Positions 1 to 55,157 of a DNA stretch of 55,157 bases are shown here, piece by piece (position 1 is the first letter of the stretch; each line of letters starts with the position of its first letter). The notes beneath the pieces were generated by a model. The model saw only the letters and a program-made list of their open reading frames with translations. It did not search any database and was not told the origin of the DNA. The translations under genes were made by a program, and so were the position numbers. The stretch is from Nitrospirota bacterium (GTDB taxonomy: Bacteria > Nitrospirota > Thermodesulfovibrionia > Thermodesulfovibrionales > JdFR-88): contig JACWAF010000001.1 in NCBI GenBank assembly GCA_014874185.1, forward strand, positions 1-55,157, read 5' to 3'.

Positions 1-115
1 CCATGAAATAATTCCAAATTTTCTCTTTAAACCTTGACCATGGATACTTTTCGGCATCCGCCATGTTTTTTCTAAGCCCCCGCAAGAATGCCAATCTTTT
101 TAGTGGAGCATTTAT

Positions 116-156
116 TTTTAAAATCCCCCCTCACCCCCCTTTTCCAAAGGGGGGGA
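116..156. repeat. Dispersed C-rich/G-rich hairpin repeat, copy A
   Basis: An A/T-rich lead-in is followed by a C-run block and its complementary G-run, able to fold into a hairpin. The same design (TTTAAAATCCCCC, then CCCCCTTTxxxAAAGGGGG) recurs near 14.82 kb and 18.27 kb, so this is a dispersed intergenic repeat family of this genome. The rest of the first 240 bases shows no gene I can support. Confidence 0.6.
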
Positions 157-243
157 CTACCCACACGATTCCCGGAAGAGCCCTAATTCTAAAGCATTGA
201 GCGGGCTAAAACACAATGTTTACTACCGGGCAATGTGCTTTTC

Positions 244-357
244 TCACCTCATCCCGCAGATCCTATGCGCCAGACACGCCGCCCCGAAGCCGTTATCTAT
301 GTTCATGCCGGGGACACACGAGTTCAGCATGGCAAAGAGCGCCGTAGCCAAACACAG
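244..357 (-). pseudogene. larB: Remnant of LarB C-terminus (nickel-pincer cofactor synthesis)
   Basis: Directly behind the hslU stop, one minus-strand frame reads LATALFAMLNSC, then NIDNGFGAACLAHRI, ending in a TGA. From memory this is the C-terminal signature of LarB, the pyridinium-3,5-biscarboxylate mononucleotide synthase (typically MLNSC...VVNIDNGFGA). About three residues between the two blocks (the usual hydrophobic VxVV stretch) are missing, and the preceding LarB domain is absent because hslU occupies that place in another frame. I read it as a decayed gene end left by a deletion that fused the hslVU operon to the tail of a larB gene. A start at 330 would give only a 28-residue peptide, so it is unlikely to be functional. 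Confidence 0.55.
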
Positions 358-361
358 TCTA

Positions 362-1705
362 TCAGAGGATGTACCTGCTCAAGTCTTCGTCCTTGATGAT
401 GTCGCCCAGTTTCTCCAGGACGTAGGCCTGGTCTATGTCCAGCTTCCCGTTCTTGCGTTCGGGGGCCTCGAAGGAGATGTCTTCAAGGAGCTTTTCAAGG
501 ACGGTATGAAGTCTTCTCGCGCCGATGTTCTCGGTCTTTTCGTTCACGGTAGCGGCAAGCTGGGCGATCTCGTCAACGGAATCGGCCGTGAAATTCAGTT
601 CTATGCCTTCCGTGGCCAGCAGGGCGGTGTACTGTTTCAAAAGGGCGTTGTCCGGTTCGGTGAGTATCCTGACGAAATCCTTCTTCTCAAGGTGCTCCAG
701 TTCCACCCTGATGGGGAAGCGGCCCTGCAGCTCCGGGATGAGGTCTGAGGGCTTTGCGGTATGGAACGCCCCTGCGGCTATGAAGAGGATGTGCTCTGTC
801 CTTACCGTGCCGTACTTGGTATTTACCGTAGAGCCTTCCACCACGGGCAGGAGGTCTCTCTGCACGCCCTCGCGGGAGACATCAGGGCCATAGCCGGAGC
901 CCTTGGAGGCTATTTTATCTATTTCATCAATAAAAATTATGCCGGATTGTTCCGTGCGCTCGATGGCCTCCCTGGTGATCTTGTCCATGTCGATGAGCTT
1001 GTTGGCCTCTTCCTCGGTCAGTATGTTTATGGCCTCGGAGATCTTCACTTTACGCCTTTTTGTCTTTTCGGGAAGGAAATTCCCCAGCATATCCTTGAGG
1101 TTGGATTCTATGTCTTCAAGGCCGACATTAGAGATTACCCCGAAAGGCATCATCTTTTCCTTGACCTCGACCTCCACGTATCTTTCAGAGAGCTTTCCTT
1201 CACGCAGCTGTGCCCTCAGTTTTTCCTTTGTCTCATGGCGCTTTTCGGTTTCCTCTTCGGTCTGGGGCATGGTGCGGCCCGCCCTTGTCTGGGGCAGGAG
1301 GAGGTCAAGAAGCCTTTCCTCGGCATGATGTTCGGCACGCTCGCGCACCTTCACTATGTGCTCGCTTCTTACCATGTTCAGGGATGTCTCGGTCAGGTCC
1401 CGGATCATGGACTCCACGTCACGGCCCACATAGCCCACTTCGGTGAACTTGGAGGCCTCCACTTTTATGAAAGGGGCGCTCACAAGCCTGGCAAGCCTGC
1501 GGGCTATCTCGGTCTTGCCCACGCCGGTGGGGCCTATCATGATAATATTCTTGGGCAGCACCTCGTCCTTCAGTTCGGGTGAGAGCTGCTGCCTGCGCCA
1601 CCTGTTGCGGAGGGCGATTGACACGGCCCGCTTCGCCTTCTCCTGACCGACTATGTATTTTCCCAGTTCTTCTACTATTTTTCTTGGGGTAAGGTCATCC
1701 ATCAA
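362..1705 (-). CDS. hslU: ATP-dependent protease ATPase subunit HslU
   Basis: HslU is the AAA+ unfoldase ring of the cytoplasmic HslUV (ClpYQ) protease; it unfolds substrates and threads them into the HslV peptidase. The 447-aa product has the family's usual length. Walker A GPTGVGKT lies at about residues 58-65, Walker [12 protein letters not shown] near 255-265, and the second-region arginine motif GRFPIRVEL near 328. The C-terminus DLSRYIL matches the HslU tail that docks into HslV. Its ATG overlaps the hslV stop by four bases (ATGA), so the two are translationally coupled. The start MMDD could be either of two adjacent Met codons. Identification is firm. Confidence 0.97.
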
Positions 1706-2226
1706 AGTTCCTCAATCAGTATCTGATCGTTAGTGTAAATGCATATGGAGGAGGCGATTTTCATTGCCCGTTCGACGACATCGCGCGCGGCGAGTCCGGT
1801 GTTCTCTATTAGAGCGGTCGAGGCCGCCTTTGCGTACTGGCCGCCGGAGCCTATTGCGGCTACGCCGGCCTCGGGCTCTATCACATCGCCTGTCCCGGAG
1901 AGGATGAACGTATGTTCCTGGTCGGAGACGATGAGCAGGGCCTCCAGGCGCCTCAGGATGCGGTCGGTGCGCCAGTCCTTGGCAAGCTCCACGGCCGCCC
2001 TGGTGATATTGCCCCTTTGGGCCTGCACCTTCTCCTCGAATTTCTCGAAGAGGGTGAAGGCGTCCGCCGTGGCCCCCGCGAACCCGGCCAGGATGCGGTC
2101 GTTATAAAGCTTCCTTATCTTCTTGGCATTATGCTTAAGGACGGTGTCGCCCATCGTGACCTGGCCGTCGCAGCCGATAGCCACCTTTCCGTCTCGTCTG
2201 ACGCAAAGGACGGTAGTTCCCTTCAA
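1702..2226 (-). CDS. hslV: ATP-dependent protease subunit HslV, TTG start
   Basis: HslV is the threonine-protease core of HslUV. I chose the TTG at 2226 rather than the in-frame ATG at 2286: GGAGGA lies six bases upstream of the TTG, giving 174 aa, the usual HslV length. The ATG would add 20 residues unlike any HslV and would lie upstream of the predicted promoter's transcription start. The product begins [13 protein letters not shown]; the first Thr after the MKG leader aligns with the catalytic N-terminal Thr of the family, so a three-residue propeptide must be removed. [25 protein letters not shown] and the C-terminal TND(Q) region fit HslV. It is first in the hslV-hslU operon. Confidence 0.96.
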
Positions 2227-2257
2227 AGATGATCCTCCGTTTTCGCCTTGAATAAAA

Positions 2258-2286
2258 AATATAACATATAGCCCCGGTATAAGCAA
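2258..2286 (-). promoter_or_regulatory. Sigma-70-type promoter of hslVU
   Basis: On the minus strand TTGCTT (2281-2286) and TATATT (2258-2263) are separated by 17 bases. Transcription would begin near 2250, about 25 bases before the TTG start and including its Shine-Dalgarno. No heat-shock sigma-32 signature or CIRCE repeat is seen. Confidence 0.6.
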
Positions 2287-2746
2287 TTTAGCGGTTTTAC
2301 GGCTATTTCTTATAATAACAGTAAATCAAATGGATTTGACTCAACTTAGCGGAGGGCTTGACTACAACCCGGTCAATGACCGCAGAATAGTCCTGGTAAA
2401 CGGGAAGGCAACCTCCTTTCCTGCCACAGAAAGTGATGCAGGCGCATCGAGAATCTTCTTTAAAGTGGGTTTTATCATTGAAGTGGTTTGTAGACAATTA
2501 GACTCAAGCCACGGTAATTCAAGGACAAAAAGGCCCTGTTCCCGCTGTTCCGGCCCCTTTCGCCGGAATGTGGACCCCGGTTGGTAACTTTACATAATAT
2601 ACATTATCGGACATTATCACCTAACAATGTTTGTTGGGAATATGTTACTAAGTTGGTACCGGATTGCAGTTTGCCTTTGCCCTTTTTGGGGTTATCAGGA
2701 GATGGTCAGGTTTTGTGCAGTCAGATTTTCTTTATAAGTCAGAAGC
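2287..2746. other. 460-bp gap between hslV and mtaB without a recognised gene
   Basis: Open frames of 60-86 codons exist on both strands, but none shows a recognisable family, a good ribosome site or codon use like the neighbours. A small hairpin (TTCCGGC-N6-GCCGGAA-like) lies near 2554-2572. The stretch could be a decayed gene or mobile-element debris; I cannot name it. Confidence 0.4.
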
Positions 2747-3994
2747 TTAGTACCAAGTTATTGGGTTTGCCAGGGCCAGTTCGCCAATTTGCCCCAGGAT
2801 CCTTACATTTACAAGGCATTTCAAAGGGAGCTCGCCCTTAAATGGCGTAAAAACCTTGATATAATTGCTTGCCGTGCCGGTGTATCCGGAAGGCGTCCGC
2901 CGCTCGAACAGAACATCTAAATCCACATTTTTAAGCCGCTTTATAAAATCGCGCCTCTTTGCCAGAGACAATTGACGTAAAACGGCCGCGCGGTCCTTCT
3001 TTTCCTTCTGGCCGACCTTGGGCAAAAGTTCAACCGCCATGGTCCCCGGCCGCTCCGAGTATGGAAAGACATGCATATAGGTAAAGGGGAGTTCTTCCAA
3101 CAGCCGCCTGGTGTTCTCGAACTCCCGCTCCCCTTCGCCGGGGAATCCCACAATCACGTCCGTACCAAGCCCGATAAGGGGGACCCTGGACAAGACCATT
3201 TCTACTTTCTCCCTGAACCGGGCCACGGAATAAGGCCGCTTCATAAGGGAAAGCACCCGGTCATCACCGCTCTGCAGGGGTATGTGCAAATGGGGACAAA
3301 GCCTTCCGGTTTTCATAATATCTATCAGCGCGGGAGTTATCTCATTCACTTCCAGTGAAGAGAGCCTGATTCTCTTTATTTCCGTTTTTTCAAGAATCTC
3401 ACGTACAAGCTCGGTCAGCCGGTATTTCCCTTTGAAATCAACCCCGTAGAGTCCTATATGTATGCCAGTAAGGACCGCCTCGGAATAACCGGCGTTCTCC
3501 GCCAGGCGGATCTTTGTAATGAGCTCCGCGGGACCAAAGCTCCGCGCCCTTCCCCTTGCCCTTGGAATCAGGCAATAAGAGCAGGCATGGTCGCAGCCGT
3601 CCTGTATTTTTAGAAAATACCTGCTTTTTGACGACTTGGAAGGATTATGAGATGCATTACTTGAGACAGTGGTATTTATGTGCCCGATTATATTCTGTTT
3701 TTCGGCATTTTTTATGATCTCCTTCACCCCTTCGATGCCTTTCACGGCCGAGGGGTTCAGTTCGGAATAGCAACCGGTAACCAGCACCTCCGCCCCGGCC
3801 CTTGCCGCCCTGCGGATGAGCTGCCGGGACTGGTAATCGCTTTTGGCCGTAACGGAGCAGGTATTGATAAGACAGAAAGCCGGGGCATCCTCAAGCCCGA
3901 CTATCTGGTGTCCACGGGCCTTCAGCATGGACTCGATCTCATCAAATTCCGCCTGGTTCGCCTTGCAGCCAAGCGTAAGGAGGGCTACCTTCAA
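2747..3994 (-). CDS. mtaB: tRNA t6A37 methylthiotransferase MtaB
   Basis: MtaB converts t6A at position 37 of ANN-decoding tRNAs to ms2t6A, using a radical-SAM 4Fe-4S cluster and an auxiliary cluster. The 415-aa product opens with the MtaB-type MKVALLTLGCKANQAE (UPF0004 domain, first auxiliary Cys), continues with CSV and CYSE cysteine sites, then the radical-SAM motif in CDHACSYCLIPRARGR near residue 134, and a C-terminal TRAM-like region. Its ATG overlaps the miaB stop by four bases, so miaB and mtaB form a coupled two-gene operon of related paralogues. The separate LGCK rather than FGCQMN opening distinguishes it from MiaB. Confidence 0.93.
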   Translation of the reverse strand: MKVALLTLGCKANQAEFDEIESMLKARGHQIVGLEDAPAFCLINTCSVTAKSDYQSRQLIRRAARAGAEVLVTGCYSELNPSAVKGIEGVKEIIKNAEKQNIIGHINTTVSSNASHNPSKSSKSRYFLKIQDGCDHACSYCLIPRARGRARSFGPAELITKIRLAENAGYSEAVLTGIHIGLYGVDFKGKYRLTELVREILEKTEIKRIRLSSLEVNEITPALIDIMKTGRLCPHLHIPLQSGDDRVLSLMKRPYSVARFREKVEMVLSRVPLIGLGTDVIVGFPGEGEREFENTRRLLEELPFTYMHVFPYSERPGTMAVELLPKVGQKEKKDRAAVLRQLSLAKRRDFIKRLKNVDLDVLFERRTPSGYTGTASNYIKVFTPFKGELPLKCLVNVRILGQIGELALANPITWY

Positions 3995-5292
3995 ATAAGC
4001 TCGCCTTTCAGGGAATGAATCCCCGCTGACTTGATATTCACCTTTAAGATATGACCTGTAAGGTCTTTATCTGAATCGAAATTTACTATTTTATTGCCCC
4101 TGGTCCTGCCCGTATACTGGCCGGGAGCGCCCTTTTCGCTCGGCCCTTCCACAAGGATTTCCTGAAGGCTTCCTTCAAGGGCTTTATTCTTCTTCAGGGT
4201 CATCTCATCCTGCAGGGAAAGTATCCCGGAAAGCCGTGCCGACTTGACCACATCGGGCAATTGCCCGTCCATCCGGGCAGCCCTCGTGCCCGGCCTGGGT
4301 GAGTACATGAAGGCGAATATCCCGTCGTACTCGATCTCCCGAAGGGCGCGGAGGGTCATCCCATGGTCTTCTTCGGTTTCGCCCGGGAAGCCGGTTATTA
4401 TATCTGTTGTTATGGCTATCCCCGGCATCGCCGCACGGAGTTTCTCTATCTTTTCCAGATAGCTTTCATACGTATACTTCCTGTTCATGCCGCCAAGCAC
4501 GCTGTTGGAGCCGGACTGCAGAGGAAGGTGGATATGCTCGCAGACCTTGCCAAGAGACTTCATGGCCTGGATCAACCCGTCGGAGAGGTCCCTGGGATGG
4601 GAAGTTACGAACCTTATCCGCTCTATTGCCGGGATGCCGTTCACCTTCCCCAGAAGCCCGGAAAAGCCGGTATCGCCGTGGTATGAGTTCACGTTCTGGC
4701 CCAGGAGGTTCACCTCCTTGATGCCACGAGCGGCAAGCCCCTCGATCTCCCTTAAAATGTTTTCAGAGGGCCTGCTTACTTCCCGGCCCCTGGTATACGG
4801 CACTATGCAGTAGGTGCAGAAATTATTGCACCCGTACATCACGTTCACCCAGGCTGAGGGCTTGCCGTTTCTTTGAACGGGGAGGTCCGACCGGGCAAGG
4901 TCCGGGTTCGCCTCAAGGTGGGCGGCCCCGGCCTCTTCCCCTTCGACAAGCCCCCTTATCAGATGGATATTCTGGGGACCTATCACGAAGTCCACGTGCG
5001 GGGCCTTTTTAAAAAGCTCCGCCCCCATCTGCTGCGCTATGCAGCCCGCGACGGCTATTTTCAAGCCGGGATTCCTTTTTTTCAGTTTCTTCAGCCTGCC
5101 CAGTTCGCTTAAGAACTTCTGCTCGGCTTTCTGCCGTATGCTGCAGGTATTGAAGATGACGACCCCGGCATCCTGTTCGGTTGACGCCTCGCGCATTCCG
5201 CCTTCAGAGAGCATGCCGGCCATCTTCTCCGAATCATGGAAGTTCATCTGGCAGCCAAAGGTGCGGATGTAATATTTTCTTTCTTTTTCCAT
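3991..5292 (-). CDS. miaB: tRNA i6A37 methylthiotransferase MiaB
   Basis: MiaB adds the 2-methylthio group to isopentenyl-adenosine 37 of UNN-decoding tRNAs. The frame is open to 5415, but the family begins at MEKERKYYIRTFGCQMNFHDSEKM, so I place the start at 5292; this gives 433 aa, the normal size, and the 41 extra upstream residues look non-coding. Auxiliary-cluster cysteines lie in FGCQMN, FNTCSIR and VAGCIAQ; the radical-SAM motif is CNNFCTYCIVPYTRGRE near residue 150; a TRAM domain ends the protein. It is the first gene of the miaB-mtaB pair and diverges from the GAF sensor gene across 110 bases. Confidence 0.95.
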   Translation of the reverse strand: MEKERKYYIRTFGCQMNFHDSEKMAGMLSEGGMREASTEQDAGVVIFNTCSIRQKAEQKFLSELGRLKKLKKRNPGLKIAVAGCIAQQMGAELFKKAPHVDFVIGPQNIHLIRGLVEGEEAGAAHLEANPDLARSDLPVQRNGKPSAWVNVMYGCNNFCTYCIVPYTRGREVSRPSENILREIEGLAARGIKEVNLLGQNVNSYHGDTGFSGLLGKVNGIPAIERIRFVTSHPRDLSDGLIQAMKSLGKVCEHIHLPLQSGSNSVLGGMNRKYTYESYLEKIEKLRAAMPGIAITTDIITGFPGETEEDHGMTLRALREIEYDGIFAFMYSPRPGTRAARMDGQLPDVVKSARLSGILSLQDEMTLKKNKALEGSLQEILVEGPSEKGAPGQYTGRTRGNKIVNFDSDKDLTGHILKVNIKSAGIHSLKGELI

Positions 5293-5402
5293 AAGTTCAA
5301 TTATCCCAGAATGCCGGGGGATATGGCAAGGAGGAGAGGCCCTGCCCTCTTCCCAAAATACCGGGTTAAAACCTCTCCCGTAATCATCTATAATCCAGCT
5401 TG

Positions 5403-6647
5403 ATGGAATCCCCAAAGTTGATCGAAAAGAGGTTCTCCGTCCTGCAGGAGATATCGAGCGCCATTATCGTCTCCGACGATATAAAAGGCATAACGGCACT
5501 AATCCTGGAGCTTGCCGCTAACTCAACCAATGCAAAGCAGGGCTCCATCCTGCTCTTAACGGATGAGGGCGAACTGCAAACCATCGCCTCCATAGGCGCT
5601 AACGGCCCCGGCAGTCAGCCGCACGGGAAGATGGCGGAATGCCGCAAACCGGCCCTGATCAGCCGCAATCCGGGCCAGAGGGCTGGCGGAGAGATGAAAG
5701 GGCATTTCATGTCGGGTTCCAGGATAGTCTGTCCTATCGTGAGCAGGAACCGCACTCTCGGGGTGCTTAACCTCGTGGGCAGAAAGGACAGGTCCCAGTT
5801 CAGCCAGGGCGAATTCGCGCTGGTGAAGATAATGGCGAACCAGGCCGCAATAGCCCTGGAAAACGCCTTCCTCATGGCGCGGCTCAAAACGAAGGCGGCC
5901 GAGCTTGAAGCCGTAAACGATAAGCTGGTGGAGGCCGACAGGGTTCGGACCGAGTTCCTGGGCCGGATATCGCACGAACTCCGGACGCCCCTGAATTCCA
6001 TAAACGGGGCCATATACCACCTGTTGAGCCCGGCCGGGGTGCAAAGGGCCGAAGAGGACGAATTTCATCAGATAATAAAGACCGAGACGGACAAACTCCT
6101 CTACACGGTTGAAGGCCTCCTCGACTTCCTCAGGCTTGAAGAGGAGTCGAAGGTCATCAAAAAGACCCGGCTTAATCCGGCAGAGGTCGCCATGCGCCTG
6201 AAAGAGATGAAATCCCTGAAAGCCCTGCTCTCAAGGAATGGGAACCGTCTGGTTATCAAAGTCCCCCGCGGGCTTTCCGGGTTCAGAGGAGACGGCGACC
6301 TCACGTTCAAGATGCTTCTGAACATTGCGGAAGGGGCGTCCTTTTATCTCAGAAAAAAAGGCGTTCTGAAAGTAAACTTCAGCGAGGACGAAGGGCATGT
6401 AAAAATGGCCTTGAACGGGGCCGGCAGCCTCCCTGAAGAGGCCCTCGCGTACATGAGGAATCCGGATTACCCTCTAACCCCGGTGATGCCCGAAGGCATT
6501 TTCAAGCTCTTCGTGGCCCAAAAAGCCGCCGAGGCCCATCGCTGGCGCATCGAGGCCGGCCGCACCCCGTCCGGATTCGAGATCTCGGTGAGGGCGCCCA
6601 GATGCGAGAAGGAGGATGCTGAATATTGTTTCTGGCAGAAACAATAG
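5403..6647 (+). CDS. GAF sensor with degenerate histidine-kinase core
   Basis: This 414-aa soluble protein has a GAF domain (about residues 10-165; note CPIVSRNRTLGVLNLVGRKD), a coiled linker, a HisKA dimerisation helix with the phospho-acceptor site GRISHELRTPLNSI (His near residue 197), and a C-terminal region shaped like HATPase_c. The ATP-binding boxes are eroded: the N-box asparagine is missing in LLNIAEGASFYL, the G1 DxGxG appears as NGAGSL, and no GTGLGL G2 box is seen. It may be a pseudokinase, a phosphotransfer partner or a ligand sensor. A TTG precedes the ATG at 5400. No response regulator lies beside it. Confidence 0.75.
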   Translation: MESPKLIEKRFSVLQEISSAIIVSDDIKGITALILELAANSTNAKQGSILLLTDEGELQTIASIGANGPGSQPHGKMAECRKPALISRNPGQRAGGEMKGHFMSGSRIVCPIVSRNRTLGVLNLVGRKDRSQFSQGEFALVKIMANQAAIALENAFLMARLKTKAAELEAVNDKLVEADRVRTEFLGRISHELRTPLNSINGAIYHLLSPAGVQRAEEDEFHQIIKTETDKLLYTVEGLLDFLRLEEESKVIKKTRLNPAEVAMRLKEMKSLKALLSRNGNRLVIKVPRGLSGFRGDGDLTFKMLLNIAEGASFYLRKKGVLKVNFSEDEGHVKMALNGAGSLPEEALAYMRNPDYPLTPVMPEGIFKLFVAQKAAEAHRWRIEAGRTPSGFEISVRAPRCEKEDAEYCFWQKQ

Positions 6648-6785
6648 GCGCGGTCCAATCCTGATATTGTATCCAACGGTTACAGGCAAAATCCATTCCG
6701 GCTGGCGACGGGCGTGATGCCCGGACCCGGGAAGACTCGCAAAAGGTTTGAATATTCCCCGGTTTGAAAAGATTTCTCCCGGTTA

Positions 6786-7136
6786 TTGGCACATATTTTG
6801 CTGATTAAAATCCAGAGATACCTCCAAATAATCCTTGCCCGAAAAAGGACCATCTTGCGAACACTGAGGCGAGCGGCGGTAATTTTAATGGTCGTGGTTG
6901 TTCTTTCAGGTGTCCTGGCCGCGATAGGGAAAGACCTGAAGAAGACCTCGGCCTGCGGCAGAGAGGGCCGCATGGACGCCCGCGCATTTGTAATCAAGCT
7001 GTACGAGGAGGCATCCATACTAAACTACAGGGCAAAAAGGGCCGTATCTGAATTTTTCAAGTCAGCCCGTTATAAAGGTGATGAAGGTGAAAAAGACGGG
7101 GCCCGGATCGGCCCGGCGGTTCGCCCGTATTCATAG
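6786..7136 (+). CDS. Small membrane protein, unknown function
   Basis: The frame begins with TTG and encodes 116 aa. A basic N-terminus is followed by one hydrophobic segment (AAVILMVVVVLSGVLAAIG, about residues 30-48), so the protein is probably inner-membrane anchored with the remainder outside the cytoplasm; the C-terminal half is charged and low in complexity. I recognise no family. It lies 27 bases upstream of the Wza-like gene on the same strand and may be the first gene of that operon. The start is uncertain and no strong ribosome site is visible. Confidence 0.45.
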   Translation: MAHILLIKIQRYLQIILARKRTILRTLRRAAVILMVVVVLSGVLAAIGKDLKKTSACGREGRMDARAFVIKLYEEASILNYRAKRAVSEFFKSARYKGDEGEKDGARIGPAVRPYS

Positions 7137-7163
7137 TGCAAGCCGCCTCATAGGAGAGCAGAG

Positions 7164-8276
7164 ATGTATACGGACATTTCGGAAGAAAAAAGACCCGCCC
7201 TGCCCGCCTCGACCGGCAGCGGCAGGAACGAACTGATAGAAAGCATTCTTTTTTTTCTGGTCTTTCTGGTCCTCCTCCTTACCTCCTGCGCCGGTCCGGG
7301 CATAAGGCCGGAAGAAATAGTAAGGCAGAGGGAAACGGAGATGGCCAGGACCCAGAGGCAGGCGGACAGGACAGGGGCCTCAACCAGGCTGAACGGCATG
7401 AACGGCCAGATAACGGAGAGTTCAAAAGCGGGGCCCAGGTTCGCTTCCGGAGACTATGAAGTGGGCCCGGACGACTTGCTGGAGATAAGCGTCTTCCAGG
7501 TGGACGAACTGAAATCCACCGTCCGCGTGAGCGCAAACGGCTATATAAAACTTCCCCTCGTGGGTGCGGTGAAGGCCGAGCACATGACTGTAAGCCAGCT
7601 TGAGAACTACATCGCCAGGAGGCTTCAGAAATACATCGAGGAGCCGGTCGTAAGCGTCTTTGTAAAAGAGTACAGGAGCCAGCAGATAGCGGTGCTCGGC
7701 GCCGTAAGGGACCCGAGGGTCTATTATGTCTCGGGCCAGAAATACCTTCTGGACATGATCTCGATGGCCGGGGGGCTCTCCAACGAGGCCGGCACGATAT
7801 GCATCGTGCAGAGGCCGTCCAAGAACGGAAAGGACAGCGAGAAGATAGTCATAGACCTCGACGAGCTTCTGGTAAACGGCAAGGCCGAGCTGAATATGCC
7901 CCTCAGGTCCGGCGACATCGTCAATATCCCCGAAAGCGGCATCTTTTTCGTTGACGGTGGCGTGACATCGCCCGGATCGTTCCCGCTGAAGGGAAAGATC
8001 ACGGTAACGCAGGCCATAAGCATGGCCAAGGGGCTTGCTTTCGAGGCCGAGAAGGACGATATCAGGATATACAGGTCCGATGCGAAACCGGACGGCAAGT
8101 CGCAGCGGGAGATGATCACCCTGAATTACGACTCCATCCTGAAGGGCAAGAGCCCTGACATAGAAATAAAGGACAAGGACATCATAATAGTCCCAAAGAA
8201 CGGCTTCAAAAGCTTCATAAAAGGACTGAATACCAGCATCGGAGGCGGCTTTTTCAGGCTGGGCAAGGGATTTTAA
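7164..8276 (+). CDS. Wza/GumB-like polysaccharide export lipoprotein
   Basis: This 370-aa protein is an outer-membrane polysaccharide export component. An N-terminal hydrophobic stretch ends in the lipobox LLTSC (lipidated Cys near residue 46), then comes the Poly_export domain (about 95-180; YEVGPDDLLEISVFQVDEL and IKLPLVGAVKAEHMTV), followed by two SLBB ligand-binding domains (QIAVLGAVRDPRVYYV... and IFFVDGGVTSPGSFPL...). It would oligomerise as the exit channel for an exopolysaccharide and work with the chain-length regulator/kinase encoded 14 bases downstream. The start has TAGGAGAGCAG upstream. The long N-terminal extension before the hydrophobic stretch is slightly unusual. Confidence 0.9.
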   Translation: MYTDISEEKRPALPASTGSGRNELIESILFFLVFLVLLLTSCAGPGIRPEEIVRQRETEMARTQRQADRTGASTRLNGMNGQITESSKAGPRFASGDYEVGPDDLLEISVFQVDELKSTVRVSANGYIKLPLVGAVKAEHMTVSQLENYIARRLQKYIEEPVVSVFVKEYRSQQIAVLGAVRDPRVYYVSGQKYLLDMISMAGGLSNEAGTICIVQRPSKNGKDSEKIVIDLDELLVNGKAELNMPLRSGDIVNIPESGIFFVDGGVTSPGSFPLKGKITVTQAISMAKGLAFEAEKDDIRIYRSDAKPDGKSQREMITLNYDSILKGKSPDIEIKDKDIIIVPKNGFKSFIKGLNTSIGGGFFRLGKGF

Positions 8277-8289
8277 AAAGGAGAGCAAT

Positions 8290-10563
8290 TTGAAAGACAA
8301 AACGGACGAGATAAAGGCGACCTTCCCCCTGAAGCCCTACGAGGGCGAACAGCTGCCTTCCCCGCACCTCAAATACGAAGACTTCGAGCCAGAAGAGGAG
8401 ACCCATTTAAGGGATTACCTGAACATAATCCTCCGCAGAAAATGGGTGATAATCATATTCTTTGTCTCTATAGTGCTCACGGTGACCATATCCTCCTTCG
8501 TAATGAGGCCCCTTTACAAGGCCACCGCCGTCATCAAGATAGACAAGGAAAACCCGAACGTGCTCTCCTTCAAGGACGTCGAGATAGTCACCCCCGATGA
8601 GGACTATTACGAAACGCAGTACAAGATACTGAAGAGCCGCAACCTTGCCAGAAGGGTCATAGAGAAACTGGACCTGTACAACGACCCCTATTTCAATCCG
8701 GACTCCAGGCCCTCGGCGGCCTCCATGATCTTCGGTTCCGTGAAGGCGGCCCTTTCAAGCGTCTTCTCCACGTTCGGCTTCCCGGCGGGCGGCGGAGCTG
8801 AAAAGCCCAAAGAGAAGAAACCCGATGAAGATGCCCTGAATTACTTTGTTGACAAGTTCCTGGGCATGAGCGAAATAGTCCCGGTGCACAAATCGCAGCT
8901 GGTCCAGATAAGCTTCGTCTCGCCAAACCCGGCGCTCTCGCAGAAGGCGGCCAACGCCATCGCCCAGAACTACATAGGCTTCAATATAGAAAGCAGGTTC
9001 GACGCCTCGCAGCAGGCAAGCCAGTTCCTCGAAAAGCAGATAGACGTGCTCAAGGCAAAGCTCGAAGACTCCGAACAGAAGCTGAATGATTATTCCACAA
9101 AGAACGAGATGCTCTTTGTGGACTCGGGCCAGGACAAGCAGAATATAATGAGCCAGAGCCTCTCCGAGATATCCACGGCATTGAACACGGCGACAACAAA
9201 CAGGCTGCAGGCCGAGGCCCTTTACAAGCAGATAAGGCAATCGGGCAAGGACAACACGGTTATCGTGAACAACCCGCTGATACAGGACCTGAAGAAGGAA
9301 TACGCCACGGTGGAATCGGAATACTTCAACAACCTGAAGATCTATAAGCCGGAATTCCCTAAAATGAAGCGGCTGAAAGCCCAGATGGACGCCATCAAGG
9401 CGAGAATAGACCATGAAAACAGGAATATCATGCTGTCCGTCAAGTCCGACTACATGGCTTCCGTGCGGAAAGAGAAATATCTTGCGAGCGAATTCAACAC
9501 CTATAAAGACAGGATGCTCGATTTCCAGAAAAGGGGCATACAGTACCAGATACTGAAAAGGGACGCTGACGCCAACAGGGAGGTCTACAACGGCCTGCTG
9601 CAGAGGCTTAAGCAGGTCAGTATTTCCTCCACCCAGACGGCCACCAACATCCAGGTGCTGGATTCCGCCGAGTACCCCAATGTGCCGTTCAAGCCCAACA
9701 AGGCCCAGAATATCCTGCTCTCCGTCCTCTTCGGCCTCGTTGGCGGCGTGGGGCTTGCCTTCTTCCTGGAATATTTCGACAACACGATAAAGAATACGCA
9801 GGAGATAGAGAACCGCCTCCGCCTGCCCACCCTAGGCATGATACCACACCAGAAATTGACCGACCCGGTAAAGAGGCCGATGATAGCCCATTCAAAAAAC
9901 AGGGGCCCAGTGGCCGAGGCCTTCCGCTCGATAGGCACATTCATAATGCTCTCCTCGGCGCAGAAGCCCCCGAAGACGATACTGGTCACCAGCCCGGGCG
10001 AAAAGGAGGGCAAGACGACCATCTGCATAAATACGGCGATGGCCTTCTCGGAGTCCCTCGGAAACGGCCTTATCATAGATGCGGACCTGCGCCAGCCCAA
10101 GCTTCACCATACTTTCGAGGTGGACAACTCCATAGGGCTTACCACCTATCTTTCCGGCAACATGGAGCTTGAAGAGGGCATTGTAAAGAAGACCGCGTTC
10201 AACGGGCTGGACATAATCACCTCCGGGCCGATCTCCCCGAACCCATCCGAGCTGGTGGTCTCCAGGAGGATGAAGGACCTGCTGGATTCCATGAGCCAGA
10301 CATACGAATTCATCATCATAGACTCCGCGCCGGTCATGGGAATGCCCGACAGCATATACCTGAGCAGCATCGTGGACGGCTCGGTGATAGTGATCAAGGC
10401 CGGCGAGACTTCAAGGCATGCCCTCATGGAAACAAAGAAGATATTCAAAAGCATCAACGCGAAGATACTGGGCGTGATTCTGAACGGCATAAGGGAGAAC
10501 GACCTCAAGTACAATTATTATTCGAATTACTATTCGTCTTATTTCAAGGAGCAGCAGATCTAG
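8290..10563 (+). CDS. Polysaccharide co-polymerase / tyrosine autokinase (Wzc-like)
   Basis: The 757-aa protein combines a Wzz chain-length domain and a BY-kinase. The first membrane segment is near residues 50-70 (WVIIIFFVSIVLTVTISS), a long periplasmic coiled-coil follows, and the second is near 475-495. The cytoplasmic kinase has Walker A SPGEKEGKTT, Walker A' GLIIDADLRQPKLH and Walker B FIIIDSAPV. The C-terminus is tyrosine-rich (YNYYSNYYSSYF), the autophosphorylation cluster that controls oligomer cycling and polymer length. The TTG start is preceded by AAAGGAG at good spacing; no ATG fits. With the Wza-like gene this forms the export machine; no glycosyltransferases lie inside the window. 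Confidence 0.92.
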   Translation: MKDKTDEIKATFPLKPYEGEQLPSPHLKYEDFEPEEETHLRDYLNIILRRKWVIIIFFVSIVLTVTISSFVMRPLYKATAVIKIDKENPNVLSFKDVEIVTPDEDYYETQYKILKSRNLARRVIEKLDLYNDPYFNPDSRPSAASMIFGSVKAALSSVFSTFGFPAGGGAEKPKEKKPDEDALNYFVDKFLGMSEIVPVHKSQLVQISFVSPNPALSQKAANAIAQNYIGFNIESRFDASQQASQFLEKQIDVLKAKLEDSEQKLNDYSTKNEMLFVDSGQDKQNIMSQSLSEISTALNTATTNRLQAEALYKQIRQSGKDNTVIVNNPLIQDLKKEYATVESEYFNNLKIYKPEFPKMKRLKAQMDAIKARIDHENRNIMLSVKSDYMASVRKEKYLASEFNTYKDRMLDFQKRGIQYQILKRDADANREVYNGLLQRLKQVSISSTQTATNIQVLDSAEYPNVPFKPNKAQNILLSVLFGLVGGVGLAFFLEYFDNTIKNTQEIENRLRLPTLGMIPHQKLTDPVKRPMIAHSKNRGPVAEAFRSIGTFIMLSSAQKPPKTILVTSPGEKEGKTTICINTAMAFSESLGNGLIIDADLRQPKLHHTFEVDNSIGLTTYLSGNMELEEGIVKKTAFNGLDIITSGPISPNPSELVVSRRMKDLLDSMSQTYEFIIIDSAPVMGMPDSIYLSSIVDGSVIVIKAGETSRHALMETKKIFKSINAKILGVILNGIRENDLKYNYYSNYYSSYFKEQQI

Positions 10564-10614
10564 GATCTGTTTTTGCGTACATGGGCCTTTTAAACTCCAT
10601 ATTCGGGACCGGCA

Positions 10615-12030
10615 ATGGGATACTGGAAAAAACGCAAACCCGCGGAAAAGGACGGAAAAGTGCTGTCAGCCATAAAGCTGATCCGGCACTACAGGCGCGG
10701 GTGCCCGATGGAGGAGATCTACAGGCGGGGTGAGCGCGCATACGAGGGCCTCCTCGGTATCCAGGAGTCCCCTGAACTGGAGCGAAGCATAGCGGAATCG
10801 GGACTTGTGCCCGGCCATGACCTGCGGGAAACCGCACAGGAGATAATCTCCCTTCTTCTTTTCAATGAACTGAACGACCCGTTTCTTTCCATGGGGCTTG
10901 CGCCCCAGGCCGCAAAAACCGAAATAAAAAGCCGCTGGAAGAGGCTGATAAGGCTCTATCATCCGGACAGGTGGGGCAGCCCGGATTCCGGCCAGACGGC
11001 CCAGAAAATAAACGAATCCTACAGGAAGGCGCTGGATCAGAAGGACAAGATCATTTACCTGGACGACACTGTAAAAAAAAGAAGGCGCCGGATACCCATA
11101 AACAGCGGAAGGCTTAAAGACCTCCTGCACGGGTTCCCCTTGAAGAGGGAATGGCTTTTCAAATCCGCCGTTTTTCTGGCCGCCGCGGGACTGCTTTTTA
11201 CCCTTGCCCTCCTGGCGCTGGGTCAGAATGCCGGGAAGATTTCCGCATCCCCGGATACGCCGCTTCCCGCGCGCAATGCGGCCTCCGCTCCGGTCGCTGC
11301 CGCCGCCCAGGGGCCGAGCGTGCCCGATCAAGCTGCCGGAAAGAGCGGCAACCTGACCGCCGAAAAAACAGAGGATACGGCCAGGACAAGGCCGTCTCCT
11401 CGTCCTCATGTCCGGAAAAAAAGGAAGGTCTTCAATGTTGTCCCGGTGCAAAAAGCGGTCACCATGGTCAGGACCCCGCAAAAAAAGAACACGACCCATC
11501 CGGAGAAGAATAATGGCGGGCTGAAGAACAGCTTTGCATCTGACGCAAATGCCCCAACAGAAGCGCATTCCCAAAAACCCGCGCAAGGGGATAAGCCCCC
11601 GGCAAATGCGGAAGAACAAATCTCCCGGCCTGACAGCATGGCGCGCCTGTACATTCCGCCCACCCGGAGGAGACAGGGCGGCCTGCTTGGAGAAATACAC
11701 GATTTCATAGACGCGTTCGTAGAGACTAGCGCCGGGGGGGGTGTGGAAAAATATCTGGCCCTTTTCGCCCGGGGCGCGACCGAAAACGGCAGGGCGGTCT
11801 CCTCGCTGGTCAACGATTATCAGAAGAGGTTCTCCTTATATGAAAGCAGATGGAGCCTGCAAAACCTCCGCATCAGAATAAGAGACTCAAGCCGGGCGGA
11901 TATAGAGGCAGACTACATATTGCAAAGGTTTGCCATAAATCAGGACGGCAACTCTACCAGCTACGGCAGGGTCAGGTTATCCATAATCCGGGTGAACGAC
12001 GACTTCAAGATACTTGAGCTGAATTACTGA
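10615..12030 (+). CDS. J-domain membrane protein in the exopolysaccharide block
   Basis: This 471-aa protein has a J-domain near residues 88-145 (IKSRWKRLIRLYHPDRWG with the HPD triad needed to stimulate DnaK), one membrane segment near 183-203 (AVFLAAAGLLFTLALLAL), a long Pro/Ala/Lys-rich linker, and a C-terminal SnoaL/NTF2-like fold (about 355-471; FIDAFVETSAGG...YLALFARGATENGRAV). Topology suggests a cytoplasmic J-domain and a periplasmic C-terminal domain. It begins 51 bases after the Wzc-like gene and is probably cotranscribed. A role recruiting DnaK to the export complex is possible but not shown. Confidence 0.75.
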   Translation: MGYWKKRKPAEKDGKVLSAIKLIRHYRRGCPMEEIYRRGERAYEGLLGIQESPELERSIAESGLVPGHDLRETAQEIISLLLFNELNDPFLSMGLAPQAAKTEIKSRWKRLIRLYHPDRWGSPDSGQTAQKINESYRKALDQKDKIIYLDDTVKKRRRRIPINSGRLKDLLHGFPLKREWLFKSAVFLAAAGLLFTLALLALGQNAGKISASPDTPLPARNAASAPVAAAAQGPSVPDQAAGKSGNLTAEKTEDTARTRPSPRPHVRKKRKVFNVVPVQKAVTMVRTPQKKNTTHPEKNNGGLKNSFASDANAPTEAHSQKPAQGDKPPANAEEQISRPDSMARLYIPPTRRRQGGLLGEIHDFIDAFVETSAGGGVEKYLALFARGATENGRAVSSLVNDYQKRFSLYESRWSLQNLRIRIRDSSRADIEADYILQRFAINQDGNSTSYGRVRLSIIRVNDDFKILELNY

Positions 12031-12049
12031 CTTCGCGAAAAAATCATAA

Positions 12050-12080
12050 AAAAAAAAAGGCCCGCCGGAGCGGGCCTTTC
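12050..12080. terminator. Bidirectional rho-independent terminator
   Basis: GGCCCG-N6-CGGGCC pairs at 12059-12076 with a run of ten or more A upstream and TTT downstream. Read on the minus strand the hairpin is followed by a long U tract, so it is a strong terminator for the converging MsbA-like gene and a weaker one for the J-domain gene. Confidence 0.8.
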
Positions 12081-12158
12081 CGATGGAGAGAGAATCTATC
12101 CCGGGATAAATTCAGTAAAGTATCGGGTTATTTGCTGTGAATTAACGGAAGCGGCATT

Positions 12159-13907
12159 TCAGGCGGTGGCGCTGAACTGGAGGTCGTGCAGCCTCCTGTA
12201 CACGGGAGAGGTCTTCAATAATTCCTCATGGGTTCCGGAAGAGACCATGCGCCCCTTTTCAAGGACCAGTATGCGGCTGGCCTTCCTGATGGTGGACAGC
12301 CTGTGCGCGATTACAAAAGTAGTGCGGTCTTTCATCAGGTTCTCAAGGGCCATCTGCACCATCATTTCAGAGGCGGTGTCCAGGCTTGATGTGGCCTCGT
12401 CCAGTATGAGTATGGGGGGGTTCTTGAGAATGGCGCGGGCAATTGAGAGCCTCTGTCTCTGCCCGCCCGACAGCCTCACGCCCTTTTCGCCGATGACGGA
12501 ATCGTATTTTTCCGGGAATTCATTTATGAACTCGTGGGCATAGGCGCTCTTCGACGCGCTGATTATCTCCTCCTCCGGGGCATCGGGTTTTCCAAATGCT
12601 ATATTTGCGCGCACGGTCTCGTTAAAGAGAATGACTTCCTGGCTGACCATGCCGAACTGCGACCGGAGCGAATGAAGGGTAAAGGCAGAAACATCCCTGC
12701 CATCCATGTATACGGCCCCTTCGGTTGGGGAATTAAAAAGGGGAAGGAGGTTCACCATGGTAGTCTTGCCGCTGCCGCTCTCGCCCACCAGGGCGATCAT
12801 CTGGCCCTTTTGAGCCGTGAAGCTTATATCCCGGAGGGCGTAACGGCGCTGCCCCGGGTACCTGAAAGAGACATCCCTGAATTCAATATGAGAAGCGAAC
12901 CCTGGCATGGCTGTATTCCCGCCCTTTTCCTTTTCGATATCCAGGAGTTCAAATATTCTTTCCAACGGGGCCCTCACCTGCTGAAGCTCGGCATTCACAC
13001 GGGAGAGCCTTCTGGCAGGGGTATAGACAAGGAACATCGCCGTTATGAATGAACTGAAATCTCCGGCTGTGATAACGCCTTTCACGCCAAGTGAGCCGCC
13101 GTACCATAGCACAAAGGCTATGCCAATGCCGCCCGCCAGCTCCATGATAATGGACGTCGATTCCTTCACCCTTATGGCCCGCATGTTCTCCCGGTAGAAG
13201 TCCCTGTTGCGTTCCGTGAAGCGCTTCTTCTCGGTATCCTCCCGCAGAAAGGCCTTTATGATCTTTACGCCCGTGAACGCCTCCGACAGGTCTTCCGTTA
13301 TATAGGCGGCCTTTTCCTGTATCCGTCTGCCAATGGCCCTGAGCCTCTTCGCGATCCTCCCAACCCCGTAAAAGGCCGAAGGAAGGGCGAACACCGCTAT
13401 AAGGGTGAGGTCCCACCGGAGCCAGAAGGCATAGGCCAGGAGAGAGACGGTGGTTGCCGCCTCCACTATGAACTGGTTGATTGTAAGCGAGACTATCTCC
13501 TGCACCGCCATCGTATCGTTCATAACGCGCGATATCAGGGAGCCGCTCGATGCGCTGTTGAAATAACCCATGGGCAGATCGAGGATATGGCCGAACATGC
13601 GGTTGCGGAGGTTCATAACCAGCTTCTGGCCGGTGGAGTTCATAAGATACTTGTACATGAAATTGAACACGCCCCGCAGGATGAAGATCACGAAAATGGC
13701 AAGGGGGATAAGGAACAGGAGCCGTGTGTCCTTTTTAATGAAGATGCCGTCCATGGCCGGTTTTACAAGCCAGGCCATGGCCGTATTAAGGCCCGAAATG
13801 ACGAGGCTTATCACCCCGGCAAGGGCCACCCTCCTCCAGTAGGGCTTGACCACCTCCATAATACGCCTTAGATTCAGTCCGCCCGGAACCGGTGCGTTTT
13901 TTGCCAT
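12159..13907 (-). CDS. msbA: MsbA-like lipid flippase, ABC half-transporter
   Basis: A fused ABC exporter of 582 aa, the length of E. coli MsbA. The six-helix transmembrane domain covers about residues 20-315; the nucleotide-binding domain follows with Walker A GESGSGKTT, signature LSGGQRQR, Walker B ILILDEATSS and the H-loop VIAHRLST. It most likely flips lipid A-core across the inner membrane as a homodimer. I begin at MAKNAPVPG (13907); the frame is open 25 codons further but that stretch lacks family similarity and sits over the divergent gene's start region. A related multidrug or glycolipid exporter cannot be excluded from sequence alone. Confidence 0.85.
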   Translation of the reverse strand: MAKNAPVPGGLNLRRIMEVVKPYWRRVALAGVISLVISGLNTAMAWLVKPAMDGIFIKKDTRLLFLIPLAIFVIFILRGVFNFMYKYLMNSTGQKLVMNLRNRMFGHILDLPMGYFNSASSGSLISRVMNDTMAVQEIVSLTINQFIVEAATTVSLLAYAFWLRWDLTLIAVFALPSAFYGVGRIAKRLRAIGRRIQEKAAYITEDLSEAFTGVKIIKAFLREDTEKKRFTERNRDFYRENMRAIRVKESTSIIMELAGGIGIAFVLWYGGSLGVKGVITAGDFSSFITAMFLVYTPARRLSRVNAELQQVRAPLERIFELLDIEKEKGGNTAMPGFASHIEFRDVSFRYPGQRRYALRDISFTAQKGQMIALVGESGSGKTTMVNLLPLFNSPTEGAVYMDGRDVSAFTLHSLRSQFGMVSQEVILFNETVRANIAFGKPDAPEEEIISASKSAYAHEFINEFPEKYDSVIGEKGVRLSGGQRQRLSIARAILKNPPILILDEATSSLDTASEMMVQMALENLMKDRTTFVIAHRLSTIRKASRILVLEKGRMVSSGTHEELLKTSPVYRRLHDLQFSATA

Positions 13908-14035
13908 AATGGGTATTTTAATTGAACAGGGCCAAAAAAGGCACTCATTCGCCATTTTTGAAACCGGGGCATACCCTGTCATATTTTGCCTGCCCTTTTT
14001 GCGTGGCGGGCAAAATAGTTGTAAAATGGGAAATT

Positions 14036-14782
14036 GTGTGGAAAAGGGCTCTTATCCTCGCCATCTTCTTAATCCAGTTTGTGATGGTTCCCGGTCTTTT
14101 GGCCTTTAACAGCGGAGCGATTATCCAGGAAGACTTCCGGAACCTTGACGATTGGAAGCCCCTGCGCTTCGACAAGGCGAAAAAGAACACCGTCTACACG
14201 CCAACGGAAGAGGATGGCGCCACCTGTTTAAAGGCCCAAAGCGACCGTTCCGCCTCGGCCCTTCTGTGCAAGACGGAATTCGATGTCTATAAATACCCCA
14301 TAGTAAGGTGGAGATGGAAGGTAAGCAATATCTACGAAAAAGGCGATATCCGGAAAAAGCAGGGCAACGACTCTCCGGCCCGCCTGTTCGTGATGTTCAA
14401 ATACAACCCCAAAAGGGCCGGATTTTTTACCAAAATAAAATATTCAGTCGCAAAGAAGATATACGGCAGGTATCCGCCGCAGAGCGCCCTCTGCTACATC
14501 TGGGCCAACAAGCCCCATAAAGAGAATATAATCCCGAGCCCCAGTTTCGGACAGATTAAATACATAGTCCTGGAAGCCGGGGGGGGACAGGTTGGCAAAT
14601 GGCGCGATGAAGAGGTCAACATACTGGAGGATTACAAAAAAGCGTTCGGAAAGATGCCCCCGCACACGGCGGCGGCGATAGCATTCATGGACGATTCCGA
14701 TAATACGGGAGGGAGTTCTACCGCCTGGCTCTCAGGCCTGGACGTGCTCCGGAAGCCGGTCGTCTCCGTAAGCGGAAAATAA
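14036..14782 (+). CDS. DUF3047 exported protein
   Basis: The 248-aa product from the GTG at 14036 starts with a signal peptide (WKRALILAIFLIQFVMVPGLLAF) and continues as a DUF3047 domain: WRWKVSNIYEKGD, then DSPARLFVMFKY, then ALCYIWANKP and the late AIAFMDDSDNTGGSSTAW stretch. Function of the family is unknown; several members are secreted and often lie near envelope or cytochrome genes. The frame is open upstream to 13922, but that part overlaps the start region of the divergent MsbA-like gene and lacks a signal. GGGA sits about five bases before the GTG. Confidence 0.75.
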   Translation: MWKRALILAIFLIQFVMVPGLLAFNSGAIIQEDFRNLDDWKPLRFDKAKKNTVYTPTEEDGATCLKAQSDRSASALLCKTEFDVYKYPIVRWRWKVSNIYEKGDIRKKQGNDSPARLFVMFKYNPKRAGFFTKIKYSVAKKIYGRYPPQSALCYIWANKPHKENIIPSPSFGQIKYIVLEAGGGQVGKWRDEEVNILEDYKKAFGKMPPHTAAAIAFMDDSDNTGGSSTAWLSGLDVLRKPVVSVSGK

Positions 14783-14814
14783 AACTGATTTCAAAATCGG
14801 AATTTTTATAATCA

Positions 14815-14939
14815 GTAATCCCCCTACATCCCCCTTTAGGAAAGGGGGACTTTAAAGCATGCCCCGGCAGGTCCCCGTATCAAGTATGGGGCAGGCTTAA
14901 GCCGGGGTCCCCTCCCTGGAGGGGTGCAGGGGTGGGTTA
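14815..14939 (+). repeat. Dispersed palindromic repeat, copy B (left of gatAB)
   Basis: About 125 bases made of nested palindromes: CCCCCTTT...AAAGGGGG, a central GTCCCCGTATCAAGTATGGG arm, and CCCCTCCCTGGAGGGG. The inverted copy C lies at 18117-18309. Downstream to 15237 are a second repeat (14975-15023) and a GGGAGAGGGTTAGGGTGAGGGG block (15158-15180); no gene is visible in the 14783-15237 gap. Confidence 0.85.
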
Positions 14940-14974
14940 GAGTCCGTCTCCCTCTTTCCCCAAGAAACAAAGCG

Positions 14975-15023
14975 CTGGATTCCGAGGAGTTTACCCCGTA
15001 CCTGATACGGGACCGGAATGACA
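14975..15023 (+). repeat. Dispersed CCCCGTACCTGATACGGG palindrome, copy 1
   Basis: The core CCCCGTACCTGATACGGG is a near-perfect palindrome flanked by CTGGATTCC and GGAATGAC. Matching copies lie at 18399-18450 and 50838-50931, so it is a multi-copy intergenic element. Confidence 0.8.
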
Positions 15024-15237
15024 TGAGCCTTGGGCTCACAAAGGAGGACGAAAATCTCACCCTCAGGGGAGGGATGTGGCTGAGGGAAAAGCCCCGCTCA
15101 TGTGCTTACACCTTAATCCGTCCCCTCAGAGGGAGGATGCCCTCGCCCCCTTGGGGGAGAGGGTTAGGGTGAGGGGGCTTTTCTTTTTGACAACCCCTCC
15201 AATTTTGATTTATCCTATCAGTTTGAAGGAGGACGGT

Positions 15238-16668
15238 TTGGAACTCTACGAGCTTGGCCTTGCCGGGGCGCTCAGTCTGATAAAGGAAAAGAAGGCTTCC
15301 GCCCGCGAGGTGCTGGATTCCGTTTTTACAAGGATCCGCAATGTGGACGGCCGGGTTAAAGCTTATGTGAGCCTTACCGAAGAGCTTGCCTATAAGATGG
15401 CCGAAAACGCAGCCGGCCCTATTGCCGGTCTCCCTGTTGCCATAAAGGACAATATGTGCACGAAGGGCGTGCGCACGACCTGCTCTTCTAAAATTCTTGA
15501 AAATTTCACCCCTCCTTACGAAAGCACCGTAACGGAAAGGCTATTTAAGGCAGGCTGCAGCCTGCCCGGAAAGACCAATCTTGACGAGTTCGCCATGGGC
15601 TCATCCACCGAGAACTCCGCATTTTTCACCACAAAAAACCCGTGGGACCTGGAGCGCATTCCCGGCGGCTCCAGCGGAGGCTCGGCGGCGGCGGTGGCCG
15701 CAGGCGAGTGCCTTGCCGCACTGGGCAGCGATACCGGGGGCTCCATCAGGCAGCCCGCCTCGCTCTGCGGGGTCGTGGGGCTGAAGCCCACTTATGGCAG
15801 GGTCTCACGCTACGGGCTTGTGGCCTTCGCTTCCTCGCTGGACCAGATAGGCCCGATAACGAAGACGGTGGAGGACGCCGCCATAATTATGAATATAATC
15901 AGCGGGCACGACCCGCTGGATTCCACGTCCGCCCCCATCCCGGTGCCTGATTTCACCGCCGTCCTGGGGAAGGACATTAAAGGCCTGAAGGTTGGCATAC
16001 CGAAAGAGTACTTTGTAGAGGGGATGGACAAGGAAGTTGAAAAATCCGTAAGGGACGCCATAGCGCATCTTGAAAACCTTGGCGCAGTCCCCGTGGAAGT
16101 AGGCCTTCCCCACACCCCTTATGCCGTGGCCGATTACTACATTCTTGCAACCAGCGAGGCGTCATCAAACCTGGCCCGCTTCGACGGCGTGAAATACGGT
16201 TTCCGGGCGGAAGGGAAAGACCTTATGGAGATGTACATGGAGACCAAGGCCAGGGGCTTCGGCGCAGAGGTAAAGCGCAGGATAATGCTTGGCACTTACG
16301 CACTCTCCTCAGGTTATTATGAGGCCTATTACGGAAAGGGCCAGAAGGTGCGCACGCTTATAAAGAGGGACTTTGAGGAGGCGTTCAAAAAGGTGGACGT
16401 GATAGCGACCCCCACCTCCCCTACCCCGGCCTTCAAAATAGGCGAGAAGACGGCAGACCCATTGCAGATGTACCTCTCGGACATATTCACCATATCGATA
16501 AACCTGGCCGGGATACCGGCGATCTCGATACCGTGCGGATTCACATCCGGCGGGCTGCCGATAGGGCTTCAGATAATCGGGAAGCACTTCGACGAGGAGA
16601 CCATATTGAAGGCGGCGCACGCATACGAGCAGTCAACCAATTGGCACACGATGAGGCCCGCCCTATGA
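15238..16668 (+). CDS. gatA: Glutamyl/aspartyl-tRNA amidotransferase subunit A, TTG start
   Basis: GatA is the amidase subunit of GatCAB, which releases ammonia from glutamine to convert Glu-tRNA(Gln) and/or Asp-tRNA(Asn) to the amides. I place the start at the TTG at 15238, preceded by AAGGAGG at five bases; this gives [15 protein letters not shown] and 476 aa, the family size. The open frame runs further up to 15076 but there encodes repeat DNA. The amidase signature [14 protein letters not shown], the Lys of PVAIKDNM, and both Ser of the [12 protein letters not shown] segment form the Ser-cisSer-Lys site. The stop overlaps the gatB start by four bases. No gatC is adjacent. Confidence 0.96.
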
Positions 16669-18107
16669 GCGCAAACGGCAAGTACGAGACGGTAATCGGG
16701 CTTGAAGTCCACGCCCAGCTCCTTACGGACTCGAAGATATTCTGCGGGTGCTCCACCAAATTCGGGGCGGACCCCAATACCCAGACCTGCCCGGTGTGCA
16801 CGGGGATGCCGGGCTCGCTTCCGGTCCTGAACAGGAAGGCCGTGGAATTCGCCATCAAAACGGGGCTTGCAATGGACTGCGAAATATCTCTCTTCAGCCG
16901 GTTCGCAAGGAAAAACTATTTCTACCCGGACCTCCCGAAGGGCTATCAGATAAGCCAGTACGAGCTGCCCATCTGCGAGCGCGGTCATCTGGACATAAAG
17001 ACCTCCGAAGGAACCAAGCGCATCGGCATAACCCGCATCCACATGGAAGAGGACGCGGGGAAGAACATCCACGAGGGCGCGGGCCCGTACAGCCTTGTGG
17101 ACCTGAACAGGGCCGGAGTGCCGCTTATGGAGATAGTCTCCGATCCCGACCTGCGCTCGCCGGAAGAGGCCTCGGAGTACATGAGAAGGCTTAGGACCAT
17201 TCTTAGATATATAGGCGTCTGCGACGGCAATATGGAGCAGGGCTCCCTCCGCTGCGACGCCAACGTCTCCGTGCGCCCGCGCGGCCAGAGGGAGTTAGGC
17301 GTGAAGGTGGAGCTGAAAAATATGAACTCTTTCCGCTTCGTGGAGAAGGCGCTGGAGTACGAGATAACAAGGCAGACAAAGGCCATCGAGGACGGGGAGA
17401 AGATTATCCAGGAGACCAGGCTGTGGGACTCAGCCGCCGGGGTCACCCTCTCCATGCGCACCAAGGAAGAGGCACACGATTACCGCTACTTCCCGGAGCC
17501 GGACCTCGTACCTATCTCTGTGGAAAAAAATTGGATAGAGGAAATAAGAAAGGGCCTTCCGGAACTGCCCGGCCAGAAGATAGAAAGGTTTATAAAAGAA
17601 TACCAGTTGCCGGAGTATGACTCGGAACTCCTGGCGTCGGAGAAGCCCCTTGCCGAATGGTTCGAAGAGGCCGTGAAGCTTGGCGGAAACCCGAAGGCGG
17701 CAAGCAACTGGATAATGGGCGAGCTGATGCGTCTTCTTAATGAAGAAGGACTTTCGATAGAGGAAAAGCCCGCGGTCAAACCGGCCATGCTGGTAGAGAT
17801 GATCGGTCTTATCGAAAACGGGACCATAAGCGGGAAGATCGCGAAGACCGTCTTCGAGGAGATGTACAAGACAGGAAAGCAGGCGAAGATAGTAATCGAG
17901 GAAAAGGGGCTTGTACAGATCGCGGACGCTGGCTCGCTTGCCCCGGTTATCGATGAAATACTGGCCAGGAATCCCAAAGAGGTGGAGCGTTATAAGGCCG
18001 GGGACGAAAAGCTGATAGGCTTCTTCGTGGGCCAGGTTATGCGCGCCACAAAGGGCAAGGCCAACCCGGCCCTGCTGAACGAGCTTTTAAAGAAGAAACT
18101 ATCCTGA
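16665..18107 (+). CDS. gatB: Glutamyl/aspartyl-tRNA amidotransferase subunit B
   Basis: GatB is the kinase and tRNA-binding subunit of GatCAB; it activates the misacylated aminoacyl-tRNA with ATP. From the ATG that overlaps the gatA TGA the product has 480 aa: [21 protein letters not shown], the zinc site CGCSTKFG...CPVC, the GatB motif [23 protein letters not shown], and the C-terminal helical/YqeY-like tail (about 330-480) that grips the tRNA. The reading frame is open earlier inside gatA but the coupling site is clear. Presence of GatAB means this organism makes Gln-tRNA and/or Asn-tRNA indirectly. Confidence 0.96.
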
Positions 18108-18116
18108 AATAGGGAC

Positions 18117-18309
18117 AACCCACCCCTGCACCCCTCCATGGAGGGGACTTTAAAATCCCCGGCGATGATCTTCTCGCCGGTACTTTTTTTATAACTGCAC
18201 CCCTCCAAGGAGGGGACCTCGGCTTAAGCCTGCCCCATACTTGATACGGGGACCTGCCGAGGCATGCTTTAAAATCCCCCTTTTCTAAAGGGGGACGGAG
18301 GGGGATTAC
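18117..18309 (-). repeat. Dispersed palindromic repeat, copy C (right of gatAB, inverted)
   Basis: Its reverse complement matches copy B almost base for base over the central part (for example GTCCCCGTATCAAGTATGGG), with an extra segment of about 70 bases near 18137-18200 that contains a second CCCCTCC...GGAGGGG palindrome. Together B and C put gatA-gatB between inverted repeats about 3.2 kb apart. Confidence 0.85.
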
Positions 18310-18398
18310 CAATTTTTTAAAATTTCCTTATGTAGGGCCCGTTCCCCGAACGGGCCGGTCTGTTTGACCCCGCCTGATCCTTAAAGGATTTTTTTAAC

Positions 18399-18450
18399 CT
18401 GGATTCCCGCTGGAGTCTACCCCGTACCTGATACGGGGCGGGAATGACAA
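18399..18450 (+). repeat. Dispersed CCCCGTACCTGATACGGG palindrome, copy 2
   Basis: It shares with the copy at 14975 the layout CTGGATTCC, spacer, TACCCCGTACCTGATACGGG, then GGAATGAC. The 18108-18480 gap holds only this and copy C; no gene is visible. Confidence 0.8.
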
Positions 18451-18480
18451 ACCGGTGAACGGGTTGCCCATGGGTATCTA

Positions 18481-18807
18481 CTATTCCCTTACCGTAAAAA
18501 TCGGCTCTTCTATCGCCTGGTTCTTGCAGGCAGGGCAACGGCCGGGCTTCGAGAGGCGTTCGCGCGCCTTGAACTCGAACCCGCATTTCTTGCACCGCGC
18601 GGGCGTGACCACAAGCCGAGCCTCTTTCTTGCCGAGGCTCATTTGGATATGCTCCAGGTGCCAGTAGACGTCCTTCTCGGGTATGCCCACCTCGGCGGAT
18701 ATCTCTTTTGCCGATAACGTCCGTCCTTCGATGGCGGATATTATCGCCTGCCGGATGGTCTCCCTCCGCTCGGCCGGGATGGCGGGCTGTTTGGGTTTGG
18801 ATTTCAT
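18481..18807 (-). CDS. Predicted regulator: HTH fused to zinc ribbon (COG3357-like)
   Basis: A 108-aa protein. The N-terminal half is a winged-helix segment (ETIRQAIISAIEGRTLSAKEISAEVGIPEKDVYWHLEHI); the C-terminal half is a zinc ribbon with CKKC (near residue 72) and CPAC (near 95). This matches the small transcriptional regulators described as HTH plus Zn-ribbon. It probably binds DNA, perhaps in response to metal or redox state, but no target is evident; the nearest gene divergent to it is the toxin-antitoxin pair, 71 bases away. Confidence 0.8.
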   Translation of the reverse strand: MKSKPKQPAIPAERRETIRQAIISAIEGRTLSAKEISAEVGIPEKDVYWHLEHIQMSLGKKEARLVVTPARCKKCGFEFKARERLSKPGRCPACKNQAIEEPIFTVRE

Positions 18808-18878
18808 TCTAATTATCCTATTAAAAGGAAGCCGTTAATACAAGTTCTTGCATGAAAAGTTTATGTTAAAATTAGGCC

Positions 18879-19070
18879 ATGAGAAAATCACATAAAAAAT
18901 ACATTATCAATGATGAAGGACGGAAAAACGCAGTCGTGCTGCCTATAGAGGAATACAACGAGCTTTTGGAAGACCTGCATGACCTGGCCGTGATAGCCGA
19001 ACGCAAAAAAGAACCGTCTGTCAGCCTTAAAGAACTGAAAAAGAAACTCCGGGCTGATGGGCTCATTTGA
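18879..19070 (+). CDS. Phd/RelB-type antitoxin
   Basis: The 63-aa product has the compact plan of a type II antitoxin: a short N-terminal beta region (YIINDEGRKNAVVLPIEEYNELLEDLHDL, typical of the Phd/YefM/RelB fold used for DNA binding and dimerisation) and a basic, amphipathic C-terminal helix (SLKELKKKLRADGLI) that would wrap the toxin. It overlaps the downstream toxin gene by 14 bases, the usual coupling in such modules, and probably autoregulates the pair. Confidence 0.82.
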   Translation: MRKSHKKYIINDEGRKNAVVLPIEEYNELLEDLHDLAVIAERKKEPSVSLKELKKKLRADGLI

Positions 19071-19317
19071 GATAAGATTCAAACATTCAGCGGAAGCGGA
19101 CCTTAAAAAAATAGACCGCCAATTCCTGCCTAAAATCCTCGCCGGAGTGGAAACATTATCGAATAACCCATTCCCATCCGGATGCAGAAAAATCACCGGC
19201 TCGGAATCAAGTTTTCGCGTCAGGGCCGGCGATTACAGGATAATTTATCAGGTGGATTCAGACCAGAAAGAAATCGTCATCTTTCATATCCGGCACAGGA
19301 AAGACGCTTACAAATAG
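19057..19317 (+). CDS. RelE/ParE-family toxin
   Basis: The 86-aa product has the RelE fold pattern: MGSFEIRFKHSAEADLKKI at the start, a central LSNNPFPSGCRKITGSESSFRVRAGDYRIIYQV, and VIFHIRHRKDAY at the end. The conserved basic residues (Lys/Arg in CRKI, RVRAGDYR and RHRKDAY) fit the ribosome-dependent mRNase branch more than the gyrase-acting ParE branch. Its ATG lies inside the end of the antitoxin gene. The pair sits in a gap between housekeeping genes, as expected of a mobile stability module. Confidence 0.85.
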   Translation: MGSFEIRFKHSAEADLKKIDRQFLPKILAGVETLSNNPFPSGCRKITGSESSFRVRAGDYRIIYQVDSDQKEIVIFHIRHRKDAYK

Positions 19318-19325
19318 AATATAAT

Positions 19326-19667
19326 TCACGTCTTGAAGATAAAATACGCCGCGCCTAACAGGCAGAGGCCCGCCCAGAAATAATCGAGCTTTATAGGCTG
19401 CTTCATGTAGAATACGGCGAACGGCACAAAGACGGAGAGCGTTATTATCTCCTGCAGGATCTTCAACTGGGGAAGTGAAAGCGCAGTATAGCCAATCCGG
19501 TTTGCCGGCACCTGCAGCATGTACTCAAAAAAAGCGATAGACCAGCTGATCACGGCCGCTATGTACCACGGCTTATCATGCAGGTTCTTGAGGTGACCGT
19601 ACCAGGCGTAGGTCATGAACAGGTTTGAGAAGACAAGCAGGATAATGGTCTTCGCGATTGTCGGCAC
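19326..19667 (-). CDS. DUF486 small integral membrane protein
   Basis: A 113-aa protein with four predicted membrane helices (TIILLVFSNLFMTYAWYGHL; PWYIAAVISWSIAFFEYML; LQEIITLSVFVPFAVFYM; YFWAGLCLLGAAYFIF). The YAWYGHLK and EYMLQVPANRIGY stretches match the DUF486 family, distant relatives of drug/metabolite transporters with unknown function. It starts with GTG, sharing one base with the recR stop (TAGTG), so it is the last gene of the dnaX-ybaB-recR operon. Confidence 0.85.
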   Translation of the reverse strand: MPTIAKTIILLVFSNLFMTYAWYGHLKNLHDKPWYIAAVISWSIAFFEYMLQVPANRIGYTALSLPQLKILQEIITLSVFVPFAVFYMKQPIKLDYFWAGLCLLGAAYFIFKT

Positions 19668-20263
19668 TACAGTGCCCTCCTGCCCTCCAGGCTCTTCTTC
19701 ATCGTGACCTCGTCGGCAAACTCGATATCGCCGCCGATGGGCAGGCCGTAGGCAATCCTGGTTACAAGCACATGGTTATAGGGGGAAAGGGTCTCTTTTA
19801 TATAACGGGCGGTGACTTCGCCTTTCGTATTGGGGTTGGTGGCAATGACCACCTCCTCCACTCCGTCCGAGGACACGCGGTCGACCAGCTCTTTTATCTT
19901 CAGCCTGTCAGGCGTCATCCCGTCTATCGGCGAAAGCGCGCCCATGAGGACATGATAAAGCCCGTTGAAACCGCCGGAGCGCTCTATGACGGCTATGTTG
20001 CTTGGCTCTTCAACAACGCAGATCCGTCTTTTGTCCCTCAGGGTATCGCGGCATATGGAGCATGTCTCCCCATCCGTGATGTTGAAGCAGACACTGCAAA
20101 ACCGCGCTTTTTCTTTTATCTCAACGATCGCCCCGGCCAGCGAACGCGCGTCCTCTTCGGGCATATTGAGGATGAAAAAGGCCAGTTTCTGGGCGGATTT
20201 TCTTCCTACGCCGGGGAGCTTTGAAAGCTCATCGACCAGCTTTTCAACTATACCGCGCGGCAT
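19667..20263 (-). CDS. recR: Recombination mediator RecR
   Basis: RecR acts with RecO and RecF to load RecA onto SSB-coated gaps. The 198-aa product has the helix-hairpin-helix ELSKLPGVGRKSAQKLAFF (about 11-30), the four-cysteine zinc motif CSVCFN...CSICRD (near 54-72), and a Toprim domain (CVVEEPSNIAVIER... ATNPNTKGEVTARYI). Length and order are standard. It starts one base after the ybaB stop, in the widely conserved dnaX-ybaB-recR arrangement. Confidence 0.97.
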   Translation of the reverse strand: MPRGIVEKLVDELSKLPGVGRKSAQKLAFFILNMPEEDARSLAGAIVEIKEKARFCSVCFNITDGETCSICRDTLRDKRRICVVEEPSNIAVIERSGGFNGLYHVLMGALSPIDGMTPDRLKIKELVDRVSSDGVEEVVIATNPNTKGEVTARYIKETLSPYNHVLVTRIAYGLPIGGDIEFADEVTMKKSLEGRRAL

Positions 20264-20605
20264 CTAGGCCCCGAACATGTCTCCAAGCCCGCCCATGCCG
20301 GGCAGCTTCAGCCCTCCGGTGAGCTTCGCCATCTCCTCGTTCACCATCTCCTTGGCCCTCCTGAGGGCCTCGTTGGAGGCGGCAAGGACAAGGTCTTCAA
20401 GCATCTCTATGTCTTCGGGGTTCACCACGTCTTTTTCAAGCTTTATGGATACTATCTCGCCCGCGCCGTTGGCCTTCACGGTTACCATGCCGCCCCCGGC
20501 CGTGGCCTCCACGGTCTTGTTTTTGGCCTCCTCCTGAAGCTTCTGCATCTCAGCCTGGATGCGCTGCGCCTCGCGGAGCATGTTGCCAAGCATCTTTTTG
20601 GACAT
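20264..20605 (-). CDS. YbaB/EbfC nucleoid-associated protein
   Basis: This 113-aa protein is a small DNA-binding dimer. MLGNMLREAQRIQAEMQKLQEEAKNK forms the N-terminal helix, followed by the beta strands VEATAGGGMVTVKANGAGEIVSIKL and the second helix pair; a glycine/methionine-rich tail (LKLPGMGGLGDMFGA) ends it, as in many family members. It lies between dnaX (54 bases upstream) and recR (directly downstream). Confidence 0.95.
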   Translation of the reverse strand: MSKKMLGNMLREAQRIQAEMQKLQEEAKNKTVEATAGGGMVTVKANGAGEIVSIKLEKDVVNPEDIEMLEDLVLAASNEALRRAKEMVNEEMAKLTGGLKLPGMGGLGDMFGA

Positions 20606-20659
20606 TTCAACTCTCCTCTATTTTTCTTTTATTATAAATGAATTCGCTTCGAGAGGCGG

Positions 20660-22309
20660 CTATTCTACCTCTTTAATCTCGGTTATTTTGCCATCGAACA
20701 GATCCAGGGCCTCTTTAATAAAAGGGTCTCTTGCGGCCTCCTGTATCAACTCACCTTTGGATTTGCCGCCAGCCGCCCCACTTGTTATCGAATAACTGAA
20801 TTTCAGCGGTTTGCCATATAGCGCGAAGGCTTCCTTTTCTATTATCTTTCTGTTCTCGTCCAGGTCGTCCTCATAAAGCTTCCCGTCAGGACCCGTCTCG
20901 ATCCTCAATACGCCTTCCGCGATACTTGCCTTCGAGTTGCGGAGGACTGACGATATGCCCGGCTTATTGATCCTCTCCGCAATGGCCTGAAGGAGCTTTT
21001 GAGGATCGGACACCATCCCGGCAGTCCAGGGTTCTGGCTCGGGCTTATCAGCCAGGGCAGAGGTTACCTCCTCTTTAGGAAGGGTCTTCTCTTTTACCTC
21101 CGTGGCAGGTCTTTCGGTTTTTGTTTGCTTACGCGGGGCATCCTCTTCCGCCTCAGGCCTGATATCCTGTTCTATCAATCCGGCGGATTCAAGCTTCTCG
21201 ATGGCCTCTTTTACGGGCTGCAGGAGACGCAGATAGCTTACCTTTAAAAGGGCCATCTCCAGCGCGACACGGGGCATGAAGGAATACTTGAGTTCCGGTT
21301 CGGCTTTCAAAAGCTCTGAAAGGAGCACCAGGAGCTGCTCTTCGCCAGCCGCATCGGAGAGGTCTTTTAATGCCGATATCTCGCCTTCCGAGGCGTCCAG
21401 TATGTCATCGGGCTTTTTCACATATTTAAGGACCAGGAGGTCGCGCGCTATCTTTATCAGGTCCTTTAGGAGCTGCCTCAGGTCGGCCCCCTTCTCCACA
21501 AAACCGGAGACTGCATCCAGTATCCCCGCCCTGTCCGCAAGGAGCACGGAGCGGGTAAGTTCCGCCAACGCCCCGAACTCCGTCAGCCCGAGGAGTTCTT
21601 TTACGAGGTCTTCTTCTATATCGCTTGACACAGAGGCTATCTGGTCCAAAAGGGTGAGCGAATCCCTCATGCTGCCGTCCGCGGCCCGCGCGATAAGCTC
21701 CAGGGCCTGGGGGGTGATATTCAGGCCTTCGGATACGGTTATCTTTCTGAGCCTCTCCTTTATGGTGCTCGTGGATATCCGCTTAAACGGCAGGTGCTGG
21801 CAGCGCGAGAAGACCGTCAGCGGGATGTCCTTGGGGTCTGTGGTGGCCATCACGAATACCACATGGGCGGGCGGCTCTTCAAGGGTTTTAAGGAAGGCAT
21901 TGAAGGCCGAGTCCGAGAGCATGTGTGCCTCGTCGATTATATATATCTTGTATCTTCCGCTGGAAGGGGCGTAACGGACCTTCTCCCTGAGGTCGCGGAT
22001 GTTTTCAACCCCGTTGTTGGAGGCGCCGTCTATTTCTATGATGTCTATGCTGGAGCCCTCGGCCACGGCCTTGCAGGAAGGGCACCTGCCGCAAGGCTCC
22101 GCCGTTGGGCCTTCGGCGCAGTTCAGGGCCTTCGCGAATATGCGGGCGGTAGAGGTCTTTCCCACCCCCCTGGGGCCGGAGAAGATATAAGCGTGGGCGA
22201 TCTTGCCCTGGGAGATGGAATTCTTCAGTATCCTGGCGATCGGTTCCTGTCCGACCAGGTCTTCGAAACCCCCGGGCCTCCACTTTCTTGCAAGTACAAG
22301 GTAGCTCAT
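20660..22309 (-). CDS. dnaX: DNA polymerase III subunits gamma/tau
   Basis: DnaX is the ATPase core of the clamp loader. The 549-aa product begins MSYLVLARKWRPGGFEDLVGQEPIARIL, with Walker A SGPRGVGKTSTARIFAKALNC (near 45-53), the zinc site C...CGRCPSC (near 65-80), Walker B IYIIDEAHML and the SRC sensor-1 motif (TVFSRCQHLPF). Domain III follows, then a charged Pro/Glu/Lys linker (about 395-435) and a tau-type C-terminal domain. I see no slippery A6G frameshift signal that would make a shorter gamma form. It lies just after the SRP RNA. Confidence 0.96.
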   Translation of the reverse strand: MSYLVLARKWRPGGFEDLVGQEPIARILKNSISQGKIAHAYIFSGPRGVGKTSTARIFAKALNCAEGPTAEPCGRCPSCKAVAEGSSIDIIEIDGASNNGVENIRDLREKVRYAPSSGRYKIYIIDEAHMLSDSAFNAFLKTLEEPPAHVVFVMATTDPKDIPLTVFSRCQHLPFKRISTSTIKERLRKITVSEGLNITPQALELIARAADGSMRDSLTLLDQIASVSSDIEEDLVKELLGLTEFGALAELTRSVLLADRAGILDAVSGFVEKGADLRQLLKDLIKIARDLLVLKYVKKPDDILDASEGEISALKDLSDAAGEEQLLVLLSELLKAEPELKYSFMPRVALEMALLKVSYLRLLQPVKEAIEKLESAGLIEQDIRPEAEEDAPRKQTKTERPATEVKEKTLPKEEVTSALADKPEPEPWTAGMVSDPQKLLQAIAERINKPGISSVLRNSKASIAEGVLRIETGPDGKLYEDDLDENRKIIEKEAFALYGKPLKFSYSITSGAAGGKSKGELIQEAARDPFIKEALDLFDGKITEIKEVE

Positions 22310-22325
22310 GGGCGGATAATTTTAA

Positions 22326-22427
22326 CCCGGGCGGATTCCCGCGGTACACAGGATAAAATGCTTACCGTTGCTTCCTTCCGGACCTGGCGGGGTTCACACC
22401 ATCCTGTTACGCGGGGCCGCCCGGGCG
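22326..22427 (-). ncRNA. ffs: Small signal recognition particle RNA (4.5S-type)
   Basis: The minus strand carries the universal SRP RNA helix-8 tip: CAGGTCCGGAAGGAAGCAAC. The ends pair as GCCCGGGCGG with CCGCCCGGGT, giving a single hairpin of about 102 nt, the size of the bacterial short form. It binds Ffh to target nascent membrane proteins. Position between tRNA-Ser and dnaX is a common bacterial arrangement. Confidence 0.95.
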
Positions 22428-22453
22428 CTTTAAGCTGCATAAAATTCAAATGG

Positions 22454-22540
22454 CGGAGAGGCAGGGATTTGAACCCTGGGTGGAGTTTAATCCACACACG
22501 ATTTCCAGTCGTGCACCTTCAGCCTCTCGGTCACCTCTCC
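22454..22540 (-). tRNA. tRNA-Ser (GGA)
   Basis: Minus-strand cloverleaf of 87 nt. Acceptor arms GGAGAGG and CCTCTCC; anticodon stem CACGA/TCGTG with loop CTGGAAA, anticodon GGA (decodes UCC/UCU); long variable arm typical of Ser (GTGTGGATTAAACTCCAC region); T arm with GGTTCAAATCC. CCA is not encoded. Confidence 0.96.
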
Positions 22541-22549
22541 GGAAAGTAC

Positions 22550-22612
22550 CCCAAGGCGGATGAAATCCGCCGTATTTATGCCCAAGGCGGATGAAAATCC
22601 GCCGTATTTATG
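22550..22612. repeat. Tandem pair of 31/32-bp hairpin units
   Basis: Two adjacent copies of CCAAGGCGGAT-GAAA-ATCCGCCGTATTTATG differ by one base. Each unit can fold into a GGCGGAT/ATCCGCC hairpin. It lies directly upstream of tRNA-Ser and downstream of the response-regulator gene. It may be a terminator-like or REP-like element. Confidence 0.85.
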
Positions 22613-22724
22613 TTTTATTTCCGGCTATTTTCAAGCCGACTATACTACAACACAATCTGCCGGATTGTCAAAGGAACGGCCCAGGCATTATTATAACGGA
22701 CCCCCTCCCCTTAAGACAAGCCCG

Positions 22725-23492
22725 CTAGAAGAGCTGAAGGCCCTTTTCCGCCGCTTCTTTCTTCTTTCTGAAGGCATTCGGAGTGAAGCCGGTCGTCCTC
22801 TTGAAATTCTTTATGAAACCGCTCAGGTCGTTGAAGCCCGCTTCCAGAGCAACCATGGAGACGTTCATGGTTGTCCTCATGAAGAGGTCCTTTGCCTTTT
22901 CTATCCGGAGCCTGGTCAGAAACTGCATCGGCGAAGCACCGGTATATTTTTTAAAAAGCCTGCAGAAATGATGCCTGCTCAAGCCGGCCTCGGCGGCAAC
23001 GGCCTCAAGGCTCACATCTTCCTTCAGCCTGTCTTCAAGGAAATTAACGGCCCTCAATATATTTGGAGGCAGGTGCTTCGAATACTGCGCGGGAGGCGGC
23101 TCGAACACGCCCAGCGGATAATGGTACCGCTGGCTGTACGAACGCGGCATGGAAAGGATGTTGGAGATGGTTGCCTTTAATTCGAAGAGGTTGACGGGCT
23201 TTTTGAAATAATCCCTCGCGCCCAGCCTGAACGCCTTTACGGCCGCCTCCTCGGAACCGGCCTCGGTTATGAAAAGGACGGGGACCTCGGGCGTGGCCTC
23301 CTTTACCTGTTGCAGGAGCTTGAACCCCCTCCTTACATCCAGACCGCAGTCCAGTATCAGGAGCCTGAAATCCTCCTTTTCAATGCTGGCCGCAACGTCC
23401 CCAAGCCTCCCCTGTCGGACGGGGCAGCCCGCGGCAATTAGGGCCTGTGCGATATCGCGAGAGCCCGCTTCCGATGCCAATAGCACGCTCAT
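22725..23492 (-). CDS. Response regulator with AraC-type DNA-binding domain
   Basis: A 255-aa protein with a receiver domain (about 1-118) and an AraC/XylS double helix-turn-helix (about 145-250; LEAVAAEAGLSRHHFCRLFKKYTGASPMQFL and MVALEAGFNDLSGFIKNFKRTTGFTPNAF). The putative phospho-acceptor is Asp in LLILDCGLD near residue 49 and the conserved Lys is in YFKKPV near 97. The usual acidic pair after the first strand is absent (the protein starts SVLLASEAG), so phosphorylation chemistry may be weakened. No kinase is adjacent. Confidence 0.85.
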   Translation of the reverse strand: MSVLLASEAGSRDIAQALIAAGCPVRQGRLGDVAASIEKEDFRLLILDCGLDVRRGFKLLQQVKEATPEVPVLFITEAGSEEAAVKAFRLGARDYFKKPVNLFELKATISNILSMPRSYSQRYHYPLGVFEPPPAQYSKHLPPNILRAVNFLEDRLKEDVSLEAVAAEAGLSRHHFCRLFKKYTGASPMQFLTRLRIEKAKDLFMRTTMNVSMVALEAGFNDLSGFIKNFKRTTGFTPNAFRKKKEAAEKGLQLF

Positions 23493-23643
23493 TTACGGCT
23501 AAATAGTACTCCAGGAAATTCCGGAGCACAATCCCGGAATATGCCTGAAAAAAAATAAAAAAGCTTCACAACACATCGGCCCTCTGGTATTTTATTTATA
23601 GTCGCATCCGAGCCAACCTTAAAAAAAAGAGAGGGCCAAAGCC

Positions 23644-24978
23644 ATGCTGAACGAAAGGCTCAGTCACATAAATACGGGGCTGAAGCCCCTTAGGCTCATA
23701 CAGAACGCCCCCCTGGAGGGCAAGACAGTCCTGGTCCGCTTCGACCACAACGTGGTGAAGGGCGGAGTTATCAGAGACCCGTACCGCATAGACCGCAGCC
23801 TGGGCACCCTGTATAACATCGTGGAAAGGGGCGGAAGGCCCATCATGATGACCCATATCGGCCGCCCAAAAGACAGGAAGACCGGCGAGATACATTGCCG
23901 CATGGAGGAATCCGTCCAGCCGATAGTGGAATACCTCGAACGGAAGCTCCACGTCAGATTCCTGGTGCCTGAGTTTCATATAGAGCCAGGCGAGGGCATG
24001 AAAAACATAGACACCTCCATAAACCACGCTATAAAGTCACTGAAAGAGAGGAAGATCGGGGGCATATACCTGCCCAATACCCGGTGGTTCAAGGGCGAGG
24101 AGGCCAAAGACGAGTGGCGCGACCGCTTCGCCATCCAGCTTGCCGGGCTGTCGGACATCTACATAAACGACGCCTTCGGCTCCTGGCAGCCCCATGCCTC
24201 CACTTACGATATAACCAGGTACCTGCCCTCTTATGCCGGATATCTCATGCAGGAGGACATTGATAACCTCCACTACGTGCTGGACCCCGAAAGGCCGTTC
24301 CTTGCGGTGGTGGCGGGCTCCAAGTTCGATACAAAGATAAAACCCCTTTACGCACTGTACGATAAGGCGGACCAGATTGTCCTGGGCGGGGTCATATACA
24401 ACGCCTATCTTGCCGCCAAATATGATATAAACATAAAAGGCATTGCACCAGAAGACGTGAAGGCGGCCAGGGAGCTTGTGGAAGAGGACAGGCGGGCAAA
24501 CAAAATAATAGAGCTTCCCTACGTTGTGGAATCGGACACCATGGAGGGGAAGACGGAAGGCAGGTACCGGACCGTGCCGGTAAAGGACTTCAAGAAGGGC
24601 AGCAGTTACAATTACTTCCTGGACATTGCGGCGGAGTCATTTTCCGAAAGGCAGGTGCTTGAGAGTTTTCTCGCCGCGAAGACCATATTCGTGAATGCCG
24701 TCATGGGATATACCCCCCATTTCACGGAGGGCTCCAAGGCCCTGGACGAGACCACTGATAAAAACAGCTTCGCCAAGAAACTCTATGGCGGGGGCGATAC
24801 GCTGCAGGAATTCAAGAACCTCTGCCCCGGCCTCTACCTCTCCGTGCTGGACAACACGCAATATTACTTCTTCACGGGCGGGGGCACGGTGCTCACCGCC
24901 ATAGAGGAAGGCAGCCCATACGGGATAGAGCCGGTAAAGGCACTTATGGAACAGCACGCAGTTGAAGCATTGGTTTAA
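23644..24978 (+). CDS. pgk: Divergent phosphoglycerate kinase
   Basis: The 444-aa product follows the PGK fold end to end but with unusual signatures: VRFDHNVVKGG for the common VRxDxNVP, MTHIGRPK for SHLGRP, LPNTRWFKGEE for LENxRFxxGE, NDAFGSWQPHAST where most PGKs have DAFGxAHRAxAS, AGSKFDTKI for GGxKVxxKI, and nucleotide loops YGGGDT and FTGGGT. It would interconvert 1,3-bisphosphoglycerate and 3-phosphoglycerate with ADP/ATP. The altered H-R site in the substrate lobe is the main doubt about catalysis or substrate. A phosphofructokinase-family gene follows after 35 bases, suggesting a glycolytic/gluconeogenic operon. Confidence 0.82.
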   Translation: MLNERLSHINTGLKPLRLIQNAPLEGKTVLVRFDHNVVKGGVIRDPYRIDRSLGTLYNIVERGGRPIMMTHIGRPKDRKTGEIHCRMEESVQPIVEYLERKLHVRFLVPEFHIEPGEGMKNIDTSINHAIKSLKERKIGGIYLPNTRWFKGEEAKDEWRDRFAIQLAGLSDIYINDAFGSWQPHASTYDITRYLPSYAGYLMQEDIDNLHYVLDPERPFLAVVAGSKFDTKIKPLYALYDKADQIVLGGVIYNAYLAAKYDINIKGIAPEDVKAARELVEEDRRANKIIELPYVVESDTMEGKTEGRYRTVPVKDFKKGSSYNYFLDIAAESFSERQVLESFLAAKTIFVNAVMGYTPHFTEGSKALDETTDKNSFAKKLYGGGDTLQEFKNLCPGLYLSVLDNTQYYFFTGGGTVLTAIEEGSPYGIEPVKALMEQHAVEALV

Positions 24979-25013
24979 TATAAATACTATAACTATTTGA
25001 TTCAGGAGGAAAA

Positions 25014-26225
25014 ATGGCTATCAAGAAATTGGGGGTAATCACAAGCGGGGGCGATTGCGGCGGCTTGAACGCCGTTATAAAGGGTGTAGGGCTGATCTCA
25101 AACGCGCTTGGGATAGAGGCGGTCATCATACCAAACGGCTATGCGGGCCTTTACAACCTTATAGAGATGAACAAGCTGGCATCCCTCTCTCAGGCGAGGC
25201 TTGAGATCATAAAGGCGGCCCCGTCGGGCTCCGAGGCCGGGCACTCCAGGGTGAAGATAAAAAAGATAGACGACCCGGACAAGTACGAGCGCATAAAGAA
25301 GGGCCTTGAAAAGTTCGGGATAGACGGGCTTGTGATAAGCGGCGGGGACGATACCGGAAGCGTGATGGTGGACCTCTCCGAACAGGGCATAAAGTGCGTC
25401 CACGTCCCAAAGACGATGGACCTTGACCTGCAGTCCTACAGCGTGGGGGGCGATTCCGCCGTGAACCGCATCGCCAATTTCGCCCGCGACCTCCAGACCA
25501 CCGGCATGAGCCATAACAGGGTGATCGTGATGGAGGTCTTCGGGCGCTATGCCGGGCACACGGCGATGAGGGGCGGCATCGGCGGTGAGGCCGACTGCAT
25601 CCTGATACCCGAAATACCCGTGGACTTCGACGAGGTCTACGCCCACATGAAGGCCCGCTACACGGAAAGGGTGCTCTCGAGCGACGTTATGGCCGGGACA
25701 TACACAATAGTAGTGGCCGAGGGCCTTAAGGACGTAAAGGGCGAGACCATCGCGGACACCAGCGCAGGAAAGGACGCCTTCGGCCATTTGAAACTGACCG
25801 GGGCGGGCAAATACGTCCGCAAACAGCTTGAGGAACGCATGAAGAAAGACCCCGATGTAATTGAATTCATGAAGAAATCCCATATGTACACACCTGGCAT
25901 CTACGAGATGCCGGAGATAAGGGAGGTCACTCCCGGGCACCTTGTAAGGAGCGGCAGCACCTCCGCTTATGACGTGAACTTCGGCCTTTCAGCCGGGGCG
26001 GCGGGCGTTCTGCTCCTTGCCAGCGGGCACACCGGCGTGAGCGTCATTGATGTAACCGGAAAGGATGTAAAATTCATCCCCACAGCTCAGGTGATTAAAC
26101 AGAGGCTTGTGAACATGGACGAAGTCGCCCTGTATGAGGAAATGGGCATCTGCTTCGGCCGGGCGCCCCAAAAATACGAGCCCCAATTCATAGAGGGATC
26201 GCTGCCTATAGCAAGACACCTCTAA
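25014..26225 (+). CDS. 6-phosphofructokinase family, probably PPi-dependent
   Basis: A 403-aa PFK-family enzyme phosphorylating fructose 6-phosphate. TSGGDCGGLNAV forms the first nucleotide loop. The discriminating sites read ISGGDDTGS (second Asp where ATP-PFKs have Gly) and VPKTMDLDL (Lys where ATP-PFKs have Gly; catalytic Asp pair kept), both features of the pyrophosphate-using group. MEVFGRYAGHTA is the substrate loop. The phosphoryl donor is inferred. AGGAGG precedes the ATG at good spacing. A PPi enzyme would be reversible and would save ATP, fitting an energy-limited anaerobe; it pairs with the PGK just upstream. Confidence 0.82.
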   Translation: MAIKKLGVITSGGDCGGLNAVIKGVGLISNALGIEAVIIPNGYAGLYNLIEMNKLASLSQARLEIIKAAPSGSEAGHSRVKIKKIDDPDKYERIKKGLEKFGIDGLVISGGDDTGSVMVDLSEQGIKCVHVPKTMDLDLQSYSVGGDSAVNRIANFARDLQTTGMSHNRVIVMEVFGRYAGHTAMRGGIGGEADCILIPEIPVDFDEVYAHMKARYTERVLSSDVMAGTYTIVVAEGLKDVKGETIADTSAGKDAFGHLKLTGAGKYVRKQLEERMKKDPDVIEFMKKSHMYTPGIYEMPEIREVTPGHLVRSGSTSAYDVNFGLSAGAAGVLLLASGHTGVSVIDVTGKDVKFIPTAQVIKQRLVNMDEVALYEEMGICFGRAPQKYEPQFIEGSLPIARHL

Positions 26226-26239
26226 AAAGAAAAGACAGG

Positions 26240-26362
26240 GACTTCTTTCTTTGTAAAGAAAGAAGCAAAGAAACTTTTGGCTTTTGCGGGGCTTTGCCCC
26301 GCAAAAAAAGTGAAAATTTTTTCTTTTGCTACTTTTCTTTTTTATAAAAAAGAAAAGTAGTC
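26240..26362. repeat. Three consecutive perfect hairpins between pfk and phosphodiesterase genes
   Basis: Palindrome 1 is 26242-26265 (11-bp arms CTTCTTTCTTT, loop GT). Palindrome 2 is 26282-26306 (arms TTTTGCGGGGC, loop TTT). Palindrome 3 is 26329-26360, a perfect 32-bp dyad rich in A/T. The GC-rich middle hairpin followed by seven A (or preceded by T on the other strand) could end transcription from both converging genes. Confidence 0.8.
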
Positions 26363-26364
26363 CT

Positions 26365-26844
26365 TTATAAAGTTATTATCTCGGCCTTCATCTGGTCGGT
26401 GTCCAGGAGGGCCACGGTGGATTGGCCTTTGTGAAGCCTTGCGGCCTTGCCGGGGTTTATGACCAGGGTCTTTCCTATCTGCCGTATATCGGGCCTGTGC
26501 AGGTGCCCGTAGATAATTATATCGAACTCGCCGCTTTCCGCTATGGCTTCCAGAAAATCGGGCTCGTGCATGAGGGCAAGCTTCTTCCCTCCCACATCCT
26601 TGATATAGGGCTGATTGAAGACCCTGCCCCCGGATTTCTCCCTAACCAGGAGCTTGTCCCCATCGTTGTTTCCGAATATCCCGGCGAACTCCGCCACCAG
26701 GTCCCTGAAGTACTCGAAGGTGAAAGGGGATACGATGTCCCCGGCGTGAAGGACAAGCCCTACCCCTTTCCGGTTGAAAAAAATGACCGCCTTTTTTATC
26801 TGCTCCATGTCGTCGTGCGTGTCAGAGATGATCCCAATGAGCAT
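26365..26844 (-). CDS. YfcE/MJ0936-type metallophosphoesterase
   Basis: The 159-aa protein has the calcineurin-like dinuclear metal site of the YfcE/MJ0936 family: MLIGIISDTHDD (metal-binding D and H), LHAGDIV, GNND, LMHEPD in place of the usual GH, and YGHLHRPDI. It probably hydrolyses phosphodiesters; the true substrate is unknown. It converges with the phosphofructokinase-family gene across the hairpin trio. Confidence 0.88.
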   Translation of the reverse strand: MLIGIISDTHDDMEQIKKAVIFFNRKGVGLVLHAGDIVSPFTFEYFRDLVAEFAGIFGNNDGDKLLVREKSGGRVFNQPYIKDVGGKKLALMHEPDFLEAIAESGEFDIIIYGHLHRPDIRQIGKTLVINPGKAARLHKGQSTVALLDTDQMKAEIITL

Positions 26845-27006
26845 TGCGCCACCCTTCTATAAAAATTTTTCCTGATATTATAATTCATTCCCGGTTTCGC
26901 GGCACCCCGCCGGGGCCTCAAGCAGTCCTTTCAAACCGGCTTGGGATTTGACATCGGCCGGTTTTAAGAGTAAAAAAGCCTTATGGAGGGGGAGAAAGGA
27001 GGAGCC

Positions 27007-27294
27007 ATGGCAACCTACGTCGTACTCAGCAAGCTTACGGACGAGGGGAGAAAAACCCTGAAGAACAATCCGCAAAGGCTCTACGAGGTCAATAAGGAAC
27101 TTGAAGCGATGGGAGTGAGGGTGAAAGAGCAATTTGCCGTCCTTGGGCCTTATGATTTCGTCAACATAGTGGAGGCCCCCGACAACGAGACCATGCTCCG
27201 GATGTCAATAGAACTTGGTTCGAGGGGAAGCGTGCAGCTCCTGAGCCTGCCCGCAATGCCTGTTTCACAGCTCGAAAGCATAATAAAAAAATAA
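27007..27294 (+). CDS. GYD-domain protein
   Basis: A 95-aa GYD-family protein: MATYVVLSKLTDEGRKTLKNNPQRLYEVNKELEAMG, then the name-giving VLGPYDFVNIVEAPDNETML and a late VQLLSLPAMPVSQ. These small alpha/beta-barrel dimers are common in anaerobes and archaea; function is unknown. The ATG at 27007 is chosen because AGGAGG ends seven bases before it; an in-frame ATG at 26983 is possible but lacks such a site. Confidence 0.88.
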   Translation: MATYVVLSKLTDEGRKTLKNNPQRLYEVNKELEAMGVRVKEQFAVLGPYDFVNIVEAPDNETMLRMSIELGSRGSVQLLSLPAMPVSQLESIIKK

Positions 27295-27423
27295 TGAACG
27301 GTCCCCCCTCCTATCCAATCTAAAAGCATTGCCCGGAATCAGGCCATAAGCGCTAATATCCATTTTTCTCTTGTAGGTTGTATAGGAAATATATTAGAAT
27401 TCCGTAAAAAAGAGAGGCCAAAA

Positions 27424-29928
27424 ATGGAAACCATCCCGGATCGCATTTATCGCTTATCAGGTGTGTTCATTCCCTTATCGGCCGGCCTTCTGCTTCTTTT
27501 TAAACTCGTTCAAATCTCGTTCTCTCCGGCTGCTCCGGTACATGCTTCACGGATGGTGCTCATATCCCCTCCCCTTCATTTCGAGGCCAATATGGGTCAG
27601 GCGGACCGGGACTATTCATTCGTATCCCGGACGAGGGATGCGGCGCTCCTGTTTTCAAAAGACAAGATAATGTTTGCATCAAAAAATGGCGAATATTCGA
27701 TAAGTTTTCCGGAAACCATGCCTGCCCTCTCGGGAATGGGTCTGCTTCCGGGGAAGACAAATTATTTTGTGGGAAACAATTCATCCAGGTGGTTAACCGG
27801 CATTCCCAATTACTCGCGCCTAGAATATAAAGGAATTTATCCGGGCATCGACCTGGTCTTTTACGGAAACGAAAAGGAACTGGAGCACAACTTTACCATT
27901 TCCCCGGGTGCGGACCCGTCTCTCATTTCGATAAGATTGCCGGCGGGGGCGAAGATAGACGGTAAGGGAGATCTCCTCCTTGGAGACGGCATCTTCTTCC
28001 GCCCGCCCTCAAGCTATCAGGAGATTGCCGGGAAGAGAATAGAAATACCAAGCCGGTTCGTAATGAAGGGAAAAGGCATCGCGGGTTTCGAAATTGCCCG
28101 GTATGACAGGACAAAGCCCCTTGTCATAGACCCTGCCCTGTCGTTCTCCACTTTTCTTGGAGGTACTTCCAATGACAGCGCAACCGGTGTTGGCCTGGAC
28201 TCTTTTGGCAATATATATGTGGCCGGTTACAGCATGTCGCCCAACTTTCCACATGCGATACCTGGTTTCAGGGGCGGCAGCGCCTTCGGCGACGCGTTCG
28301 TAGCCAAGTTCGATCACACAGGAAGGGACCTACTCTACTCCACTTTTGTGGGCGGAGCGGCTGATGACGCGGCGCGGGCCGTCGTGGTGAACACGGCCGG
28401 GGACGCCTACATAACCGGATTTACAAAATCCGTGGATTTTCCCGTAATGAACCCCATATCCGGACAGTCCGCCCTGAAGGGCGGCGATGACGCATTTGTT
28501 GCCAAGCTGGATCCACTGGGAAGGCTCCAGTTTTCAAGTTTTTACGGGGGCAGTTCCACTGACGAGGCAAACGCTATCAAGCTGGACGCCATGGGGGACG
28601 TGCTGTTTGCGGGCTATACCATTTCCACCGATTTCCCAATTCTGAATTCCCAGCGCACCGTGCCGATAGGAAACGACGCGTTTGCGGTCAAACTGAACCC
28701 TTCAAACCAGGTGGTCTATTCCATATTGCTTGGCGGCGCGGCCGATGACGAGGCATTCGGCCTGGCGGTGGACCCGCAGGGCAATGCGTACGTAACCGGG
28801 GCCACGCAGTCTGTCGATTTCCCCGTCCTCAACCAGTTCCAGGGTTATCAGGGTTTGACGGACGCATTTCTTACGAAGCTGGACCCGAACGGCCGGATAG
28901 TTAACTCCACATTCATAGGCGGAGCGGGTGACGATAAAGGTTACGGTGTAGCGGTAGATTCATCGGGCAGCGCCTTTGTGGCCGGCAGCACGTCTTCGAC
29001 GAATTTTCCGCTCTTCTCGCCTTACGAGGGATATTCCGGCGGGCTTGATGCGTTCGTTATCCGGATGAACCCGCAGGGAAATACCGCCTTTTTTTCGACC
29101 TACCTTGGAGGAAACAGCGATGACGAGGCCCTGGCCATAGACATACAGCCGTTCGGCGCAGTCACAGTGGCGGGGCGCACCACATCTGCGGACTTCCCGC
29201 TCCGGAACCAGATAGAGGGTTACAGGGGGGCTTCCGACGCCTTCATAACCAAAATACATCCAAGCGGCTCAACGTTGGTTTATTCCACTTATCTCGGCGG
29301 CACGGCCAACGATTACGGCTCGGCCGTGAAAGTGGACACCATCGGAAACACCACAGTTGCCGGGACTACCTTTTCGATGGATTTCCTCACCCAAAATCCC
29401 TACCAGGGGGCGTCCGGCGGACCAAGCGACGCCTTCCTTGCCCAGATAGCAAACAGCCCGAACAGCCCTCCTTCAACGCCGGTCCTCAATTCTCCCTCAG
29501 ACAAGCAAACGGGGCTGGGCCCATCGGTTACTTTCATCTGGCAAGCCTCTACGGACCCCGATGGCGATACGGTCTCTTATCAGTTCTTCATCTGCACGAA
29601 CAGCTCTTTCGTAAACTGCTCTCCGGCGCGGATAACCGCCAAACTGGACAGCCCCCGCAAAGTCTACGCATGGCTCATGGGATTTCCGGTCCTCGCCCTT
29701 ATCGGCTTCAGGAAATCAAGGCGGTCATTGATTATGGCCATTCTATTTGTTACTATAGCGTTTCTGGCCATATCATGCGGAAAAAGCAAAGGGGCTCCGC
29801 CTGCGGCCATGATTACGCATACCGAACAGGGGCTTGCGCCGGGGCAGACCTATTTCTGGAAGGTGGCTGCAATAGACTCGAAGGGCGCGGGCGCGGAGAG
29901 CCAGACAAGGAGTTTTCAGACCAAGTGA
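27424..29928 (+). CDS. Large SBBP-repeat surface/secreted protein with membrane insert in its last domain
   Basis: The 834-aa protein has an N-terminal hydrophobic signal (LSAGLLLLFKLVQISF), a DUF7948-type domain (about 50-235; FEANMGQADRDYSF, YPGIDLVFYGNEKELEHNF), then about nine SBBP beta-propeller repeats (about 240-675; pattern LGGxxxDxAxGVxxDxxGNxYVAGxTxSxDFP). The end is a fibronectin-III-like module (PSTPVLNSPSDKQTGLGP ... TYFWKVAAIDSKGAGAESQTRSFQTK) that is interrupted at about 742-800 by two hydrophobic segments, AWLMGFPVLALIGFRKSRRS and IMAILFVTIAFLAISCGK. The second ends in a lipobox-like AISC. It may anchor or process the protein. Upstream are AGAGAGG and a GC-rich frame; start MET fits. 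Confidence 0.8.
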   Translation: METIPDRIYRLSGVFIPLSAGLLLLFKLVQISFSPAAPVHASRMVLISPPLHFEANMGQADRDYSFVSRTRDAALLFSKDKIMFASKNGEYSISFPETMPALSGMGLLPGKTNYFVGNNSSRWLTGIPNYSRLEYKGIYPGIDLVFYGNEKELEHNFTISPGADPSLISIRLPAGAKIDGKGDLLLGDGIFFRPPSSYQEIAGKRIEIPSRFVMKGKGIAGFEIARYDRTKPLVIDPALSFSTFLGGTSNDSATGVGLDSFGNIYVAGYSMSPNFPHAIPGFRGGSAFGDAFVAKFDHTGRDLLYSTFVGGAADDAARAVVVNTAGDAYITGFTKSVDFPVMNPISGQSALKGGDDAFVAKLDPLGRLQFSSFYGGSSTDEANAIKLDAMGDVLFAGYTISTDFPILNSQRTVPIGNDAFAVKLNPSNQVVYSILLGGAADDEAFGLAVDPQGNAYVTGATQSVDFPVLNQFQGYQGLTDAFLTKLDPNGRIVNSTFIGGAGDDKGYGVAVDSSGSAFVAGSTSSTNFPLFSPYEGYSGGLDAFVIRMNPQGNTAFFSTYLGGNSDDEALAIDIQPFGAVTVAGRTTSADFPLRNQIEGYRGASDAFITKIHPSGSTLVYSTYLGGTANDYGSAVKVDTIGNTTVAGTTFSMDFLTQNPYQGASGGPSDAFLAQIANSPNSPPSTPVLNSPSDKQTGLGPSVTFIWQASTDPDGDTVSYQFFICTNSSFVNCSPARITAKLDSPRKVYAWLMGFPVLALIGFRKSRRSLIMAILFVTIAFLAISCGKSKGAPPAAMITHTEQGLAPGQTYFWKVAAIDSKGAGAESQTRSFQTK

Positions 29929-30608
29929 GCCTTGAATTAAGCCTTCTGGTATTGGAGTCCGTCCTGCTCGTCTTCACTATCATCCTGCTTCTGTACAGCA
30001 TCAGGGAAGGCAGAGGGCGGGAACACCTCCTCCTGGAGGTTGACCGGGCAACAAAGACATTCACCCGGGTGGAGTATTTTCTGGCCGTGGTGGACTCGAT
30101 CACCGACGCCAAAAAGGAGGTTACCGGGCTTATCACGGGAAGGCTGCCCGCGCATGAGGACAAGAAAAGGACGGCCGATATCGTCAGCGCCATAGAGAAG
30201 ATGACCCGTTCAGGGGTCAGGATAAAATATCTCCTGCCCCGGTTTCACGACCGCCTGCATATAGGCTTTCTGTACACCATGGCCGGGGCCGAGATAAGGC
30301 TCAGCAGCTGCTCGATGCTGCACGACTTCAGGTACATGGTAGTGGATGACGACCTGGTTGTGATAGGCGTCCCGGAGAGCGTGGGCCTCAAGGAGGCCAC
30401 CAAAAAGGGCTACCAGATCCGTTCCGAGGGGCTTGCCTCAGTCCTTAAGGAAAACTTCAATAACTGCTGGGAGAAGGCCGCCTCGTTCAGGGATTATCTG
30501 GCCGAAGTGATGAAAGAGACGAACGCATCAGCCAGGCATATGGCCAAAGAACTCTCTATTGACGAGGCGGAGCTTGAAAAATTCCTTTCCGCCCATAAGA
30601 CCGCCTGA
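29925..30608 (+). CDS. Membrane-anchored PLD/TrmB-C-like protein
   Basis: From the GTG at 29925 (overlapping the previous stop as GTGA) the product has 227 aa. One N-terminal helix (LSLLVLESVLLVFTIILLLYSI) is followed by a cytoplasmic domain with KKEVTGLITGRLPAHEDKKRTADIVSAIEKMTRSGVRIKYLLP and GAEIRLSSCSMLHDFRYMVVDDDLVVIGVPE, which resembles single-copy phospholipase-D-like domains such as the TrmB C-terminal ligand-binding domain. No HxKxxxxD motif is seen, so a binding role is likelier than catalysis. The C-terminal KELSIDEAELEKFL resembles a short HTH. The frame is open earlier inside the SBBP gene, which is not coding there. Confidence 0.65.
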   Translation: MSLELSLLVLESVLLVFTIILLLYSIREGRGREHLLLEVDRATKTFTRVEYFLAVVDSITDAKKEVTGLITGRLPAHEDKKRTADIVSAIEKMTRSGVRIKYLLPRFHDRLHIGFLYTMAGAEIRLSSCSMLHDFRYMVVDDDLVVIGVPESVGLKEATKKGYQIRSEGLASVLKENFNNCWEKAASFRDYLAEVMKETNASARHMAKELSIDEAELEKFLSAHKTA

Positions 30609-30619
30609 TTCCAATCCAT

Positions 30620-30649
30620 TTGAAATTTCGCCCCGATTCCCTTTATCCT
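30620..30649 (+). promoter_or_regulatory. Candidate orphaned tRNA-Leu promoter at left island edge
   Basis: TTGAAA (30620-30625) and TATCCT (30644-30649) are 18 bases apart and end nine bases before the 25-bp tRNA-Leu fragment. This would be the original promoter of the tRNA gene before the island split it off. Confidence 0.5.
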
Positions 30650-30658
30650 AATCCCCTA

Positions 30659-30683
30659 GCCGGAGTGGCGGAACTGGCAGACG
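30659..30683 (+). other. Left attachment site: 25-bp copy of tRNA-Leu 5' end
   Basis: These 25 bases are identical to the first 25 bases of the intact tRNA-Leu at 36181-36205, after which the two sequences diverge. A partial tRNA copy in direct orientation 5.5 kb from the whole gene is the hallmark of site-specific integration; here the crossover core is the tRNA 5' (acceptor plus D-arm) part. The gap 30609-30943 otherwise holds the arm repeat and a gene fragment listed next. Confidence 0.8.
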
Positions 30684-30733
30684 ATTCTGTTTTTTACGTC
30701 TTTTCCTGTATTTTCTGCCCTTTCGGATATTTT

Positions 30734-30752
30734 CTGCTACAATTCTGCTACA
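30734..30752 (+). repeat. 19-bp repeat CTGCTACAATTCTGCTACA, left copy
   Basis: Identical to 36109-36127. It contains two TGCTACA units 11 bases apart and lies 51 bases inside the left tRNA fragment. The pairing with a copy near the other edge suggests integrase arm-type binding sites. Confidence 0.75.
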
Positions 30753-30767
30753 GTCCGGGAGGATGTA

Positions 30768-30860
30768 TTATCTGCATTTTGGCCGGTTTCGCACGAACGC
30801 GGTCATAGCGTGGCCCCTATCCAGAGCCTGTCTGACCAGGCGCTTGCCCGTCTTGGCCAT
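30768..30860 (-). pseudogene. Fragment of an NAD(P)-binding SDR/NmrA-type reductase
   Basis: A minus-strand frame from ATG at 30860 to TAA at 30768 reads MAKTGKRLVRQALDRGHAMTAFVRN and a few more residues. This matches the start of NmrA-like atypical short-chain dehydrogenases (GATGxTGxxLVxxALxxGHxVTAxVRNP), with the first glycines of the nucleotide loop damaged and the gene cut off after about 30 residues. It is debris inside the left edge of the island. Confidence 0.55.
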
Positions 30861-30909
30861 TAACATTCCTCATGCCGTAATCGTTTTTTATTAAACAGGC
30901 TCCACATAG

Positions 30910-30915
30910 TATAAT
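30910..30915 (+). promoter_or_regulatory. Candidate -10 element of the dsrE-like gene
   Basis: TATAAT stands 28 bases before the ATG at 30944; an A/T-rich TTTATT at 30887-30892 could be a weak -35 at 17-bp spacing. This is the best sigma-70 site ahead of the island cargo. Confidence 0.45.
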
Positions 30916-30943
30916 GGGATTGAATCATTGAACAGGAGGTATT

Positions 30944-31300
30944 ATGAGTAAATTAAAAGTTTTATTTCATGTAAACGACGTTGACCGATGGGATGCCGCT
31001 TTCGGGAATATCACGAATCTTATAAACGATGTTGGAGAGGATGCTGTTGAAGTGGCGGTTCTTGCCAACGGACCTTCTGTTGCCGTCTATGCCGATACTG
31101 AAAAGGTTGAGACAATGAGAGGCCTTTCTGAAAAGGGCGCAAAGTTCCTGGTGTGCAGAAATTCATTGAAACGCATGTGTTCGGAAGGCGCAGTCTGTAT
31201 AAGCGAGGAAAACCTGCCCTCCTTTGCCTCGGTAGTGCCTGCCGGGATAACCGAGATCATAAAGAAACAGCATAAAGGATATGCGTATGTGAAACCATGA
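30944..31300 (+). CDS. DsrE/DsrF-like family protein
   Basis: A 118-aa cytoplasmic protein of the DsrE/F/H superfamily: KVLFHVNDVDRWDAAFGNITNLINDVG, VAVLANGPSVAVYADTEKV, and the conserved single cysteine in AKFLVCRNSLKRM near residue 74, which in relatives carries or relays sulfane sulfur. AACAGGAGG precedes the ATG. It begins the island cargo and is followed closely by a solute-binding-like gene; both are visibly poorer in G+C than the flanking genes. A sulfur-relay role is inferred from family only. Confidence 0.85.
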   Translation: MSKLKVLFHVNDVDRWDAAFGNITNLINDVGEDAVEVAVLANGPSVAVYADTEKVETMRGLSEKGAKFLVCRNSLKRMCSEGAVCISEENLPSFASVVPAGITEIIKKQHKGYAYVKP

Positions 31301-31325
31301 ACAGAGGAGAAAGGAAAGATGGGTT

Positions 31326-32165
31326 ATGTCAGATCGTAGTACAGGAGAGATTGAATTAACCGCGCCTCCGGTGGATAAGGTCCTTGACCTGCATGGAGAC
31401 CCGCTGCGTGCTGATCTCGTTGTCTTTCTGAACGGCAATCAGTGGATGGTGATGGAGGATTTGCTTGTTGCATTTCATCAGGAACATCCTGAAGTCAAGA
31501 ATATCTTTTATGAGACCCTCCCCCCGGGAATACTCTTGCAGCAGATTCGCTGCGGTACCCTGAGGATGGGAGAGTTGATCATCAGCGTGCCGCCAGATGT
31601 CTATACGGCAGGTCGGGAGGAGATGGAATCCCTGTTGAAAGACTGTTTTATCAAAGAGTATGTCCCTTACGCAAAAAACCATCTGGCCATCATGGTGCCT
31701 CAAGGGAACCCGCAGGGCATTACAGGGTGGCAGGATTTAGGACGTCCGGGGGTGCGGGTGGTCATGCCCAATCCCGAGACTGAAGGGGTTGGCCGTCTGA
31801 TCCTCAAGGCAATGAAAAAAACAGGAGGACGTGAACTTGTGGAGGCCGTTATGGAGAAAAAGTTGACCAATGAAGAGACCTTCCTTACCCAAATCCACCA
31901 TCGCCAGACTCTGCTTCTTCTCATGGATGGAAATGCAGATGCCGGGCCGGTATGGATCAGCGAAGCGCTTTATCAAAAAAGGATAGGAAGCCCCCTGGAC
32001 TACGTTCCTATTCTGGAAGAACAGAATGAGAGCGGCACATATTTCATCGCCATCGTGGAGAGGACCGCGCAGCACAGGGTCGCGGCAGCGGCATTTCTTG
32101 ACTTTATGAGGAGGAAGCAGGCGCAAGACATATACGCCGGCTACGGCTTTAGCAGTGCGAATTAA
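31326..32165 (+). CDS. ModA-like substrate-binding protein without signal peptide
   Basis: The 279-aa product resembles periplasmic type-2 binding proteins for molybdate/tungstate-like oxyanions: LVVFLNGNQWMVMEDLLVAFHQEHPEV, MGELIISVPPDVYTAGREE, PYAKNHLAIMVPQGNPQGITGWQDLGRPGVRVVMPNPETEGVG, and a late AAAAFLDFMRRKQAQDIYAGYGF. The first 30 residues are charged and polar with no hydrophobic signal or lipobox, and no ABC permease or ATPase adjoins. It may act as a cytoplasmic ligand sensor rather than a transporter part. It follows the DsrE-like gene by 25 bases. Confidence 0.75.
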   Translation: MSDRSTGEIELTAPPVDKVLDLHGDPLRADLVVFLNGNQWMVMEDLLVAFHQEHPEVKNIFYETLPPGILLQQIRCGTLRMGELIISVPPDVYTAGREEMESLLKDCFIKEYVPYAKNHLAIMVPQGNPQGITGWQDLGRPGVRVVMPNPETEGVGRLILKAMKKTGGRELVEAVMEKKLTNEETFLTQIHHRQTLLLLMDGNADAGPVWISEALYQKRIGSPLDYVPILEEQNESGTYFIAIVERTAQHRVAAAAFLDFMRRKQAQDIYAGYGFSSAN

Positions 32166-32244
32166 ATTTTCAATTACTACTTGCAAAGCTTGTTATATGA
32201 GGGGAATGGTATGAGGGCGCATTGAAATCGCCAGGAGGATATGA

Positions 32245-32385
32245 ATGAGAACCGATTCACCGTTTCATTTGCAGAGTTTTGAAGTGCTTAAAAAATCAGC
32301 TTTATTCTCAAGACTCGATGAGGATGTCCTCCTTACATTAGATTCCCCTCGGCCCCTGTCGTGGGGAAGATCAATCGGAGGTTGA
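32245..32385 (+). pseudogene. Truncated Crp/Fnr-family regulator (N-terminal stub)
   Basis: An ATG with GGAGGATATGA upstream opens a 46-codon frame, MRTDSPFHLQSFEVLKKSALFSRLDEDVLLTL, which matches the start of the cyclic-nucleotide-binding domain of Crp/Fnr proteins (LKKxxLFSxLxxxxLxxL). It then changes to unrelated residues and stops at 32383-32385, two bases before the cytochrome gene. The effector domain and HTH are missing. A deletion probably joined the stub to the region ahead of the cytochrome; translation of the stub may still couple to the next gene, whose own RBS is GGAGG within it. Confidence 0.6.
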
Positions 32386-32386
32386 A

Positions 32387-34279
32387 ATGAGGAGGATTTT
32401 GCTTCTATCCGTATTAACTTTAATATTCGCCACATTCTTTTACAGAAATGGATTTGCTGAAGAGACCAATACCTGCCTTCAGTGCCACAGTGATGCAAAG
32501 AGGATGAAGGATCTTGGCTATCCGGAGTTTACCATGACCCGGAATGGTGTAGAAAAACAGACGGGTATGCCCGCGACCTGCGAGATGTGTCATCAGGGAA
32601 ATCCCAATGACAATACCGTTGAAGGGTCCCATAAAGGCATTTTAGGGCTATCTGTAGTGATGAAAAAGGGCGCCATTTCAATTCCGAGAAGAGAGCTTCA
32701 AGGGGAGGACAGAGAATCTATCAAAAGTCTGAGACCAAAAGGCGATTTTGCAGGCAATGCCCTTTTCCCAAGGGTCATGGGTAAGGATGGCAAGCTTGCG
32801 CTTAATCCGAGGATAAGCGTGATTCAGTGGCATGACAAGGATATCAACACCATTGCCTTTAATCCGGGCATTGCGGAGAAGACCTGCGGGACCTGCCACC
32901 CTGAAGAGGTCAAGAGCTACATGAAGACAGAAATGGGATTAACATTAACCATGCGCCAGTATGTGACGTGGTTCAGCCCGACGGGTCCGCAAAGCTGCGG
33001 CCTTTGGACGGCAGGAAAGACCAAACCGGACAATGACCATTTCACCTTGCGCAACATGGAGAAATACAATGCCGTCAGCACCGCTCCCCTGGACATGGAG
33101 CAGGCATTCTCAAACCAAAGAAATTGCAACATATGCCATGCGGGCTGCCTGGATTGCCATTACACCCCTTTTAATAAAGAGGCCGGGGACGGCAGAGGAA
33201 AACTGAACGAGGCTGGCGTCCACACCTTTTCGTTCAAGCCCCGGGTGCTTTCGTGCATGGGCGGCGGAAGGGCCCAGATATGCCATGCGGGCCCGCTTGA
33301 AAGGCGAAGGGGAGACGGGTTCATGAAGGGCGGCTTCGCCAAAAAGGCGGTGGCCGATCCTGGCGACCTGAATTCAAAAAGATACATCGATACCCCTGAC
33401 GCCCATTATGCCGCCGGCATAACGTGCATTGACTGCCATCGCGGCAACCACAAGACCCACAACATGGGGGACCGGATAAGAAACCCTGAGCCAGCCCAAT
33501 GTGCGAGGTGCCATAAGCATGAGGTATCCGCCCACAACAAGGGCGTCCACAAGTATCTTTCGTGCGAGGCATGCCATACGCCTCTTGTTGCGGGATATGC
33601 CTTCAATTTCTGGGCTCCCGGCAAGAGGTTTGGCATGAATACCCCTCTGGACAGGCACCAGTTCTATAACGTGAATGCAATGGCCCCGGTTCTCATCAGG
33701 AACAAAAAAGGCCAGTGGAACCCCTACCATATAGTCCCTCACATATCGGCTGATGTAAAAAAAGAGTACGTCAGGCTTTCGGGGAGGCTCCTCTTCAGGA
33801 GCAGGCCGGATGTGAATATGGTAAGGCAATACCCTTCCGATGATGCCTTTGCCGTGACAGGCGTGTACGAAAGCGGCGGGGGTGAGGGCACTGTAATGGC
33901 GTGGCTGAATATCGACAAGGTCGCCCATGCGATTACGAAATCCAGGACGTGCGACAGCTGCCATGGTGCGGATGGAACACAGAGGGTAACGGTTGACTAC
34001 AAATGGATGGCGAAACCGGAAGCGGCTTATAAAAATGTATTATCCGGCCATTACGCCATAGTGGCGGACAAGAAAGGCTTGAGGATAGAGGACATCTCGG
34101 GCTCCGACGGCAAAACCGTCCCCGAAGGGCTCAGGCCCTTGATAGGCAAATGGGACTTGCGCGGAGATTTTTCCATACCGCGGATAAAGAACAAAAAGGC
34201 CTACGAGAGAGAGAAACTCAGGTATGAAAAAATATTGAAAAAAGGAGGCAAATACCATACGACTCCCGGAGATTATTAA
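32387..34279 (+). CDS. Exported multiheme cytochrome c (nine CXXCH, one CX8CH)
   Basis: This 630-aa protein has a cleavable signal (RILLLSVLTLIFATFFYRNGFA) and nine canonical heme sites: CLQCH, CEMCH, CGTCH, CNICH, CLDCH, CIDCH, CARCH, CEACH and CDSCH. CNICH and CLDCH are only two residues apart. Near residue 296 a CMGGGRAQICH stretch spaces the two cysteines by eight residues and could be an atypical heme site. Spacing and length do not match NrfA, HAO or OTR families known to me. It is probably a periplasmic or surface redox protein; TlpA and CcdA encoded downstream could serve its heme attachment. Base composition rises clearly within the gene near 33.17 kb. Confidence 0.85.
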   Translation: MRRILLLSVLTLIFATFFYRNGFAEETNTCLQCHSDAKRMKDLGYPEFTMTRNGVEKQTGMPATCEMCHQGNPNDNTVEGSHKGILGLSVVMKKGAISIPRRELQGEDRESIKSLRPKGDFAGNALFPRVMGKDGKLALNPRISVIQWHDKDINTIAFNPGIAEKTCGTCHPEEVKSYMKTEMGLTLTMRQYVTWFSPTGPQSCGLWTAGKTKPDNDHFTLRNMEKYNAVSTAPLDMEQAFSNQRNCNICHAGCLDCHYTPFNKEAGDGRGKLNEAGVHTFSFKPRVLSCMGGGRAQICHAGPLERRRGDGFMKGGFAKKAVADPGDLNSKRYIDTPDAHYAAGITCIDCHRGNHKTHNMGDRIRNPEPAQCARCHKHEVSAHNKGVHKYLSCEACHTPLVAGYAFNFWAPGKRFGMNTPLDRHQFYNVNAMAPVLIRNKKGQWNPYHIVPHISADVKKEYVRLSGRLLFRSRPDVNMVRQYPSDDAFAVTGVYESGGGEGTVMAWLNIDKVAHAITKSRTCDSCHGADGTQRVTVDYKWMAKPEAAYKNVLSGHYAIVADKKGLRIEDISGSDGKTVPEGLRPLIGKWDLRGDFSIPRIKNKKAYEREKLRYEKILKKGGKYHTTPGDY

Positions 34280-34298
34280 AGGTTGAGCAAACGGCTCG

Positions 34299-34338
34299 CC
34301 CCCGGGACCGGCATGAAAGCCCGGAGCCGGTCCCGGGG
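34299..34338 (+). terminator. Strong GC hairpin after the cytochrome gene
   Basis: CCCCGGGACCGGC pairs with GCCGGTCCCGGGG around a 13-base loop, 20 bases after the cytochrome stop. No U-tract follows, so it may end transcription with Rho help or protect the mRNA. Confidence 0.5.
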
Positions 34339-34460
34339 CGGGGTTCTGGGATTATGCAGGGAGTTTGACACCGTAAAATGGAATGTGTTTAAATGATTGT
34401 TGAGTGTATACCCCATGGCTAAAAACTTGCTGCGGGGATTATCAACATTCAGTGAAGGCC

Positions 34461-34718
34461 ATGAAGAAAATTTTTCAAGCCGTCTTGGTAATCCTATGTT
34501 TTTCAGTTTTGTTTGCTGGATATTCCACGGGGCATCTCTGCCACAAGAACGGAGCATTCATCTGCAGCTCGTTCAACCTGGTGCTCCGTACGGATGGTGG
34601 CGCGACCGCCGTCACCCCCGATAAGAGCTGCTCGGAACCTTTTTACGCCTGTTCGGATTTGACCTATCCCAAAGCGAGGGCATCCTCCATATTCCATCCT
34701 CCCAAAGCCGCCTCCTGA
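34461..34718 (+). CDS. Small secreted cysteine-containing protein, unknown
   Basis: From the ATG at 34461 (AAGG just upstream) the product has 85 aa: MKKIFQAVLVILCFSVLFAG is a clear signal peptide, and the mature part STGHLCHKNGAFICSSFNLVL...SCSEPFYACSDLTY has four cysteines that could form two disulfides. I recognise no family. It lies between the multiheme cytochrome and a TlpA-like thioredoxin, so it may be a client or partner of that thiol system. A longer frame is open to 34404 but adds no plausible start. Confidence 0.55.
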   Translation: MKKIFQAVLVILCFSVLFAGYSTGHLCHKNGAFICSSFNLVLRTDGGATAVTPDKSCSEPFYACSDLTYPKARASSIFHPPKAAS

Positions 34719-34764
34719 TTTATTTTCCCGATACTTCAAAAAATCATTCAGGAGGTTTTTTGCT

Positions 34765-35286
34765 ATGAGGCTGAAAAAAAGCGTCATATGGCTTGTTGTT
34801 GTTCTTGTGGCGGGAATCTATTTCTTCCCGTCCATTAAAAACAGGATAGCATTTGCCGGGAGCAAACCGGCGGCAAACTGGATGGCCCCGGCGTTCTCCC
34901 TTGAGGGGTTAAACGGTCAAAATGTGCGGCTGTCGGATTTCAAGGGCAGGGTCGTCCTCGTCAATTTCTGGGCAAGCTGGTGTCCGCCATGCAGGATGGA
35001 GATACCCGAATTCGAGAAAGTCTACAAGGCTTACATGAACAAGGGGTTTACAATAATCGGCATCGCCACGGATAACGTGCCGCCATTGTTCATCAAACAG
35101 ATGGGCATGACGTATCCGCTGGCAATGGCTGACGACCAGGTGATCAGCAATTATGGAAACATATCCGGCATTCCAACGTCTTTCCTTATAGGCAGGGATG
35201 GCCGGATCATCAAGAAGGTCATGGGGATTTATTTTGGAAGAGACCTCAGGCGCGATCTGGCGAGCGCCTTGAAGAAGACGGCATAG
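34765..35286 (+). CDS. TlpA/ResA-like membrane-anchored thioredoxin
   Basis: The 173-aa protein has an N-terminal membrane anchor (VIWLVVVLVAGIYFFPS) and a periplasmic AhpC-TSA/Redoxin fold with active site FWASWCPPCRMEIPEF (near residues 71-86) and the cis-Pro loop SGIPTSFLI. Family members reduce apocytochrome CXXCH cysteines before heme ligation or repair other periplasmic disulfides. AGGAGG lies upstream of the ATG. The ccdA gene, whose product would deliver electrons to it from cytoplasmic thioredoxin, starts ten bases after its stop. Confidence 0.92.
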   Translation: MRLKKSVIWLVVVLVAGIYFFPSIKNRIAFAGSKPAANWMAPAFSLEGLNGQNVRLSDFKGRVVLVNFWASWCPPCRMEIPEFEKVYKAYMNKGFTIIGIATDNVPPLFIKQMGMTYPLAMADDQVISNYGNISGIPTSFLIGRDGRIIKKVMGIYFGRDLRRDLASALKKTA

Positions 35287-35296
35287 GAGGTCCGGA

Positions 35297-36013
35297 ATGG
35301 AGAACGTATCGCTTCTGATGGCGCTGGGCGCGGGCCTCCTCTCTTTCTTCTCGCCATGTGTGCTACCCGTCATCCCTTCCTATGTCTCGTATATCACGGG
35401 GATTGCGTTTGAAGACCTGACCGGACAGCAGGACAGGGCAAGGATAAGGAGAATGACCATTTTGAACTCCATGTCCTTTATCGTCGGGTTCTCGCTGATA
35501 TTCATCCTGCTTGGCGCGTCTTCCAGTTTCCTGGGCGGGATGCTCTCGGAACATCAGGACGCTGTCAGGAAGACAGGAGGAGTGCTTATCGTCCTGATGG
35601 GGTTGTATATAGCGGGTGTTCTGAAGATCGGTTTCCTGTCCAGTGAAAAAAGGATGCACATTCAGAACAAGCCCGCCGGACTCGTGGGCTCATTTCTGGT
35701 AGGTACGGCTTTTGCCGCCGGCTGGACGCCGTGCATAGGCCCCGTGCTTGGCTCGATACTGCTTTACGCAAGCACCGCCAATTCCGTCTCATCAGGCATG
35801 AAGCTGTTGAGCGCGTATGCTCTGGGCCTGGGGATACCGTTCCTGGCCGCGTCCCTTGCAATCAGCACCGTTCTGCCATATTTCAGAAAGATCAGTCGCT
35901 ACATGAGGATTATATCCGTTATGAGCGGGCTCTTTCTGGTGGCTGCCGGCATATTGCTTTTCACAGGGACGTTCGGTGTATTAAGCCGGTACATGTCATC
36001 GCTTTCCATTTGA
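35297..36013 (+). CDS. ccdA: Cytochrome c biogenesis protein CcdA
   Basis: CcdA carries reducing equivalents from thioredoxin across the inner membrane. The 238-aa product has six predicted helices and the two hallmark cysteines: FFSPCVLPVIPSYVSYITG in helix 1 and AFAAGWTPCIGPVLGSIL in helix 4. GGAGGTCCGG precedes the ATG. With the TlpA-like protein it forms a thiol-reduction pair that fits the cytochrome encoded upstream; the other system II parts (ResB/ResC) are not in this window. Confidence 0.95.
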   Translation: MENVSLLMALGAGLLSFFSPCVLPVIPSYVSYITGIAFEDLTGQQDRARIRRMTILNSMSFIVGFSLIFILLGASSSFLGGMLSEHQDAVRKTGGVLIVLMGLYIAGVLKIGFLSSEKRMHIQNKPAGLVGSFLVGTAFAAGWTPCIGPVLGSILLYASTANSVSSGMKLLSAYALGLGIPFLAASLAISTVLPYFRKISRYMRIISVMSGLFLVAAGILLFTGTFGVLSRYMSSLSI

Positions 36014-36030
36014 TTTGAATCTCAGAGAAT

Positions 36031-36067
36031 TCCCCCGGGTGAAAGGGTAATCCTTCCTCCCGGGGGA
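36031..36067 (+). terminator. Hairpin after ccdA
   Basis: TCCCCCGGG pairs with CCCGGGGGA across a 19-base loop, 18 bases after the ccdA stop. It probably ends the island operon; no U-run follows. Confidence 0.55.
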
Positions 36068-36108
36068 CCTATACAACGATCGACGAAGACTAGCTTATTT
36101 CTTGCCGA

Positions 36109-36127
36109 CTGCTACAATTCTGCTACA
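36109..36127 (+). repeat. 19-bp repeat CTGCTACAATTCTGCTACA, right copy
   Basis: Identical to 30734-30752 and in the same orientation. It ends 53 bases before the intact tRNA-Leu. Confidence 0.75.
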
Positions 36128-36143
36128 ATAGAGGCTGCTTTTG

Positions 36144-36173
36144 TTGACGGGATCTCAAAAAATCCTTTAAAAT
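36144..36173 (+). promoter_or_regulatory. Promoter of tRNA-Leu within the island's right edge
   Basis: TTGACG (36144-36149) and TAAAAT (36168-36173), spaced 18 bases, end seven bases before the tRNA. This is a good sigma-70 match and would replace the promoter left behind at 30620-30649. Confidence 0.7.
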
Positions 36174-36180
36174 CAACCAT

Positions 36181-36264
36181 GCCGGAGTGGCGGAACTGGC
36201 AGACGCAAGGGACTTAAAATCCCTCGCCCGCGAGGGTGTACGGGTTCGACTCCCGTCTCCGGCA
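36181..36264 (+). tRNA. tRNA-Leu (UAA)
   Basis: An 84-nt cloverleaf: acceptor arms GCCGGAG and CTCCGGC, anticodon stem AGGGA/TCCCT with loop CTTAAAA (anticodon TAA), long variable arm with CGCCCGCGAGGGTG, T arm CGGGTTCGACTCCCG. Its first 25 bases form the right attachment core of the island. CCA is not encoded. Confidence 0.97.
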
Positions 36265-36342
36265 TCTTTCAATTGCCTTTCCACTCTGCAGCCCCATGAG
36301 GTATAATATTCCTCATACCCTGTTAGGGAGAGAGTTTTTCTG

Positions 36343-38439
36343 ATGTCTTTAAAAGACCCGGGGCGTCACATATCGAAGCTCCTCACGGAGCCCTCCGTAC
36401 AATTACTCCTGATTATAATTTCCGGCCTCCTGGCCTACTCCAATACCTTTAACGCCTCTTTTCATTGGGACGATGTCGTTTTCATACGCGACAACCCGCT
36501 CATTAAGCATTTGGGTTATTTCCTCTCCCCGGCCAGCGCCAGCGGAAGCGAGTTTTACGCGGCCCTTAAAAGCCGCTACCTGGGTTTTCTTACCTTTGCG
36601 CTGAACTACAGGCTGGGCGGCACCAGTGTGCTGGGCTATCACGTCTTCAACCTGCTCGTACATCTGCTGAACGGATCGCTTCTGTACATCTTGCTGCTCC
36701 TTACTTTCAAGACACCCGTCCTTGAAGACTCGTATCTCAGCTCCCGCGCGCGGCCAATCGCCTTTTTTACGGCGCTTCTTTTTGTCTGCCATCCTGTGGA
36801 GACCGAGGCCGTCACGTACATATTCCAGAGGCTTGCCTCTCTTGTTGCGCTCTTCTATCTGGGCTCGCTGACTTTTTATGCTGCATCACGGCTCTCAAAG
36901 AAAGGGGCCGTAAAGAACTCCCTTTACATCCTGTCGCTGGTCCTGGCCGTATGCGCCATGAAGACCAAGGAAAACGCATTTACCCTGCCGGCCGTAATAG
37001 CGCTTTATGAGTTCTTTTTTTTCAAGGGGCCTGTAAAAGGCAGGCTCATCCGCCTTCTGCCCCTGTCTCTCACGATGCTGATAGTGCCGCTGACCCTGGC
37101 GGGAATAGACAGGCCTCCTGGCGAGGTCATAATGGGGATGGCCCAGGCCGCGAGAGGCGATGTCCAGATGGACAGGTGGAGCTATCTTTTCACGCAATTC
37201 AGGGTGATAATAACCTACATAAGACTTCTCTTCCTGCCCGCAGGTCAAGATCTGGATTACGACTATACAACCTTCCGGTCATTTTTTGATCCCCAGGTCC
37301 TGATTTCTTTTCTGTTCCTGGCCGGGCTCTTCGGGCTGGGGATTTACCTCCTGGCCAAATCGAAAAGAAGACCGGATCTCAGACTGCCAGGTTTCGGGAT
37401 ATTCTGGTTTTTCATCACATTGTCCGTGGAATCCAGCATCATCCCGATCCCGATGCTTATTGACGAGTACAGGGTTTACCTGCCATCCATGGGGGCATTG
37501 GCCGCAATTGTCTCCGGGGCCTTTCTGCTGGAAAAGGGATTTACCGGAGCGCGCCGGATTGCGAAACCGGTATTTATCGTCCTTGCCGCAGTGCTTGCCA
37601 TCGCGACATTCCACAGGAACTCCGTCTGGAAGACGGAGATAAGCCTGTGGAAGGACACGGCGGCGAAATCGCCCGGAAAGGCGAGCGTCCATGACGCCCT
37701 GGGCCATGCATACGCGGAGAAGGGGATGTTGGGACAGGCAATCGGGGAATTCGAGACGGCGGCCAGACAGAACCCGGCCAGCATGACCATCTACACTGAC
37801 CTGGCCAGCGCCTATCTCTCAGCCGGCAAAACGGATTCCGCTCTGGAGTATTTTGTGTCGGCATTGAATTTCGCACCGGATTCCAGGAATGCGCTTTTCA
37901 ACCTCCATTACAACCTGGGCATCGCCTATCTGCAAAAAGGCCTTCTGGATAAGGCGCTGTATCAGCTTCAACTCGCCATAAGCGAAAAGCCCGATTCAGC
38001 CGCGGCCAGGAACAACCTCGGCATTGCATATATGGCCGCAAGCTCAATCGACCAGGCCATAGCGCAATTTGAGGCAGCCATCTCCATAGACCCCAACCTT
38101 GTATATCCCTATTTCAACCTGGGCCTGATTTACGAGCGCAAGGGGATGTATGATAACGCCCTGCGCGATTTTCAGGCAGCGCTTTCCATAGAGCCCCGCT
38201 ATGCCGAGGCCTATTACCAGATTGGGCTGGTCTATATGGCGCAAAAAAGGCCGGATGAGGCCGCCAGGTCTTTCCAGAACGCGCTTATGCTGAACCCCTC
38301 CCACGAAGGTGCGCATATGAGCCTGGGCCTTTTACTCCTCCAGGAGGGCGATAAAAAAGATGCGAAAACGGAATTCGAGATGGTCATCAGGCTCGATCCC
38401 TCAAATAACCAGGCCAGAAGATTGTTGGCCGGCGTCTGA
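36343..38439 (+). CDS. Polytopic membrane protein with C-terminal TPR repeats (TMTC-like)
   Basis: The 698-aa protein has about nine to eleven membrane helices in residues 15-430, beginning SVQLLLIIISGLLAYSNTFNASFHWDDVVFIRDNPLI; the early Asp pair in a first periplasmic loop and the following RYLGFLTFALNYRLGG resemble GT-C glycosyltransferases and the TMTC/DUF1736 group. Residues 440-698 are about seven tetratricopeptide repeats (for example GHAYAEKGMLGQAIGEFETA). Such proteins are common in cytochrome-rich anaerobes. O-mannosyl or other sugar transfer is possible but unproven. GGGAGAGAG precedes the ATG. Confidence 0.75.
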   Translation: MSLKDPGRHISKLLTEPSVQLLLIIISGLLAYSNTFNASFHWDDVVFIRDNPLIKHLGYFLSPASASGSEFYAALKSRYLGFLTFALNYRLGGTSVLGYHVFNLLVHLLNGSLLYILLLLTFKTPVLEDSYLSSRARPIAFFTALLFVCHPVETEAVTYIFQRLASLVALFYLGSLTFYAASRLSKKGAVKNSLYILSLVLAVCAMKTKENAFTLPAVIALYEFFFFKGPVKGRLIRLLPLSLTMLIVPLTLAGIDRPPGEVIMGMAQAARGDVQMDRWSYLFTQFRVIITYIRLLFLPAGQDLDYDYTTFRSFFDPQVLISFLFLAGLFGLGIYLLAKSKRRPDLRLPGFGIFWFFITLSVESSIIPIPMLIDEYRVYLPSMGALAAIVSGAFLLEKGFTGARRIAKPVFIVLAAVLAIATFHRNSVWKTEISLWKDTAAKSPGKASVHDALGHAYAEKGMLGQAIGEFETAARQNPASMTIYTDLASAYLSAGKTDSALEYFVSALNFAPDSRNALFNLHYNLGIAYLQKGLLDKALYQLQLAISEKPDSAAARNNLGIAYMAASSIDQAIAQFEAAISIDPNLVYPYFNLGLIYERKGMYDNALRDFQAALSIEPRYAEAYYQIGLVYMAQKRPDEAARSFQNALMLNPSHEGAHMSLGLLLLQEGDKKDAKTEFEMVIRLDPSNNQARRLLAGV

Positions 38440-38498
38440 CTTCCCCCGCTCAATAAATACTACTTGCAGTTGTATTTCTTTTTGTGTATATTGGCTTA

Positions 38499-39251
38499 AT
38501 GGAGCTGGAAATAGGCGATTTAAGGTTCTCAATTCCGGATGAGCCCGGGTTTTCAAGAGAGGAACTGATCCACTTCTACTGGAATTTTCATCCACGCTTC
38601 AGGTTCTTCAAGACACTCTCGCCAAATTCAAAGCTCCTTGATATCGGGGCCGGCGAGGGCAATCTGGTCTACTGGAAGACGTGGTCCAGCCCGGGCAGAA
38701 GCGACATAGAGATGTACGCGCTGGACCTGAAGAGGGGCACGCAGTTCGACAGCTACAAGGATTTCCAAATATGCAATCTGGATGCAGAGCCGATAAAGTT
38801 CCGGGATGGGCTTTTCGATGCCGTGCTCATGTCCCACGTCCTGGAGCACATAAAAGACGAAAAGAGACTGATAGGCCAGATAAGAAGGGTGCTCAAGCCC
38901 GGGGGGGCAGTCTACATGGAAATACCGGCCCCGGCAACCACTGCGTATCCCAGCCGGACGAGTCTGGCGGAAAAAGGTATCAGGGTGAGCATACTGAATT
39001 TCTTTGACGACCTGACGCATTTGCGCACATTCGGGCTTGAGGAGTTTTCAGCCCTTGTTGCGGGGGCGGGGTTCGGGTTGATAGAAACCGGGGTGATAAG
39101 GAACAGCCTTATCGAGGACGACATGCTCTCTTATGGGATAAAGGCAAATGACCAGCAGATGACCACTTATGCCCTGTGGTCCAAGCTGAAATGGGCGCAA
39201 TACGTAATAGCTGAAAAAAACCAAACCTTGAGAAGCGCGGAAGCCCCTTGA
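38499..39251 (+). CDS. Class I SAM-dependent methyltransferase
   Basis: From the ATG at 38499 the product has 250 aa. The SAM-binding motif is LLDIGAGEGNLVYW (near residues 46-59), followed by an acidic strand end (ALDLKRG), ICNLDAEPIKF, and the post-motif FDAVLMSHVLEHIKDEKRLIGQIRRVLKPGGAVYMEIPAP typical of Methyltransf_11/23 enzymes. The acceptor is unknown; relatives methylate lipids, quinones or sugars. A GTG 15 bases upstream is an alternative start. A terminator follows. Confidence 0.85.
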   Translation: MELEIGDLRFSIPDEPGFSREELIHFYWNFHPRFRFFKTLSPNSKLLDIGAGEGNLVYWKTWSSPGRSDIEMYALDLKRGTQFDSYKDFQICNLDAEPIKFRDGLFDAVLMSHVLEHIKDEKRLIGQIRRVLKPGGAVYMEIPAPATTAYPSRTSLAEKGIRVSILNFFDDLTHLRTFGLEEFSALVAGAGFGLIETGVIRNSLIEDDMLSYGIKANDQQMTTYALWSKLKWAQYVIAEKNQTLRSAEAP

Positions 39252-39261
39252 GGCGGCGCAT

Positions 39262-39293
39262 AAAAAAAGGGCCGCCCAGGGCGGCCCTTTAAT
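39262..39293. terminator. Bidirectional terminator between methyltransferase and cytochrome operon
   Basis: AAGGGCCGCC and GGCGGCCCTT pair around CAG at 39268-39290, with A7 on the left and TTTAAT on the right. On the minus strand a U7 tract follows, so it should end the long electron-transfer operon. Confidence 0.85.
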
Positions 39294-39316
39294 GTTACGG
39301 TCAGGGATTTCAGGGA

Positions 39317-40228
39317 TTATTGTTCGGCCACAAAAGCCTGCATCCGGTTGTTTTCCCGGTCTGCTATGAAGATCTCGCCATTGTTGTTGAAGCATATGCC
39401 GGAGGGATAATAGAGCTGGCCCTCCTTCCACCCCATCTTCAATTGGGTGGCGCTTATGGAGCCGTCGGCGCCCAGGGTAACGATAGACGCGCCGTTTCTG
39501 TCGATAAGGTAAACCGTGCCTTTGGAGTCTGTCTGTATGCCGGCCGGGAAACTCATATAACCGGCAAGGCTCTTGGTAAACGGCGTGAACTCCTTGGCGT
39601 CCTTTCCGGCCTTGTAGACCATCTTGCGGACTCCGTCCACGATCAGGATATCACCGTTCTTGCTTACGGTTATATCCGAAATGAAGCCGTTGTCCTTGGT
39701 GTCCTGAGCGAAGGGTATTTGCCGTATCATCCTGCCCTGCGGGTCCAGGACGACGACCTGGCTGTTGAATACGTCGACAAGATAGAGGTTCCCGGCCGAG
39801 TCGATATCGAAGCTGTCCGGGATGACCTCGCCCCCTACCCCGGTGGGCTGCACGGTACTGACATAATTGCCGTTTGCGTCCAGGTGCACTATCTTATGCG
39901 ACTTGCCGTCCAGGACGAAGATGTCGCCATTGGGGCCTTTTCTGGCCCTCAGGGGATAGGATATCTGGCTGGACTTGATCTCCTTGCCTCCGGTCATGGT
40001 GCCGTTTACAAGTGCAAACGTGAGCAGGCGGCCGTTGCCCGAATCGGAAAGCAGGACGCTATGGTCGTCGCAGCTTACCGCCTCCGGCCTGTTTATCGGG
40101 TTGCCTTTCCCATCGGCATAGACGGCCACGACAAATTTAAGCTTCACCCCGGCCGCGGCCACGGGTCTGACTGGCAGGGCCAGGGAAAGGGCCGCAAAAA
40201 GCGAAGCCGCTATAATAAGGTTCTTCAT
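39317..40228 (-). CDS. Secreted NHL-repeat beta-propeller protein
   Basis: The 303-aa product has a signal peptide (NLIIAASLFAALSLALPVRPVAA) and about six NHL repeats, for example PNGDIFVLDGKSHKIVHLDANGNYV, SAGNLYLVDVFNSQVVVLDPQGRMI and NNGEIFIADRENNRMQAFV. It should fold as a periplasmic or surface propeller. ACAGGAGGTGATG precedes the ATG. It is the last gene of the cytochrome operon, 16 bases after the 16-heme gene. A second NHL protein heads the OmcS-like pair; such proteins recur in electron-transfer clusters, where assembly or protein contacts are likely roles. Confidence 0.85.
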   Translation of the reverse strand: MKNLIIAASLFAALSLALPVRPVAAAGVKLKFVVAVYADGKGNPINRPEAVSCDDHSVLLSDSGNGRLLTFALVNGTMTGGKEIKSSQISYPLRARKGPNGDIFVLDGKSHKIVHLDANGNYVSTVQPTGVGGEVIPDSFDIDSAGNLYLVDVFNSQVVVLDPQGRMIRQIPFAQDTKDNGFISDITVSKNGDILIVDGVRKMVYKAGKDAKEFTPFTKSLAGYMSFPAGIQTDSKGTVYLIDRNGASIVTLGADGSISATQLKMGWKEGQLYYPSGICFNNNGEIFIADRENNRMQAFVAEQ

Positions 40229-40244
40229 ATCATCACCTCCTGTA

Positions 40245-41507
40245 CTATGTGTGGCACTGCACGCAAAGTTCCGTAACCGTGGGGAACGGTATCATCCTCT
40301 TGTAATCCGTCCCGTGCGCCCGGTGGCAAGAGAGGCATGTGAGCGTCTTGTTCGGGTTCCTGGGGTCCTTGTATTTCACCCCTACAGGATGCGTTGCGTG
40401 CTTCTGGCTGTCATGACACTTGCCGCAGAGGTCGATCGGCGACGCCGCGTTCAGCAGGAAACTGTTGTTCGAGGAATGCGGCTCATGGCAAGCCGTGCAA
40501 TTGCCTTCCGCCACCGGCGGATGCTTTGTCTGCGACCTCTGCTGTCTTTTAATGGTATCCGCATGGCATCTTCCGCAGAGCTTTATCTTGGGGGCCTTCA
40601 GCAGGCCCTTTTCCGGCGAGGCGTGCGGGTTATGGCAGCTCAGGCAGCCGTCTTTCCTTAAAAACGGCCAGTGCACCTGCGTTTTGGCGAGAGTGGTGTT
40701 TATCATGTCGTTATGGCAGCCCTTGCAGAGGTCGAAGACGGGGCTCCTCAGGGCAAGCGGGGTCTTCGAGTCCGGGCCCTGATGGCACTGCGTGCACATC
40801 CTGCTGGCCACCGGCGGGTGGACGTTGTTATACAGCATGCCCTTCTGGTCGGAGCCGTGCGGGTTGTGGCACATCACGCAATTAGCTTCGCCGACGGGCA
40901 TATTCATATGCTGGCTCAGGAATATGGGATTGCTTGTCTGATGGCATGTCTTGCAAAGCCCCGGCACTTCGTCCTTGAGAAGGTGCGTGGACTTCATGGA
41001 CGCATGCGGGTCGTGGCAGTTGAGACAGCTGTCCTGCACCGGGGGATGCTTGACCTTGCTGGAGGCCACCTGCTGGGCGATGTCCTTGTGGCAAGCGAAG
41101 CAGACCTCGTTTCCCGCCCTGAGGAGATGAAAGGGCTGGTTGGATGCGTGGGGGTCATGGCAGTTCACGCACTTGCCCTCCACCACCACCTTATGGGTGC
41201 TCTTAGCGCCATCGGGGATTATGTCCGGGTGGCAGGTAAAGCATATTTTATTTTCCGGGGCCGCCAGGTTCTTCCCGTAATTGGACGTGTGCGGGCTATG
41301 GCAGCCCACGCACTCGCCTATCTTCACCGGCGTATGCACGTATTGCATCTTCAGCTTGTCCTGAAAATCCGAATGGCACTCCAGGCATATCTTCCCCCTG
41401 GCACCGGGCTTCAGTCTGAACTTGTTCTCATCCGAGCGGGCCTTGGCACCGAACGTGACGGCCAGGACCACCAGAAACAGCATCAATATCCTGTATTTAT
41501 GTTTCAT
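40245..41507 (-). CDS. Sixteen-heme c-type cytochrome
   Basis: From MKHKYRILML (41507, with GAGAGGTGCAGG upstream) the product has 420 aa and a signal peptide (ILMLFLVVLAVTFGAKA). I count 16 CXXCH sites, from CLECH to CVQCH, about one per 25 residues. They alternate in a regular pattern: a CxxCHxPHxS site followed 18-25 residues later by an LCxxCHxD site, with HPPV/HTPV histidines between. This is the doubled-CXXCH (cytochrome c3/NrfB-like) architecture. It is probably periplasmic or outer-membrane associated and pairs with the 26-heme protein encoded 11 bases upstream. Confidence 0.93.
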   Translation of the reverse strand: MKHKYRILMLFLVVLAVTFGAKARSDENKFRLKPGARGKICLECHSDFQDKLKMQYVHTPVKIGECVGCHSPHTSNYGKNLAAPENKICFTCHPDIIPDGAKSTHKVVVEGKCVNCHDPHASNQPFHLLRAGNEVCFACHKDIAQQVASSKVKHPPVQDSCLNCHDPHASMKSTHLLKDEVPGLCKTCHQTSNPIFLSQHMNMPVGEANCVMCHNPHGSDQKGMLYNNVHPPVASRMCTQCHQGPDSKTPLALRSPVFDLCKGCHNDMINTTLAKTQVHWPFLRKDGCLSCHNPHASPEKGLLKAPKIKLCGRCHADTIKRQQRSQTKHPPVAEGNCTACHEPHSSNNSFLLNAASPIDLCGKCHDSQKHATHPVGVKYKDPRNPNKTLTCLSCHRAHGTDYKRMIPFPTVTELCVQCHT

Positions 41508-41518
41508 ACCTGCACCTC

Positions 41519-43498
41519 TCATTGCTTGTCCACCAGGTGGCATTCATCGCATTCCCTCCCTGCAAACGGGGGATGAACATTCTTCTTGAACAGCTTGGGA
41601 TCCTTCGATGCGTGCGGGTCATGGCAGGAAACACAGTCCATCACGGAAGGATCTATGTTCAAATGGGCCTTGCTGAAATTGGGGTCTTTCAGGTCATGGC
41701 ATTGCCCGCAGAGTGCGCTTGTGGGCGGCTGCACCAGTAACTTCCGCTCGGCTGAACTGTGCGGCTTGTGGCATATCAGACAGTCCATAGCGGCCGCGGG
41801 GTGAGCCGTACCGGTTTTCATCCTTTCCTTTATGTCCTTGTGGCAGGTTAAACACAGGTCTGGGCTCTGGGCCAGCAGGAGCTTGTCCAGCTTGGCCTTG
41901 TGCGGGTTGTGGCACTTTGTGCACTCCCCTTCCTTTACAGGGGCATGAGCACTCTGGCCGGTCTGGAGCCCTTTGGCCATCCCGGTATGGCAGGTAAGGC
42001 AGAGCTTCTCCTGCCCGGCAACGAGGATGCCTTTCTTATTCGAGGCGTGCGGGTCGTGGCAGGTCAGGCACATCCCTTCCTTGAAAGGAGGATGGGTCAC
42101 TCCGGCCGCTTCCGGCTTCATCATATCCGCATGGCAGTTGGCGCACAGCTTGGAGCCGGACGCCTTCAGGAGCTTGGGCTCGTCAGAGGAATGCAGGTTA
42201 TGGCACACATTGCATTGCGAGTCCGCCACGGGCTTGTGAACGTAAGTCTTCGAGAACTTCGCTTCCATGTCCGGGTGGCATGTAAAGCAGACCTTATCCA
42301 TCCTGTCCCTGAACATCCCCGGGAGATTTGAGCCGTGCGGGTCGTGGCACGTGGTGCACATCTTCTGGGCAAACGGCGGATGGACGATTTTTTTGGTCTC
42401 CTTCTCCTTGGCGTGACAGCTCAGGCAGAGGTCGCCTTTTGAGGCTACCAACAAATCCTTGTGCTTGGCCGCATGCGGCATATGGCAGGTCAGGCAGCCT
42501 TTGCCGCCGGCCAGCGCCTTGTGCGCGAATGCCACCGGGGAGCCCTTCTCCTTATGGCACATTATGCAGAGCTGGTTGCCGCTCTTGACAAAAAGACGCG
42601 GGTTCTCCGAGGCGTGCGGGTTATGGCACAAAGTGCAATTGCCGGCCTTGAACGGGGCGTGTTCCACGGTGCCGCCGTTTTCGAGCTGCGCCTTGTCATG
42701 GCATTGGAAGCAGATGGCGCTTCCGTTTTTGGCCAACTCGAATGGCTTGGGAGAATCAGCGGGCTTATGGCACATATTGCAGGTCCCCGATTCCACCGGA
42801 TTGTGGACGCTTGTCTTCAGCAGCTTGGGCTGCTCGGAAGAATGCGGGTTATGGCAGATCACGCAGGACTTGGCCTGCTCCACCGGGTAGCCGCCATGGG
42901 CCTTCCTGAAACCCGAAGAGCCCTTGTCATGGCAGCTCAGGCAAAGGGGGACCTCCGCTTTTACGAGAAGATTTTTCTGGTCAGAGGCATGGGCCAGGTG
43001 ACAGGCCCCGCAGCCCTGTGTCTGAATTACCTTGTGCACGTCTTTCTTCTCGAAGGCGCTCTTGTCATGACACTTAAAGCAGACGTTGTTTCCATCTGAC
43101 TTGAGAAGATTGGCGCTGTTCGAGGCGTGCGGGTCGTGGCACGTGGTGCATTGGCCCTGCTGGAGGGCGCTGTGGATATTGGGCTTGTCCATGCCGATCT
43201 TCTGCCTGGAGTGGCAGGAATAACAGAGCTGGTTGCCCTCCCCCTTAAGCAGGAGCTTGGGCACAAGCCCGTGCCTCAAATGGCACTTCTCGCAGTTCTT
43301 CTCCTTGACCACCTCGTGCACCGTCTTCATGGACATGTACTTGTCGGCGAATTTCTTGTGGCAGTCCAGGCAGCTCTTGGCGGCGAATTTCATCCCGGCC
43401 ATTGACGTCCCGGAATTCGCAAGGAAGAGGACGGTGCCGGACAATAGAACAAACAAAACCGAAACTGCTAGCTTCCGCTTCCCATTCTTAAAAAACAT
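41519..43498 (-). CDS. Twenty-six-heme c-type cytochrome
   Basis: From MFFKNGKRKLAVSVLF (43498, AGGAGAAGGC upstream) the product has 659 aa with a signal peptide (VSVLFVLLSGTVLFLANSGTSMAG). I count 26 CXXCH sites, CLDCH first and CDECH last, about one heme per 25 residues. Repeats of about 50 residues carry two hemes each: VHxPVxxGxCxxCHNPHASxxPxLLKxxGxxLCxxCHxx. This density suggests an extended, wire-like heme chain. No lipobox or membrane segment is seen beyond the signal. Order in the operon (barrel, lipoproteins, chaperone, then both cytochromes) suggests a role in outer-membrane electron conduction. Confidence 0.93.
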   Translation of the reverse strand: MFFKNGKRKLAVSVLFVLLSGTVLFLANSGTSMAGMKFAAKSCLDCHKKFADKYMSMKTVHEVVKEKNCEKCHLRHGLVPKLLLKGEGNQLCYSCHSRQKIGMDKPNIHSALQQGQCTTCHDPHASNSANLLKSDGNNVCFKCHDKSAFEKKDVHKVIQTQGCGACHLAHASDQKNLLVKAEVPLCLSCHDKGSSGFRKAHGGYPVEQAKSCVICHNPHSSEQPKLLKTSVHNPVESGTCNMCHKPADSPKPFELAKNGSAICFQCHDKAQLENGGTVEHAPFKAGNCTLCHNPHASENPRLFVKSGNQLCIMCHKEKGSPVAFAHKALAGGKGCLTCHMPHAAKHKDLLVASKGDLCLSCHAKEKETKKIVHPPFAQKMCTTCHDPHGSNLPGMFRDRMDKVCFTCHPDMEAKFSKTYVHKPVADSQCNVCHNLHSSDEPKLLKASGSKLCANCHADMMKPEAAGVTHPPFKEGMCLTCHDPHASNKKGILVAGQEKLCLTCHTGMAKGLQTGQSAHAPVKEGECTKCHNPHKAKLDKLLLAQSPDLCLTCHKDIKERMKTGTAHPAAAMDCLICHKPHSSAERKLLVQPPTSALCGQCHDLKDPNFSKAHLNIDPSVMDCVSCHDPHASKDPKLFKKNVHPPFAGRECDECHLVDKQ

Positions 43499-43525
43499 GC
43501 CTTCTCCTAATTGTGTTGATCTCAT

Positions 43526-45337
43526 TTAATCCGTTAAATAGATTTTTACTTTGTAGGCCTTCCGGAGCTTTGCGGCCCAGTCATTGATGTCGGCATTGAG
43601 CTTCTCGCCATATATCTTTTTTGAGATTTCGTCCTTCACGGTATACAGGGGCGCGGGTTCGGGCGGGACCACGTCTTTTACATAGAGGACGTATACAGCC
43701 CCGTCCTCAGCGTTCATAAGCCTGTAATCGCCGGCCTTCGCCCCGCCGAGGCTCTTGCGCATTTTGGACGCCATTTGGGTAAGGGGTATGGCGTTCTGGG
43801 TGTCAATCTCGCCCTCCTTCTTCGAACGACCGTCCGCGTTTGTCTTCATCCATTCGAAATCCGTGCCTTTTACGAGTTTCCGCATCGCTGTTTCAGCCGA
43901 TTTTCCGTCCTTGAAGGCGATGCTCTTTACTCGCATCCTCTCTGGAGAGGTATACTCGCCCTTGTGTTTTTCGTAATAAGCATTCAGGTCGGCATCGGTC
44001 ACCTTCACGTCCGGCGCTATAACCTTACCGACAAATAGCCCAAACAGCAGCGAGTCAGTGTATTCTTTCATTTTCCGCTTGTATTCCGGCGATTTTTCAA
44101 GCCCCCTGGCAATGGCCTCTTTCAGGAAGAGTTTCCTATAGAGCATCTCATCCAGCACCTGGGGTTTTTGCTCGTTTACCTCATGGTTTTTCAATGCGTC
44201 CACCACGCCGTGGTAAAACTTTGCCTTGACCATGGACGAGAACTCGGCTACAGTGACGGGCTTTTCACCCTTTATAAAGACCAACCGGCGTTTGTCTTTC
44301 AGGCATCTCTTAAAGCCCTTCTCGCCATACTTGTCGTAATTCAGGCTGGCATAAAGCTTCTTGTCCAGCTTGACATATTTTTTGATGAGTTCTTTCTTAT
44401 AGTTGGCTATCGACCGATGCCTGGCATTTTGATAGGCGGTGTCCCCGGCTTCCTTCATCTTCGCCTCGTCCACCTTCTCCGGCACCTGCTTCTTGTCGAC
44501 CCTGAAGAAGGCGAACCCAAGCCCCACCCGGACGGGCTTTTTGTTTACTACTCCGATCTTCGCCTTTGCAACAGCCGAGGCTATTTCCGGCGACATGTCC
44601 CCTTTGGTCAGGAAATCCTTGTCTATGCCGCCCTGCGCCGTCCCGTTTTCAATATGGCTTTGCACTATCTTTGCGAAATCGACGCCGCTCTTGATCTCCT
44701 TCTCCACTCTTTTTTCGTCTTCGACTTTGGACAGGAGTATGGTGGTCAGCTTATATTGCATGGCGTTCTGCTTGTAGAGCTTATCCACATCCGCCTTTTT
44801 TGCCTTCAGCCCCTTCTCATGCTGGTCTACGAGCATCTGGCGCAGGGAGCCGTGCGAATAGGCCGTTATGAGATTCTTGACTTCCTTCATATCCGTAAGG
44901 CCCATGGTTTCGGCTTCGGAAACAAAGAGTTTTACATTTATCAAGCGGCCGAGCATCTCCATATAGTCTTTTTTCCCGGCCGATTTGGTCTCTCCCATTT
45001 CCTGTTTCCCGGCCGATTTGGTCTGCTCCACTTCCTGGTGCGAAGAGGCAAGGGCCTGGGTCAGGTCCTCCAGGGTTATAGGTTCTTTATTCACAACGGC
45101 CAGGGGGAATTTCTGGAACAGGGGAGAAAAAAGAGGTATCCTGGCGTTTATATAAAGGCTGATATTGCCGTCTGCGGGCTTCCCGCCGGAAGCGCCCTTT
45201 TCCGCAGCGCCCGGCCCGGTCGAGTTGGCTACCTGGGCCGCCGCGGGCGCAGCACCCTTTTCTCCTCCGGCAAAGGCCGGAAGGGCGGCAAACGCCAGCC
45301 CTGTAATAACTGCAAGCATAAGCGCTGTCTTTCTCAC
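43526..45337 (-). CDS. SurA/PpiC-like parvulin chaperone, exported
   Basis: The 603-aa product has a signal peptide (TALMLAVITGLAFAALPAFA), a SurA-N-like helical region (about 70-170; PLAVVNKEPITLEDLTQAL, LINVKLFVSEAETMGL) and two parvulin-type domains, near 190-265 (QYKLTTILLSKVEDEKRVEKEIKSG) and 430-560 (YTSPERMRVKSIAFKDGKSAETAMRKL). The doubled helical plus isomerase layout suggests a periplasmic chaperone for the barrel or the cytochromes. A TKSAGKQEMGETKSAGKKD stretch near 92-112 reflects a short tandem duplication in the DNA (44975-45030). Its start overlaps the upstream lipoprotein gene by four bases. Confidence 0.85.
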   Translation of the reverse strand: MRKTALMLAVITGLAFAALPAFAGGEKGAAPAAAQVANSTGPGAAEKGASGGKPADGNISLYINARIPLFSPLFQKFPLAVVNKEPITLEDLTQALASSHQEVEQTKSAGKQEMGETKSAGKKDYMEMLGRLINVKLFVSEAETMGLTDMKEVKNLITAYSHGSLRQMLVDQHEKGLKAKKADVDKLYKQNAMQYKLTTILLSKVEDEKRVEKEIKSGVDFAKIVQSHIENGTAQGGIDKDFLTKGDMSPEIASAVAKAKIGVVNKKPVRVGLGFAFFRVDKKQVPEKVDEAKMKEAGDTAYQNARHRSIANYKKELIKKYVKLDKKLYASLNYDKYGEKGFKRCLKDKRRLVFIKGEKPVTVAEFSSMVKAKFYHGVVDALKNHEVNEQKPQVLDEMLYRKLFLKEAIARGLEKSPEYKRKMKEYTDSLLFGLFVGKVIAPDVKVTDADLNAYYEKHKGEYTSPERMRVKSIAFKDGKSAETAMRKLVKGTDFEWMKTNADGRSKKEGEIDTQNAIPLTQMASKMRKSLGGAKAGDYRLMNAEDGAVYVLYVKDVVPPEPAPLYTVKDEISKKIYGEKLNADINDWAAKLRKAYKVKIYLTD

Positions 45338-46455
45338 TTTGTGTTTCTCCCGTTGCTTTTTTTGGTTTTCAGTTTTATCTTCATCATCTTGACCACAGCC
45401 TGAGCCATCCGGTCAGCCATCACCCCGGCCGTGCTGACCCTTCCCCGGTCGAAGAAGAAGACGCCGTCGTCGCCCCTGTTGTAACTGTCGGACGCCCAGA
45501 CTACTTCCATGCTCTTTTTTTCGATTGCGTTCACGAAGAACTCCACTACAGGATTGCCAGCCGGGCCCGTCGCGTCCTGGTATTGGCTTACGTAGCCGAT
45601 TATTACGAGGTCCGCGTTAAGGTTGTTGAATACGGTCTCCGCGTTTGGGATTGAAAGCCCGCCCTCCATTATGACCCTGTAATCCAGGAGGCCCTCCCTC
45701 ACCATGCCGGGCTCAACAACCGAAAACCCCGCCTTCCGCAATGCGTCTACGAAGTGAAGGGCCATCAGCTCGCCCGCATTCTTGCGCTCACTCCTGTTCA
45801 AGAAAGGTACAACGGCAATCCGGTACGCATGATCAGAGTCAAGGATGGGCGAGCGGTAGTGAATCTTGGGGCTGAACTTTCCATATGTTTTCACCGGCCG
45901 GGCCTCTCCTTTTTGAAGATAGCCCGCAAGTGATCCCGCTATTTTCCCGAACGCCCTTTTTTCCAGCCCAGGCAGGTTGTCGATAATGCCGAGGCCGAGG
46001 ATGCCTGGGTTGTCGTCCCCTGCCATCCCGGCGTCCTCTATCCAGAGTATCCGCGGATTATCTCCAGTGGAGACCAGCCGGCAGACGACGGACAGCCTTG
46101 GCGGGTTGTACTCGTTTATAAGCTCAATCGAGGTGATAAGCACTCCCCCTGTGCCCGTTTCAGCCTTGAAGGCCTTGGCCCTGCCGGCATCGATCCCTCC
46201 TATATAGCGAACGCGGTGCTCCGTCATGAACTTGTCCAGGTCCCGATCGTCAAGCACTTTTATCCCTCTGCTCTTTAAAGCGGATATCAAATCCATTCTT
46301 AGCTTGTTCAGATGAACGGGCTCGCCGCTCAGGTTTTCTATCGGGTAGACCGCGATCTTCAATCCCTGGGGGCCGGGGGCAGCGCTCTTTTGTTCCTGTC
46401 TTGCCGCCGCACATCCGTAAAGGAACAGAAAGCCGGCAAAAAGGAGGGAGGTCAT
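45334..46455 (-). CDS. Lipoprotein with two CsgG/LpoB-like domains
   Basis: From ATG 46455 (AGG just upstream, one base after the previous stop) the product has 373 aa. MTSLLFAGFLFLYGCAA is a lipoprotein signal. Two similar alpha/beta domains follow: LKIAVYPIENLSGEPVHLNKLRMDLISALKSRGIKVLDDRDLDKFM... and YRIAVVPFLNRSERKNAGELMALHFVDALRKAGFSVVEPGMVREGL..., each in the style of the CsgG/LpoB/GNA1162 group. These families form outer-membrane secretion pores or regulatory lipoproteins. The frame is open ten codons further upstream, overlapping the neighbour. Function here is inferred only from location. Confidence 0.75.
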   Translation of the reverse strand: MTSLLFAGFLFLYGCAAARQEQKSAAPGPQGLKIAVYPIENLSGEPVHLNKLRMDLISALKSRGIKVLDDRDLDKFMTEHRVRYIGGIDAGRAKAFKAETGTGGVLITSIELINEYNPPRLSVVCRLVSTGDNPRILWIEDAGMAGDDNPGILGLGIIDNLPGLEKRAFGKIAGSLAGYLQKGEARPVKTYGKFSPKIHYRSPILDSDHAYRIAVVPFLNRSERKNAGELMALHFVDALRKAGFSVVEPGMVREGLLDYRVIMEGGLSIPNAETVFNNLNADLVIIGYVSQYQDATGPAGNPVVEFFVNAIEKKSMEVVWASDSYNRGDDGVFFFDRGRVSTAGVMADRMAQAVVKMMKIKLKTKKSNGRNTK

Positions 46456-46456
46456 C

Positions 46457-47041
46457 TTACCTAAAGAGCTTGTTGATAAGTTCATCGACAGCGGCTTCGG
46501 TTACTCTGTCCATTGGCTCCCCGCCCCCGCCCAGGAGACGGTCTTTAAGGGTAACCCCTCCTTTGGTAGACTCAGCCGACCAGATTATCCTCCCCGATTC
46601 GGGTTCTATCATCTGAAGACTAAGGGAGATTACATTCGAGGAGCTGGTGCCGGACCTGATTTCGCCATATTCCCTGATAACGCCCGTAACGACCGCATTG
46701 GCATGGACAATGCCAGCAAATTTCTTTACCTCCTCCGCCGAGGGGGCAGTGGGGTTCACCATGCCGGACCTCGATATCCCCCGGACCACCTCGCCATTGG
46801 GAACAACGTAGACGCCCCCGGTGGACAGAAGCATTGTCATGAAGACATCGCGCACCCTGTCGGCCGAGCTCATGTTCCCCGAAAGGTTCTCAAAAGGCAG
46901 TACGGCGACTGTTTTTACCGCGCCGAAATCCATGTTCTGGTCCCTGTAAACCCCACGCCCCACACCGCCGCAGCCGGCCAGAAGGAGCATAAGAACAGAC
47001 AGGACAAGGCGGATAAAAATCGAATTACGCTTGAAAAACAT
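46457..47041 (-). CDS. Lipoprotein with one CsgG/LpoB/GNA1162-like domain
   Basis: From ATG 47041 (AAAGGAAAC upstream) the product has 194 aa with a lipobox LLLAGC. The mature part VKTVAVLPFENLSGNMSSADRVRDVFMTMLLSTGGVYVVPNGEVVRGI..., NAVVTGVIREYGEIRSGTSSSNVISLSLQMIEPESGRIIWSAE follows the GNA1162/CsgG pattern. It lies between the barrel gene and a second lipoprotein with two such domains, so three copies of the fold are encoded side by side. A curli-like secretion pore or a lipoprotein partner for the barrel are both possible. Confidence 0.78.
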   Translation of the reverse strand: MFFKRNSIFIRLVLSVLMLLLAGCGGVGRGVYRDQNMDFGAVKTVAVLPFENLSGNMSSADRVRDVFMTMLLSTGGVYVVPNGEVVRGISRSGMVNPTAPSAEEVKKFAGIVHANAVVTGVIREYGEIRSGTSSSNVISLSLQMIEPESGRIIWSAESTKGGVTLKDRLLGGGGEPMDRVTEAAVDELINKLFR

Positions 47042-47115
47042 ATGTTTCCTTTTTCCTGGATTAAGGGCCTGTCTAATATAGCACATGTACATACCCTCTA
47101 TCAATCTCTCTCATC

Positions 47116-49275
47116 TCAGAAAGTTTTCCTCAGACCCAGCGTGTAGCTCTCTGAATGGCTGACCTGGAGGTCGGAATCCGTGCTGAACCTGGCATAGGCG
47201 AAATCCAGGTATGTGCGGTTCAGGATATTCCACGAGACGGACGGGCTCAACATGCTGTTCTTGGTATTATTAAGAGAGTCCAGGTTCTGGCTGTAAGTGA
47301 AATTGAACTGGACGGCCCCGCCGGGGAAGGGCGACCAGTTAAGGCCATAGCCCTGAAGGGTCTCGGCCTTTCTTTCCGAAGCCTCCACGATCGCGTAGGA
47401 GGTAAAAATATAAAGGGTGTCAAACGGGCGATATGAGGCGTTGGCGTCAAACCGGCTTGCATTGGTGCTGATACCGGAGCCCGATGATTTTGTAAAACTG
47501 TAATCTGTTCCGAGCGCAAGTGTCCTATGTGGCGAAGCGGATACGCCGAAAAGGAAGCTCACATTCTCTTCCATGCTTCCATATTCATTTAAATTTGCGC
47601 TGTAGCCCGCGGACTGGACCAGGCTTACGCCTTGATATAACTGGGCGTTGTTGGTCAGGTATAGGCTGTTGCCCGCGGTAAACCTGCCTTTTTGTTCCGT
47701 GAGCTGTCCGCTGTATATCAGGCTCTCATTCAAGGTCCTGAGCGGCACGGCCCTGAGCCCGGCCGAATACGTGAGGGCGTTGTTTGTGAAACTGGGGTTG
47801 TAAGTGTATTCGTGGCCCACACTGCCCGTTACGGAGAATATCCTGTTCAGAACATAGTGTGTTGAATATGCATTTACCATGTCATACCTGAATATATTGT
47901 CCGACTCGTTCAAGGTGAACATGAAATTGTACTCGGAATGGGGTGTCAGGATAGTGCTTATGCTCAAATTGTAGAGGTTCGAAATCCTGGTGACCGAGTT
48001 TTTCGCGTGGGAAGCCGCCACCTGGCTGAATGCCTGCATCTCGGTCACGAATATATCCGGATACAGATTGGCCCCCGGGATATTCGGCGCAAGGGGGCTC
48101 ACCACCACCTTTATGGCCCTGGCCTTCACGTCCGGGAATTTTATATCGAACCGGTATCCGTTCTGATACGGACCGAAGGCGGCCTGAGAAACGGTTGCCC
48201 ATTGGCTCCATGCAGCCGTAGGCTGAGTGGGGTCGTCGTTGGTGGTATATATGCTCCAGGCGAAATAGCCGTAGATCTGGCTGGGCAGGTTCCTGTCCAC
48301 CCATATGATGACCTCGTTTACATCGGTAGGGTTCTGCAGGTCCAGGCCGATATTTCTGGGCAGGTTCGTGTTCGGTCCCACGGGTGGCAACCCTATATTC
48401 ACGGTGGTAGGAGCGGTAATATTGCCGTCTATAAGCCCCCCCAGAGAGGTGAGCGCCCCCAGGGTGGGTGTGTCGCTGGCCGCATACAGGCCGCTGGTCG
48501 GGAATAACTGAAGCGAAAACTCACCAGCCCCTCCGGAAGACATCTGCGTGTTGTCGAAAGTAAAGATATACCCGCTGCTCACGTTGACCCTGTTGAAAAA
48601 AGTGGCGGAGTATGTGCCCCTTCCCGAAACCGTCAGATCATTCGTCTTTATCCCGCTCAGTTTGTCTTCCGAGCTGGTGTAGTCGGTAAAGAGGTCCAGG
48701 TCGAGGCCCCTGATCTGTCTGTAAAAAACGCCCATGGAGACGCGGTTAGTGGCTATATTGATCGATTTTTTGCTCTCGTCGTAGTTTCGCATCTTGTCGA
48801 AGGTCAGGTTGAAGGTAGGCAGGTCTATCGGCTTCCAGCCCAAAATCCCGTGGTAATCCTCGTTTATCTGCGCCTCGCTCCCAGAGCTTTTGGTCTCATA
48901 ACGGTTGTACCCAAGTCCGTAATTGTAAAGAGCCGAAGTCCCCTGAATATCCAGATGCGGGTTCAGCATCCGGGAATTTGAACTGGACTCCGTACCGTTG
49001 CTCTTGATTTTTGACGTATTATATTCAAATGCGGACCCGGCGGTGAACCTTATATTCGGAAAGAGCAGCAGGTTGGCATTAAGCGAATAGAGCTGGTCCA
49101 GCGTATTTATGTGCGATTTGGTTGTTTCGCCGGTCGTTTTGTCCCTGCTTGTTGTATCAAAAATATTGTAGTTCAATTCCGCGCTGCCGCTCAGGAGCCC
49201 CATTCCGTAAGCCGCCGGTGCGATAAAAAAGGCGCACAAAAAAAAAATCCAGGCCCTAACGCACCAGCGCATCAC
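47116..49275 (-). CDS. Outer-membrane beta-barrel with discoidin-like insert
   Basis: The 719-aa product has a signal peptide (AWIFFLCAFFIAPAAYG) and ends in Phe after alternating hydrophobic residues (YTLGLRKTF), the outer-membrane assembly signal. Residues 25-270 and 430-719 are rich in amphipathic strands with aromatic girdle residues (YNYGLGYNRYETKSSG, FVTSYAIVEASER-like). In between, about 300-430 form a soluble domain (NIGLDLQNPTDVNEVIIWVDRN... IKFPDVKARAIKVVVSPL) resembling an F5/8 discoidin fold. It is the best candidate for the porin sheath of a porin-cytochrome conduit. Its start overlaps the upstream propeller gene stop. Confidence 0.8.
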   Translation of the reverse strand: MMRWCVRAWIFFLCAFFIAPAAYGMGLLSGSAELNYNIFDTTSRDKTTGETTKSHINTLDQLYSLNANLLLFPNIRFTAGSAFEYNTSKIKSNGTESSSNSRMLNPHLDIQGTSALYNYGLGYNRYETKSSGSEAQINEDYHGILGWKPIDLPTFNLTFDKMRNYDESKKSINIATNRVSMGVFYRQIRGLDLDLFTDYTSSEDKLSGIKTNDLTVSGRGTYSATFFNRVNVSSGYIFTFDNTQMSSGGAGEFSLQLFPTSGLYAASDTPTLGALTSLGGLIDGNITAPTTVNIGLPPVGPNTNLPRNIGLDLQNPTDVNEVIIWVDRNLPSQIYGYFAWSIYTTNDDPTQPTAAWSQWATVSQAAFGPYQNGYRFDIKFPDVKARAIKVVVSPLAPNIPGANLYPDIFVTEMQAFSQVAASHAKNSVTRISNLYNLSISTILTPHSEYNFMFTLNESDNIFRYDMVNAYSTHYVLNRIFSVTGSVGHEYTYNPSFTNNALTYSAGLRAVPLRTLNESLIYSGQLTEQKGRFTAGNSLYLTNNAQLYQGVSLVQSAGYSANLNEYGSMEENVSFLFGVSASPHRTLALGTDYSFTKSSGSGISTNASRFDANASYRPFDTLYIFTSYAIVEASERKAETLQGYGLNWSPFPGGAVQFNFTYSQNLDSLNNTKNSMLSPSVSWNILNRTYLDFAYARFSTDSDLQVSHSESYTLGLRKTF

Positions 49276-50675
49276 CTCTCACCCATCAGCACAATCCAAT
49301 ACGGGGCGGACCCCACGTCAAATTCCCCGATCTCCTGCTTACCTATAAGGTTGTTTACAACCACGCTGTGCCCGTCCTCCGATAGCGAATAGATCGCGTT
49401 CTCCTCGCCGTCTATCGCGATGAAGTCAGCCGGCACCCCGGTGTCCACATAATCGACCGGCAGAAGGGAAAACGGGTTGTATATTTCTATAGACCCGCTG
49501 CCTTTTTTCCCCAGGTAGATGAGGTCGGTAATCGGGTCCACTTTCAGAAAACTGGCCCCCATGCCCACCTTTATCCGGTTCAGGACGCCGAACGTGGAGG
49601 TGTCCATCACCGTCATGTACGGGCTCATGTCGTATATCAGATAAAGCCTGTCCCCGCGCGAACTGAACTGGGCCCTTATAGGCCCGGCCTCGGTGAAAAT
49701 AGTGGTCACCAGGGCCTTGTTGGCGATGTCTATCACGGAGACCGAGTTGGAAAACCTGTTCAGTACGTAAGCCCTGAGGCCCGTTCTGTCCATCAGTATC
49801 CAGTGCGGGTCCTTGCCTACGTTTATCCTTGCGGTCTCGATGAGCTGGGCGGGGTCCATTATGCTCACCGTGTCTGAGCCTGGATTAGCGGAAAGCAGCG
49901 TCTTGCCGTCCGGAGTAAGCGCCAGCTCACTGGGGCTGTCTCCGGGCCTCAGTTTTATCCTGTTGATGATTTCCTGCTCTTTCAGGTCTATAATGTCCAC
50001 TTCGTCCTCGCCGGAGACCGCCGCATAGAGCCTCCTGGCCTGCTGGTCAAGCGCAAGCCCTCTCGGGCCCCTGCCAAGCGCTATTATCCCCACCGGCTCC
50101 TTTGCCGTCTTGTCGAAGACGGTAAGGTCGTTCGAGCCGTAATCGGAGACATATCCCACTACCCCGGCAAGCGGCCTTGGCGGCGGCGAAATGACAAAGA
50201 AAGGCGAGAAATTCACTTCATTTTTTATGGAGGCGGAGTACCTGAGGTCCATCGTGAACAGGCTGGCCTTCTTCCTTTCCACCTTGAAGGGGAAAGCGCT
50301 GAGTGTGGGCCCCTTAGGGAAAAGCAGAGTGGCCCTGCCTTCCTCCTCCTTGAGGAAGGCGTCTTTTACGCCTACGTCGAAGCCGGTATAATTGCCCGGC
50401 GGGAGCTTGCCCTGCGCAAACAGGCGCTCTCTCCCCGGCCCGTAACCTTTCAGTTCGGTATAGGCCAGCTCCAGCGGATGGCGCGTCCCGTCATCTCTCA
50501 CCGCGGAGACCGAGTTGATCACCAGTGTAAGCCTGCTTGCATTCTGGGGAAGCGGCTTCAAATAAAGCAGGACCTCTCCATCCTGATCGAGGGGCGGCCT
50601 TATAACGGCCTGCCTTGCGGCAGAACACGCAGAGAGGATGAAAAAGGATAGCATAACAAGAAAAAGGCGCCTCAA
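49272..50675 (-). CDS. YVTN beta-propeller lipoprotein
   Basis: The first gene of the long electron-transfer operon. A TTG at 50675 is preceded by AGGAGG and gives MRRLFLVMLSFFILSACS, a tight lipoprotein signal, for 467 aa; the ATG at 50693 is an alternative adding MLAGGF but would place that Shine-Dalgarno inside the gene. A DUF4382-like N-terminal domain (about 25-160; VLLYLKPLPQNASRLTLVINSVSAVRDDG) precedes a seven-bladed YVTN propeller (about 170-467; SNDLTVFDKTAKEPVGIIALGRGPRGLAL, SDTVSIMDPAQL, NSVSVIDIANKALVTTI). It is probably anchored to the outer membrane. Confidence 0.82.
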   Translation of the reverse strand: MRRLFLVMLSFFILSACSAARQAVIRPPLDQDGEVLLYLKPLPQNASRLTLVINSVSAVRDDGTRHPLELAYTELKGYGPGRERLFAQGKLPPGNYTGFDVGVKDAFLKEEEGRATLLFPKGPTLSAFPFKVERKKASLFTMDLRYSASIKNEVNFSPFFVISPPPRPLAGVVGYVSDYGSNDLTVFDKTAKEPVGIIALGRGPRGLALDQQARRLYAAVSGEDEVDIIDLKEQEIINRIKLRPGDSPSELALTPDGKTLLSANPGSDTVSIMDPAQLIETARINVGKDPHWILMDRTGLRAYVLNRFSNSVSVIDIANKALVTTIFTEAGPIRAQFSSRGDRLYLIYDMSPYMTVMDTSTFGVLNRIKVGMGASFLKVDPITDLIYLGKKGSGSIEIYNPFSLLPVDYVDTGVPADFIAIDGEENAIYSLSEDGHSVVVNNLIGKQEIGEFDVGSAPYWIVLMGER

Positions 50676-50704
50676 AAAACCTCCTGCAAGCATAAACGTT
50701 GTAT

Positions 50705-50710
50705 ATTATA
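50705..50710 (-). promoter_or_regulatory. Candidate -10 element of the electron-transfer operon
   Basis: On the minus strand TATAAT lies 30 bases before the TTG start of the propeller lipoprotein. The -35 region (CTACAT at 17-18 bases) is poor, which suggests activator control. A TGTGA...TCACA pair surrounds the -35 region, but its 19-base spacing does not fit Crp. Confidence 0.45.
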
Positions 50711-50837
50711 TTCCAACTGTGAATAAAATATGTAGTTTGAATCACAAAACCAGTTAGCGTCGCGTTCCTTAAATTCTATGCTGTTTTTTCCCCTTTCATC
50801 CCCCCTTGGATTAAGTGGGGACAGGGGGGGTTAGGAA

Positions 50838-50931
50838 GATTCCCGGCCTTGCCCCAAAAAGCCCTCGGCTTTTCGGGGACCCCGGCGCGTGGAGCCTGCC
50901 CCGTACCTGATACGGGGCTTGCGGGAATGAC
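50838..50931 (+). repeat. Dispersed CCCCGTACCTGATACGGG palindrome, copy 3
   Basis: GATTCCCGG, an AAAAGCCCTCGGCTTTT hairpin, then GCCTGCCCCGTACCTGATACGGGG and GGGAATGAC. It shares its core and GGAATGAC end with copies at 14975 and 18399. It fills most of the 50694-51029 gap; no gene is visible there. Confidence 0.8.
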
Positions 50932-50990
50932 AATTTTGGAAGTTTTACCGAGTTTATGAGCTAGCCGGACAAGCATATTTTTTATAGTTG

Positions 50991-51015
50991 GAAGGCCGGG
51001 CGCAGCCCGGCCCTT
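50991..51015 (-). terminator. Hairpin after the second OmcS-like gene
   Basis: GAAGGCCGGGC and GCCCGGCCCTTC pair around a three-base loop, 15 bases beyond the stop. A run of A/T follows on the minus strand (AACTATAAAAAATAT) but no clear U tract. Confidence 0.55.
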
Positions 51016-51029
51016 CAGTCCTCAGTGCT

Positions 51030-52346
51030 TCAGTCCTTCAAATGGCATCTATTGCAGAGAGACCTCTGATAACTGGCGTAAGCGCTTGCCGGCCTGCCGT
51101 AAAAAGTGGCCTGTATCTCGGCCTGCGTGCGCCCCATGGCGTATTCTCCGTATGCGCCCTTTCCCTGCGCGTCGGTGCCCGGATACGCCCCGGCCACCGT
51201 GAGGAAGGTGGAGTCCATGTTCCACCTGGTCATGCTGTCCCAGCCGGAGGCGTGCGCCCTGTGGCATGTGAGGCACATCACCTTGTCGCTGGTAGTAGGC
51301 CCCGCTGTGGAATTGGTCAAAAGCGCCAGTTGGGAGATGTTCGTAGAGGCATTAGTCTGGAACGGGACCATTGACGTGTAGGACGTGGCGCTCGTCCCCG
51401 TGAAGTTCCCTGATTTCAGGTAGGCGTTGTAATTGCTGACCTGCAGGGATGTGAGCTGCTGCCCCGTAGGGTGCTCGTTGTTCCCGAACGCGCTGTGCAC
51501 GTCCAGGTGGCAGTTGGCGCACCAGAAGCTGACGTCCTTCCCGTAGGCCACCCTGGTGTCCGAAAGGGACTCGGCCCTGTTATAGGTTTGCGGGGCCACG
51601 GCAAAAAAGGAGTTGTAGCTGAAGGCATAAGACCCGCTCAGAGAGGCGGGCTGATATCCTATGCCAGCCAGAAGCCTGTATGTCCCAACCGCACAAGTGG
51701 AAGTGGGCTGTGCCCCGTAGGAGCCGGAGTTGCAGATGGGAAGCACAGCGGTACCCAGGCTGGTGGTAACTATTGTTGCGCTCGTTCCTACAATCCTGTA
51801 TTTCCCGTGCGGGTCGTGACAGCTTAGGCAGGTCAGGTGGGAGGCGGGATAGCTGCCCCCGGGAGACTTGGTTATCGTCGTGTCCGCCGTGAAGCCGTAA
51901 TCGGCCGCAATGATGCTGTGGCCGTGATTTTCGCCGTTGCTGAACCCCGGAGCTCCATATGAAGTGGTCCAGGAATAACTCTTCCGCAGCCATGCAAAGT
52001 CCCCGCCAGGGGTCATCTGCGTGGGCGGCTGGCCGTTTGGAGGGACCGGGTATGTTGCGATGTGGTACCCGTCAGGCCCTGAACTGCCTGCGGTGGCGTG
52101 GCAGTTCAGGCACGTGGAGCCCTGGTCGCTGCCAATCAGAAGATAATTATGGCCGTTGAACTGCGCGGCCCCGGCGGTGGTCGTTACCGCCTGATTGTTA
52201 ACGGAGTTGTGCATCGTGTGGCAGCCCTCGCAGTAGGCAACGCCTCCGTCATGGTAGGCATATGAGCTGCCCGGCATGCCGAGCAGATAAAATCCTGAGA
52301 GTAAAAGACAAAACCAGGCTGCTTCCAAATGCCGGTTTTTTTTCAT
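51030..52346 (-). CDS. OmcS-like six-heme cytochrome (second copy)
   Basis: The 438-aa product has a signal peptide ending SSYA and six CXXCH sites: CEGCH, CLNCH, CLSCH, CANCH, CLTCH, CNRCH. Framework matches Geobacter OmcS as I remember it: YHDGGVAYCEGCHTMHNS at the mature start, QMTPGGDFAWL, CLSCHDPHGKYR, YRLLAGIGYQPASLSGSYAF, the TYNRAESLSDTRVAYG stretch, WCANCHLDVHSAF, CLTCHRAHASGWDSMTRWN and the end YQRSLCNRCHLKD. OmcS polymerises into extracellular heme filaments. Spacing to the first copy is 79 bases with a hairpin between; GGGAGCAGGG precedes the ATG. Two extra Cys (PICNSG, STCAVG) may form a disulfide. Confidence 0.93.
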   Translation of the reverse strand: MKKNRHLEAAWFCLLLSGFYLLGMPGSSYAYHDGGVAYCEGCHTMHNSVNNQAVTTTAGAAQFNGHNYLLIGSDQGSTCLNCHATAGSSGPDGYHIATYPVPPNGQPPTQMTPGGDFAWLRKSYSWTTSYGAPGFSNGENHGHSIIAADYGFTADTTITKSPGGSYPASHLTCLSCHDPHGKYRIVGTSATIVTTSLGTAVLPICNSGSYGAQPTSTCAVGTYRLLAGIGYQPASLSGSYAFSYNSFFAVAPQTYNRAESLSDTRVAYGKDVSFWCANCHLDVHSAFGNNEHPTGQQLTSLQVSNYNAYLKSGNFTGTSATSYTSMVPFQTNASTNISQLALLTNSTAGPTTSDKVMCLTCHRAHASGWDSMTRWNMDSTFLTVAGAYPGTDAQGKGAYGEYAMGRTQAEIQATFYGRPASAYASYQRSLCNRCHLKD

Positions 52347-52369
52347 CCCTGCTCCCGGTTTTTTTATTT

Positions 52370-52397
52370 GGAAAGGCCGGCCTGGGCCGGCCTTTCC
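52370..52397 (-). terminator. Perfect hairpin between the two OmcS-like genes
   Basis: GGAAAGGCCGGCC and GGCCGGCCTTTCC pair fully around a two-base loop. No U tract follows, so it could reduce or stabilise transcript rather than fully end it, setting the ratio of the two filament proteins. A small AGCC-TTTC-GGCTTTTT hairpin directly after the first gene's stop supports partial termination. Confidence 0.6.
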
Positions 52398-52425
52398 TTA
52401 TGCTGCAAAAAGCCGAAAGGCTAAA

Positions 52426-53778
52426 TTAGTCTTTCGTGTGGCACTTGTTGCACATCTGCCTCTGATAGCTGGCAAACCTGGTTGCCGGCCTTTCATAATA
52501 GGCCCTCTGAATCTGGGCTGAGGTCATGCCCTCGCTGGCCGACTTTCCATAAGTGGTATCAGTGGAATAGTCGGGATAAGCGCCGTTTTCGGTCAGGTAC
52601 TCGGAATTGGGGTTCCACCTTACGCCCTTGAACCACGCGGACGCGTGCGCCCTGTGGCAGCTAAGGCACATGACAACCTCGGTGCCGCCCGTAGCCGGGC
52701 CAACTTTGCTGGCGCTGCCATTGTCGCCTGCTTCGGCTGCCAGCGCGGCAATGTTAGCCGTGTTATAGGTGATGTTCTCCTCGTAAGGGACCAGCGAAGA
52801 GTAGGAAGTCGCCTGTGTGCCGGTGAGGTCGCCGGACTTCACATAGGCATTGTAGCCTGCTTCCAGCGTCCAGCCCTGTGCGCCGGTCTGATTGAGCTCG
52901 GCGCCGGCATTGTCGCCAGCCGGGTGCTCGTGCGGAGCGTCAGGAGCGCCCACGTTCTGCATCTGCCCATGGCAGTTGGCGCACCACTCGGACATGCCGC
53001 CGCCGTACGCAACCCTGGTGTCTCCATTGCTCTCACCTATGTTGTAGGTGCTGGGGGCGACTGCGAAGGGAGAAGGATTGGTAAACTGCGCAGCCGGGGT
53101 GCCGCTGACGGAGTCAGGCAGGTAATTTACACCGGCCAGAAGCCTGTAGACGCCAACCGCGTTGCCGAAGCCGTCCGGCACCGCGCCGTAAGAGCCGGAA
53201 GAGATGATCGGGCCCAGTGCGCTGCCTATTGTGGGCGCGCCCATCGTGAGCGTGCCGCCGTTCAGATACTGCCTGTATTTGCCGTGCGGGTCGTGGCAGG
53301 AAGAGCAATAGAGATTCCCTGCCGGATAAGAGCCGCCGGGAGACGTTGTATACCTGGCATCGCCGGTAAGGCCGAAGTCGGCCGCAATGATGTCATGCCC
53401 GTGATCTACGCCGTTAATCTCGCCGGCGCCGCCTGCAACCTGGAGCCAGCCGAAGTCGCCGCCCGGGGTCATCTGAACAGGCAATGACGTCGCGGTCATG
53501 CCGGGGGTCATGATGTGATAGCCGCCCGGGTTGGCGTTGGCATGGCAGTTCAGGCAAGTGGAGCTCTGGTCGCTGCCCTTCAGAAGATAGACCTGGCCGT
53601 TGAACTGTACGGCGCCTGCGGTGGTGGTTACGGCCGCGTCATTTATCGAGTTGTGCATCGTGTGGCAGCCTTCGCAGTAGGCCACGCCGCCGTCGTGATA
53701 GGCGAAGGCCATGCTGCTCACGCCGAGGGTTATCATGGCCACTGCCAGGATAACCGTCATGAGTTTCATTCCTTTCAT
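52426..53778 (-). CDS. OmcS-like six-heme cytochrome (first copy)
   Basis: Three ATGs follow AAGGAG; the third (53778) has six-base spacing and gives 450 aa, with signal MKGMKLMTVILAVAMITLG and cleavage after AFA. Six heme sites: CEGCH, CLNCH, CSSCH, CANCH, CLSCH, CNKCH. It matches OmcS closely in framework: YHDGGVAYCEGCHTMHNS, VQMTPGGDFGWL, CSSCHDPHGKYR, STYNIGESNGDTRVAYGGGMSEWCANCH, KSGDLTGTQATSYSSLVPYEE, CLSCHRAHASA and YQRQMCNKCHTKD at the end. It is closer to OmcS than the second copy (for example MSEWCANCH, GDLTGTQA). Heme-ligand histidines appear preserved, so filament formation is likely. Confidence 0.94.
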   Translation of the reverse strand: MKGMKLMTVILAVAMITLGVSSMAFAYHDGGVAYCEGCHTMHNSINDAAVTTTAGAVQFNGQVYLLKGSDQSSTCLNCHANANPGGYHIMTPGMTATSLPVQMTPGGDFGWLQVAGGAGEINGVDHGHDIIAADFGLTGDARYTTSPGGSYPAGNLYCSSCHDPHGKYRQYLNGGTLTMGAPTIGSALGPIISSGSYGAVPDGFGNAVGVYRLLAGVNYLPDSVSGTPAAQFTNPSPFAVAPSTYNIGESNGDTRVAYGGGMSEWCANCHGQMQNVGAPDAPHEHPAGDNAGAELNQTGAQGWTLEAGYNAYVKSGDLTGTQATSYSSLVPYEENITYNTANIAALAAEAGDNGSASKVGPATGGTEVVMCLSCHRAHASAWFKGVRWNPNSEYLTENGAYPDYSTDTTYGKSASEGMTSAQIQRAYYERPATRFASYQRQMCNKCHTKD

Positions 53779-53932
53779 CATCATCTCCTTCTGATCTGTT
53801 CCTCCGCGGATTCCCGCGAATGGATTCATTCAGCCGGTAAAAACCGGCCCTTGCTGCACGTCATTTGAGGCACTCTCGTTTCCTCTCTGATCACCTCCTT
53901 TTCAAAGCGCAAAGAGCCAAGGTAAGCGCCTA

Positions 53933-54913
53933 CTAGTTGTAGTAGACCCTGTAAACGCTCACGCCCCTGCCCGCGCTCTGGGTTATGTATAGCTTCCCGT
54001 TTGAAAAGGCCGCGTCCCTGGGCACTATCAGCCCCGCCTTGTCAAAACCCCTGTAGCCGAACTGCTGCACGAAATGGAGGCCCTTGTCGAACACCAGGAC
54101 GGCGCACTTCAGGGCGTCCGTAACATATATATATCCCTTGCCGTCCACGGCTATACCAGAGGCGACGTTGAACTTGCCAGGGGAGCTTCCGCGCACACCG
54201 AAGCCGGTCAGCTTCCCGTCCGGCGAGAGCCTGAACGCGCTGAACAGGGTGGCTATCGTGAAGAAGATATTGCCCTCCCTGTCCACGCAGAGAGAGCGGA
54301 TGTCGTTGTCGCCCTCCTCCTTTTTGGAAAACTTCAACATGCCCCCGATCTTCCACAGCTTATCCAGGGAGCCGTTCTCATTGACAACCGCCACCTGGAG
54401 CCGCTCGTAATCGGCCAGATAGATATGCCCGCCGCTGAAAAAGACCGCAGCGGGATGGAAATCCGGGCCAAGCCCTGGCAGCTTTATGGCGGAGAGGAAA
54501 TCCCCCCTGTAATCCAGCTTCACCAGGTTGAACTTCTGGCCGTCCGTGTAGACAATGGCCAGAAGATTGCCATCCTTGTCCAGGGCCAGGCTGGTTATAT
54601 GGCCGTACTTTTTTGTCAGATTCCAGTCCTCGTCCCCGAACTTGTAGACCTCCATGCCCGCATCGTTGAAAACCCGGACGTCCCCGTTTGATGTCACGTA
54701 GACCTCGTGCCTGGATTCGTCCACTGCCAGGTTGGGCCAGCTTGACGGGACCGCCCCGGTGAAATTTGAAAGGTTATACATATACCTGGCCTCAATCTCC
54801 GCAAAGGCCGGAGCGGGACTCACCTGCAAGGCCCCAAGCGCCAATAGCAGGCAGACCGCCACAACTCCCAACCTGCCCGGCATGCCTGTACCCATAAGTT
54901 TCATAGCTCTCAT
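53933..54913 (-). CDS. Secreted NHL-repeat protein upstream of the OmcS-like pair
   Basis: The product of about 326 aa (ATG 54913; other in-frame starts are TTG 54931 and ATG 54904) has a signal peptide (LGVVAVCLLLALGALQVSPAPAFA) and about five to six NHL-type blades: YGHITSLALDKDGNLLAIVYTDGQKFNLVKLDYRGDF, DIRSLCVDREGNIFF, GKFNVASGIAVDGKGYIYVTDALKCAVLVFDKG, and a final AAFSNGKLYITQSAGRGVSVYRVYY. It is probably cotranscribed with the first OmcS-like gene, 154 bases downstream. From memory, NHL genes also accompany omcS/omcT in Geobacter, so a role in filament assembly or export is plausible. Confidence 0.82.
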   Translation of the reverse strand: MRAMKLMGTGMPGRLGVVAVCLLLALGALQVSPAPAFAEIEARYMYNLSNFTGAVPSSWPNLAVDESRHEVYVTSNGDVRVFNDAGMEVYKFGDEDWNLTKKYGHITSLALDKDGNLLAIVYTDGQKFNLVKLDYRGDFLSAIKLPGLGPDFHPAAVFFSGGHIYLADYERLQVAVVNENGSLDKLWKIGGMLKFSKKEEGDNDIRSLCVDREGNIFFTIATLFSAFRLSPDGKLTGFGVRGSSPGKFNVASGIAVDGKGYIYVTDALKCAVLVFDKGLHFVQQFGYRGFDKAGLIVPRDAAFSNGKLYITQSAGRGVSVYRVYYN

Positions 54914-55016
54914 CGATGCCCGTAAGAGCAATGAACATACCAGACTTGTAAAAAATGTAAGTAGCTGTCTTTAAAAGGTTTCGGGGCTGGCCGTGAATTC
55001 CCTGGGCGGCCTTTCC

Positions 55017-55131
55017 GGTGAAATTACCAGTTCCGGTTCGGTAATTTCACCAAATTGGGTGGGGAAGAAAAGGAGGCGGAACTGGGAAAAAGATTGCAGA
55101 CCCGCAGGCGGGTCCAAGTTTGCAACTTGGA
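55017..55131. repeat. Cluster of palindromes at the window end
   Basis: Three dyads lie in a row: GGTGAAATTACC/GGTAATTTCACC (55017-55051, 12-bp arms), GACCCGC/GCGGGTC (55099-55114) and GGTCCAAGTT/AACTTGGACC (55111-55133). No gene is seen from 54932 to the end. The last dyad may be part of a longer dispersed element cut by the window edge. Confidence 0.65.
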
Positions 55132-55157
55132 CCCGGATCCAAAGCGGATCGGGTCAC

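Follow-up and report, generated by a model that had tools for sequence, protein, structure and literature searches.

The stretch of DNA analysed here (the window) comprises 55,157 nt, positions 1 to 55,157 of contig JACWAF010000001.1 from a Nitrospirota bacterium, and carries two adjacent genes for six-heme cytochromes. The question raised by this locus is whether they encode extracellular cytochrome wires of the type built by OmcS of Geobacter sulfurreducens, and whether the organism also has the means to assemble them.

Two six-heme cytochromes of the OmcS family

Of the two genes, hexA (52426..53778, -) encodes a protein of 450 aa with the Sec signal peptide MKGMKLMTVILAVAMITLGVSSMAFA and a mature part of 424 aa starting at YHDGG; its full open frame covers 52426-53829 (-), the best start, an ATG at 53778, being located 6 nt behind AAGGAG. 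The product of hexB (51030..52346, -) has 438 aa, likewise with a Sec signal peptide, and its mature form of 408 aa begins with the same YHDGG, a shared start pointed out in the first-pass annotation and seen in both translations. There are exactly six CXXCH motifs in each protein, at mature positions 9, 49, 132, 240, 345 and 417 in HexA and 9, 49, 143, 246, 328 and 401 in HexB, compared with 9, 47, 140, 239, 328 and 400 in OmcS (mature length 407); both thus hold six motifs with OmcS spacing in a single mature protein of ~400 residues. These positions, the mature lengths and the phmmer comparison below bear out the initial description of two adjacent six-heme OmcS-like genes of the same heme order and size. 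The sequence motifs listed in it are also present, with the reservation that HexB has KDVSFWCANCH and CLTCHRAHAS instead of MSEWCANCH and CLSCHRAHAS. The two proteins are 53% identical to each other.

In a phmmer search of all PDB chains, OmcS (6EF8/6NEF) was matched over the whole mature length by HexA (E 1.6e-96 over 44-467, 49% identity) and by HexB (E 7.2e-115 over 31-438, 50% identity), a sequence similarity far beyond chance. Up to E 1 no other cytochrome was found, the OmcE and OmcZ chains included, so that of the three wire proteins compared only OmcS aligns end to end; Pfam and NCBIfam gave general multiheme matches only, and in none of these three collections is a non-polymerising six-heme family closer by sequence. 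An AlphaFold model of HexA, built from 42 sequences (mean pLDDT 72), had a single PDB match in Foldseek, 6ef8_A, which is OmcS (E 1e-30), and was superposed on 6EF8_A by VIA with Z 37.1 and rmsd 3.2 over 378 of 407 residues. The OmcS fold is accordingly predicted for HexA by superposition of the model and for HexB by sequence. Confidence in the HexA monomer model is low in the N-terminal arm around His16 (residues 39-82), as would be expected if this arm docks on a neighbouring subunit. HexA and HexB therefore resemble OmcS (GSU2504; PDB 6EF8, 6NEF) in heme order and spacing, mature length (424 and 408 vs 407), predicted fold and Sec signal; they differ in being 49-50% identical to it, in standing across a 100/100 tree split from it, and in being known from their genes alone, whereas the OmcS filament has been demonstrated.

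This split was obtained in a tree of 48 proteins, in which HexA and HexB belong to a clade of 17 members, with OmcS among the other 31; the two are hence not strict orthologues of OmcS. The tandem had been compared with omcS-omcT, and this likeness proved to be positional only, since by descent the pair, lying opposite OmcS in the tree, is not omcS-omcT. The other members of the clade include hexahemes located before oscD in omcS-free Geobacter lineages (Geotalea, luticola, H2geo) and in Geomonas, Nitrospira and Anaeromyxobacter. Among the "Clade 3A" relatives (PMC12977616) nearest to the window proteins are the single hexahemes of Geotalea SG265, Geomobilimonas luticola and Geobacter H2geo; these and GSU2501/OscC share with the window pair a location immediately before the eight-gene osc block, whereas the window has two genes before oscD and the genome three more paralogues scattered elsewhere. 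HexA clusters with a paralogue from its own genome, on contig C11, and with DBS2-1 Nitrospirae (100/99). This grouping and the 53% identity speak against a recent tandem duplication as the origin of the pair, but a clade uniting HexA and HexB was not rejected on a larger quick tree (AU p 0.545). The C11 paralogue (G000:C11:8255-9763) and another on C17 (203-1669) are orphan OmcS-type hexahemes with His16, located away from osc (L124, L125), the latter adjoining what look like response-regulator genes.

The osc operon and its host

The osc genes, the OmcS companion operon, have been tied to OmcS folding and secretion (PMC13194489, PMC12977616) and correspond to GSU2500-GSU2493 according to Shen et al. 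2025, as cited in both papers. OscC is GSU2501, OscI GSU2495 and OscJ GSU2494, with roles in folding given for OscH, in secretion for OscE, OscF and OscG, and in morphology for OscD (PMC13194489); GSU2501 and the eight-gene block GSU2500-2493 are also described in PMC12977616, with 26 hemes in GSU2495.

In the window, hexA and hexB head a complete osc operon (~39317-54931, -). The first-pass annotation was right in placing both genes within 51030-53778 and in noting the tandem of hexahemes; the real unit is much larger, and the assembly operon downstream had been missed. As evidence for a filament system, this operon outweighs the tandem. A gene for an NHL-repeat beta-propeller protein (53933..54931, -) precedes the cytochromes, a position it also holds in most osc loci. 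Downstream of hexB, tightly packed on the same strand, follow homologues of OscD, a lipoprotein (LSAC) with a YncE/lactonase-like beta-propeller (49272..50693, -); OscE, predicted to be a large beta-barrel of the outer membrane into which an F5/F8-type C-like domain is inserted (47116..49275, -); OscF, a GNA1162-like lipoprotein (LAGC; 46457..47104, -); OscG, a probable lipoprotein without a Pfam match (45334..46485, -); OscH, a periplasmic SurA/PPIC-type prolyl isomerase (43526..45337, -; PF13145, E 1.6e-23); OscI, a cytochrome with 26 CXXCH (41519..43525, -); and OscJ, one with 16 CXXCH (40245..41543, -). The block is closed by a second NHL-repeat gene (39317..40228, -), conserved after oscJ. 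The genes were assigned one by one from their order, domain content and heme counts, and the order was compared with two Geobacteraceae genomes (G171, G196) and the named loci; G. sulfurreducens was not among the genomes. The ordered block hexaheme-oscD-E-F-G-H-I-J beside NHL genes is thus present, with both the 26-heme OscI and the prolyl-isomerase OscH. What is shared with the Geobacter operon (GSU2500-GSU2493) is the gene set and order, the 26 hemes of OscI and the PPIase OscH; the differences are that the proteins are 26-65% identical across loci and that the host of the window is a member of Nitrospirota.

The structure model of OscE suggests an outer-membrane-type barrel (pLDDT 90). It could not be placed in a single barrel family, as its matches in Foldseek and VIA are spread over many unrelated barrels of the outer membrane, one of them MtrB (6r2q_B, TM 0.34).

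A search of 85,000 species genomes yielded 78 loci, most of which share the osc order; it occurs in Geobacterales, Nitrospira, other Nitrospirota, Myxococcota (Anaeromyxobacter) and Acidobacteriota. In some Nitrospirota (L029, L045, L062, L075) the operon is split, with NHL-hexaheme-oscD-G on one strand and oscH-J divergent on the other. In a genome of the same family as the window genome, a strong local expansion has placed five OmcS-type hexahemes, all with His16, around one osc operon (L122; G023:C17:77500-97400).

Several structured elements were found between the genes. A perfect hairpin with a 12-bp stem separates hexA from hexB (52355..52405, -; -26.8 kcal/mol, z -5.5); no U tract follows it, and it is possibly a 3' stabiliser or an attenuator. 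Another (50980..51020, -; -21.1 kcal/mol, z -4.0) follows hexB, within the 336 nt that separate this gene from oscD. In the same hexB-oscD intergenic region, a strongly folding element at 50840-50945 (-; TCATTCCCGC...GGCCGGGAATC; -50.9 kcal/mol, z -3.4) looks like a REP/MITE-type insertion. Matches in a scan for sigma-70 promoters were no commoner than chance.

As the assembly contains no SSU rRNA, RpoB was used to place the host: in the RpoB tree it falls among Nitrospirota MAGs (86% identity, 100/100), close to Nitrospiraceae bacterium Ngb-4. The genome has dsrA and a 109-residue open frame with three CXXCH and a Cytochrome_C7 match. Among 149 sampled genomes of the order, close relatives of its OscF (at least 54% identical) occur in only eight, the window genome counted, so the system is patchy, through loss or transfer. 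Elsewhere in the window a gene for a 630-aa protein with nine CXXCH (32387-34279, +) is accompanied by genes for a redoxin (34765-35286), a CcdA/DsbD-like protein (35297-36013) and a TPR protein (36343-38439); the region 32387-38439 is possibly a second cytochrome cluster with maturation genes.

Axial histidines and the absence of His16

From the 6EF8 structure, we take His16 to be the inter-subunit ligand of OmcS. In the OmcS filament, 11 of the 12 axial histidines come from the subunit itself and one from its neighbour, on heme 5 (heme 505) (PMC6584659). In an alignment of 111 sequences the six CXXCH histidines and H2, H110, H147, H257 and H335 are invariant or nearly so, while H16 is kept in 87%; these last five and H16 are presumed to be the natural distal ligands, and the pattern among the homologues fits an inter-subunit role of His16. 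HexA and HexB retain all 12 presumed axial histidines of OmcS, His16 included. The inter-subunit histidine is consequently in place in both and, given their Sec signals as well, they would be secreted proteins for which polymerisation is possible in principle.

Among the 111 homologues His16 is the only one of the 12 ligands lost as a group: it is absent from 14, and the tree requires four changes. Of the positions conserved in members with His16, just 16, 37 and 165 set the members without it apart, and as only 37 and 165 differ besides His16, the fold seems to be kept and the intermolecular bond lost. The absence is linked to gene position. His16 is present in every one of the 68 hexahemes encoded before oscD, vs two of the nine behind the terminal NHL gene (Fisher 1.5e-8, with kinship among the sequences ignored), and it is missing as well from the products of two additional genes behind the osc operon in Geobacteraceae genomes (L121, L127). 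A paralogue in the window genome (L005; G000:C19:6761-8002, -) lacks it too: it reads CDGCHSQANQ at this site, with the remaining 11 presumed axial histidines in place, and is an orphan with no osc genes beside it.

It is conceivable, and we propose it tentatively, that one residue divides the OmcS family into two functional classes: a polymerising one, with His16 and in front of oscD, and one lacking only the inter-subunit ligand, whose genes lie behind the operon or, like that on C19, at scattered sites. A member of the latter could receive the His16 of a neighbour on its own heme 5 and could not donate one; judged from its sequence, it would be a non-polymerising donor, a filament base or a cap. 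No literature report of a position-linked loss of His16 was found, Shen 2025 lying outside the comparison.

Probable wire subunits and other readings

Taken together, HexA and HexB probably belong, as two subunits or as two alternative filaments, to an extracellular system of OmcS-type cytochrome wires that is encoded along with its own osc operon for assembly. The export route, as we infer it, would start with Sec export and periplasmic heme attachment, OscH aiding the folding of both proteins, and would lead through the OscE barrel with the help of the lipoproteins OscF/G and OscD. Polymerisation would take place outside the cell, the His16 of the N-terminal arm of one subunit ligating heme 5 of the next, and conduction would run along the resulting continuous heme chain. 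As to the charging cytochromes and the direction of electron flow, electrons would enter the wire from OscI (26 hemes), OscJ (16 hemes) and a triheme cytochrome of the PpcA-like kind.

The position of the pair outside the OmcS side of the tree counts against wires, and filament formation has been demonstrated for OmcS only, OmcT, OmcJ and GSU2501 being without demonstrated function (PMC12977616). HexB in particular occupies a position identical to that of GSU2501/OscC, a protein given as periplasmic (PMC13194489), and by analogy this placing could hold for HexB as well. It might then be an OscC-like accessory or periplasmic cytochrome, with the wire made only by HexA or a HexA-type paralogue; this seems unlikely, though it deserves attention, because HexB has the full set of ligands, His16 included, and is as near to OmcS as HexA is (50% vs 49%). 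Moreover, in many operon-bearing genomes a single hexaheme precedes oscD, always with His16, so the gene in this place may itself encode the wire subunit.

Another reading sees in both proteins outer-surface cytochromes, monomers or oligomers, that serve as terminal reductases or in interspecies contacts and have the OmcS fold without polymerising in the cell. It draws on the family members without His16, that on C19 of this very genome among them, which suggest that the fold also has uses in which no inter-subunit ligand is involved. This reading is rather improbable in view of the His16 kept by both HexA and HexB, the mere three positions that separate the members lacking it, and the completeness of the assembly operon. 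That the pair represents another filament family, of the OmcE or OmcZ type, or an unrelated six-heme enzyme is scarcely credible, OmcS being the one cytochrome returned by the phmmer search and the one Foldseek match of the HexA model.

A further point against the wire reading concerns the physiological role: even in Geobacter the need for OmcS is disputed, one report describing an OmcS-deficient strain that still reduces Fe(III) oxide (PMC11077965).

OmcS genes in Thermodesulfovibrionia, reported by FeGenie (PMC8478452, relevant passages), and the osc operon are both already published. Those passages share with the present analysis OmcS-type genes in Nitrospirota; the operon, ligands and phylogeny given here are absent from them. 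The OmcS-like pair together with a complete osc copy is therefore a good example of protein wires beyond Geobacter, though one with precedents.

Separating wire-forming from non-wire relatives of OmcS by sequence has been described as unsolved (PMC12977616). The position-linked loss of His16 offers a simple, testable sequence rule for this, and if the two-class reading is true, a single substitution distinguishes the wire members from the others. For the organism, the finding would mean a complete nanowire and assembly operon outside Geobacter, in a Nitrospirota lineage that also bears dissimilatory sulfite reductase. There, the direct passage of electrons to or from minerals or partner organisms would have a bearing on the cycling of sulfur and iron in the subsurface.
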